NCBI GenBank assembly: GCA_022447665.1
Contig: JAKVAQ010000035.1
Location: 1-38,110, forward strand
DNA length: 38,110 nt
Origin: Crocinitomicaceae bacterium
GTDB lineage: Bacteria; Bacteroidota; Bacteroidia; Flavobacteriales_D; Crocinitomicaceae
Direction of reading: 5' to 3'
A program made the position numbers and the translations under genes. Below are positions 1-38,110 of this stretch, piece after piece; position 1 is the stretch's first letter, and each line of letters opens with the position of its first letter. The notes beneath the pieces were generated by a model. That model ran no database searches, was not told the DNA's origin, and saw only the letters and a list, made by a program, of their open reading frames with translations.

Positions 1-715
1 TTTGTGATTTTCCAATAATCTTCTCCCAGCCAATATTAAAGTCAAGATCAGTCTTTAGAATTACTCCATCTTTCATTCCAGCCCCGAAACTTTCTGTACC
101 TCCTACAAAAACTAATGAGTCTCCATCTAAATAAACGCCTTTAAAGAAATCATCTTCAGCTCCTCCCCAAGTCTTTGTCCAAAGCGTATCTCCTAAGCTA
201 TCGGTTCTAACAATGTAAGCATCCAAATTTCCTGAACCATAACTGTATGTTTCACCAACAATTACAAATCCGCTATCTGGTAATTGAACTAAACTGTATG
301 CTCTGTCCCAATCGGAACCTCCATAGGTCTTTTCCCAACGCGGTGAACCATCAATATTGGTTCTCACTAAATAGAAGTCAAATCCTCCTTCGCCAAAACT
401 ATTTGTATATCCTGCTAAAGCGAATGATGAGTCGTTTGCTAAGATTACTTTCTCTCCCCATTCAGAACCTAATCCACCGTAGCTATGCGACCATTTGAAG
501 TTTCCTAATGAATCAACTTTTAATAAAAAGGCATCTGCAGTTCCTGTGCTGAAACTACTCGAGCTTCCTGTGGCGATATAACCTGTATCCAAGGTTTGCT
601 TAATATCTCTCCCGTAATCATAGCCAGAGTTACCATATGTTTTAAGAAAGTGAATGTTCTGACCATAAACGCCAAGCCCAAATCCAATGCTAAATAATAT
701 CAATATTCTCTTCAT
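1..715 (-). CDS. Secreted repeat protein, probable T9SS cargo (partial, C-terminus beyond window)
   Basis: The reading frame is open from an ATG at 713-715 to the window edge (238 codons). It starts with a signal peptide (MKRILILFSIGFGLGVYGQ), so the protein is exported. The rest is built of about 50-residue repeats with the pattern D(S/T)GY.A.G...S...DA.L.K.DSLG...W...YGG, seen about four times. This resembles the beta-propeller-like repeats of large Bacteroidota surface proteins, which usually end in a T9SS sorting domain; that end would lie outside the window. The start is 2 bases below the stop of the DUF5723-like gene, so it is the last visible gene of the operon that starts at 6853. No enzymatic motif is visible, and the specific function is unknown. 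Confidence 0.75.
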   Translation of the reverse strand, partial: MKRILILFSIGFGLGVYGQNIHFLKTYGNSGYDYGRDIKQTLDTGYIATGSSSSFSTGTADAFLLKVDSLGNFKWSHSYGGLGSEWGEKVILANDSSFALAGYTNSFGEGGFDFYLVRTNIDGSPRWEKTYGGSDWDRAYSLVQLPDSGFVIVGETYSYGSGNLDAYIVRTDSLGDTLWTKTWGGAEDDFFKGVYLDGDSLVFVGGTESFGAGMKDGVILKTDLDFNIGWEKIIGKSQ

Positions 716-717
716 AC

Positions 718-1965
718 CTATAGTTTAAAGCGTGCGCTAATGTTTAAACTTCTACCCATCCCAATATTCTTAACGGTCATTCCAAGGAAATTGTGAGTAC
801 CTAGCGACAGACTCATTTTATCCTTAATCCAATAATTTGCCCGCATTCCAAATTGTAATCCTCCAAAACCGCCGTATGAAAGTCTCATACTTCCTGAGAA
901 GTTAGGCGTTGGTTGATAATATGCCCCTGCAAATAAATACGGGAAATAGTCCGCGGTTAAAATTGCTTTAAAACCAAAAATAGCTTGTAGTTTGTTTGGT
1001 GAACCTCTGTCGGCCAACTTTTGAACAACGATTTCAACGGGTAGTGGATCACTTACTCTACCGATTTCCTCTCTATAGTTTACCGTATCTGCAATACTGA
1101 AGTCTTCAAAATTGTATTCGTTGTTTATCAATTGGTTAAACTCAAAACCAGTGTATGAAAGCGAATCTTCCACTTCATAAGATCGGGTGTTTCTGTTCCA
1201 GAAAATCATCCCAAGATTATTGATTTTCAGATTTACGATCTGTCGCACACCTTGCTTTGAGTAGAACAAAAAATTAAGGTTCATGTCAATGGCAAATCCA
1301 CTTCCTAAAAAAGCAGCATACGGGAAGAAGCGATCGGTGAGAAACCCAACCCCAGAGACATCTAAGTTCACGGAATCACCGGCTGCCGTTGTTGTCATTG
1401 AACTAGGACCAAGACGCGCGTTCATTCCTTTTGAACCAGCTACATAACCAATGGTAACGTTAGACATTGTCTTCTTATCAAAGAAACCGACGCTCATCTT
1501 TTGATAATGCTGGTACTGTAGATGAGCCAAAGTCAGCTCTTTCGTTTGTCCGGTGTAATTGGCATTTCCATACATTCCGTATTCAAAGATTCCGGTAGGG
1601 ATATTGGCTGATAAAAAATGATTATCGCTAAAACGAAGCATCATTCCGTATTTTTCTCTTCCCATAGGAGCTATCGAGGGAACGTAATTCGTTATGGACT
1701 GTTCAGCTTCTCCACCAGCAGCGTTATAATTTCCAAATCTTCCGTAGGTCCTGTCTTTGATTTCAGGAGTGATTTCCCCTCCAAACAAAAACTTGTCCAT
1801 AAAGTCATTAGACATTCGATTACTCGTGTAATAATTGAAAGACTGAATCTCTAGAATGTTGTCCTCGTTTATAGTATCCTCAAATACATACATAAACTCC
1901 TGACCAAAAACGGCGTTTCCTCCTGTGAATAGTCCAATTGCTAAAAATAATCTTCCTAATCTCAT
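718..1965 (-). CDS. DUF5723-like outer-membrane beta-barrel protein
   Basis: This 415-residue protein has a signal peptide (about residues 1-21, ending VFGQ). The mature part alternates aromatic and glycine residues in beta-strand-like segments and ends ISARFKL, as expected for an outer-membrane barrel inserted by BAM. The overall pattern (signal, N-terminal plug-like segment with GGEAEQSITNYVPS, PorV/PorP-like strands, late GGFGGLQFGMRANYWIKDK) resembles the DUF5723 family of Bacteroidota, whose role is unknown. Its ATG overlaps the stop of the upstream lipoprotein gene by four bases (1962-1965), which implies translational coupling. The partner secreted protein starts 2 bases after its stop. 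The family call is from recognition, not a search. Confidence 0.75.
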   Translation of the reverse strand: MRLGRLFLAIGLFTGGNAVFGQEFMYVFEDTINEDNILEIQSFNYYTSNRMSNDFMDKFLFGGEITPEIKDRTYGRFGNYNAAGGEAEQSITNYVPSIAPMGREKYGMMLRFSDNHFLSANIPTGIFEYGMYGNANYTGQTKELTLAHLQYQHYQKMSVGFFDKKTMSNVTIGYVAGSKGMNARLGPSSMTTTAAGDSVNLDVSGVGFLTDRFFPYAAFLGSGFAIDMNLNFLFYSKQGVRQIVNLKINNLGMIFWNRNTRSYEVEDSLSYTGFEFNQLINNEYNFEDFSIADTVNYREEIGRVSDPLPVEIVVQKLADRGSPNKLQAIFGFKAILTADYFPYLFAGAYYQPTPNFSGSMRLSYGGFGGLQFGMRANYWIKDKMSLSLGTHNFLGMTVKNIGMGRSLNISARFKL

Positions 1966-3524
1966 AATGCGAAGTTGATGTTAAGATTAGAGTTTATGTT
2001 AAAGTCGAAGAATGCATCTTCAGTAATTTTAATATTATCTCCAGAAGGAGTGGAGAACTGCACATAGAGTATAAGATTGGCACCATTTTCTAGGGCTTCA
2101 ATCGTTTCCAAATCAAGGTTAAACTCGATTAAACCAGTCATAGGGGTTGTTGCATAGGTGATAGCATCGTAGGTACCTGAGTTCAATATGTCGTCTGAAG
2201 TGATTTCTCCGATTTTATTTCCTTCAGCATCAATAATATCTAAATATGCCCATGCTGTTAAAGGAAAACCATTGGTATAACTCATGCGTATAACTCCGTC
2301 TGTAGGTGTGACAGAAGTACTTGCGGTATAATCTATCGCTAATGTATCGGCTATGGTGATGGCATTTGCCCCAAAGCTCAAAGGAAATTCTCCATCTATA
2401 AATAGGTCAAAGGTAGAACCAGGAAAAAATTCATCGTGTCCTCCTGATGTATTACCGAATGGATTAATCTTCAACTCATACCCCAATACAATTGAATCGG
2501 AGAGGTTTTCTAAGAAAGCCAATAAGTTGGAATTGGAGTTGTTGATTTCAAAAGGGTAGAAGGTAGGTGTGAAATCATAGTATCCACCGCTGGCCGGATT
2601 AATGTTTACGGATTGATTTAAAAGTGGGAATGTCATATCAACAGCACTACCTGTTTTTGTGTTGATTCCAGTAACTTTAGTAATCTTCGCTTGAGCAATA
2701 AGATTGAATCCATTTCGAATAGACATGTTCAAGTCGATCGAATCTAGTTCAATTGATCCCGATAAGATCTTATTCATAAAAGGGAGTTTAATGCCCGTTG
2801 TATCTGTAAACGTGTATGACCCAAAATATCCTCTTGCATAGCTTGGTACAAGATCTTTAAATGATATCTCGTAAATCACGCTATCCCCACTTGTTATTGT
2901 GTAAGAGTCAACGGTTTCATTTGATCCCATGGTGAGTGCTGCCTCAATGGTATTGATTTTATTCCCATCTGATCCAGTAAGATTCATTAAGTGAGCAGAG
3001 AGATCTAATTGATCAGTAATGGTGGCAGGAATTTCCGTTGAACCCGCTTCAAGATTATAGCTTCTTGTTAAAGGAATGCCTAAATATGTTAATCCCGTAA
3101 AAGAGAAGTCTACAGTTGATTTTCCTTCCCAAGGAGAAGTAATATTTACATCAGCTAAACCAGATTGAATCAGCACTTCTTTTAATTCAATTTGCCCTAA
3201 ATCATATTCTTGATCGTAATTATCGCCAAAAGAAAATCCTGGATTTACAGTTAATGAAGGAACTCCAATGGCTGATTTAGCGATGATTGTTGTGTCGGGT
3301 AAATCAATTAAAGTATCGACTGAAAAGGAATATACAGGTTCGTTAATCACGAATGATAAGTATCCATCTCCATTTGTTTCTTGGTAAGAAGTATCGATTA
3401 AGTCATCGAGGGTAAGGGTGCCATGAACCAAGGGAGCAGTCCAGCTTGTACCCCAAGTAGTCTTTTCCTTTTTACAAGAAAAAAAGACAAATAGTATCGC
3501 AACGAGTGCCAGTAATTTCGGCAT
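1962..3524 (-). CDS. Large lipoprotein of unknown function
   Basis: A 520-residue protein with a lipoprotein signal: a hydrophobic core followed by the lipobox-like FFSCKKE, putting the lipidated cysteine at about residue 17. The remainder is low in cysteine, rich in Asp, Thr, Ser and Gly, and made of beta-strand-like segments, which suggests stacked beta-sandwich domains on the outer membrane. I recognise no enzyme motif. It lies 74 bases below the DUF4249 gene and overlaps the barrel gene by four bases, so all probably share one transcript. The pairing with a barrel protein suggests a surface complex, but that is inference. Confidence 0.75.
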   Translation of the reverse strand: MPKLLALVAILFVFFSCKKEKTTWGTSWTAPLVHGTLTLDDLIDTSYQETNGDGYLSFVINEPVYSFSVDTLIDLPDTTIIAKSAIGVPSLTVNPGFSFGDNYDQEYDLGQIELKEVLIQSGLADVNITSPWEGKSTVDFSFTGLTYLGIPLTRSYNLEAGSTEIPATITDQLDLSAHLMNLTGSDGNKINTIEAALTMGSNETVDSYTITSGDSVIYEISFKDLVPSYARGYFGSYTFTDTTGIKLPFMNKILSGSIELDSIDLNMSIRNGFNLIAQAKITKVTGINTKTGSAVDMTFPLLNQSVNINPASGGYYDFTPTFYPFEINNSNSNLLAFLENLSDSIVLGYELKINPFGNTSGGHDEFFPGSTFDLFIDGEFPLSFGANAITIADTLAIDYTASTSVTPTDGVIRMSYTNGFPLTAWAYLDIIDAEGNKIGEITSDDILNSGTYDAITYATTPMTGLIEFNLDLETIEALENGANLILYVQFSTPSGDNIKITEDAFFDFNINSNLNINFAL

Positions 3525-3598
3525 TTCTAAGTGTTTTGGAAAATAACGAAGTTACGGATAAAATCGTTGGTAGCTACTGTCTTGGAATTAGAAGGAGT

Positions 3599-4486
3599 TT
3601 ACTCCACCCAAAGTGTATCTGAATAAATACTTGCTCCTCCAAAAATACCAAGACCGTTTTCTACATTAGAATATACTCTTACCGGTTCAGCAAAAGGATT
3701 CCCTTGCGTTTCAACGTATTTATTGTAGGAGATTTTGTATTGATATAAATCATAACTCAAGCTACGAATTGTGATAGCATGACAAATGAGTTCCTCATCA
3801 CTTTCCATATAAATATCACGCTCTCCTGTAAATGTGAAATTTTGACCGTTAAAAGTTTTGTCGCTAAAAAAGAATTCAAGGTCATAAGTTTTACCATCGA
3901 CATCTTCAAATCCATTGTCTACATAAGTCTCATTTGTAGAATAATAAGCATCTTCATAATACACGGTATCAAAGGTTTCAAAATCAAAATAGGCGTAATA
4001 AGATACACAAGTGACACTGTAATAATTATCTTCTCCTGCAGGGTCATTTACGTTAATGCTGAATTCGAGATTACCTTGACTATTCATTAAGGTGTCTATA
4101 CTTATTGGAACAATAGGTTGTGGCGCTGTAGACTGGGCAGAGATGGAAACATAACCAGATTTTTCGGCCCTTAATTCATAGGTAACACCTATTGCAGGCA
4201 TGGTAGAAGCCAGGTAATAATTCCCTTCTGTTGTTTCGGTTAATGTAGCAACTAAAGAACCGTCTCCAAGATGCAGAGTAACATTTGCCCCGGTTATAAT
4301 TGGGTGAATTGTATTTTGATCAATGATAGATTTACTGCGTTGAAGATTCACCCACAGGGTATCATTTGCCTCAAAAATTGAGTTAAAGACCAACTTAGGG
4401 TCTGACTGTTCCGCATTCAACGGAATTTCTTTTTCACATGAAATGAAGAAACTAGCTAATATAGTAAGTGAGAATATCTTTTTCAT
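3599..4486 (-). CDS. DUF4249 family lipoprotein
   Basis: A 295-residue lipoprotein. The signal peptide ends in the lipobox-like FISCEKE (lipidated Cys at about residue 17), followed by the DUF4249 pattern: early 'LVFNSIFEANDTLWVNLQRS', a carboxypeptidase-regulatory-like beta-sandwich ('ITGANVTLHLGDG...GNYY'), then a C-terminal domain with many Tyr, Asp and Glu. DUF4249 proteins in Bacteroidota are almost always encoded next to a TonB-dependent receptor, and the receptor here ends 3 bases upstream. It probably works as the surface-exposed partner of that receptor; the ligand is unknown. Low G in the coding strand matches the neighbours. Confidence 0.85.
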   Translation of the reverse strand: MKKIFSLTILASFFISCEKEIPLNAEQSDPKLVFNSIFEANDTLWVNLQRSKSIIDQNTIHPIITGANVTLHLGDGSLVATLTETTEGNYYLASTMPAIGVTYELRAEKSGYVSISAQSTAPQPIVPISIDTLMNSQGNLEFSINVNDPAGEDNYYSVTCVSYYAYFDFETFDTVYYEDAYYSTNETYVDNGFEDVDGKTYDLEFFFSDKTFNGQNFTFTGERDIYMESDEELICHAITIRSLSYDLYQYKISYNKYVETQGNPFAEPVRVYSNVENGLGIFGGASIYSDTLWVE

Positions 4487-4489
4487 GTC

Positions 4490-6853
4490 TTAAAATTTAA
4501 AGCTGTAAGAAACTGAAGGTAGAATAGGGAACAGGCTAATTTGTTTTAGCACTGGTTCATTCCCACCTTTTAATAAACCGTATTCTAAATAGAAAGGATT
4601 TTGTCGGTTGTAAGTATTGTAAACACCAAAGCTCCAAGTAGCAGTTCCCCATTTTTTCTCTTTATGGAGGTTTGCTCCAATATCAAGTCTATGATAAGAT
4701 GGCATTCTATAATTGTTTCGTGATTCAATGTGTTGAATAGTGGCTGAACCAAAACCGCCATCCTGAATAGCTCCGTACTCTTGGAATGCAAGTGTAACAG
4801 CGTTTCCAGTTCCGTAAACCCATACTACACCAAAGTCCCATTTATCACTCAGTTTATGCGTAACCACAACACTGATATCATGTCTTCTATCATATCTGTA
4901 AGGAAAAATTTCACCTTGGTTCAGGTTTTCAAATTGTCTATTTGTCCATCCTAGGGTATATCCAATCCATCCTGTAGTTTTGCCTGTTCTTTTTTCCAAT
5001 AAAACCTCTAAACCATAACTCCATCCGCGGCCAGTTTCTACAAGGCTTTCCCAATTTCCAGTATTTGAGAAAAAGCTAGCACCCTCTTTATACTCAATAA
5101 GGTTCCTCATATCTTTATAATATGCTTCTGTTGAAACATAGTAACCGTTGTTTAAATCTCTGGAATACCCCAATGCAACTTGATGAGCAAATTGTGGAGC
5201 AATACTATCAGTTGCCGGAACCCAGAGATCTGTTGGTAAGCCAATGCTTGTATTGGTCAATAGATGAAGGAATTGTGCTGTTCTTGCATATGAAGCTTTA
5301 AGCGAAGATTTCTCATCTAGCTTATAATTGATAGAAGCCCTTGGCTGTAACGCTCCATAGTATTTATCTCTTACGACGAAGTTTGAAAAGTGAACTCCAG
5401 CATTCATCATAAATCGTTTGCCTATAATGAAGTCATCTTGCACGTAGCCGAAAAATTCATGTGCGAAAGTCTTATCAGAGCCATAGGTCAAGTTAGTATT
5501 CCCCCCTGTTGGATCATTCACTTGTATTTGATTGACGCCAGGTGTAAAGGTGTGATAGGTGTTGCCTACCCCAAATTGAATTTTATGTTTTGGGTTAGGG
5601 TAGTAGTAGAAACTTATGTTTCCTCCCCAATCTAAAATACCAGAATCATAATCAAAAGAAAAATCTTCTGCGGTATTACTTGGGTCTGATGCGAGATAAT
5701 CTCTTCCAGAAAATCCAGTATTGAATTTGTATTCAGAAAAATTGACGGTGGTATTGGCAAATAGTTTTGGAGAGAATTTATGGTTCCATCTTAAGGCCAT
5801 AATCTTATTACCCCATTTCATGCCCCCAGTTGACTCATCCACTCTACCTTCTCCCGTTGAAAAATCATTGTATTCGTATCTATTGTTTATGTAAAACTTA
5901 TCGTTACCGAGGTAAGCTGAAAAATAGAGTCTATCCTTTGAGCTAAAAATATGATTCACTTTGGCATTAACGTCATAAAAGAAATAACCTCCTGTTACTT
6001 CATCTCCTTCGGCATTTTTGTTGGCTAGGTTTATAAATGGTTTTGCTAGGAGGTCAATATATGTCCTTCTTGCTGAAATCATAAAAGAAGTTTTGTCCTT
6101 TATAATTGGCCCATTCAGCATTAATTTAGAAGAGATAATTCCTACAGATCCTTCACCATGAATTTGTTTCATATCCCCTTCATTCATATGAATATCAATT
6201 ACGGAAGATATTCTTCCGCCATATTCTGCGGGGAAACCACCTTTAACTAACTTAACAGAATTGATGGCGTCGGCATTAAACACAGAAAAGAAACCGAAGA
6301 GATGGTTGGCATTATAAATTGGTACTCCGTCGAGTAGGATTAAATTTTGATCAGGTCCGCCACCTCGAACGTACAAGCCACTCGAGCCTTCGCTTCCAGA
6401 TTGAATGCCAGGAAGCAATTGAGCTGTTTTGATAATATCTCGCTCGCCAAGGAGTACTGGTAAGGTTTTTACTTTATCCATGGAGAGCTCAATGGTTCCC
6501 ATTTCTGTTGTTTCGTGTTCTTGTTTTTGACCAACGACAGTAACGACATCTAAAGTTCCTTTGGGTTTAAACTGAATATCCAGTTCAATGTCTTGATCAA
6601 GGGTAATCAGTTTTTTTTCTGGTTCTTTTCCTACAAAGCTGAAGATTACTTCGTATTCGCCATTCTCTAGCGTGAGACTGTAAAATCCGAACGTATTCGC
6701 AATTACTCCTAGGCCAAGTTCTGGAACATAAACTTTTGCTCCAATCATGGCTTCACCTGTTTCGGCATCTTTTAAATATCCACTTATCGTGCTCTTTTCT
6801 TGCGCTATTAAATAGCCCGAGCAAAATAAGAGAGTTAATAGGAAGTGTCGCAT
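4490..6853 (-). CDS. TonB-dependent receptor with carboxypeptidase-regulatory-like N-terminal domain
   Basis: A 787-residue outer-membrane active transporter. Order: signal peptide (about 1-17, ending LIAQ); a CarboxypepD_reg-like beta-sandwich at about 20-105 ('ISGYLKDAETGEAMIGAKVYV', 'NTFGFYSLTL'); a TonB plug at about 115-230 with the typical 'GLYVRGGGPDQNLILLDGVP' and 'GGFPAEYGGRISSVIDI'; then the 22-strand barrel ending in an aromatic residue (SYSFKF). These receptors take up siderophores, B12 or other substrates using TonB-ExbB energy. A -7 element (TAATTTTG on the minus strand, 6880-6887) lies just upstream, so this is the first gene of a five-gene operon. No cobalamin riboswitch precedes it, so I do not link it to the B12 cluster. 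Confidence 0.92.
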   Translation of the reverse strand: MRHFLLTLLFCSGYLIAQEKSTISGYLKDAETGEAMIGAKVYVPELGLGVIANTFGFYSLTLENGEYEVIFSFVGKEPEKKLITLDQDIELDIQFKPKGTLDVVTVVGQKQEHETTEMGTIELSMDKVKTLPVLLGERDIIKTAQLLPGIQSGSEGSSGLYVRGGGPDQNLILLDGVPIYNANHLFGFFSVFNADAINSVKLVKGGFPAEYGGRISSVIDIHMNEGDMKQIHGEGSVGIISSKLMLNGPIIKDKTSFMISARRTYIDLLAKPFINLANKNAEGDEVTGGYFFYDVNAKVNHIFSSKDRLYFSAYLGNDKFYINNRYEYNDFSTGEGRVDESTGGMKWGNKIMALRWNHKFSPKLFANTTVNFSEYKFNTGFSGRDYLASDPSNTAEDFSFDYDSGILDWGGNISFYYYPNPKHKIQFGVGNTYHTFTPGVNQIQVNDPTGGNTNLTYGSDKTFAHEFFGYVQDDFIIGKRFMMNAGVHFSNFVVRDKYYGALQPRASINYKLDEKSSLKASYARTAQFLHLLTNTSIGLPTDLWVPATDSIAPQFAHQVALGYSRDLNNGYYVSTEAYYKDMRNLIEYKEGASFFSNTGNWESLVETGRGWSYGLEVLLEKRTGKTTGWIGYTLGWTNRQFENLNQGEIFPYRYDRRHDISVVVTHKLSDKWDFGVVWVYGTGNAVTLAFQEYGAIQDGGFGSATIQHIESRNNYRMPSYHRLDIGANLHKEKKWGTATWSFGVYNTYNRQNPFYLEYGLLKGGNEPVLKQISLFPILPSVSYSFKF

Positions 6854-6879
6854 TCAATATGTTTTGAGTTAAGTCGAAT

Positions 6880-6887
6880 CAAAATTA
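6880..6887 (-). promoter_or_regulatory. Probable -7 element of the TonB receptor operon
   Basis: On the minus strand this reads TAATTTTG, matching the Bacteroidota -7 consensus TAnnTTTG. Transcription would start near 6874, giving a leader of about 20 bases. I see no TTG at the expected -33 position, so this is a partial promoter. Confidence 0.45.
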
Positions 6888-6934
6888 GGTTCCCCTATGC
6901 AAATAACCGCTAATTTTTAAAAATATTATGATAC

Positions 6935-6962
6935 AAAAAAACCCAGACCAAAAGGCCTGGGT
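6935..6962 (-). terminator. Rho-independent terminator of the redoxin gene
   Basis: The minus strand carries a 9-pair stem (ACCCAGGCC / GGTCTGGGT, one G-U pair) with a TTTT loop, followed by a run of six T. It starts 24 bases after the stop of the redoxin gene and precedes the TonB receptor operon. Confidence 0.85.
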
Positions 6963-6985
6963 CTCTTCAATTATATTCTTACTAA

Positions 6986-7801
6986 TTACTTAGTAACTTG
7001 AAATTTAATGTTCTCAATTTTATCGTTTAAAGTAACCTGAGCAATGTATTGTCCAGCTTCTAATTCAGTAGCATCAAAGTTAACGTTGTTAGTTCCAGTA
7101 ACTGAAGAAGTAGTAGTTGTTAAAACAGTTTGACCAACCATGTTTAAGATGTTGATTGATACTGTTCCAGCAGTTTCAGCTGAATAGGAAATTGCAAATG
7201 TGTTCACAGCAGGGTTAGGGAATACAGATAAAGCCGATAAAGCTTCTTCTTCCTCAACTGAAGCAAAAGAACATGCCATAGGTGAAGGAGAGAATCCCGA
7301 AGGGAATACTGCTTCAAGATTAGCCACAGTTGAAATTGGCCAAATATCGTTAGCAATTACTTTGTTATCAGGCCCAATTAATACGTAAGTAGGGTAAGCA
7401 CTTACACCGAAATCAGTGTCCACAGCTGCACAACCACCTTCGTTACTCACTGCAGGAGCATGGTTGGTTGAACCACCATGAGTAGATTTAAAAGCGTCTA
7501 CTTCTGCATTATTATCTGTACCATTGTTAATTGCTAAGCAATAAACGTCACCTGTATTGCATCCGTACTTGTCGTAGAATTCATTGAAAACTGGAGAAGT
7601 AGAAATACAAGGAGGACACGTGTCAAAAAAGAAATCCAAGAAAACGTACTTGCCAGAAGCCGTTATCGTATAAAGATTGTGTGAGTTACCTTTTGTATCA
7701 GTAACTGTAAAGTCGTTTACTGTTGCTCCAACAGCATAAGTAGACTGAGCCATAGCAAGCGGTGCACAAGCAATAGCTAAAAGTGTAAAGAATTTTTTCA
7801 T
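6986..7801 (-). CDS. Secreted TlpA-like redoxin with T9SS type A sorting domain
   Basis: From the ATG at 7801 the protein has about 271 residues: a signal peptide (MKKFFTLLAIACAPLAMAQ), a thioredoxin fold with the redox pair CPPC in 'DFFFDTCPPCIST', and a C-terminal type A sorting domain of about 75 residues ('LSVFPNPAVNTFAISYS' ... 'FDATELEAGQYIAQV' ... 'KFQVTK'). It should be exported by Sec, then moved to the surface by the type IX system, and act as a thiol-disulfide reductase or oxidase. ATG codons at 7831 and 7807 are alternatives. I prefer 7801 because it puts the positive charges directly before the hydrophobic core. A possible -7 box (7829-7836) would also make the 7831 start untranscribed. 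It is a single gene with its own terminator. Confidence 0.85.
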   Translation of the reverse strand: MKKFFTLLAIACAPLAMAQSTYAVGATVNDFTVTDTKGNSHNLYTITASGKYVFLDFFFDTCPPCISTSPVFNEFYDKYGCNTGDVYCLAINNGTDNNAEVDAFKSTHGGSTNHAPAVSNEGGCAAVDTDFGVSAYPTYVLIGPDNKVIANDIWPISTVANLEAVFPSGFSPSPMACSFASVEEEEALSALSVFPNPAVNTFAISYSAETAGTVSINILNMVGQTVLTTTTSSVTGTNNVNFDATELEAGQYIAQVTLNDKIENIKFQVTK

Positions 7802-7892
7802 AAACATGGTTTTTTGTTTTGTTTTTATCAAATATCAGCAATAAGATACTTAATAAAAAATAATAATGGCGCTTAAAATAGGAAACCCAAAT

Positions 7893-7920
7893 AAAAAAGG
7901 CCGCTGTTCAGGCGGCCTTT
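7893..7920 (-). terminator. Rho-independent terminator of gap
   Basis: Perfect 9-pair stem, AAAGGCCGC / GCGGCCTTT, with a 7-base loop (7905-7911). Read on the minus strand it is followed by a T-rich tail (7893-7898), 22 bases after the gap stop codon. Confidence 0.85.
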
Positions 7921-7942
7921 AAGTATTATATTTATTAGAGTT

Positions 7943-9394
7943 CTAGTAGTAAATAAGTCTTCTAACCTTGGCAATATACTTCGCTAAACGAATAACTTGC
8001 TTCGTATATCCATACTCGTTATCGTACCAAGTATAAAGTACTACACTTTTTCCATCAGGTGATACTAAAGTAGCAGGAGCATCGTAAACCGAACAACAAA
8101 CATTTCCAATAATGTCATTAGATACTAACTCTTCATCCATTGAGTACCAAATCTGATTTACTAAAGCACCTTTTAAAGCTGCTTCTTTAATCGTTGCGTT
8201 TACCTCTTCAACCGAAGTCTCTTTATTTAGAGTAAGGTTCATTATAGCAAGTGAACCATTAGGAGTTGGTACACGAACAGCGTTTGCGGTAAGTTTATTT
8301 GATAACGAAGGGATTACTTTGGTTACTGCCTTACCAGCACCTGTAGAAGTAATTACCATGTTAATTGCTGCTGAACGACCGCGACGTGCTTTCTTGTGCA
8401 TGTTGTCCAATAGGTTCTGGTCATTCGTATAGGCATGTACTGTTTCAATATGTCCTTTTTCAACACCGAAATTATCTTCAATAACTTTTAATATTGGTGA
8501 AATAGCATTTGTGGTACAAGAAGCTGCCGAGAAGATTTTCTCGTTTTCAAGATCTAATTCTCCATGGTTAATACCGTAAACTATATTTGGAATACCTCCG
8601 CCTGGCGCAGTTAAAAGAACCTTTTCGGCTCCTTTACTTGAAAGGTGACGTGATAAAGCTTCTTTATCCTTGAAAATACCTGTATTATCAATAATCAAAG
8701 CATTGTTGATTCCGTAAGCGGTGTAATCAATATCTTCTGGATTACTTGCTTCAATCATTTTAATAATCTGACCATTAACGATCAAGTTCTTTCCTTCAAG
8801 GTCAACATCAACAGTTCCTTTGAACTCGTCATGCACAGAGTCATTTCTTAATAAAGCAGCTCTTTTGATTAATTGTTCATCAGAAGTATTTCTAGTAACA
8901 ATTGCTCTAATTCTCAATTGTTGTCCTTTACCTGCTTGTTTGATTAATTCTCTAGCAGCTAAACGTCCAATACGTCCGAAACCGTAAAGTACAACATCTC
9001 TTGGCTCAAGTGCGAAGTCTTTATTTTCAATTAATGAACCAAGCTTATTTTTAAGGTAATCTGAAGTAGAAGCGAAGTTATCTTTTTCTGAAATCCACTC
9101 GTAAGCTAATTTTCCTATGTCAATTTTTGCGGGTGGAATGTCAAGGTTATAAAGCTCTTCTGCCAAAGCAGAGGTAGTAGAGATGAAAATTTCTTTCCCC
9201 ACAGTTTTCTTAGCATAGTCATGTAAGTTAATCACTTCCGAAGCAGTAATGTCGACTAAGTGATTTCTAAACAATACAAGCTCAATACCTTTGTTGTAAA
9301 GTAAATTCCCTACAAAGTTGGCAAGCTTAACTGCTGCTCTTTCTTTGTCAAGATAGCTTTTTAACTCTTTTTCGTATCCTAGTACAGATTCCAT
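7943..9394 (-). CDS. gap: Glyceraldehyde-3-phosphate dehydrogenase, long form
   Basis: This 483-residue cytoplasmic enzyme converts glyceraldehyde 3-phosphate to 1,3-bisphosphoglycerate in glycolysis, or the reverse. Residues about 133-483 are the GAPDH core: Rossmann motif GFGRIGR (138-144), active-site SAASCTTNAISP with the catalytic cysteine at about 293, the catalytic histidine in 'HIETVHAYTNDQNLLD' (about 320), and the late 'WYDNEYGYTKQV' motif. The first 130 or so residues are an extension absent from classical GAPDH of about 335 residues. Such roughly 480-residue forms are common in Bacteroidota, so it is not a local fusion. The extension is mostly helical and acts in an unknown way. 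Own terminator downstream; a -7 box lies at 9442-9449. Confidence 0.95.
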   Translation of the reverse strand: MESVLGYEKELKSYLDKERAAVKLANFVGNLLYNKGIELVLFRNHLVDITASEVINLHDYAKKTVGKEIFISTTSALAEELYNLDIPPAKIDIGKLAYEWISEKDNFASTSDYLKNKLGSLIENKDFALEPRDVVLYGFGRIGRLAARELIKQAGKGQQLRIRAIVTRNTSDEQLIKRAALLRNDSVHDEFKGTVDVDLEGKNLIVNGQIIKMIEASNPEDIDYTAYGINNALIIDNTGIFKDKEALSRHLSSKGAEKVLLTAPGGGIPNIVYGINHGELDLENEKIFSAASCTTNAISPILKVIEDNFGVEKGHIETVHAYTNDQNLLDNMHKKARRGRSAAINMVITSTGAGKAVTKVIPSLSNKLTANAVRVPTPNGSLAIMNLTLNKETSVEEVNATIKEAALKGALVNQIWYSMDEELVSNDIIGNVCCSVYDAPATLVSPDGKSVVLYTWYDNEYGYTKQVIRLAKYIAKVRRLIYY

Positions 9395-9441
9395 TCAATT
9401 TAATTTTGAGGGCCCCGGAATGCAAGGGGCTATTTTTTGTG

Positions 9442-9449
9442 CAAATGTA
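9442..9449 (-). promoter_or_regulatory. Probable -7 element of gap
   Basis: Reads TACATTTG on the minus strand, a full match to TAnnTTTG, about 48 bases above the gap start. A TTG at the usual -33 position is not seen. Confidence 0.45.
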
Positions 9450-9526
9450 AGGCCTTAATCGTTTTTGAGGAAAAAAAAGGCCCAAAAAATGGGCAGTAGA
9501 TTTCAACAGGTTTTAAACTTTAGGGC

Positions 9527-9557
9527 AAAAAAAATCCCGACGCTGAGGTCGGGATTT
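9527..9557 (-). terminator. Rho-independent terminator of rpoD
   Basis: Perfect 10-pair stem (AAATCCCGAC / GTCGGGATTT) with a 6-base loop at 9542-9547. On the minus strand it ends in eight T (9527-9534), and it begins just after the rpoD stop codon. Confidence 0.9.
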
Positions 9558-9562
9558 AATTC

Positions 9563-10429
9563 TTAGCCTAAGTAGGCTTTCAGTAGTTTGTTTCGTGAAG
9601 TGTGTCTTAATCTTCGAATTGCTTTTTCTTTGATTTGACGAACACGCTCACGTGTTAAGTTGAATTTCGCTCCGATTTCCTCAAGGGTTAAACCGTGATT
9701 CATTCCGATTCCGAAAAACAATCTAATGATTTCACGCTCTTTATCTGTTAACGTTGATAGTGAACGTTCAATTTCTCTTTGCAGTGACTCTGCCATAAGC
9801 AATCTATCTGCTTTTGGAGAATCTCCATTTGCCATAACATCCATTAATGTACCTCCGTCTTCCGAAGAAGAAAGTGGCGCATCCATAGATACGTGACGCC
9901 CTGCAACTTTTAAACTTTCTTTAATTTTCTCTTCTGGAACTTCAAGTACTTCTGCCAGTTCTTCTGCTGAAGGTGGACGTTCGTACTCTTGTTCTAATCT
10001 AGAGAATGCTTTATTAATTTTGTTCAAAGAACCTACTTGGTTCAATGGTAAACGAACAATACGTGCTTGTTCTGCAAGTGCCTGTAGAATCGACTGGCGA
10101 ATCCACCACACCGCGTATGAGATGAATTTGAAACCACGTGTCTCATCAAACTTTTGTGCTGCTTTAATAAGACCCAAATTTCCTTCATTGATCAAATCAG
10201 GTAATGTTAACCCCTGATTTTGATACTGCTTAGCAACCGATACAACGAAACGAAGGTTAGCTTTTGTTAGTTTTTCAAGGGCAATTTGATCTCCTTGCTT
10301 GATTCTTTTAGCTAACTCAACCTCTTGCTCGGCAGTAATCAGTTCTTCTTTACCAATATCCTGTAAATACTTATCTAATGATTGTGATTCACGGTTGGTT
10401 ATGGATTTGGTAATTTTTAACTGCCTCAT
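9563..10429 (-). CDS. rpoD: RNA polymerase primary sigma factor RpoD/SigA (short Bacteroidota form)
   Basis: A 288-residue sigma-70 factor that directs RNA polymerase to housekeeping promoters. Region 1.2 ('[20 protein letters not shown]'), region 2 ('[17 protein letters not shown]', '[16 protein letters not shown]'), region 3 ('[16 protein letters not shown]') and region 4.2 with its helix-turn-helix ('[20 protein letters not shown]') are all present. It lacks the acidic region 1.1 of the proteobacterial protein; this short form is the norm in Bacteroidota and fits the TTG/TAnnTTTG promoters seen here. It has its own full promoter (10473-10503) and terminator, so it is a single-gene unit. 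Confidence 0.96.
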
Positions 10430-10472
10430 GCTTTGGTTTCCTTTAAATTATTACGTTAAACAATTGAATTGC

Positions 10473-10503
10473 CAAATTTACGTCAATAAGTGCCTCTTGT
10501 CAA
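10473..10503 (-). promoter_or_regulatory. Bacteroidota-type promoter of rpoD
   Basis: On the minus strand: TTG at 10503-10501, a 20-base spacer, and TAAATTTG at 10480-10473. Both boxes match the Bacteroidota consensus. Transcription would start near 10467, about 38 bases above the rpoD ATG. The rest of the 285-base gap up to 10714 holds no gene that I can support. Confidence 0.7.
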
Positions 10504-10714
10504 GTCTATTTCGCAATTCTTTATCAAAAAATGGTAAATGTTATTTACTGTTGAATACAACTGAAGTTTCAATTTTGTTCAATTATTTTGCCGTATCCAT
10601 ATTATAAACGTTTTAAGCCTAGATAATTACACAATTAAGCTGTTAAATCGTGTTAAATTAATAAGATAGGGAGGGAGAAATTAAATTTAAGATTCCAATA
10701 AGAAAGTTGAAAAT

Positions 10715-11929
10715 TTATTCTTTTCCCGCCAAATAATTCTCTAAATAAGCGAAACGAAGCATAAGATTTCCTTCTAAATCAGTCTGAGATCCACGAGCTA
10801 TAATTCCAGTTTCATCATTTCCGAACAAACTTGGCATAACCTTCTCCGTTAAAACGGATCCAAAATGGTCTGAAGCATCTTTCGGTAACTCACATGGAAG
10901 GTTATCAACTGCCATTACAGCTATATTGTCTGAACTCATAAAATCACCTTCTGCTTCCGAGCTTGGATTGTATCCGTATATTGGATCGGCAATGGTTGAA
11001 GGACGAATAGTACAAGCTACAGGTCCATCTATATCGCAAGAAATATCCGCAACGACACTTAGTTTAAGGTCGTTTCTTTTTAAATCCTCGCGCGTAAATA
11101 TAAAAGGTGCTTTTGCTCCCCAGTAATGGCAGGCAATATACATATCGGCAATTCCCAAGAAACGTGGGAATGTAGATTTATGATTTGATCCATCTTTATA
11201 AAAGGCATCTTTATCAAATGGAGCTCCGTCTTCACGAGCTGTATATTCTTCAGCTTCCATTTGCGTGAATACAGCTTCATCGAAAGTATCATTTTCAAAG
11301 CTTGCCGTATCTACTTCGCGGATACCGATGGCATCAATAATTTCTTTGGCTCCTCTACCTACACGCCCAAAACCAGTAGCGATGATTTTAGTATTTGCCG
11401 GTAGTTTAACTTTTTTCAATTCTTCTTTAAGTTCCGCGTAGTCTTCACAATCGTGCGCAGGTTTAAGCGTATATAAATTATGCTTTACACCGTAGGTTAA
11501 GAAACCATTGTAACACCCAACAATTCCGGCATACCTTCCAAAACCAATGATACGAGTACCTTCTTCGTTTACCAATACTTCGTAATCAATTAATTGAATT
11601 TTTTTATCAATGATTGCTTGAAGAAGCTTTCTGTTATACGGTTGCTTTTTAAAGGTATGCGAAAAGAAGAAATATTTTTTGTTCGGGATTAAATCCTCAA
11701 TATTTACCTCTTTAACCCCCATCATTACATCACAATCAGTAATGTCTTCTACAACATCTAAACCGTGCGCCTTGTACTCTTCATCCTTATATGCTCTTAT
11801 TGTACTGGTTTGCACCTTTACCTGAACATTAGGAAATTTTTCTTGAAGCGCAGCCGCTTGCTTCGGAGTAAAAGGAACTCTTTTGTCTGGCGGAACTTTT
11901 CCTTCTCTAATGATAGCAAGTTTAGTCAT
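10715..11929 (-). CDS. Saccharopine dehydrogenase (lysine-forming)/alanine dehydrogenase family oxidoreductase
   Basis: A 404-residue cytoplasmic NAD(P)-dependent enzyme of the AlaDH/PNT superfamily. The N-terminal domain has 'IREGKVPPDKRVPFTP', and 'GVKEVNIEDLIPNKKYFFFS' followed by HTFKK supplies the Lys and His pair used by yeast Lys1-type saccharopine dehydrogenase. The central Rossmann domain has 'IIATGFGRVGRGAKEIIDAIG'. The C-terminal part ('VVADISCDIDGPVACTIRPS', 'AVDNLPCELPKDAS') is typical of the Lys1 group rather than true alanine dehydrogenase. I therefore favour saccharopine dehydrogenase-like activity, with the substrate unproven. Single gene with a -7 box at 11953-11960; no obvious terminator downstream. 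Confidence 0.85.
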   Translation of the reverse strand: MTKLAIIREGKVPPDKRVPFTPKQAAALQEKFPNVQVKVQTSTIRAYKDEEYKAHGLDVVEDITDCDVMMGVKEVNIEDLIPNKKYFFFSHTFKKQPYNRKLLQAIIDKKIQLIDYEVLVNEEGTRIIGFGRYAGIVGCYNGFLTYGVKHNLYTLKPAHDCEDYAELKEELKKVKLPANTKIIATGFGRVGRGAKEIIDAIGIREVDTASFENDTFDEAVFTQMEAEEYTAREDGAPFDKDAFYKDGSNHKSTFPRFLGIADMYIACHYWGAKAPFIFTREDLKRNDLKLSVVADISCDIDGPVACTIRPSTIADPIYGYNPSSEAEGDFMSSDNIAVMAVDNLPCELPKDASDHFGSVLTEKVMPSLFGNDETGIIARGSQTDLEGNLMLRFAYLENYLAGKE

Positions 11930-11952
11930 TGGGCATCTAAATTTTAAGTGTA

Positions 11953-11960
11953 CAAAACTA
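11953..11960 (-). promoter_or_regulatory. Probable -7 element of the dehydrogenase gene
   Basis: TAGTTTTG on the minus strand fits TAnnTTTG and lies about 24 bases above the ATG. No matching -33 TTG is seen. Confidence 0.4.
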
Positions 11961-12029
11961 TATAAAATATGGTCGTATAAATACTTAGGTCATTACAATT
12001 TTGAAAACTTAAAATAATTGTTAAAAACA

Positions 12030-12060
12030 TTGACGCTGCAAGGCTTTAGCTGTATCTTTG
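12030..12060 (+). promoter_or_regulatory. Bacteroidota-type promoter of the tmRNA gene
   Basis: TTG at 12030-12032, 20-base spacer, TATCTTTG at 12053-12060: a full consensus match. It would start transcription about 7 bases before the mature tmRNA 5' end at 12074. Confidence 0.8.
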
Positions 12061-12073
12061 TAGAACGTTCTTT

Positions 12074-12478
12074 GGGGCCGACTTGGATTTGACTGCAATA
12101 GCAGTAGATGTACAAGCATGTCGAGCAATGCATTTATTCTCGTTAAAAATTAATGTATTCAAGAATAATTGACAACAATAATTCTTACGCGTTAGCTGCG
12201 TAATTCGGACTCAGTCTAATTACCTTAATTCCACCCGAAGTAAAGTAAGGGGAACTAACTGCCTACTGAAACCTTAACCAATGGTTTCGGATTTTAGGTA
12301 TCATGAATTGGTTTAGTACTGGTAGGGTTGTGATACTAGTGCGAATCTAATCGCAACTTAAGCCATAAGTAGGGTGTTTGTGCTCAGTTTATGGTCTAAC
12401 AAATAATCACAAAATAAACATGTAGAAACTACATAGACTCGTTGTTAGGACGAGGGTTCGATCCCCTCCGGTTCCACC
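12074..12478 (+). ncRNA. ssrA: Transfer-messenger RNA (tmRNA, SsrA)
   Basis: This RNA rescues ribosomes stalled on broken mRNA and tags the unfinished protein for proteolysis. The 5' end GGGGCCGACTTGGATTTGAC and the 3' end (12455-12478) with GTTCGATCCCC and GGTTCCACC form the tRNA-Ala-like acceptor and T arms. GGGGCCG pairs with CGGTTCC using two G-U pairs. The last A of CCA is not encoded and would be added later. The tag frame ends at TAA 12201-12203 and encodes a tail ending NNNSYALAA; the resume codon is uncertain (GAC at 12171 gives DNNNSYALAA). The gene has its own promoter and a terminator about 80 bases downstream. Confidence 0.95.
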
Positions 12479-12481
12479 TTC

Positions 12482-12509
12482 GCTCTCCGTAGCTTTAGCG
12501 CAGGAGAGC
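12482..12509 (+). other. Hairpin just behind the tmRNA 3' end
   Basis: GCTCTCC (12482-12488) pairs perfectly with GGAGAGC (12503-12509). It directly follows the tmRNA end and may mark the 3' trailer that is removed during maturation. There is no T-run, so it is not itself a terminator. Confidence 0.4.
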
Positions 12510-12557
12510 TTCGCTACTAAATTTAAATTAGGTGCGAAATAGATAATGATAACTCGA

Positions 12558-12590
12558 GCTTCGGTGGACGCGGTCCACTGAGGCTTTTTT
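12558..12590 (+). terminator. Rho-independent terminator after tmRNA
   Basis: Twelve-pair stem with two G-U pairs, GCTTCGGTGGAC / GTCCACTGAGGC, loop GCG, followed by TTTTTT (12585-12590). Confidence 0.88.
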
Positions 12591-12606
12591 ATTTTAAATT
12601 CGTCCT

Positions 12607-12843
12607 ATGTGGTATGTTTATTTACTCAAGTGTTCGGATGGAACCATTTATACTGGATGTACACAAGACATTGAAAAAAGATTGACCCGACATGGTAGAG
12701 GTGAAGTTGTTTATACTGCTAGTCGTTTACCTGTTGATTTAATTGGTTACACAGCCTTATCAGATAAGTTTAAAGCATATGAGTATGAAAAGTATTTGAA
12801 ATCAGGCTCTGGAATTGCATTTCGAAATAAGCGTCTAATCTGA
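12607..12843 (+). CDS. GIY-YIG nuclease family protein
   Basis: A 78-residue single-domain protein of the GIY-YIG superfamily (UPF0213/UvrC-N type). The N-terminal 'WYVYLLKCSDGTIYTGCT' carries the two tyrosine motifs, followed by 'DIEKRLTRHGRG' with the conserved Arg and His, and 'EYEKYLKSG' with the probable metal-binding Glu. Small proteins of this kind are common in Bacteroidota; most are uncharacterised and presumed to act on nucleic acid. It sits just behind the tmRNA terminator with no clear promoter of its own. Confidence 0.88.
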   Translation: MWYVYLLKCSDGTIYTGCTQDIEKRLTRHGRGEVVYTASRLPVDLIGYTALSDKFKAYEYEKYLKSGSGIAFRNKRLI

Positions 12844-12864
12844 TTTAATAAATTTGTTTCAACA

Positions 12865-13590
12865 ATGTTTCAATTGAATTATGAATGTTTCAACAAATAT
12901 TTTTCTTGTACTCTTGATTTTTTTGGTTACAAAGTCTTTGGACAAATCGATCCGAAGATTCAAGGTCTGTGGACAAATGTTTCTGAACAAGGAATTACCA
13001 GTGATGGTGAAATTGATGATCTAGATCCTCTTGATGAAAGTGAAATATACATTACCTCGGATAGTATGCACTCTGTACAATATCCTTGTGGTCAAGTTGG
13101 TTGGAGCTCAAGTATAATAACTCGAAATGATAGCATTATCGAATTATATACAACGGAGTCAGGAAATATCAGAGAATTCTTTCTATACGTATATGAGGTT
13201 ACTGAGAATGAACTCAAACTCACTTATGAAGAAGATGGGGTCACTCATGCATATGTATTTAAGTCCATGAGTTTTGATCATACGGTTTTACAAAAAATTC
13301 TTGATGAAGAAGTTAGTGCCTCGTGTATTTCAAAACAATGGACTTATTCGACTAGAGTTAATTCTTTCAAAAAATGTTCTGGTGAGAATTACGAAGTACT
13401 GGATACAATTGACCTGACTATTAGTGAAAACTTTGAGATATTCTCAAATTATCTCACTTACACATTCGAAGGCAAGGATTACAAGTTTGAGGTAACTGCT
13501 TTCTCCCAAGGTAAATCGAATTACTGGTTGTCCTTAAAACCACTTGATTCCTGTAAAATTGGTCTTTTAGTTTATAAATCTAATGTGTAA
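12865..13590 (+). CDS. Hypothetical secreted protein, probably frameshifted near the N-terminus
   Basis: The open frame as read has 241 residues but an odd N-terminus with no export signal. A second ATG at 12881, in another frame, encodes a good signal peptide (MNVSTNIFLVLLIFLVTKS). Adding one T to the TTT run at 12937-12939 would join it to the long frame and give ...VTKSFGQ-IDPKIQGLW, a typical Bacteroidota cleavage site. The mature part starts 'IDPKIQGLWTNVSEQG', like small lipocalin-like beta proteins, and has several cysteines. I do not recognise its family. Either the gene is broken or the sequence lost one base in the T-run. Confidence 0.6.
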   Translation: MFQLNYECFNKYFSCTLDFFGYKVFGQIDPKIQGLWTNVSEQGITSDGEIDDLDPLDESEIYITSDSMHSVQYPCGQVGWSSSIITRNDSIIELYTTESGNIREFFLYVYEVTENELKLTYEEDGVTHAYVFKSMSFDHTVLQKILDEEVSASCISKQWTYSTRVNSFKKCSGENYEVLDTIDLTISENFEIFSNYLTYTFEGKDYKFEVTAFSQGKSNYWLSLKPLDSCKIGLLVYKSNV

Positions 13591-13594
13591 TTAA

Positions 13595-13720
13595 ATGAAT
13601 AAGTTCTCATTCTTCATATCGCTCGGTTTGTCTTCTGTCTTGTTGATTTGTCATGAAGAAACTGCTTTAAAGGAAGAGGACAAAAAAGATATGGAGCTGA
13701 CTAATTCTGATATTGAAGGT
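13595..13720 (+). pseudogene. Truncated small exported or lipid-anchored protein (5' fragment)
   Basis: An ATG 5 bases after the previous stop begins a protein with a hydrophobic leader ending 'SSVLLICHEETALKEEDKKD', a plausible weak lipobox. Its own sequence seems to stop at about residue 42-43 ('SDIEG'). Beyond about 13720 the frame only reads through the antisense of a recombinase fragment up to a stop at 13879. I interpret it as the 5' part of a gene cut by a recombination event. Confidence 0.55.
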
Positions 13721-13870
13721 TTTTGCAGAATGATCCTCTCTGAACGAATACACTATTTCATATTCGTTCCGTTCACAATATTTTGTCAGCGCTTCGTATT
13801 GCGCATCCAAACTATATCCCTTTGCTTGTTCATCAGAGCTTACTCTACACATTATTGCTACCTTCTTCAT
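13712..13870 (-). pseudogene. Serine recombinase, N-terminal fragment
   Basis: From ATG 13870 the first 53 residues ('KKVAIMCRVSSDEQAKGYSL', 'DAQYEALTKYC', 'REDHSAKTFN') are the start of the resolvase catalytic domain of a large serine recombinase. The nucleophilic serine is in 'RVSSDEQ'. After TFN the expected continuation (RPEF..) is replaced by unrelated residues that are the antisense of the lipoprotein fragment. The catalytic domain is therefore cut at about 13712-13717 and the protein must be inactive. It follows its small partner ORF by 19 bases. Confidence 0.8.
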
Positions 13871-13889
13871 ACGTTTTGATTTTTGTTTT

Positions 13890-14060
13890 TCATAGCATTA
13901 CAGACAACACTGTTGGGTTATTTTTTACAACTTGTTTTAGAATAGACAGATTGATTTTGGCTAAATCGGTTAGAAAATTTCTAACACTTTCAATTTGCTT
14001 ATCTGTCCACTTTTTTCCTGTCTCTCCTAATAATTCTCTACACTTTTTAATACTCAACAT
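13890..14060 (-). CDS. Small conserved protein upstream of the recombinase
   Basis: A 56-residue frame (starts MLSIKKCRELLGETG, then 'WTDKQIESVRNFLTDLAKIN'). Short helical proteins with this pattern (KCRE.L......T...IE..R.FL..LA.I) are often found just before serine recombinases in Bacteroidota mobile elements. The stop lies 19 bases above the recombinase start, so the two would share a transcript. The function is unknown. The call rests on this remembered pattern and the position. Confidence 0.6.
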   Translation of the reverse strand: MLSIKKCRELLGETGKKWTDKQIESVRNFLTDLAKINLSILKQVVKNNPTVLSVML

Positions 14061-14169
14061 TTAATTTTGATACTGCACAAGTGGTTTCAGTTTTTCTGAT
14101 AACAACTTGTTTTCCTTCTCTATTTGCGCCAGTTATTCTGGCCACATGCCTTAAATTAAATGATGATTC

Positions 14170-14213
<44 letters not shown>

Positions 14214-14220
14214 TGAATCA

Positions 14221-15123
14221 TTATTTATGCTTTGTCGTCCTTTTAATGTTGACAATTTTACCATTTACGGTTTTGTAGGAGATTTCCTGATAACCTCCTC
14301 GTTGGATCAAATCTACCAAACGCCCTTTGGCTTCTTTGATATCCATTTTTTCTTCCGTCTCAATTAAATTGACTTCTCCATCAACAAATTTTACGGTTAA
14401 TGAATTGATACCACCCTCACCTATCAAATCAATGATTTTGGTTTCTTCCTCTGTCAAATCTAATCCACACTCATTCAGATTAAACTTATACAAATCTTCC
14501 CGCCCCATAAACTCCGATACAATATGATTAATCGGAATACAGATATAAGGCTGACTCATTAATAGAGAAGAAGATAAAAGGTCTTGCATGGGACTTTCGT
14601 CAAAGACCATGCAATCTCCCTTCTTAGTTACAGCCAAATGCACATTACTTTGCGAAAGGATTATTGAAAACAGCAAAACTGATAATGTCGTATTACTCAA
14701 ATAAACTGTTTTTCTTCCCTGCTTAACGGCAGCAATTAAATTATCTGGTGTTTGAAAGGTTTCTTTAATTCCTTCAATGAACTCATTCCAGAAAACATCC
14801 TCTGTTTCCTCACGCTCAAACAGAGAAGTGTAATGCTCCATTAAATCCATTTCAGACAATAGAAATTTCTTCAACTTTAAAATAGATGGGACCGGTAAGC
14901 CAAACTCACGTAGTTCTTTTACCAATCTCAACCAGACATATTCAACGCCGTTGTACTTTCTACGGTATTTACTCTTTCGCTCTCTCAAGTAAATACCAGC
15001 ATTTGACCAATCAAACGCAATTTTGGAAGACAGTCCAATATCGGATAGCTGAAAATTCTCTTCAAACATGACCTCCGTCACCTGTCTGACATTTTCCAAA
15101 TATTCCTTGAATTCTGCTTCCAT
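14221..15123 (-). CDS. MerR-like winged-helix regulator with long C-terminal region
   Basis: A 300-residue protein. Residues about 20-90 resemble the MerR-like winged helix common in Bacteroidota ('DIGLSSKIAFDWSNAGIYL', 'YNGVEYVWLRLVKELREFGL', 'PVPSILKLKKFLL'). The rest has no motif I know; the C-terminal 80 residues contain two similar beta-rich segments ('INSLTVKFVDGEVNLIE' and 'YQEISYKTVNGKIVNIK'), a likely internal duplication. A perfect 15-base palindrome lies 38 bases above the start (15161-15175) and could be its own operator. The gene sits in the mobile-element remnant, so it probably controlled element genes. Confidence 0.75.
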   Translation of the reverse strand: MEAEFKEYLENVRQVTEVMFEENFQLSDIGLSSKIAFDWSNAGIYLRERKSKYRRKYNGVEYVWLRLVKELREFGLPVPSILKLKKFLLSEMDLMEHYTSLFEREETEDVFWNEFIEGIKETFQTPDNLIAAVKQGRKTVYLSNTTLSVLLFSIILSQSNVHLAVTKKGDCMVFDESPMQDLLSSSLLMSQPYICIPINHIVSEFMGREDLYKFNLNECGLDLTEEETKIIDLIGEGGINSLTVKFVDGEVNLIETEEKMDIKEAKGRLVDLIQRGGYQEISYKTVNGKIVNIKRTTKHK

Positions 15124-15160
15124 AAAATTACAATTCGCCTATTTATATAACGTAAAAGTA

Positions 15161-15175
15161 ATGTAATAATTACAT
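15161..15175. promoter_or_regulatory. Palindromic operator candidate upstream of the MerR-like gene
   Basis: ATGTAATAATTACAT is a perfect inverted repeat around a central base, 38 bases above the regulator start. MerR-type regulators bind such dyads. No experimental or comparative support is available here. Confidence 0.4.
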
Positions 15176-15353
15176 CACTGTTCAAATCCTGTATTGAAGT
15201 GCGTCTAGTCTTATTTTAAGTATGCACTTCCTTTATTTTCTGGATTTATATAAATTACCTTACTATATGGTAACACAAATTGATGTCAAAATAATAAACT
15301 CAGACATATTGGCTGAATTAGCATAGTTTATTGATTTTCAAGATTAATGATTT

Positions 15354-15367
15354 ACTGACATGTCAGT
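15354..15367. other. 14-base perfect palindrome
   Basis: ACTGACATGTCAGT, six bases before the end of the zinc-finger gene at 15373. The 249-base stretch 15124-15372 otherwise holds only the operator candidate. Possible recognition site for an element protein. Confidence 0.4.
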
Positions 15368-15372
15368 ACGTG

Positions 15373-15858
15373 TCAATTGTTACTGTCTGACTTTTTACGC
15401 AACCGTTTAATTTGATTCAAAGCGTTTAAGGTATTATTTGACGTCCTTTGATCAAAACAAACATAACCGTATTCACATTGGTTGTTTTTTGAATACTTAT
15501 AAAGCGTTGTCATTATTCCTTTCATTCGATCTAATTGCTTTTTCAATTTCGAATCAACAGGAGCATTTAGCTTTAAGGATTGAATCATTTTCTTCATGAA
15601 TATTATGATGGAATAATGAATCGACATTCCTTTACACATAGATTCGGTTTGTCTGATGCAAGTATTGAACATTCGATTAATGAGTTTAACGTTATGTGTT
15701 CCGTTCAATCCTTCCATAGCATAGATAGACTGCTTTAATTTAACTTTTTGTCGATTCCTCAGGGCTTGTTGCTTACAGGCATTAGAACAATATTGCTTTG
15801 ATTTGTTCTTGTAGGTAAAAGGCTCTTTACAAATAGTACACGTTTTCTCTCTCATCAT
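15373..15858 (-). CDS. Small zinc-ribbon protein of a mobile element, unknown function
   Basis: A 161-residue protein that starts with a treble-clef-like Cys motif: 'CTICKEPFTYKNKSKQYCSN' followed by ACKQ, i.e. C-x2-C...C-x3-C, probably binding one zinc ion. The remainder is basic and helical, with 'NRQKVKLKQSIY' and 'LDRMKGIMTTLYKY'. Similar zinc-finger starts occur in DNA-binding accessory proteins of Bacteroidota integrative elements. I do not recognise the family. The upstream region contains clustered GTTAC repeats (15906-16049), which could be its binding sites or control region. Confidence 0.65.
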   Translation of the reverse strand: MMREKTCTICKEPFTYKNKSKQYCSNACKQQALRNRQKVKLKQSIYAMEGLNGTHNVKLINRMFNTCIRQTESMCKGMSIHYSIIIFMKKMIQSLKLNAPVDSKLKKQLDRMKGIMTTLYKYSKNNQCEYGYVCFDQRTSNNTLNALNQIKRLRKKSDSNN

Positions 15859-15905
15859 ATCCTTTATTCAATCAACACCATTTATAGCTTAATTATTGTT
15901 TTTTG

Positions 15906-16049
15906 GTAACGTTACTCAAATTCAGGTTGTTGTTACTGTTTGTTACTGAAAAATTGATCGAACCATGTTTTATTCGGTTAAAAGTATAATTTATGTTATT
16001 CAATGTTGCCGAACGTTACGTTTTGTTATGGGAAATTACGATTCGTTAC
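15906..16049. repeat. Cluster of GTTAC-containing short repeats
   Basis: GTTAC occurs at 15911, 15932, 15942, 16015 and 16045, and as its complement at 15906. TGTTACTG appears twice, 10 bases apart (15931 and 15941). TTGTTACTG also recurs at 15377. The cluster lies upstream of the zinc-ribbon gene in an otherwise gene-free stretch (15859-16164). Iterons of an element origin or operator sites are both possible. Confidence 0.45.
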
Positions 16050-16164
16050 CGAAAAAGAAATGTCAAACTGCCGAAATCCCAGTAAAATCAATATGCTCCC
16101 ATATGTTTTACACATACTCCCGAATACTTTTGTATGACTATTTTTTTTATTCAAAAACGGTTTT

Positions 16165-16287
16165 TTAAGCCTTTTTAGACAAAATTCCCTTTTCCAAATC
16201 AATCCACTTTCCCTTATTGGTTCGTAATGATCCGTGCTTAACCGTTCTTAACTGGGATGGTTTTTCAGAATTTTTCTCTAATATCAT
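16165..16287 (-). CDS. Possible small 40-residue protein
   Basis: An ATG at 16287 opens a frame of 40 residues ('MILEKNSEKPSQLRTVKHGS', then 'LRTNKGKWIDLEKGILSKKA') that ends at TAA 16165-16167. It is basic and has codon use like a real gene, but it is short and I know no homologue. Confidence 0.35.
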   Translation of the reverse strand: MILEKNSEKPSQLRTVKHGSLRTNKGKWIDLEKGILSKKA

Positions 16288-16334
16288 AATGATCGTAGAA
16301 ATCTGCCACAAATAATCTCAACCCCACTGAAAAC

Positions 16335-16386
16335 CCATACTTACTCCATACTTCACACATGCTCAATACATATTTCAGCCATACTT
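16335..16386. repeat. Three helically phased CCATACTT repeats
   Basis: CCATACTT at 16335, 16346 and 16379. The spacings are 11 and 33 bases, so all three sit on one face of the helix. They lie upstream of the small 40-residue ORF. Confidence 0.5.
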
Positions 16387-16452
16387 CGTGCATAATTTAT
16401 ACATGAAACATAATAATTGAGTTCAACAAAAAAAATAATTTTAGCCACATTC

Positions 16453-16749
16453 TCATTCTATCATCTGAGAAAGCCCTTTATACTCACTTTCAAGTTCGGT
16501 ATGTTTTAAAAGGTATTGTATCCAGTAAATGGAATAATTTACTCCGTTGTCCATATTGCCAGCATGCTCCTGACGATCAGTTAAAGCTTCAATAGCTTCA
16601 TAAAGGCTTGTTCTTATTAGCTTTAGATGATTATAATCTGTTACAGGGATATCGATAAGAAAGCCACCATCTTTGTGTAGATTCTTTTTTAATGTGTCAC
16701 AATAAATCGCTTTAAACCTTAAATTCTTTTTCAGATATAATACGTGTAA
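16453..16749 (-). pseudogene. Coding-like fragment without a start codon
   Basis: The frame is open for 98 codons between TAA (16750-16752) and TGA (16453-16455) and reads like a real protein ('AIYCDTLKKNLHKDGGFLID', 'NHLKLIRTSLYEAIEAL', 'NYSIYWIQYLLKHTELE'). There is no ATG or GTG before the middle of the frame, so the 5' part seems lost. I do not recognise the family. It may be a decayed passenger gene of the element. Confidence 0.4.
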
Positions 16750-17016
16750 TTAGCCAAGTTTTTACAGACTTAGATGACTTACATACATGTATGTTCACGC
16801 AGTTTCCATTGAGGTGACACCATATTCGTCTCAAAGCGTCTTTGCAATTGCACTATGTCATTTGCTTGAAGTGAATGACTAAATTAATCGAATTTACTGT
16901 ATACTCAAAGAAAGAATACAAAAAAGTACCGAACACAGAGACTTAAGCCTAGGTTATACATTGAAAAAAAGTATTTTTATTCTTGAAAAATGATAACTTT
17001 CGCGTGTTCCAGGTTT
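16750..17016. other. Gene-free spacer in the mobile-element remnant
   Basis: No supported gene on either strand. It contains one perfect 14-base palindrome, ACATACATGTATGT (16781-16794). Confidence 0.4.
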
Positions 17017-17888
17017 ATGATAGACCTAACCCAAATATTAAAGTACCTTCCTTCTGAAAGAATATCAGATTTAGAGTACATTGGGCAAACAATTTTAGAT
17101 ACTGAACGTGCGCAAATTATTTTACTTTTGGAAGTTATGCCCGTGGCGATTATAAATTAAAGCGAGGTGCAGTACAAGGAAAGAAAAGTGATCTTGGTAT
17201 TTTGATTGTTACAGAGGATAGCGCAAGTAAACGTAAACTTGTCGGTTAACTTCGGAATGCTTTTACAGATTCGGAAATTGTTGTACAAACATTAGTTGTC
17301 GCAATCAATACTGTTAATCAGGCATTGGAATAAAATCAATATTTCTATTCGGATATCAAGAAGGAAGGTATTGTGTTATATAATTCAGATCGTTTTGACT
17401 TTGCTTCTTTTAATGATTTCTCTCGAACCCGCAGAAGAGAGATTGCTGAAGCCGATTTTGAAAAATGGTATGGTGATGCAAAAAAAGCAATTAAAGGATT
17501 TAATTTTTACATATCAGAAAAAGACCTTGTTTGGGCCTCATTTATGCTTCAACAATCAGTAGAAATGTGTTACACTGCTATTGAAATGGTTTTTAGTCAT
17601 TATAACATGCATGAGCATAATTTATTAGCGTTACGTGATAGGAATGTAAAATATCATGTTCGTTTAAAGGGTATTTTTCATTATGATGATGAAGAAAAGA
17701 GGAAGTTGTTTGATCTGCTGAACTATGCTTATATCGGTGGTCGTTACAAAAATGAGAAAGAGTTTCCTGTAGATATTGATAAAATTGAATTTTGGAAGCA
17801 GGAGACAGAAATGTTTTTGAAATTAACGGAGGAGATTTGTTTGGAGAGGATTGAGGGGTTTCGGGGGATGGAGAAAAGTAAATTCTAG
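17017..17888 (+). pseudogene. Nucleotidyltransferase-HEPN protein, broken
   Basis: From ATG 17017 (MIDLTQILKYLPSERISDLE) the frame runs into the nucleotidyltransferase core and breaks at a T-run (17126-17129). With one T added it continues LLFGSYARGDYKLKRG, the classic GSYARG motif. Two in-frame TAA stops follow (17247-17249 and 17331-17333). The usual SDLDILI metal site reads SDLGILI, a lost aspartate. The 3' half, intact from about 17373, is a HEPN domain ('WASFMLQQSVEMCYTAIEMV', 'LLNYAYIGGRYKNEKEF'). Intact KNTase-HEPN proteins are linked to toxin-antitoxin or AMPylation functions. Here only a HEPN-only product of up to 171 residues could still be made, if a start is used. Confidence 0.8.
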
Positions 17889-17963
17889 AGTAGATTTCTT
17901 TCTTCGTTTAAGTGGTTTTCCAATTTCCACCCAAGAATTTGTATTTTCGGCAAAAAATAAGCT

Positions 17964-19409
17964 ATGAGACCAATAATGCTTGTTGGTACTGGTTCTGACG
18001 TTGGGAAAAGTTGGATTGTTGCAGGTATCTGTAGATGGATGAAAAGAAAGGGATACCAACCTGCACCATTCAAAGCGCAAAACATGTCATTGAACAGTTA
18101 TGCAACACCAGAAGGATACGAAATCGGGCGTGCGCAAGCAGTACAAGCAGAAGCATGTGAAATTCCGTGCTCTACAGATATGAACCCTGTACTCCTAAAA
18201 CCATCTTCTGAAAATCGATCTCAAATTGTATTGAATGGAAAACCAATAGGAGACCAAACTGCGAGAGACTATTTTTTAGGAAACAATAAGCAAAACTTGT
18301 TTGAAGAAGCTAAGCTTGCTTTTAATCGGTTGTCCGTTCAATATGAGCCGATCGTGATGGAAGGTGCTGGAAGCATCAGTGAATTGAATTTGAAACACAG
18401 AGATATTGTCAATATGCGGATGGCAAAGGCGGCAAATGCCTGCGTTTACCTTGTCGCTGATATCGACCGGGGTGGAGTTTTTGGAAGTGTTTATGGGACG
18501 ATCGCGCTTCTTGAGGAGTGGGAGCGAGCTTTACTCAAAGGCATTATCATCAATAAATTCAGAGGGGATGCCGCTTTATTTGAAGATGGAAAGAAAATGC
18601 TAGAGGATCTCACTGGTGTTCCTGTTTTGGGGGTATTACCCTATGCCAAAGACATTGTGATTGAGGAAGAGGATTCTGTGGCGCTGAGTGATCGCAATAC
18701 ACAGGCTCAGGAGGGGGCATTAAATATCGCTGTGGTTCAATTGAACTACATGTCCAACTATACAGATTTTCAGTCGCTCGAACAAGAGGAGGGAGTTTGT
18801 CTTTATTATACGAGGGATCAGAAAGAACTGGAAAAGGCAGATGTTTTGATTCTGCCAGGCTCCAAGAATACCATTGAAGATTTGTTGTCTCTAAAAGAAG
18901 AAGGGGTCGCTGATTTTATCAAATCAAAACACAATAAAATTCCAATTATTGGTATTTGTGGAGGGTATCAAATGCTTGGAAAGCGAATCAGTGATCCGCA
19001 TCAGGTTGAATCGGATAAGGGTGTCGTTGAAGGGCTCGGAGTTTTTAATATTGAAACGGTGATGACCAGAAAGAAACAAACACTTCAGCGTCAGTTTCGC
19101 TTTAAAAATAAATCCAAGGTCTGTGTTGGGTATGAAATCCATATGGGAGAAACAAGTAGCCCCAAAGGTTTACACTTGAATATGGTGGACGGTGAGCCGG
19201 AAGGCTATTATGATGGAAAAATGAGTTGGGGAACCTATATGCATGGCATTTTTGATAATGTTGAGGTGGTCAACGAATTATTACGATTAAAATATCCCGA
19301 TCGAAAGACGTTTGATTATCAGTCGTTTAGACAAGGCCAATATGAACAGCTTGCTGATTTAGTTGATCATCACCTCGATATGGAAGCCATTCTAAAAGAC
19401 ATTCAATAG
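17964..19409 (+). CDS. cobQ: Adenosylcobyric acid synthase (glutamine-hydrolysing)
   Basis: A 481-residue cytoplasmic enzyme (CobQ, called CbiP in the anaerobic pathway) that amidates four side chains (b, d, e, g) of adenosylcobyrinate diamide to give adenosylcobyric acid, using ATP and glutamine. Residues 1-235 are the dethiobiotin-synthetase-like ATPase with P-loop GTGSDVGKS (8-16) and 'PFKAQNMSLNSY'. Residues about 250-481 are a class I glutamine amidotransferase-like domain with Cys332 in GICGGYQMLG and His427 in GTYMHGIFDN. Length is normal. It opens the B12 cluster 75 bases after the pseudogene; the next gene follows by 4 bases. Only weak -7-like sequence (TATTTTCG, 17942-17949) precedes it. 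Confidence 0.95.
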   Translation: MRPIMLVGTGSDVGKSWIVAGICRWMKRKGYQPAPFKAQNMSLNSYATPEGYEIGRAQAVQAEACEIPCSTDMNPVLLKPSSENRSQIVLNGKPIGDQTARDYFLGNNKQNLFEEAKLAFNRLSVQYEPIVMEGAGSISELNLKHRDIVNMRMAKAANACVYLVADIDRGGVFGSVYGTIALLEEWERALLKGIIINKFRGDAALFEDGKKMLEDLTGVPVLGVLPYAKDIVIEEEDSVALSDRNTQAQEGALNIAVVQLNYMSNYTDFQSLEQEEGVCLYYTRDQKELEKADVLILPGSKNTIEDLLSLKEEGVADFIKSKHNKIPIIGICGGYQMLGKRISDPHQVESDKGVVEGLGVFNIETVMTRKKQTLQRQFRFKNKSKVCVGYEIHMGETSSPKGLHLNMVDGEPEGYYDGKMSWGTYMHGIFDNVEVVNELLRLKYPDRKTFDYQSFRQGQYEQLADLVDHHLDMEAILKDIQ

Positions 19410-19413
19410 GACT

Positions 19414-20427
19414 ATGCTAGAGGGACACGGAGATGATCTTCATAATGTGAACATTGAGCTCAAAGCGAATTTTAGTTCGAATGTTTATCACGGTGGATGT
19501 CCAAGAAAATTAATGAATTTCTTACAAGAAAACTTATTAAAAATAAACAATTACCCATCTCCCGTTGCACATGAACTAAACGTCCTTGCGGCAGGCTTTT
19601 ATGGATTAAATGAGAACGCCTTTCTTTTTACAAATGGCGCAACTGAGGCTTTTTATTTATTGGGTCATGTTTTATCTGGAAAGACGGCTTCAATCGTTGT
19701 ACCTACCTTTTCAGAATATGAAGATGCCTGTTTGTCAAATGATATCAGCATTTACCGAATCGAGGAAAATGAATTGGAAAATGTGGAGACAGATTGCGTA
19801 TTTATCTGCAACCCCAATAATCCAGATGGCAAGATTTGGTCCAGTGATTTCTTATGGAGCTTAGTTCAAAAAAAGCCGCATGTTCATTTTGTGATTGACG
19901 AGGCTTACATTGAATTTACAAAACACGTCACTTCGTTCGTCGAAAAAACCCAATTATGCCAGAACTTAACAGTGGTTCGATCATTAACCAAAACATTTGC
20001 TATTCCGGGGTTAAGATTGGGGTATATTATCTCCAATGGCAGTTTTATTCAGCGATTAAAAGGGAAAAAGATGCCGTGGTCAGTGAATGCCATGGCTGTT
20101 TTAGCAGGGACATTTATCTTTCATAATTATGCAACGCTCCGTTTTGATTTATCATTGCTGCTTGACGAGAAGGAGAAACTTTGGGCAGCAATTCATGCAT
20201 TAGATGGACTGGAATGTCGGCAGTCTTCTACCTCTTATTTTCTGATCAAACTCCATCATGGAAAAGCAAGTGAATTAAAAGAATACCTTCTCATCAATCA
20301 TCAACTGCTCGTGAGGGATGCAACCAATTTTAAAGGATTGGAGGGGGAATACATTCGAGTAGCGACACAAGGAAGCGAACGAAACGAGCTTCTGATCAAT
20401 GGATTAAAATCATGGAGCAAGAATTGA
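19414..20427 (+). CDS. cobD: Threonine-phosphate decarboxylase (CobD/CobC type, PLP enzyme)
   Basis: A 337-residue class I/II aminotransferase-fold protein. PLP residues are visible: 'CNPNNPDG' (Asn about 133), 'VIDEAYIEF' (Asp162), 'VRSLTKTFAIPGLRLGY' with the Schiff-base Lys193 and the phosphate/carboxylate-binding Arg201. The fold is shared with histidinol-phosphate aminotransferase, but the position between cobQ and cbiB points to L-threonine-O-3-phosphate decarboxylase, which makes (R)-1-amino-2-propanol phosphate, the linker attached by CbiB. The gene overlaps cbiB by 16 bases. In Pseudomonas naming this is cobC, and cobD means cbiB. Confidence 0.88.
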   Translation: MLEGHGDDLHNVNIELKANFSSNVYHGGCPRKLMNFLQENLLKINNYPSPVAHELNVLAAGFYGLNENAFLFTNGATEAFYLLGHVLSGKTASIVVPTFSEYEDACLSNDISIYRIEENELENVETDCVFICNPNNPDGKIWSSDFLWSLVQKKPHVHFVIDEAYIEFTKHVTSFVEKTQLCQNLTVVRSLTKTFAIPGLRLGYIISNGSFIQRLKGKKMPWSVNAMAVLAGTFIFHNYATLRFDLSLLLDEKEKLWAAIHALDGLECRQSSTSYFLIKLHHGKASELKEYLLINHQLLVRDATNFKGLEGEYIRVATQGSERNELLINGLKSWSKN

Positions 20428-21392
20428 TCGGTATCGTAATTTTAGTTGTAGCCATTCTTCTGGATACCCTGTTTGGTGATCCTCAGAAGCTACCGCACCT
20501 CATTGTGGGATACGGTAAGTTGATTTCTTTTTTTGAAAAAGGGTTAAATAAAGGGAACCAGAAACTGCTGAAAGGATTGGGGATGGTGATTGTTTTAGTC
20601 ACGTTGTCTTTTATAATCCCTTTCGGGATAATAGCTTATTTTCAACAAGCTGAGTGGTGGATAGCGAACATTCTATTTTCTTCGATGATGCTTTTTTATT
20701 GTTTGGCGAATAAGACATTGGTAAAGGAAGGAAAAGCAGTACTTAAAGTTTTGGAAAAGGAGGGACTTGAAGCAGGTAGGAAAAGACTTTCATGGATTGT
20801 TGGACGTGACACGACTAATTTGGACGAACAGAGCATTAAACGAGCAACATTTGAAACTTTGTCTGAAAATCTAAGTGATGGGGTCATTGCACCATTATTT
20901 TTCTTTGCCTGTTTTGGTGTGCCCGGAGCCATGGCCTATAAAATGATCAACACTTTGGATTCAATGGTTGGCTACAAGAATGAAAAGTATCATTTATTTG
21001 GGAAATTTTCTGCAAAACTAGATGATGTTGTCAATTATATTCCCGCACGATTAACGGCGATTTTTATGTTACTTGTATCGTTTCGATTAGGAGGTCTAAT
21101 ATTTGTTTTTAGAGAAGGGAAAAAACACAGTAGCCCAAATGCAGCATATCCAGAAGCTGCATTGGCCTATATCTTGAATTGTCGATTTGGAGGTCCTAAT
21201 TACTATGGTGGAAAATTGGTTTATAAACCATATATCGGAGAGAATAATCGTCCGATAGAATTTGAAGAAATCAATCGGGTAGCTTCGGTCAACTACAAAA
21301 CGACTTTTTTCACCACCTTTTTAATCATTGGATTGTTTTATTTTCTTCACCTTTACCCGGTATTTGAATTTTCTTTTTGGTGGACAAAATAG
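20412..21392 (+). CDS. cbiB: Adenosylcobinamide-phosphate synthase CbiB
   Basis: A 326-residue inner-membrane protein that joins the aminopropanol phosphate to adenosylcobyric acid. Family motifs: 'LLDTLFGDPQKLPHLIVGYG' near the N-terminus, 'SWIVGRDTTNLDEQSIKRAT', 'ETLSENLSDGVIAPLFFF', 'YKMINTLDSMVGYKNEKY' and 'DDVVNYIPARLTAI'. Hydrophobic segments at about 5-20, 50-70, 75-95, 160-180, 205-225 and 295-315. Length is normal. It overlaps the genes on both sides (16 bases each), showing tight coupling. Confidence 0.95.
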   Translation: MEQELIGIVILVVAILLDTLFGDPQKLPHLIVGYGKLISFFEKGLNKGNQKLLKGLGMVIVLVTLSFIIPFGIIAYFQQAEWWIANILFSSMMLFYCLANKTLVKEGKAVLKVLEKEGLEAGRKRLSWIVGRDTTNLDEQSIKRATFETLSENLSDGVIAPLFFFACFGVPGAMAYKMINTLDSMVGYKNEKYHLFGKFSAKLDDVVNYIPARLTAIFMLLVSFRLGGLIFVFREGKKHSSPNAAYPEAALAYILNCRFGGPNYYGGKLVYKPYIGENNRPIEFEEINRVASVNYKTTFFTTFLIIGLFYFLHLYPVFEFSFWWTK

Positions 21393-21949
21393 AGCGCGTG
21401 TCATTTCTGAAAAAATATATCATTACAGGTATTCCTGGTTCTGGTAAAACGACAATGATTAATCAATTGCAAAAAAGTGGTTACTCAGTCATGCATGAAG
21501 TTTCCCGGTGGGTTATTCAAAATGAGCAAAATAGAGGGTCAGATGGAACTCCTTGGCAAAATATCGAACGATTTACGCAACTCGTTTTTGAGGAGTCTAT
21601 TCAGCGAATAAATACGCAGTCGGAAACGTTGTTCTGTGATCGAAGTCTATTGGACAATATCGCCTATCTTCTAGTTGAAAAGAAAGGAGTGCCAAAAGAA
21701 CTGCTGAATTTTCCATTTCATCAATATTATCAGAAAACTGTTTTTTTCACACCTCCATGGGAGGAGATTTACGAGACGGACGAACAACGTCCGCAAACTT
21801 TTGAATCCTTCTTGGAATTGGATAGAGTGATGCGGAAACTATACCTTGACAAAGGTTTTGACATCATAGATGTTCCACAATTGACCGTGTTAGAACGTTG
21901 TCATTTTATTCAGGATTTTCTTGTGAAGAAGTCGTCAATAAGCGAGTAG
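21377..21949 (+). CDS. Small P-loop NTPase (AAA_28-like) in the cobalamin operon
   Basis: A 190-residue soluble ATPase/kinase-like protein: Walker A 'YIITGIPGSGKTTMINQL' at about residues 13-30, 'HEVSRWVIQNEQ', a Walker B-like 'ETLFCDRSLLDNIAYLL', and 'VFFTPPWEEIYETDEQRPQT', all typical of AAA_28. The start is unsettled: TTG at 21377, GTG at 21380 and GTG at 21398 are all in frame; the last keeps the P-loop and fits the family best. It ends the first block of B12 genes. The function in the pathway is unknown. AAA_28 proteins have been linked to NadR-like or nucleoside kinases, so a nucleotide- or ligand-related step is possible but unproven. Confidence 0.8.
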   Translation: MVDKIERVSFLKKYIITGIPGSGKTTMINQLQKSGYSVMHEVSRWVIQNEQNRGSDGTPWQNIERFTQLVFEESIQRINTQSETLFCDRSLLDNIAYLLVEKKGVPKELLNFPFHQYYQKTVFFTPPWEEIYETDEQRPQTFESFLELDRVMRKLYLDKGFDIIDVPQLTVLERCHFIQDFLVKKSSISE

Positions 21950-21970
21950 AAATCTTGGCGTTATTTTGAT

Positions 21971-21978
21971 TATATTTG
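21971..21978 (+). promoter_or_regulatory. Probable -7 element before the cobalamin riboswitch
   Basis: TATATTTG matches TAnnTTTG, about 14 bases before the first conserved riboswitch bases. No TTG at the correct -33 distance. It would let the lower B12 genes be transcribed separately from the four above. Confidence 0.45.
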
Positions 21979-21984
21979 GACAGC

Positions 21985-22170
21985 TTTTAGGTATCTATAA
22001 AATAGATTTAAAAGGGAACTTGGTGAAATTCCAAGACTGTTCCCGCAGCTGTGAGTTTCCGTTCGAATGGAGTAGAGCAGTAGAACAACAAAAAAGCCAC
22101 TGTTGATTTTATTCAATGGGAAGGTGTTGTCTACTATGGAAATGAGTCAGAAGACCTGCCTGTAAGCGGT
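21985..22170 (+). ncRNA. Cobalamin riboswitch
   Basis: The conserved core is clear: AAAAGGGAACTTGGTGAAAT then CCAAGACTG..CCCGCAGCTGTGA (22010-22054), AAGCCACTGT (22093-22102), GGGAAGGTG (22118-22126) and ATGAGTCAGAAGACCTGCCT (22142-22161). These are the adenosylcobalamin aptamer boxes in the right order and spacing. Binding of B12 should switch off the genes starting at 22331. I see no strong terminator between aptamer and gene, so control is more likely at translation, as is common in gram-negative bacteria; the SD-like AGGAG at 22317-22321 would be the target. Confidence 0.95.
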
Positions 22171-22203
22171 AAATGAGACTTTCGGGATAAAAGTTGATAA
22201 TTC

Positions 22204-22338
22204 ATGCGAGCCTTTGGTGGGCTGGATTGTCCGTTTTATGTTCCTAGTCTTATTAGAAATTATACAAGAATGAATAGCGTTATGTCGCCATTACTTAGTT
22301 CGGTATCTAAAAAGGTAGGAGAAATAAATTATGGGTAA
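22204..22338 (+). CDS. Possible 44-codon leader ORF overlapping the next gene start
   Basis: ATG 22204 opens a frame (starts MRAFGGLDCPFYVPSL, ends KKVGEINYG) that stops at TAA 22336-22338, eight bases inside the following gene. No homology is known to me. It could couple translation to the riboswitch, or it could be chance. Confidence 0.25.
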   Translation: MRAFGGLDCPFYVPSLIRNYTRMNSVMSPLLSSVSKKVGEINYG

Positions 22339-23137
22339 ATCGTTGGAAAAAGTAAAACACACATTTCTTTTTTGTGACGGAGGTTCATGCAGAAAGGCAG
22401 GCGCTGAACAGGTGTCTCGGGCTGCACGGCTTTACCTGAGAAATGAAGAGTTATGGGATGAAGTGCACACCATTAAGACGAGATGTAATGGGAGGTGTGA
22501 GGATGCTCCGACTTGTATTGTGGAGGATGGTCATTTTTGGTATAAAAATCTCAACCCAGAAAAAGTAGTCGAACTCATTAAAAGTCACTGCGAGAATGGA
22601 GAGCCGATAGAAGAATATCTGGTTTATGCCCGTGAATGGGAGCAAGTCCGATCGGATAATGAAAGGGGAACCTTTAAAATTAAACCTTTTGAATGGAAAG
22701 ATGACCCTTACCTTGGTCGCTGTCAAATGACAAAAGGATTAAGTTCGGATCAATATTTACATCCTTTATTTGATTATTTGTATCGAAATGCACCATCTAC
22801 AGTTTATGAAACGGCTCAAGGAGATCAATTGACCTTTTCGGAATTAACTGAAATCAGATTTGAAAAAGATATTGAGCTTGAACTGATCACAGAAAATAAA
22901 GAAATTCAATTGGTAATCGGTCCTGTTCGAAAAGATGAGCCTCATCTGGAGAAAGGAAAGATCCGAAATACCTATTATTTTTATCGGGAAAGTACGGGGC
23001 AAGTTGGTGTTCGTTTTTCAGATAAAAAAAATGAATTAATTGGGCACTTGTTCTTGGGCACATCCGAAGGCAATGCGTGGAGTTATTGCACGCGTGTTCA
23101 ATTACAGAACAATAAACTACAAGAAGTAAGTGTCTGA
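22331..23137 (+). CDS. (2Fe-2S) thioredoxin-like ferredoxin domain protein, first gene under the riboswitch
   Basis: A 268-residue protein. Residues about 10-95 form a thioredoxin-like 2Fe-2S ferredoxin: 'FLFCDGGSCRKAGAEQV' and 'TRCNGRCEDAPTCIVEDG' supply the four cluster cysteines. A 'NLNPEKVVELIKSHCENGEP' helix follows, as in the NuoE/CbiW group. Residues about 110-268 are a beta-rich domain I do not recognise ('CQMTKGLSSDQYLHPLFDYL', 'TYYFYRESTGQVGVRF'). An SD-like AGGAG is present at 22317, unusual for this phylum. The place directly below the riboswitch implies a B12 role, perhaps electron transfer for cobalt reduction or ring contraction. It overlaps the next gene by 8 bases. Confidence 0.8.
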   Translation: MGKSLEKVKHTFLFCDGGSCRKAGAEQVSRAARLYLRNEELWDEVHTIKTRCNGRCEDAPTCIVEDGHFWYKNLNPEKVVELIKSHCENGEPIEEYLVYAREWEQVRSDNERGTFKIKPFEWKDDPYLGRCQMTKGLSSDQYLHPLFDYLYRNAPSTVYETAQGDQLTFSELTEIRFEKDIELELITENKEIQLVIGPVRKDEPHLEKGKIRNTYYFYRESTGQVGVRFSDKKNELIGHLFLGTSEGNAWSYCTRVQLQNNKLQEVSV

Positions 23138-24674
23138 TAGAATAGGCATATTGGGACTTGGTTGGCTCGGAGAGCCACTGGCCGAAGCTCTTTTAGAAGA
23201 GGGATATCATGTGACGGGGTCTTCCACCTCACTCGAGAAAGTGCTGCGTTTATCGTCGAACCCCTATCATATCGTTCGACTGTCTGTCGAATCCGATCAT
23301 ATCGCAGGAGATGCGTCCACCTTTTTTCATGAAGTAGACACCGTAATCATCAATTTTCCGCCAAAACGAATCCCTGAAGTCGAGTCTGTATTTGTAGAAC
23401 AAATTAAGGAGCTCATTCCATTTTTGAAGGATGATATGAACGTGATTTTTATCAGTTCTACATCCGTTTATGGGAATACCAACGATTGGGTAACGGAAGA
23501 TCAGGAAGTCACTCCTGAAAAGGCTTCAGGAAAGGCTTTAGTAAAGGCAGAGTATTTATTGAAGCAACACTGTGGTGATCGTTTAACAATTTTAAGATTA
23601 GCAGGCTTAATAGGTCCGGATAGACATCCAGGGAAATTCTTAGCAAATAAAAGGGAGTTAAAAAATCCCAACGTTCCAGTAAATTTGATTCACTTGGTAG
23701 ATGTTATAGGTTTGATCAAGGAGATTCTGACTAGCAAGACCTTTGGAATCACTCTGAATGGTTGTGCGGATAAACATCCTGAACGTAAAGACTTTTACTC
23801 AAAGGCTGCAAAGCAACTGGGGCTAGCTTCTCCTGTTTTTAGTGGGGAAACTCAGAGGGCATTTAAACTCGTGTCCAATCAAAAGTCGAAAGATGTATTA
23901 AATTACAGCTATCAGTTTGATAACCCTGAAAAAATATTTACAGAAGCAAAGACTGGAGAAATTAAAATTGTTGGCGCAGGTCCAGGTGATATTGGTTTAT
24001 TAACTATTGCAGGATGTAAAGCGATTCAGAAGGCAGATGTTATACTGCATGACAATCTAGTCTCTAAAGATATTCTGGCTATAAATTCAAAAGCGGAATT
24101 AGTCTACGTCGGACGAAAATTTGGAGATCAATCCAATCAGATCGATCGTCAGTTACGCATTAATCAATTATTAGAAAACCATTACTTGGAAGGGAATAAA
24201 GTGGTTCGACTCAAATCAGGAGACCCATATGTCTATGGCAGAGCTGCAGAAGAAGCACGCTATCTGATGGAACGAAATGTGCCTTTTGAAGTAATCCCTG
24301 GTATTTCTGCGGCATTAGCTGCTGCTAATCAATGCAATATTCCAATTACTGAGCGACGTAAATCAAATGCAATATTAATCTGTACAGCACATACTGCAGA
24401 TTACTCATTTGAGCAGTTAAAAGGAATTGCAGGTTTGTTGAAGGCAGGAAATACATTAGCCCTTTATATGGGCTTAAAGAGTCTTGACAAAGTAATCCCC
24501 AAATTGATGGAAGTATGTCAAGATAGTGCTATACCTGTAAATGCCATCTCCAAGGTATCGCGTGATAATCAGGTATTATTGACGTCTACATTGGGAAATA
24601 TTCAGAAAGATTTGAAACAAACACCTCTGGAAATGCCGGTGGTGTTTTTAATCGGGGTAGACCCCATAAGTTGA
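23130..24674 (+). CDS. cobA: Fusion of an SDR-like (YeeZ-type) oxidoreductase and uroporphyrinogen-III C-methyltransferase
   Basis: A 514-residue two-domain protein. Residues 1-270: an NAD(P)-binding Rossmann domain of the extended SDR/YeeZ group (ILGLGWLGEPLAEALLEEG at 7-25, 'FISSTSVYGNTNDW' at 107-120, 'LRLAGLIGPDRHPGKF'), lacking a usual YxxxK pair. Residues 278-514: SUMT, which methylates uroporphyrinogen III at C2 and C7 to precorrin-2, with VGAGPGDIGLLT (281-292), RLKSGDPYVYGR (360-371) and VIPGISAALAAA (388-399). The frame is continuous through the joint. The start is GTG 23130, overlapping the previous gene by 8 bases. No separate Met8/CysG-type precorrin-2 dehydrogenase is visible, so the N-terminal domain might fill that step; this is inference. 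Confidence 0.9.
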   Translation: MSDRIGILGLGWLGEPLAEALLEEGYHVTGSSTSLEKVLRLSSNPYHIVRLSVESDHIAGDASTFFHEVDTVIINFPPKRIPEVESVFVEQIKELIPFLKDDMNVIFISSTSVYGNTNDWVTEDQEVTPEKASGKALVKAEYLLKQHCGDRLTILRLAGLIGPDRHPGKFLANKRELKNPNVPVNLIHLVDVIGLIKEILTSKTFGITLNGCADKHPERKDFYSKAAKQLGLASPVFSGETQRAFKLVSNQKSKDVLNYSYQFDNPEKIFTEAKTGEIKIVGAGPGDIGLLTIAGCKAIQKADVILHDNLVSKDILAINSKAELVYVGRKFGDQSNQIDRQLRINQLLENHYLEGNKVVRLKSGDPYVYGRAAEEARYLMERNVPFEVIPGISAALAAANQCNIPITERRKSNAILICTAHTADYSFEQLKGIAGLLKAGNTLALYMGLKSLDKVIPKLMEVCQDSAIPVNAISKVSRDNQVLLTSTLGNIQKDLKQTPLEMPVVFLIGVDPIS

Positions 24675-24680
24675 AATAGG

Positions 24681-25613
24681 ATGAAGGAGGGAATATTATT
24701 ATGTGGACACGGTTCACGACGAAAAACAGGAACAGACGCATTTAAACGAATGGTCGCTATTTTAAAAGACCGTTATTCCGACTACGAAGTGGATTATGGT
24801 TTTTTGGAATTTAGTCATCCTTTGTATGAGGCAGCTGTTGAAAGAATGTATCAAAAAGGTGTGCGGAAAATTTATGCACTCCCGGTAATTCTCTTCGCAG
24901 GTTCCCATGCAAAAAATGATATTCCCTATGAGATGAATACCATTCAATCCTATTACCCGGACTTGACCATTAATATGGGGCGTCATATTGGGGTAAGTAC
25001 TTTTTTGCTGGAATTAGCTAAAAAGCGGATTGAAGAAGAAGAAAAAAAATTACCCCCGATAGATCGAAAAGAATGTGCAGTGATGGTTGTTGGTCGTGGT
25101 ACGACGGACCCGGATGCGAATTCAGATGTGCATAAATTGTGCAGCATGCTATGGGACGGCATGGGAGTCGGTTTTGCTTCCGTGGGGTATAGTGGAACAG
25201 CTTATCCAAAAGTAAATGAAATGCTCCCTATGATAGATCAATTGCAATTTAAGCGGGTTTACGTGGTACCTTTTTTCTTTTTTACAGGAGTTTTATTAGA
25301 ACGAATTTACGGTTGGGTGGATGACTTTGATGCAACCTCTGATGTAGAGTACATCAAAACACAAGCTTTCGGGACAGATGAGTTAATGTTGAAAGCCTTT
25401 GACGAACGTCTGTATGAAGCTAAGAATGGATTAGGTAACATGAACTGTCAGCTCTGTAAATATCGGAAACAAATTATTGGTTTTGAAGAACAGAAAGGAC
25501 AAGAACAAGTAGGGCATCATCTCAATGTGAAAGGAATTCTATTTGAAGAAGATGAGAAGGTGGATGATAAGAAAGGAATTGGAGCGAAGATTAAGAATAT
25601 TTTGGGAATCTAA
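24681..25613 (+). CDS. cbiX: Sirohydrochlorin cobaltochelatase CbiX (long form)
   Basis: A 310-residue class II chelatase that inserts Co2+ into sirohydrochlorin, the early cobalt step of the anaerobic route. Two CbiX repeats: the first with 'GILLCGHGSRRKTG' (His10) and 'PVILFAGSHAKNDIPYE' (His76), the second at about 130-245 ('VMVVGRGTTDPDANSD', 'VYVVPFFFFTGVLLERI'). A C-terminal tail has Cys256 and Cys259 (NCQLCKYR), reminiscent of the Fe-S tail in long CbiX, and is rich in Lys and Glu. It lies between SUMT and CbiL, as expected for pathway order. The Shine-Dalgarno-like AGGATG context is weak. Confidence 0.93.
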   Translation: MKEGILLCGHGSRRKTGTDAFKRMVAILKDRYSDYEVDYGFLEFSHPLYEAAVERMYQKGVRKIYALPVILFAGSHAKNDIPYEMNTIQSYYPDLTINMGRHIGVSTFLLELAKKRIEEEEKKLPPIDRKECAVMVVGRGTTDPDANSDVHKLCSMLWDGMGVGFASVGYSGTAYPKVNEMLPMIDQLQFKRVYVVPFFFFTGVLLERIYGWVDDFDATSDVEYIKTQAFGTDELMLKAFDERLYEAKNGLGNMNCQLCKYRKQIIGFEEQKGQEQVGHHLNVKGILFEEDEKVDDKKGIGAKIKNILGI

Positions 25614-26327
25614 GTGAGTCAAAAAGGAAAAATAATTGGAGTTTCTCTCGGGCCGGGTGACCCTGAGCTAATTACACTAAAAGGGTATAATGTCTTGAAG
25701 GAGGTAGATCATATCTATTACCCAGGTTCGCGATTTGGAAACGGACAAGAGAAGAGTTATTCCTTTGGGATACTGGAGAAGCTTGGGATTGAACGTTCGA
25801 AAACGGAGGGCTTCTTTTTGGAGATGAACCTAGATCGTATCCAAGCACAAGCAATCTACAAACAAACGGCATTAAAAATTAAGGAAGAGGTCCTTTCTGG
25901 AAAAAACATAGCTATTGTTTGCGAGGGAGACTTGAGCACATATAGTTCATTCTCTTATTTGTTAGCTTATTTTGCAGAATTTGATCTTCCCGTATCACTA
26001 ATTCCAGGGATTACATCTTTTGCAAATGCAGCGGCTGAAATCCAAGATCCTTTGGTCTTACTCAATGAAACCATGAAGATCATTCCACGTGTAAAAACGG
26101 AAGAAGACTTAAATCAAGCGTTGATGGAGAGCGATACGATTGTCTTGATGAAAATAAAATCGGTCATGGATGTTATTTTTCCAATTTTGGAACAAGATAA
26201 TTATGTTTTTGTATACGCCGAGCGATTGGGGACACCAGACCAATTTTTGTGTACGGAAATCGACCAATTGAAAGAACGAATAATCCCTTATTTTTCACTG
26301 ATCATTATTAAAAACAAGAAGGCATGA
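25614..26327 (+). CDS. cbiL: Precorrin-2/cobalt-factor II C20-methyltransferase
   Basis: A 237-residue SAM-dependent tetrapyrrole methylase that methylates C20 of cobalt-factor II. 'GKIIGVSLGPGDPELITLKG' opens the family motif; 'ICEGDLSTYSSFSYL'-like 'CEGDLSTYSSFSYLLAYF' and 'SLIPGITSFANAAAEIQDPL' follow. The family has 230-250 residues. GTG start directly after the CbiX stop (no spacer). Its end overlaps the next gene by ATGA. CobI in Pseudomonas naming. Confidence 0.93.
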   Translation: MSQKGKIIGVSLGPGDPELITLKGYNVLKEVDHIYYPGSRFGNGQEKSYSFGILEKLGIERSKTEGFFLEMNLDRIQAQAIYKQTALKIKEEVLSGKNIAIVCEGDLSTYSSFSYLLAYFAEFDLPVSLIPGITSFANAAAEIQDPLVLLNETMKIIPRVKTEEDLNQALMESDTIVLMKIKSVMDVIFPILEQDNYVFVYAERLGTPDQFLCTEIDQLKERIIPYFSLIIIKNKKA

Positions 26328-27715
26328 AGATTACCGTAGCAGGTCTAGGGCCTGGAGATAAAGATTATATACTTCCGTTAGTTGTTAGTGCCCTACAAGA
26401 AGCAGATGTGGTTATAGGCTATGATTATTATTTCCAATTCTGTGAAGAGTATTTCAAGACTACTGTGAAGACGATTGCTATGCCACTTGGAAAAGAAGAA
26501 GGAAGAGCTGAGGTAGCAATAGAAGAGGCCATGAAAGGACAACAGGTGGTTGTGATTGGTTCAGGAGATGCTAGTATTTACTCTATGGCGGCGATTGTTT
26601 ATGAGATGGTCGCGAAACAAGAGAAGGACGATATTGAGTTAGAGACGTTACCAGGTGTCTCAGCATTTTTAGCGGCGGGGAGTAAATTGGGAGCCCCACT
26701 AGGACATGATTTTTGCTGTATTTCTTTGTCCGATTTAATGACCCCTTGGCAAGTCATTGAAAATCGAATTCGAGCTGCCGCTAAAGGAGATTTTGTAACG
26801 AGTCTTTACAATCCAAAGAGCAAAAAACGGTATTGGCAACTTGGTCGCTTGAAAAAGATCTTTTTAGAAGAGCGTCACCCGAATACCCCCGTTGCGATTA
26901 TCCGGCAGGTGACACGATCGGAAGAAAAAATTACCATTCAAACCTTGAAGGACTTTGACCCGGATTTGGTGGATATGTTCTCATTAGTGATGATTGGTAA
27001 TTCTCAAACTATTCGCTATAAAGACTATTTAATCACTCCAAGGGGCTATTTAAACAGAAAACCAGCGACAGGAAAAGAAATTCAAACCGAGAGTTTCAAA
27101 ATCGTCACAAAAGCAATCGCTCATCTTCCTTATCCAAAGGAAGATAAATGGGCGATTACACGTTTGATTCATACCACTGGTGTTGTAGATGATCATATGC
27201 ATTATCAGGCTTCAAAGGGAGCTATCAAAGAATGGCATGAATATTTGAAAAATGGAGGAATAATCGTGACAGATGTGACCATGGTAAAAGCTGGAATTAC
27301 AAAGGCGTTTACCGGTAAATACGGGAATCAGATCGTTTGTTGCTTGAATGATGAAGAGACACTCCGTTTGGCAGAAAAAGAGGTGTTAACACGATCGCAG
27401 GCGGGGATTAGAAGAGCAGCTTCTTTATACCCTAATGCTCTTTTTGTGGTTGGAAATGCACCTACAGCACTATTTGAACTGACCGATCAATTAAGGGAAC
27501 AAGAACAATTTAGTCCCATAGGTATTATCGGAGTTCCCGTCGGTTTTGTCAATGTATTGGAATCGAAGGAGCAATTGTCTCAGGTGACTGATACGCACTT
27601 TGTACTATTAAATGGGAACAGAGGTGGAAGTAATATTGCTGCAGCCATTGTTAATGCTGCATTTACGTTAGAAGAAATGGGGAATTATTTGACGAATGAT
27701 CACAATTCAAAATAA
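26324..27715 (+). CDS. cbiH-cbiC: Fusion of CbiH (C17-methyltransferase/ring contraction) and CbiC (C8X methylmutase)
   Basis: A 463-residue bifunctional enzyme. Residues 1-240 are CbiH/CobJ ('VAGLGPGDKDYILPLV', 'VVIGSGDASIYSMAA', 'ETLPGVSAFLAAGSKLGAPL', 'TSLYNPKSKKRYWQLG'), which contracts the corrin ring while methylating C17. Residues about 255-455 are CbiC/CobH ('RLIHTTGVVDDHMHY' with the catalytic His283, 'IVTDVTMVKAGI', 'LFVVGNAPTALFELTD', 'PIGIIGVPVGFVNVLESKEQ'), which moves the methyl from C11 to C12. Both active-site motifs look intact. The fused proteins act at separated steps, with CbiF, CbiG, CbiD, CbiJ and CbiET between. Confidence 0.93.
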   Translation: MKITVAGLGPGDKDYILPLVVSALQEADVVIGYDYYFQFCEEYFKTTVKTIAMPLGKEEGRAEVAIEEAMKGQQVVVIGSGDASIYSMAAIVYEMVAKQEKDDIELETLPGVSAFLAAGSKLGAPLGHDFCCISLSDLMTPWQVIENRIRAAAKGDFVTSLYNPKSKKRYWQLGRLKKIFLEERHPNTPVAIIRQVTRSEEKITIQTLKDFDPDLVDMFSLVMIGNSQTIRYKDYLITPRGYLNRKPATGKEIQTESFKIVTKAIAHLPYPKEDKWAITRLIHTTGVVDDHMHYQASKGAIKEWHEYLKNGGIIVTDVTMVKAGITKAFTGKYGNQIVCCLNDEETLRLAEKEVLTRSQAGIRRAASLYPNALFVVGNAPTALFELTDQLREQEQFSPIGIIGVPVGFVNVLESKEQLSQVTDTHFVLLNGNRGGSNIAAAIVNAAFTLEEMGNYLTNDHNSK

Positions 27716-27831
27716 GTCCAAAAAAGTAGATAGAATCATAAATAGAAAAACAGGAAATCAATACAGAGCATAACATATCAATTACGTTAATAGGTCTTTC
27801 CAATGCGAGCGATCAGCAATGGTCAAATACA

Positions 27832-28965
27832 GTGATGCAGATCATTGAAGGCAACTCTGTATTCTCGGGTGGAGACAGACATTTTGAAAGGGTTGAAAAG
27901 ATACTTCCTACGGGATTTAAATGGATTCCGATTAAAGGGAAAATGGAAACGGTTATAGCGGCGTATAAAAAAGCAGCAAGACAGGAGATTGTCATTTTCG
28001 CATCCGGAGATCCATTTTTCTTTGGCTTCGGAAATACATTGAAGCGCTTATTGCCAAAGGCTAAAATTTCTTGTTATCCTTCCTTTAATAGTCTTCAGCG
28101 ATTGGCCCATAAAAAACATTTGAATTATAGTGATTTACATCCTGTTTCTCTTCATGGACGCCCGTGGAAAAAATTAGATGAAGCCTTGATTTCTGGTAAA
28201 ACGCTGATTGGTATTTTAACCGATCAAGAACATTCACCCAAAAAGATTGCGGAGCGACTGATGAGATATGGGTATTCCGATTATGAAATGCTCATTGGAG
28301 AAGAACTAGATGGGGAAAATGAGAAGTTATCTCACTTCACCTTAGACAAGGCGATAAACTATGATGTTCAACGTTTGAATTGCTTGATTTTAAAATGTGT
28401 AAGCGAAAAACGAAAACCATTAAGCTTTTCAGATAATACCTACCGAACACTTGAAGGTAGACCGAATATGATGACAAAGCAAGCGATTCGACTCGTGACG
28501 ATAAATGCACTAAATCTTCATCAATCGAAGTGTTTTTGGGATATTGGAGCTTGTTCTGGTGCTGTAGCTATCGAAGCCAAAAGACATTACCCTTGGATAA
28601 CAATCCATGCCATTGAAAAACGAGAAGAGTGTTTGGATATCATTCGAGAGAATCAGCGATTGCATCATACACCTGGTATTGAAATAACCATTGGCGATTT
28701 TTTTGATTGTGACTTATCGAAATTTGATCAACCACAGTCCGTGTTTATTGGAGGTCATGGAGGACGACTCAAAGAACTCATTCCGAAAGTCGATAGTCAT
28801 TTGACAAATGGAGGTGTTATCGTCATGAATACGGTATTGGAATCCTCCTATTTAGATTTTATGGAGACGATCGAAGCATTGCGTTATTCGATTGTGAAAG
28901 AAGAAAAAATAAGTATTAATGAGCATAATACCATTCATGTATTATCAGCTCAAAAACCACTGTAA
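27832..28965 (+). CDS. cbiET: Fusion of CbiE and CbiT (C5/C15-methyltransferase and C12-decarboxylase)
   Basis: From the first canonical start (GTG 27832) the frame has 377 residues. CbiE covers about residues 1-190 ('NSVFSGGDRHFERV', 'EIVIFASGDPFFFGFGNTL'), CbiT about 208-377 ('PNMMTKQAIRLVTINAL', SAM site DIGACSGAVAIEA at 237-249, 'FIGGHGGRLKELI'). The true N-terminus must lie upstream: the same frame stays open to 27742 and reads ITLIGLSNASDQQW from 27781, the normal CbiE start, but holds no ATG, GTG or TTG. A rare ATT start at 27781 or a lost base is likely. The gene follows cbiH-cbiC across a G-poor spacer and precedes cbiG by 2 bases. CobL in Pseudomonas naming. Confidence 0.9.
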   Translation: MMQIIEGNSVFSGGDRHFERVEKILPTGFKWIPIKGKMETVIAAYKKAARQEIVIFASGDPFFFGFGNTLKRLLPKAKISCYPSFNSLQRLAHKKHLNYSDLHPVSLHGRPWKKLDEALISGKTLIGILTDQEHSPKKIAERLMRYGYSDYEMLIGEELDGENEKLSHFTLDKAINYDVQRLNCLILKCVSEKRKPLSFSDNTYRTLEGRPNMMTKQAIRLVTINALNLHQSKCFWDIGACSGAVAIEAKRHYPWITIHAIEKREECLDIIRENQRLHHTPGIEITIGDFFDCDLSKFDQPQSVFIGGHGGRLKELIPKVDSHLTNGGVIVMNTVLESSYLDFMETIEALRYSIVKEEKISINEHNTIHVLSAQKPL

Positions 28966-28967
28966 CA

Positions 28968-30818
28968 ATGAAAAAAGTAGCATTTATAGCGGTAACGAAT
29001 CAAGGCATTGAACTCGCCTTAAGTTTACAAAAAGAGTATCCGAAATCAGTGGTTGTTTCCACCAAAGCGTCAGAATATGAATTAGTTTCTGTTTTTTCAT
29101 CCATACCGGCTTATCTCGAACAAAATATCTCAAAACTAGATGGGATTTGCTTTGTTTCAGCACTTGGTATTTGTGTCAGAACAATGGCTCCTTTTTTGTC
29201 TGATAAATATTCGGATCCGGCTGTCATTTGTGTGGACGATCAGGGAAAGAATGTCCAGTCCGTACTCTCCGGTCATGTAGGAGGGGCAAACGATTTTGCG
29301 CGCAAGGTAGCAGCAGCTGTTGCAGGAAACGCTATTATTTCTACTTCATCAGATGTACAAGAAATTTGGTCCTTGGATACTTTGGCGAATCAGTTTGATT
29401 GGAAGGTGAGTAAAACGGAGGACTGGAACCAACTTATTAGCCGTTTTGTCAATCATCATAAAACAGCACTCTTATTAGACCTTAAGGATAAAGGCACGGC
29501 ATTCATGGAAAAATCTTTGCCAGATTTTGTGACCGTATACTACAGTGCTGAGGAGTTGGAGCCTGCAAGTTATGATTTAATTATTACGGTGACTTATCGT
29601 CAATATGATTTTGGAGTACCAACTGTAGCTTACTATCCAAAATCACTTTCTATTGGGTCAGGTTGTTCGAAAGAATTAGACCCAGAATTATTTGATCAAG
29701 AGCTAAAGCTGCAATTAGAGCGGAGAGATATTGCTTTAGAAGCGGTCAGTAAATTTGGATCCATTGATATAAAGGCGAATCAACAAGCCTATTTAGATTT
29801 TGGGAAAAAGAATGGTCTTCCATTTTTTACGTTTCAGGCTGATCGGATTAATCGGGTGAATGTTCCAAACCCTAGTGAAGTGGTGAAAGGAAAAATAGGA
29901 GTAGATGGGGTGTCTGAATCGACTGCAATGCTAATGGCGAATACGAACCGTGTGTTGATTGAGAAACAAAAAATAGCCTTGGATAATGGGCAAAAATTCA
30001 CATTCGCTGTCGCGATTGATCCAAAGTTTGAGCGGAAATCATCCATAGCCATTGTTGGAGCGGGGCCTGGGGACGAAGAATTGATCACTGTCAAAGGTAA
30101 GAACTTACTGGAGGAGGCGGATTTATGCTTGTATGCTGGAAGCTTAGTGCCAGAGGAAATGACCAGTTGGTGCAAAGAGGGAGCGGTTGTCAGAAATTCA
30201 GCGACTATGACCCTAGAAGAGCAGATAGAAATCATGCAGTCACATTATAAAAGAGGACATTCCATTGTTCGACTCCACAGCGGAGACCCTAGCTTGTATG
30301 GGGCTATTCAGGAGCAAATGTCCATCTTGGATGACTTAAATATGGATTATTATATTGTGCCAGGTATTTCTGCCTTCAGTGCTGCTGCAGCTATTCTTAA
30401 GTCTGAATTCACGATTCCAGAGGTGGTTCAATCAATCGTTTTGACAAGAGGAGAAGGGAAGACCCCAATGCCAAGTAAGGAAAGCATAGAGGCTTTCGCA
30501 AAGACGAATGCAACTATGTGTATTTTCTTAAGTGCCGGTATAGCAAAGAAGGTAGAAGGCGAACTCTTGAAGCATTTTGATCCAGATACTCCAGTGGCAG
30601 TCATGTATCGACTCACTTGGAAGGATGAGGAGGTGTATCAAGGAAAGCTCACAGAACTAGCCCATTTAGTTAAAACCAGCAAGAAAACAAGGACAGTACT
30701 CATGGTTGTTGGAAAAGCGATAGGCGCTAGAAAGAACCGATCACAACTTTATAGTCCAGATTGGAAACATATTTTTAGAACCAATAAGAAGTTCGTCGTA
30801 ACAGAAGATGCATCATGA
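28968..30818 (+). CDS. cbiG-cbiF: Fusion of CbiG (cobalt-precorrin-5A hydrolase) and CbiF (precorrin-4 C11-methyltransferase)
   Basis: A 616-residue protein. Residues 1-350 are CbiG: N-terminal domain with 'FVSALGICVRTMAPFL' and 'SVLSGHVGGANDFARKVAA', and C-terminal domain with 'SIGSGCSKELDPEL' and 'VVKGKIGVDGVSESTAM'. It opens the lactone and releases acetaldehyde, which marks the anaerobic route. Residues 359-600 are CbiF/CobM ('IAIVGAGPGDEELITVKGKN', 'LHSGDPSLYGAIQEQM', 'YIVPGISAFSAAAA', 'CIFLSAGIAKKV'). The two act in sequence (C11 methylation then lactone opening), so the fusion joins successive steps. It starts 2 bases after cbiET and ends before a 139-base A/C-rich spacer. Confidence 0.94.
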   Translation: MKKVAFIAVTNQGIELALSLQKEYPKSVVVSTKASEYELVSVFSSIPAYLEQNISKLDGICFVSALGICVRTMAPFLSDKYSDPAVICVDDQGKNVQSVLSGHVGGANDFARKVAAAVAGNAIISTSSDVQEIWSLDTLANQFDWKVSKTEDWNQLISRFVNHHKTALLLDLKDKGTAFMEKSLPDFVTVYYSAEELEPASYDLIITVTYRQYDFGVPTVAYYPKSLSIGSGCSKELDPELFDQELKLQLERRDIALEAVSKFGSIDIKANQQAYLDFGKKNGLPFFTFQADRINRVNVPNPSEVVKGKIGVDGVSESTAMLMANTNRVLIEKQKIALDNGQKFTFAVAIDPKFERKSSIAIVGAGPGDEELITVKGKNLLEEADLCLYAGSLVPEEMTSWCKEGAVVRNSATMTLEEQIEIMQSHYKRGHSIVRLHSGDPSLYGAIQEQMSILDDLNMDYYIVPGISAFSAAAAILKSEFTIPEVVQSIVLTRGEGKTPMPSKESIEAFAKTNATMCIFLSAGIAKKVEGELLKHFDPDTPVAVMYRLTWKDEEVYQGKLTELAHLVKTSKKTRTVLMVVGKAIGARKNRSQLYSPDWKHIFRTNKKFVVTEDAS

Positions 30819-30824
30819 AGAACT

Positions 30825-30957
30825 GTCGAATAAAAATGATGAATCCGCTTACAATACAAATACACAACGGATAAACACAATTCAAAACTAAAAACTCATA
30901 ACCAACAACTAATAACTAATAACTCAAAAATTACCAACTACACAATTCGCAAAAAAA
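30825..30957 (+). repeat. G-poor A/C-rich repetitive leader before cbiJ
   Basis: Imperfect repeats of the type AACTAATAACTAATAACTC and AACCAACAACTAA fill the 139 bases between cbiG-cbiF and cbiJ, with almost no G in the last 100 bases. They end directly at the start codon. No terminator or promoter box was recognised. Confidence 0.7.
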
Positions 30958-31728
30958 ATGATTCTAGTTTTCGGAGGCACAACAGAAGGAAATCAAGTGA
31001 TTTCGACTCTTGAAGAGTTGGGGTTAGATTTCGTATACTCCACAAAATCAAAACTAGAGCTGACCTTGCCACCAAATGGGGTTTATCGTTCTGGAGCAAT
31101 GACACCAGAAGGATTGACTGATTTTATTGAGGAACATGAGATCGAAGTGATTATCAATGCCGCTCATCCTTTCGCAAGTGAATTACATCATACAATCGAT
31201 CAGGCAAGAGAAAAGAAACGAACAGAGGTCATTCGATTGGAACGAACATACCCTGAACACGTTCGTCATGATTCCATCCACTATGTTGAAACCTATGTTG
31301 AAGCCCAACAACTTTTGATGGATCGATTTTACGGAAAGCGAGGGTTAATGTTGACAGGGGTTCAATCAATTCCAGTTTTTAAAGCCTTTTGGTCAGAGAA
31401 TGAGTGTTACTTCCGAATTATCAATAGACGCACATCTCTTGAAATCGCTGAAGATGCTGGTTTCCCTGCAAAACAACTTGTTTTGGAGGATGCGAAAGCT
31501 CTTATTGGCGGAGAAGAAGAATTAATAGACCGACTCGGAATAGATTTTATGGTCACGAAGGAAAGTGGTAAAAGCGGAGCCTTGGATCACAAAATGGAAA
31601 TTGCGGTTAATACAGATATTCCGTTAGTGATCATCAAGCGGCCGCAGTTACCCAGTACATTTAAGATTGTTGAAAATATCACAGCCCTAAGGTCAATATT
31701 GAATCTTCTAAACGGTGTTAAGCAATGA
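30958..31728 (+). CDS. cbiJ: Cobalt-precorrin-6A reductase
   Basis: A 256-residue NAD(P)H-dependent reductase (CbiJ/CobK) that reduces the C18-C19 bond of cobalt-precorrin-6A. It opens with 'MILVFGGTTEGNQVISTLEE', the family's glycine-rich nucleotide motif. 'VIINAAHPFASELHHT', 'IRLERTY', 'VFKAFWSENECYFRIINR' and 'DFMVTKESGKSGALDHKMEI' are also characteristic. Length is normal. The start follows a long A/C-rich leader, and the stop overlaps cbiD by ATGA. Confidence 0.94.
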   Translation: MILVFGGTTEGNQVISTLEELGLDFVYSTKSKLELTLPPNGVYRSGAMTPEGLTDFIEEHEIEVIINAAHPFASELHHTIDQAREKKRTEVIRLERTYPEHVRHDSIHYVETYVEAQQLLMDRFYGKRGLMLTGVQSIPVFKAFWSENECYFRIINRRTSLEIAEDAGFPAKQLVLEDAKALIGGEEELIDRLGIDFMVTKESGKSGALDHKMEIAVNTDIPLVIIKRPQLPSTFKIVENITALRSILNLLNGVKQ

Positions 31729-32840
31729 GTTTGAGAAAAGTACCAGATGGACCATTGCGTGAAGGTTTCACAACGGGAACCTCAGCGACTGCAGCTGCAA
31801 AAGCCGGTCTTATGGCTATTATTCATCAAACTCCTTTTCAAGAAGTAGACGCGCATCTTCCGGTGGATAAAGTACTGACGATTCCTATTCATACGATTTC
31901 CTTTGGCGATAACTGGGCGAAATGTAGCGTTATTAAAGATGCGGGAGATGACCCTGATGTGACCAATGGAGCAGAAATAGGGTGTCATTTATTGCTTACA
32001 ACTACGAAAGGAGTTTCCTTCAAAGCAGGTGAAGGAGTTGGAACAGTGACATTAGAAGGTTTGGAATTAGCCGTTGGAGAGCCGGCAATTAATCCCGTTC
32101 CCCGAAAAATGATCAGAAGTGCGATTGAAAAATTATTACACGATTATGATCTGGAATGTGGGGTTCAGGTGACTGTCTTCGTTGAGGATGGAGAGAAACT
32201 CGCCAAGAGAACATTAAACGAACGTGTTGGAATTATGAATGGGCTGTCTATACTTGGAACGACGGGAATTGTCAAACCGTATTCAGCGGCTTCTTATATT
32301 GCCAGTATTGAACAAGGGATTGACGTGGCAGTGGCTAATGACATAACGGAATTAGTCATTAATTCTGGAGCACGAAGTGAAAAGTTTTTAAAAGCCCTTT
32401 TCCCTGAAGCAAAGGAGCAGGCCTACATTCATTATGGTAACTGGATAGGTGAAACGTTAAAGAAGATACAGAAGAGTCCCATTCATAAAGTCAGTATGGG
32501 AATAATGTTGGGGAAAGCTGCTAAGTTGGCCTATGGTACTGTGGATACACACAGTTGCGTTTCAGGGTGGAATAAGTCCTTTATCAAAGAGCTTGCAATA
32601 GAATCAGGGATGGAAGATGTGGATCGAATTGATGATATTCAAATGGCAGGAAGACTTCCTGAATTATTTCCATTCGAAGAGGAATCGCCTTTTTATCAAG
32701 CCTTATTGGATTGCTGTTATACACACACGAAGTCATTACTTAAAGACGAAACAAGACTAGAAATTTATCTAATTCATAAGACAGGAAAAAATATTAAATA
32801 CAAATACAAACACCAACAACCAACAACCAACAACCAATAA
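31725..32840 (+). CDS. cbiD: Cobalt-precorrin-5B C1-methyltransferase CbiD
   Basis: A 371-residue methyltransferase that adds the C1 methyl group in the anaerobic pathway. Signature parts: 'LREGFTTGTSATAAAKA', 'VIKDAGDDPDVTNGAEIG', 'GEGVGTVTLEGLELAVGEPA', 'AINPVPRKMI'-like 'NPVPRKMIRSAIEKL', 'VGIMNGLSILGTTGIVKPYS'. The enzyme ends around 'RLEIYLIHKTGK'; the last 15 or so residues ('IKYKYKHQQPTTNNQ') are encoded by the A/C-rich repeat that follows, so the tail is likely repeat read-through with no function. Overlaps cbiJ by 4 bases. Confidence 0.95.
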   Translation: MSLRKVPDGPLREGFTTGTSATAAAKAGLMAIIHQTPFQEVDAHLPVDKVLTIPIHTISFGDNWAKCSVIKDAGDDPDVTNGAEIGCHLLLTTTKGVSFKAGEGVGTVTLEGLELAVGEPAINPVPRKMIRSAIEKLLHDYDLECGVQVTVFVEDGEKLAKRTLNERVGIMNGLSILGTTGIVKPYSAASYIASIEQGIDVAVANDITELVINSGARSEKFLKALFPEAKEQAYIHYGNWIGETLKKIQKSPIHKVSMGIMLGKAAKLAYGTVDTHSCVSGWNKSFIKELAIESGMEDVDRIDDIQMAGRLPELFPFEEESPFYQALLDCCYTHTKSLLKDETRLEIYLIHKTGKNIKYKYKHQQPTTNNQ

Positions 32841-32863
32841 CCAATAACCAAAAACTAAAAAAA
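32796..32863 (+). repeat. A/C-rich tandem repeat (CCAACAA/CCAATAA type) at the cbiD 3' end
   Basis: Seven-base units CCAACAA, CCAACAA, CCAACAA, CCAATAA, CCAATAA, CCAAAAA run from about 32811 to 32852, preceded and followed by A-rich sequence. The tract codes for the cbiD C-terminal tail and leads to the transporter start codon at 32864. Almost free of G. Confidence 0.85.
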
Positions 32864-33577
32864 ATGACATTCAGCTCACTCATAAGACCATTGATGGCGG
32901 GAATATTACATTCGTTTGAACCCGATCATGTCACAGCCGTTTCCGTGTTGGCCACTGAGAATGCGATCTCCCAAAAAAAGGTATCGATTGGAACTATTTT
33001 GAAGGCCTCTCAATGGGCATTGGGTCATTCCGTCACACTCCTCTTATTCGGAGGAATCGCGCTTGTTTTTAAATCGGCGGCGAGTGTTTGGGTAGAAGAC
33101 ATTTCATTTTGGGCAGAGCTGGCCGTAGGACCAATTATGATTTGGTTAGGAATCGTTGCGATTCATCGAAATCATAAGATTAATGAAATGATGAAAGAGC
33201 ATAAAAAAATTGAGCCGCACGATCATACCGATATCAACCCCATTCATCTCCATGGAAAATCCGGAGAAGAGATTGCCATGAACCCAATGAATAAATCCTT
33301 TTGGGTAGGGATGTTGCACGGACTAGCGGGAACCGGAGGAGCATTGACCTCTGCTCTGGTACTGAGTACATCCTCAACCGGAGAAGCCCTAATTGTACTT
33401 GGAGTGGAGTCCCTTGGAATCATTGTCGCTATGGGGACTTATAGCTATGTTTTAATTACCGTAATGAGTCGATTTTTAGAACGAAATTTATCCGTTTTTA
33501 AATGGTTGAACGGAGTAGCAGGAGCTGCCTCAATCGCCATAGGATTATATTGGACGTATAACGCCTTTTTAGCTTAA
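32864..33577 (+). CDS. Nickel/cobalt transporter-like membrane protein (HoxN/RcnA/UreH superfamily)
   Basis: A 237-residue inner-membrane protein with about six hydrophobic segments. The N-terminal H-x4-DH motif (HSFEPDHV, about 17-24) is the metal-binding signature of NiCoT/RcnA-type proteins. A soluble loop rich in histidine ('HRNHKINEMMKEHKKIEPHD', 'NPIHLHGKS') lies at about 104-135, followed by 'FWVGMLHGLAGTGGALTSAL'. Its place inside the B12 operon makes cobalt uptake the best guess; nickel transport or efflux cannot be excluded from sequence. It follows cbiD after the repeat and precedes the chelatase-like gene by 2 bases. Confidence 0.82.
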   Translation: MTFSSLIRPLMAGILHSFEPDHVTAVSVLATENAISQKKVSIGTILKASQWALGHSVTLLLFGGIALVFKSAASVWVEDISFWAELAVGPIMIWLGIVAIHRNHKINEMMKEHKKIEPHDHTDINPIHLHGKSGEEIAMNPMNKSFWVGMLHGLAGTGGALTSALVLSTSSTGEALIVLGVESLGIIVAMGTYSYVLITVMSRFLERNLSVFKWLNGVAGAASIAIGLYWTYNAFLA

Positions 33578-33579
33578 TT

Positions 33580-35205
33580 ATGAAAACACCCATTTTTCCA
33601 TTTACCGCAATTGTTGGACAACAATCATTCAAAAGAGCGCTGCTTTTGAATCTTGTCGACCCTACGATTGGAGGGGTGCTTGCGATCGGTGATAAAGGAA
33701 CTGGAAAAACAACACTGATCCGTTCGCTCGCCCATTTAATGAATCAAAATAGTGATGTTCCATTTGTGAATTTGCCGATCGGATCGACAGAAGATCGCCT
33801 GATTGGAAACATAAACTTAGAGACCTTAATCAACGAGAAAAAAGAAGTTGTAAAACGAGGGCTTTTGAATCAGGCAAATGGAGGAATACTCTATGTAGAT
33901 GAGGTGAATTTATTACAAGCGCATCTAATGGATATTCTATTGGATGCAAGTGCGTCCGGACAATATTATCTTGAAAGAGAGGGAGTTTCACACTTGTTTC
34001 AAAGTCGTTTTTGTTTGGTTGGTTCTATGAATCCAGAAGAGGGGGAGTTACGTCCACAATTAAAAGATCGTTTTGGACTCGGAGTAGAGATAAGAACGAC
34101 GCAAAGTATAGAAGAACGTGCAGCTATTATAAAGGCAAGATTAGCCTATGATGCAGATCCAGAAAAATTTCAAAATGATTATCAAGAGCAGGAACAACAT
34201 TTACGAACGGATATAATTGATGCTAAAAAGACAATTTCAAGGATCAAAACGTCGAATGACGTCATTGAATATTGTGCTAACCTTGCATCAAAGAGCGGTG
34301 TAGAAGGCTTAAGGGCTGACATACTTTTAGTAAAGGCTTCTAGAGCGTTTGCAGCATTGGAAAAGAGGGAAATCGTGTCAATCAAGGATGTAGATGAGGT
34401 GGCAGACCTTGTATTATTTCACAGAAGAAACATACATACACAGCTTCCAAATGACCAGCAGCAAAACCAAACAAATCAAGGTCAAAATGAAGGTCATTTA
34501 GAAGAGGAGGAGAATACACCAGAAGATAGAAGAGAGATTAAATTTCCCTTGAATGATTTTAAGCGAAGTAAATCAATGCAATCAAGAGAGGGGCAGATGA
34601 ATCTTAAAAATCAACCCAAAGGAGAAGAATCCTTGAATGTCCGCAAGACGGTGGGTCAATACATGGCAACAGATAAATTTCAACTGCATCATCAAAGAAA
34701 GAAAAAGGAACAGAGAGAACATTATGTCTTTTTACTGGATGCTAGTGGATCAATGTTGTCCAATCAAATAAACGCCTATGCAAAAGGCGCGATCGACATA
34801 ATAGCAAAGACTAATAAAAGTCAAAAATCTACATACTCAGTGGTGACATTGGTAGAAGGAGATGCGTGTATAACATTGAATAATAATCCCATACTAGAGG
34901 AGTTAGAACGAGCTCTGAAAAAAATAGAAACAGGAGGTAAAACGAACTTGAAAGCAGGATTGAAAAAAGTGAAGCAACTCACCAACGACCCAGAATATGC
35001 TCATCATTTGTACGTAGTGACTGATGGGAAATTTTCGGAGAGAGGCTCAATAGAAGAATATGTTCTAGCTTTTAATACATTATGCAAAGGACTAGACTCC
35101 GCTCGTGTTGTTGATGCTGAGCAAGGCGTTGTGAAATTAGGAATGGCCAGAGCTTTTGCAGAAAAGATTCAAGCGAATTATGAACCCTTAAAGATAGATC
35201 TGTGA
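33580..35205 (+). CDS. ChlI-ChlD-like AAA+/VWA chelatase motor (putative cobaltochelatase subunit)
   Basis: A 541-residue fusion of the two motor parts of a class I chelatase. Residues 1-280 are the ChlI-like AAA+ ATPase: Walker A GDKGTGKTT (37-45), Walker B 'GGILYVDEVNLL' (101-112), sensor 'RFCLVGSMNPEEGELRPQLK' and Arg-finger region 'DRFGLGVEI'. Residues 281-370 are an acidic, Gln-rich linker. Residues 380-541 are a VWA domain with MIDAS DASGS (387-391). In B12 synthesis such a subunit works with the large CobN (ChlH-like) protein, which is not in this window, although CobW follows and CobN often sits near it. With CbiX also present the role is uncertain. Confidence 0.88.
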   Translation: MKTPIFPFTAIVGQQSFKRALLLNLVDPTIGGVLAIGDKGTGKTTLIRSLAHLMNQNSDVPFVNLPIGSTEDRLIGNINLETLINEKKEVVKRGLLNQANGGILYVDEVNLLQAHLMDILLDASASGQYYLEREGVSHLFQSRFCLVGSMNPEEGELRPQLKDRFGLGVEIRTTQSIEERAAIIKARLAYDADPEKFQNDYQEQEQHLRTDIIDAKKTISRIKTSNDVIEYCANLASKSGVEGLRADILLVKASRAFAALEKREIVSIKDVDEVADLVLFHRRNIHTQLPNDQQQNQTNQGQNEGHLEEEENTPEDRREIKFPLNDFKRSKSMQSREGQMNLKNQPKGEESLNVRKTVGQYMATDKFQLHHQRKKKEQREHYVFLLDASGSMLSNQINAYAKGAIDIIAKTNKSQKSTYSVVTLVEGDACITLNNNPILEELERALKKIETGGKTNLKAGLKKVKQLTNDPEYAHHLYVVTDGKFSERGSIEEYVLAFNTLCKGLDSARVVDAEQGVVKLGMARAFAEKIQANYEPLKIDL

Positions 35206-35717
35206 ATAAAGCAAAAGTACATTTGATTACAGGGGGACAGCGTTCTGGTAAAAGTGAATACGGAGAAGATCTGACCCTTTCGGTTACTAAATCACCGATT
35301 TATTTGGCTACATCCAAGCGTTGGGATGATGAATTCTCTGAAAGGATTAAGGTCCATCAACAGAGAAGAACTGAGGTTTGGGAAACAATTGAAGAAGAGC
35401 TGTATATCAGTGAGAAGATTCCAGAAGGTAGGGTGGTTCTTTTAGACTGTATTACGCTATGGTTAAATAATGTAATGGATCACTTTCAATTTGATTATGA
35501 TAAAAGTTACGCTTTTGCTGAGTTAGAATGGAAGCGATTAATCCAGAAAGACGCCACTGTTTTCGTAATTACCAATGAAATAGGATTAGGGGTCATCCCT
35601 TTTGAGAAAAGCACAAGACGCTTTGTCGATTTACAAGGCAAAGTCAATCAAATCGTAGCGCAAGATGCCAATGAGGTAACATTAATGATTTCAGGTTTGC
35701 CTTTAAGTGTGAAATAA
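35202..35717 (+). CDS. cobU: Adenosylcobinamide kinase/adenosylcobinamide-phosphate guanylyltransferase
   Basis: A 171-residue bifunctional enzyme that phosphorylates adenosylcobinamide and then transfers GMP to give adenosyl-cobinamide-GDP. P-loop 'ITGGQRSGKSEYGE' at about 9-22, 'PIYLATSKRWDDEFSERIKV' with the guanylate-accepting histidine in 'VHQQRR', 'LLDCITLWLNNV' and 'VFVITNEIGLGVIP' are all typical. GTG start overlapping the previous stop by four bases. The next gene starts directly after its stop. Confidence 0.95.
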   Translation: MNKAKVHLITGGQRSGKSEYGEDLTLSVTKSPIYLATSKRWDDEFSERIKVHQQRRTEVWETIEEELYISEKIPEGRVVLLDCITLWLNNVMDHFQFDYDKSYAFAELEWKRLIQKDATVFVITNEIGLGVIPFEKSTRRFVDLQGKVNQIVAQDANEVTLMISGLPLSVK

Positions 35718-37031
35718 ATGATTAAGAGATTTGTCATAGCAGCTCCTAAGAGTAATTCGGGAAAAACCACTGTTTCCTTAGGTATACTTCGTTTACTTAA
35801 ACGGAAAGGGCTTAATGTACAACCGTTTAAAATCGGACCAGATTATATCGACCCCAAATTCCATGAACTCGCCTCTGAAAAAAGGGGAGTGAATTTAGAT
35901 GGGTTTATGATGTCTGATGAAGAAATTTTTAAATCCTTATCTGATTTTAGTGAATCAAATACGATTCAATGCATTGAGGGAGTGATGGGACTGTTTGATG
36001 GCGCCAATAAGACAAATGGAAGTACAGCTGAATTAGCTAAAAAACTTAAAGTTCCCGTATTGTTAGTCATAGATGCAAAGGCTATTGCTTACTCAATAGC
36101 ACCCTTAATTCAAGGCTTTGTTAATTTTGATTCAGAACTTCAAATAATGGGAGTCATCTTCAATCGTGTTGGATCAGAGAGACATTATCAAATATTGGAA
36201 GAGGCTTGTTCGGATATTGGAGTGAAGACATTTGGCTACCTCAGAACTGTCGATAAAGCTGAAATTCCATCACGTCATTTGGGATTGAATATTGAAGGAA
36301 TTGAACAATTTGACAAAGCAATTGACCGCATTGCAGATGAGATAGCGCTACATGTAGACTGGGAAAGTATATTAGATGCTTCTGCTGAATCCGAAACAGA
36401 AAAAAGAATCGCTACAATTCAAAATAAACCTGAATTCGTCTTTGCAGTCGCTCAGGATGAAGCCTTCAATTTTATATATCCACAGCTCATTAGCGCCATG
36501 AAGGAGATGGGGAAGGTGCTCTTTTTTAGTCCATTAAGAGACGATCATTTACCAGATGCTGATTTTGTTTATTTGCCAGGAGGTTACCCAGAAATGCATT
36601 TGGAGCAACTAAGTGGGAATAAGCCTATGCTCAATCAAATCATGGATTTTACGAGCAATGGAGGTTATGTTTTTGCAGAGTGTGGAGGAATGATGTATCT
36701 GGGAAAGGAAATGATTGATAAAGAGGGGAATGCTTTTGAGATGGTTGGACATTTTAATTTTTCGACTTCCATCAAAGACCCCAAATTACATCTTGGGTAC
36801 CGCAGTATAACAATAGAGGATCATTCATTTAAAGGCCATGAATTTCATTATTCTGTCATTCAGAATGAACAGTTAGAAACAGCTATTGGAGAAATTCAAA
36901 ACGCACGAAACAAGAAAGTAAAGACCCAGTTATTTCTAAAGCAAAACGTACTGGCGTCATATATACACTTTTTCATAGGGAATAATCAAAAATTAAAGAC
37001 TTTAATGAGTCTTATATCAAACTCAAACTAA
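35718..37031 (+). CDS. cbiA: Cobyrinate a,c-diamide synthase CbiA
   Basis: A 437-residue ATP- and glutamine-dependent amidase that converts cobyrinate to the a,c-diamide. The N-terminal ATPase domain has 'IAAPKSNSGKTTVSLGI' (P-loop 9-18), 'GPDYIDPKFH' and 'IEGVMGLFDGA'. The C-terminal class I amidotransferase-like domain has 'VYLPGGYPEMHLEQLS' and Cys322 in 'FAECGGMMYLGKEM', then 'FHYSVIQ'. Length is normal. Its stop lies 4 bases before the adenosyltransferase gene. CobB in Pseudomonas naming. Confidence 0.95.
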   Translation: MIKRFVIAAPKSNSGKTTVSLGILRLLKRKGLNVQPFKIGPDYIDPKFHELASEKRGVNLDGFMMSDEEIFKSLSDFSESNTIQCIEGVMGLFDGANKTNGSTAELAKKLKVPVLLVIDAKAIAYSIAPLIQGFVNFDSELQIMGVIFNRVGSERHYQILEEACSDIGVKTFGYLRTVDKAEIPSRHLGLNIEGIEQFDKAIDRIADEIALHVDWESILDASAESETEKRIATIQNKPEFVFAVAQDEAFNFIYPQLISAMKEMGKVLFFSPLRDDHLPDADFVYLPGGYPEMHLEQLSGNKPMLNQIMDFTSNGGYVFAECGGMMYLGKEMIDKEGNAFEMVGHFNFSTSIKDPKLHLGYRSITIEDHSFKGHEFHYSVIQNEQLETAIGEIQNARNKKVKTQLFLKQNVLASYIHFFIGNNQKLKTLMSLISNSN

Positions 37032-37035
37032 GAAA

Positions 37036-37617
37036 ATGAAAATTTATACGAGAAAAGGAGATACAGGAAAAACAGGAGTTTTTGGAGGAAAACGAGAAGA
37101 TAAAAATTCACCCAGAATAGAGTGTATCGGAACACTTGACGAATTAAATTCAACAATTGGTTTACTCCGTACCAAGTTGGAGAATGATCATGAATGGCAG
37201 CCTAACTTACACCGTATTCAAAAAGATATGATGAATATGATGTCGCATTTGGCTCGTCCATCAGATTCAAAAAAAGAAAATCAGAATCCTAGACCTACAG
37301 ATGGAGCAGAATTTTGTGAAGCTTGGATTGATGAAATGGAAAATGCCATGAGTTCTCCATCTGATTATTTTTTACTTCCAGGAGGAAATGAAATTTCAGC
37401 GTTATGTCATGTTTGTCGAACGCAAGTGCGCCGAGGAGAGCGAACACTTGTGGGATTAATGCAGGTAGATCCAGATTCAGTAGAAGAATATGTTGCGGCT
37501 TATATTAATAGGCTTTCAGATCTATTTTTTACCATGGCTAGAGCAGAGATGGACAAACATGGAGTAGCAGAGGAAAAATGGAATTTGTTTCTGTATAAAC
37601 GAAAAAAAAGAAATTAA
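37036..37617 (+). CDS. pduO: Cob(I)alamin adenosyltransferase, PduO type
   Basis: A 193-residue enzyme that transfers the adenosyl group of ATP to Co(I) corrinoid, forming the Co-C bond needed by CobQ, CbiB and CobU. 'YTRKGDTGKTGVFGGKRED' is the ATP-binding N-terminal motif; 'IGTLDELNSTIGLLR', 'RRGERTLVGLMQ' and 'YINRLSDLFFTMAR' complete the five-helix bundle signature. The sequence is not related to CobA/BtuR. A Shine-Dalgarno is not obvious. The CobW-like gene follows after 10 bases. Confidence 0.93.
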   Translation: MKIYTRKGDTGKTGVFGGKREDKNSPRIECIGTLDELNSTIGLLRTKLENDHEWQPNLHRIQKDMMNMMSHLARPSDSKKENQNPRPTDGAEFCEAWIDEMENAMSSPSDYFLLPGGNEISALCHVCRTQVRRGERTLVGLMQVDPDSVEEYVAAYINRLSDLFFTMARAEMDKHGVAEEKWNLFLYKRKKRN

Positions 37618-37627
37618 TAATAGAATT

Positions 37628-38110
37628 ATGAAAAAAATACCAATTACAATAGTCACAGGATTTCTGGGAGTTGGGAAGACAACCTTAGTCCATAATATGT
37701 TAAGAAATGCCAACGGGAAACGCATAGCAGTCTTGGTTAATGAATTTGGCGAAGTAGATGTTGATGGCGAATTAATTGGCTCGGCTGGTTCGGAAGAAGA
37801 AGAAGCTAATTTGGTTCAGTTGCCTAACGGCTGTATTTGTTGTACAGTCCAGGAAGAATTTTTACCGTCAATGCTTCAGCTATTGGAGCGAAAAGAAGAG
37901 ATTGATCACATAGTTATTGAGACCTCTGGTTTATCAATGCCAAAACCTTTGGTGAAGGCTGTCAATTGGCCTGATTTGAAACCTCATATTACAATTGATT
38001 CTGTTATAACGGTTGTGGATGCTGTCGGAATAGCTACCGGCGAAATTTGTGATAGAGAGCGCGTACAAGCGCAAAGATTAGCGGACGATTCATTAGATCA
38101 CGAGACACCA
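37628..38110 (+). CDS. cobW: CobW-family G3E GTPase/metallochaperone (partial, C-terminus beyond window)
   Basis: ATG 37628 opens 161 codons to the right edge. Visible motifs: P-loop 'TIVTGFLGVGKTTLVHN' (about 7-23), 'AVLVNEFGEVDVDGELI', the metal-binding GCICC (68-72), and 'IVIETSGLSMPKPLVKA' (Walker B/ETSG). G3E proteins of the COG0523 group hydrolyse GTP and hand a metal ion to a target enzyme. In B12 clusters CobW is thought to supply Co2+ to the chelatase. An insert of acidic residues ('GSEEEEANL') lies before the GCICC motif. Co-location with the chelatase motor above suggests CobN may be the next gene. Confidence 0.93.
   Translation, partial: MKKIPITIVTGFLGVGKTTLVHNMLRNANGKRIAVLVNEFGEVDVDGELIGSAGSEEEEANLVQLPNGCICCTVQEEFLPSMLQLLERKEEIDHIVIETSGLSMPKPLVKAVNWPDLKPHITIDSVITVVDAVGIATGEICDRERVQAQRLADDSLDHETP

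Follow-up and report, generated by a model that had tools for sequence, protein, structure and literature searches.

A YeeZ-type oxidoreductase domain fused to uroporphyrinogen-III C-methyltransferase in a Crocinitomicaceae B12 operon, a candidate precorrin-2 dehydrogenase

A fused oxidoreductase and SUMT in a riboswitch-led B12 operon

We analyzed a stretch of 38,110 nucleotides from a Crocinitomicaceae bacterium (contig JAKVAQ010000035.1 of assembly GCA_022447665.1), hereafter the window, which carries a cobalamin (B12) operon behind a cobalamin riboswitch (Table 1). The original prediction was that a single frame of this operon joins an oxidoreductase to a uroporphyrinogen-III C-methyltransferase (SUMT) directly before cbiX, and we confirmed both the fusion and its position, the oxidoreductase being of the short-chain dehydrogenase (SDR) type. 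The start of the fusion gene overlaps the 3' end of the upstream 2Fe-2S gene by 8 bases; the GTG start and the overlap are repeated at a sister locus (L062), whose product is also 514 aa long.

Table 1. Features of the B12 operon, with positions in the window
Feature	Position	Strand	Details
Cobalamin riboswitch, ahead of the operon	21972..22177	+	RF00174, 104 bits, E 3.6e-25
2Fe-2S thioredoxin-like ferredoxin protein, 268 aa	22331..23137	+	PF01257, 28.9 bits
SDR-SUMT fusion gene	23130..24674	+	GTG start, 514 aa
YeeZ-type atypical SDR domain	23139..23939	+	residues 4-270
SUMT domain (uroporphyrinogen-III C-methyltransferase)	23955..24656	+	residues 276-509
cbiX, sirohydrochlorin cobaltochelatase, long form	24681..25613	+	PF01903, 142 bits
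cbiL	25614..26327	+	TIGR01467, 188 bits (cut-off 163)
cbiH-cbiC fusion	26324..27715	+	TIGR01466, PF02570
cbiE-cbiT-like methyltransferase gene (E/T name our own assignment)	27832..28965	+	PF00590, 29 bits; same place in relatives
cbiG-cbiF fusion	28968..30818	+	PF11760, PF11761, PF01890, PF00590
cbiJ/cobK, precorrin-6x reductase	30958..31728	+	PF02571, 173 bits
cbiD	31725..32840	+	PF01888, 290 bits

The C-terminal half of the fusion passes the SUMT family model TIGR01469 (224.5 bits, cut-off 185) and matches PF00590 at residues 280-491; it differs from SUMT of the CobA/SirA/NirE kind by its SDR partner. An NAD(P)-binding Rossmann/SDR domain (matches to PF03807 and PF03446) makes up the N-terminal part, and the YeeZ label proved correct for it: aligned over 270 residues with YeeZ (b2016) of E. 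coli K-12, it shows 35% identity (E 3e-46), the profile comparison gives a probability of 100%, and the residues conserved in the family are common to both. E. coli YeeZ is itself solitary and unfused, encoded between yeeY and yoeB and annotated only as a putative epimerase. The AlphaFold2 model of the whole fusion has a pLDDT of 89 and a pTM of 0.65, and the SDR domain model has a mean pLDDT of 94. The domain has the extended-SDR fold and the Gly-rich nucleotide motif, G9-x-G11-x-x-G14, in which all three glycines are conserved, and lacks the catalytic Tyr-x-x-x-Lys of classical and extended SDRs: in an alignment with 6zl6, S133 and L137 stand where the canonical Tyr and Lys would be expected. 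The 50 structures listed in a structure search with this domain are SDR-type proteins (Z 24.5-27.8). Closest by both sequence and fold are 3gpi and 3ius (Z 26.9 and 27.8), whose titles call them a putative epimerase/dehydratase and a protein without known function; they are only 22-23% identical to the SDR, and we found no tie to B12 for either.

In its layout the fusion is like CysG, the enzyme that makes siroheme in Salmonella and E. coli, in which an N-terminal Rossmann nucleotide-binding module precedes SUMT in one chain. A Foldseek search with the whole fusion model ranks CysG structures first, but with an rmsd of 15-19. Moreover, the module of the fusion is of another family than the Met8 domain of CysG, and its gene stands in a B12 operon before CbiX. 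The reaction that we propose below, and its place in the pathway, are those of Met8p, SirC and CysG-N, from which the SDR differs in family, in having no Met8 signature and in ending its strand 2 without an acidic residue. Specifically, the SDR domain gave no match to PF13241 (E ≤ 1) or TIGR01470 (E ≤ 0.1), negatives limited by the HMMER filters, which discard most matches above E 0.1. Alignment of the domain with the genome's own Met8 by hhalign gave a probability of 0.1%, and a Pfam scan of the fusion (E ≤ 0.001) did not return PF14824 (sirohaem synthase central domain), which that Met8 contains. Met8-like structures are also absent among the 50 structure matches listed, which is uninformative taken alone.

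Recurrence beside SUMT and CbiX

When the domain pair was surveyed across Bacteroidota, the arrangement recurred, partly in genomes without a Met8 match. Among 13 operons that we grouped as the window's type after the loci had been seen, 12 have the SDR at the joint between SUMT and CbiX: it is fused to SUMT in five, adjoins SUMT in four, stands in the order SDR-BluB-SUMT-CbiX in one and lies directly before CbiX in two, which supports the view that the domain is part of the SUMT-CbiX interval. The sole SDR-free operon (G439) is also without SUMT, and its genome is Met8-positive. A restriction of the fusion to this organism is rejected, since G680 (two loci), G151 and G681 carry it as well as the source genome (G000). 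Within the window's own family, the SDR is present in 82 of 100 genomes and is fused in the source genome only. Longer SDR frames (479-570 aa) in one family (f9) were considered as further SUMT fusions and discarded, as no SUMT match was found at the five of six loci checked (L043-L047). At L043, the SDR frame has what looks by eye like a hydrolase-like extension.

We built an SDR alignment and tree of 58 rows from 72 matches, with duplicate loci of single genes dropped; 13 rows are operon SDRs, and L170 (from G597) is classed as solitary. Operon and solitary SDRs are intermingled in the tree, and the operon SDRs as a single specialised clade were rejected (AU p = 0.002); a single origin of the fusion is compatible with the tree (AU p = 0.46). 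No residue separates operon from solitary SDRs and the conserved residues are common to both, although one residue comparison counted 14 operon rows, the solitary L170 among them. G597 retains its SDR though its B12 operon has been lost (dN/dS 0.09 against its congener G373). Neither a Tyr at position 133 nor a Lys at 137 occurs among the letters listed for the 58 SDRs. Positions 30-32 are free of acidic residues in all 58, which presumably points to NADP(H), and the nucleotide pocket, judged from sequence, looks NADP-like; known precorrin-2 dehydrogenases use NAD+.

As for the surroundings of other SDR genes, none of the window's other B12 genes was found in 19 SDR neighbourhoods at E ≤ 1e-5. 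A scan of 37 SDR genes, either solitary or cob-linked and mostly with flanks of 1.5 kb, found no cobalamin riboswitch; of the four operon loci in the same scan, only one (L173) has its riboswitch within the flank. Some SDR copies adjoin cobU (L056) or cobB (L181, L182 and L188), and others have a FecCD-type ABC importer or COX15 as neighbours.

Met8 in the source genome and in other B12 makers

The original prediction held that a precorrin-2 dehydrogenase is missing, with the caution that a Met8-type gene might sit elsewhere, for example with sulfite reductase. The absence holds for the window: a genome-wide PF13241 profile search found no Met8/CysG-N gene on its contig (C29), and all four matches fall on other contigs (C9, C16, C17 and C32). 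It does not hold for the genome, and the caution was justified, because a Met8 gene lies at C9:20852-21187 (PF13241 87 bits, TIGR01470 113 bits) on a contig that also carries sulfite reductase, SUMT2 and cysK genes, the sulfite-reductase matches falling within one 698-aa frame. A Met8 gene shared by this genome and its fusion-bearing relatives was to count against the prediction; we found one in the source genome and in G681, and none in G151, which is 87% complete, or in G680, which is a MAG.

We compared the occurrence of SUMT, Met8 and the SDR in 33 genomes, 25 above and 8 below the SUMT cut-off. Met8 was found in 20 of the 25, and all five others (G151, G292, G372, G680 and G695) have the SDR in their B12 operon, at most one gene from SUMT. 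Siroheme enzymes (NIR_SIR) were found in none of these five versus 17 of the 20 Met8-positive genomes (Fisher's test ignoring kinship, p = 0.001). Overall, Met8 is present in 6 of 11 SDR-operon genomes, and B12 loci of other types that have SUMT and no SDR (L066, L067, L081 and L206, a set that excludes L071) are all in Met8-positive genomes. The eight genomes below the cut-off, five Bacteroidales in the wide sense and three of the window's class, have neither Met8 nor SDR; we set them aside as counter-examples because they are also below the SUMT cut-off. The lack of SUMT above the cut-off in them is consistent with a remark on P. gingivalis (PMC6461909) that the steps to precorrin-2 are missing. 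The Porphyromonas genome G690 has SUMT and a 46-bit Met8 match inside a 702-aa frame; it and G691 have SUMT and Met8 and no SDR. Across the phylum, SUMT is absent (E ≤ 1e-40) from 67 of 209 genomes with the SDR (E ≤ 1e-20), so precorrin-2 cannot be the substrate of the whole family. SUMT is found in the other 142 SDR genomes versus 43 of 186 genomes without the SDR, an association confounded by kinship.

Possible roles of the fused domain

We propose, tentatively, that the fusion is a CysG-like enzyme with a candidate YeeZ-type, non-homologous precorrin-2 dehydrogenase, a reading that is plausible and still short of probable. In such a bifunctional enzyme of the B12 branch, the YeeZ-type SDR would replace the Met8 domain as the dehydrogenase module: the SUMT half would convert uroporphyrinogen III to precorrin-2, the SDR half would bind a nicotinamide nucleotide and oxidise the unstable precorrin-2 to sirohydrochlorin by hydride removal, and CbiX, encoded by the next gene, would insert cobalt, while the separate SUMT2-Met8 pair would supply siroheme to sulfite reductase. 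What the SDR half acts on, which way its reaction runs and whether the intermediate is channelled are our inferences. The missing Tyr and Lys would be no obstacle, since a mechanism without a nearby base is discussed for SirC in PMC7018833. PMC4921024 lists SUMT-precorrin-2 oxidase as a fusion around an unstable intermediate. Searches limited to the phrases concerned returned no paper linking 'precorrin-2 dehydrogenase' with 'short-chain dehydrogenase', none joining the SUMT name, fused, epimerase and cobalamin, and none pairing 'cobalamin biosynthesis' with Crocinitomicaceae.

Several observations speak against this role: the Met8 gene in this genome, operon SDRs that are not monophyletic, SDR genomes without SUMT, the lack of operon-specific residues, the retention in G597, the NADP-like pocket, and SDR genes beside cobU, cobB and an ABC importer. 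In addition, precorrin-2 oxidation may proceed non-enzymatically. In PMC4063343, an E. coli cysG strain with the SUMT plasmid alone is rescued by CbiX, and the authors report no obvious candidate dehydrogenase in P. denitrificans; a dedicated enzyme may thus be unnecessary in air. It is possible, if somewhat unlikely, that YeeZ-type SDRs assist tetrapyrrole redox chemistry in general, for example by repairing over-oxidised porphyrinogens or precorrins with NADPH. In that case Met8 or air would oxidise precorrin-2, and the fused copy would serve to keep what SUMT consumes or produces in a usable state. Such helpers would account for solitary SDRs in SUMT-less genomes and for G597, and would fit the conserved residues common to operon and solitary copies, the NADP-like pocket, the association with SUMT (with its confounding by kinship), the absence of the SDR from the eight genomes below the SUMT cut-off, and the COX15 and FecCD-type neighbours; however, G690 and G691 have SUMT and Met8 and do without an SDR.

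It appears improbable to us that the SDR has a part in another cobalamin redox step, possibly together with the 2Fe-2S protein, such as cobalt reduction or the step from cobalt-factor III to cobalt-precorrin-4, to either of which it would supply electrons. Eight of the 12 operons with an SDR do have the 2Fe-2S gene at most 100 bases upstream of it, the copies beside cobU and cobB are in keeping with such a part, and the operon already has its precorrin-6x reductase, CbiJ. Yet a Pfam and NCBIfam scan of the SDR found neither a flavin nor an Fe-S domain, the fusion partner is SUMT rather than CbiH or a late enzyme, and the five Met8-negative genomes would be left without a known enzyme for precorrin-2 oxidation. 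It appears equally improbable that the SDR is a housekeeping protein unrelated to tetrapyrroles that was repeatedly captured beside B12 genes, the fusion being incidental. The mostly solitary relatives, including those of the window's own family, the 19 neighbourhoods without other B12 genes and the negative riboswitch scan (with its calibration of one in four) agree with such a protein, but the 12 operons share their joint position from separate places in the SDR tree.

If the fusion does oxidise precorrin-2, it would account for this step in B12 makers that show no Met8 match, the uncharacterised YeeZ family would gain a substrate, and organisms without an obvious precorrin-2 dehydrogenase, such as Paracoccus (PMC4063343), would gain a candidate. 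An unlikely extension of our proposal is that precorrin-2 oxidation has a second, non-homologous class of enzymes, the YeeZ-type SDRs, to which E. coli YeeZ would also belong. In Bacteroidota B12 makers these enzymes would be fused to SUMT and serve cobalt insertion alone, and in E. coli YeeZ would be the unrecognised activity through which SUMT and a chelatase can replace CysG. Even with another substrate, the repeated links to SUMT, CbiX, CobU and CobB tie YeeZ-type SDRs to tetrapyrrole metabolism, and the question is open to testing in E. coli through yeeZ.

The SDR-SUMT fusion and its place in B12 operons

We found that the fusion gene, whose start shares 8 bases with the end of the preceding gene, encodes an NAD(P)-binding YeeZ-type oxidoreductase domain (SDR; residues 4-270) followed in its C-terminal half by uroporphyrinogen-III C-methyltransferase (SUMT; residues 276-509, TIGR01469, 224.5 bits, cut-off 185), confirming the original prediction that the two are joined in one frame. 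The YeeZ label, assigned there without tools, was also right: the SDR is 35% identical to E. coli K-12 YeeZ over 270 residues. The B12 operon is headed by a cobalamin riboswitch and runs 2Fe-2S gene, SDR-SUMT, cbiX, cbiL, cbiH-C, cbiE/T-like, cbiG-F, cbiJ, cbiD. The closest named relative is L062, from a Crocinitomicaceae MAG; its CbiX shares 95% identity, and its fusion has the same length. The window and locus L048 seem to combine elements of the early and the late system for cobalt insertion (table).

Coordinates of features in the window and in compared loci
Locus	Position	Strand	Feature
Window	12074-12479		tmRNA gene, 144 bits
Window	17373-17888		Gene with a HEPN domain (PF05168, 32 bits), directly 5' of cobQ, at the front of the B12 cluster
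Window	22331-23137		2Fe-2S thioredoxin-like protein; Pfam match limited to residues 8-84
Window	23130-24674	+	SDR-SUMT fusion gene, 514 aa, GTG start
Window	33580-35205		ChlI/ChlD-like AAA-VWA gene, sharing the cluster with the early chelatase CbiX
L048 (G373)	1642-5388		CobN-like gene, 1248 aa (identified by eye)
L049 (G597)	7884-8820		Solitary SDR, compared with L048
L050	5077-8838		Solitary SDR right after periplasmic-binding-protein, FecCD permease and ABC ATPase genes; compare L058, L059
L043 (another genus of the order)	8235-9911		Distant SDR within a 558-aa frame; second half hydrolase-like (judged by eye)

We compared 13 B12 operons of this type (L numbers) from 12 genomes (G numbers), a grouping chosen after the loci were seen, and found the SDR in 12. 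Five of these carry it as the fusion with SUMT (window, G000; L199 and L198, both G680; L042, G151; L063, G681). In the rest it adjoins a separate SUMT in four (L048, G373; L065, G683; L120, G695; L200, G372), lies immediately 5' of CbiX in two (L064, G682; L124, G696) and stands in the order SDR-BluB-SUMT-CbiX in one (L057, G292; BluB identified by eye). The operon of L202 (G439) has neither SDR nor SUMT, and its genome carries the ordinary precorrin-2 dehydrogenase, Met8, and a sulfite reductase domain (NIR_SIR). The fusion and its repeated occurrence at the SUMT-CbiX joint are firmly established. The 2Fe-2S gene, possibly encoding an electron carrier, lies immediately 5' of the SDR in 8 of the 12 SDR-bearing operons. 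SUMT-bearing B12 loci without the SDR are L066 (Marinifilum, with CbiX); L067, L071 and L081 (Chlorobi); and L206 (G391). Met8 is present in all four of their genomes that were examined for it, those of L066, L067, L081 and L206. G694 has an additional SDR-SUMT pair apart from its B12 locus, L114. The two different fusion-bearing operons of G680, a Crocinitomicaceae MAG, may reflect a mixed bin or a true duplication.

Met8, siroheme and precorrin-2 oxidation

The claimed lack of a precorrin-2 dehydrogenase holds for the window, where Met8 was not found, but not for the genome: another contig, C9, encodes a 195-aa Met8 (PF13241 86-87 bits, PF14824 36 bits, TIGR01470 113 bits). As the original prediction had cautioned that it might, it lies with a sulfite reductase gene, in a compact same-strand row of a 698-aa frame with two NIR_SIR matches, a second SUMT, Met8 and a cysK-like gene (identified by eye). 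Siroheme and B12 therefore have separate SUMTs in this genome, and we assign this Met8, by its place, to the siroheme side.

We counted SDR, SUMT, NIR_SIR and Met8 across a set of 33 genomes, made up of G597 and 32 that carry B12 ring genes. Left out of the Met8 count were weak PF13241 matches, of 21-31 bits in frames of 263-826 aa, in the genomes scored as lacking Met8. SUMT exceeded the cut-off in 25, and 20 of these have Met8 (10 by TIGR01470, 10 by PF13241 scores of at least 46 bits). The other five, G151 (87% complete), G292 and G372 (99% each), G680 and G695, all carry the SDR in the B12 operon adjoining SUMT (with one gene between in G292), and all lack NIR_SIR. NIR_SIR accompanies Met8 in 17 of 20 genomes, the exceptions being G323, G690 and G691 (Fisher p 0.001, uncorrected for kinship); among the 11 SDR-operon genomes, both are present in six and neither in five. 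The other eight genomes, all with B12 ring genes, fall short of the SUMT cut-off (G523 scores 160 bits; G515, G632, G686, G687, G689, G692 and G693 give no match at E <= 1e-40) and lack Met8, SDR and NIR_SIR. Their B12 ring genes in the absence of SUMT above the cut-off and of Met8 would fit salvage of a preformed tetrapyrrole. Given the five genomes without Met8, precorrin-2 oxidation is our first guess for the operon SDR, and we tentatively regard the SDR half of the fusion as a candidate precorrin-2 dehydrogenase, a possible rather than a probable role.

In the fusion, S133 and L137 stand where a canonical SDR has Tyr and Lys, making the usual carbonyl chemistry unlikely. This would not exclude precorrin-2 dehydrogenation, since a NAD+-reliant reaction without a nearby base is discussed for SirC in the cited part of PMC7018833. 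The same part describes SUMT-half residues of CysG affecting the enzyme's other activities, so the fusion could matter; precorrin-2 is described in cited passages as highly unstable (PMC7242693), and a precorrin-2 oxidase-SUMT fusion is counted among fusions around unstable intermediates (PMC4921024). Counting against the need for any dedicated enzyme, cited passages of PMC4063343 notice no obvious dehydrogenase candidate in Paracoccus and report CbiX rescue of an E. coli cysG strain with only a SUMT plasmid.

Alternative roles for the SDR family

Family-wide facts point instead to a broader redox role of YeeZ-type SDRs; such a role in tetrapyrrole metabolism we consider rather unlikely, and somewhat less likely than the dehydrogenase reading. 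Operon and solitary copies share identical conserved residues, which E. coli YeeZ also has, and intermix in a 58-SDR tree, in which a single clade of the 13 operon SDRs was rejected (AU p 0.002) and a single origin of the five fusions was not (AU p 0.46). SUMT (E <= 1e-40) occurs in 142 of 209 SDR-bearing phylum genomes (E <= 1e-20) and 43 of the remaining 186; as 67 of the 209 lack it, not every solitary SDR can use precorrin-2. G597, a congener of G373, has no CbiC match, and a 93-base leftover of the 2Fe-2S gene end (80% identical) lies directly 5' of its solitary SDR, indicating that the B12 operon was lost around a retained SDR (dN 0.042, dS 0.461 against that of G373). Also 5' of it is a 37-base stretch matching the start of cobQ. 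Asp and Glu are missing from positions 30-32 in all 58 SDRs; in Rossmann enzymes such a lack generally points to NADP(H), a cofactor that the family may use. SirC and CysG use NAD+ (cited parts of PMC7242693 and PMC7018833).

Further SDR neighbors are cobU (L056), cobB (L181, L182, L188) and importer genes possibly for B12 or haem (L050, where Pfam finds FecCD and ABC_tran, and the two loci that cluster with it, L058 and L059). That the SDR acts in another B12 redox step we think improbable, as we do a chance association with B12 genes.

The SDR occurs in 82 of 100 genomes of the window's family, fused only in the window's, and in 120 of 249 of the order, where G151 has the second fusion. Of 395 genomes sampled across the phylum, 255 carry the SDR (E <= 0.001) and 23 carry CbiC. 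Scanning genome contigs with a CbiHC alignment gave at least 80 loci; in the best 80, the Met8 profile matches two and the SDR profile six (Crocinitomicaceae, Fulvivirga, Chitinophaga twice, Hymenobacter, Flammeovirga), with no SDR in the examined stretches of Bacteroidales-type (including Marinifilum, Marinilabilia and Salinivirgaceae) or Chlorobi loci.
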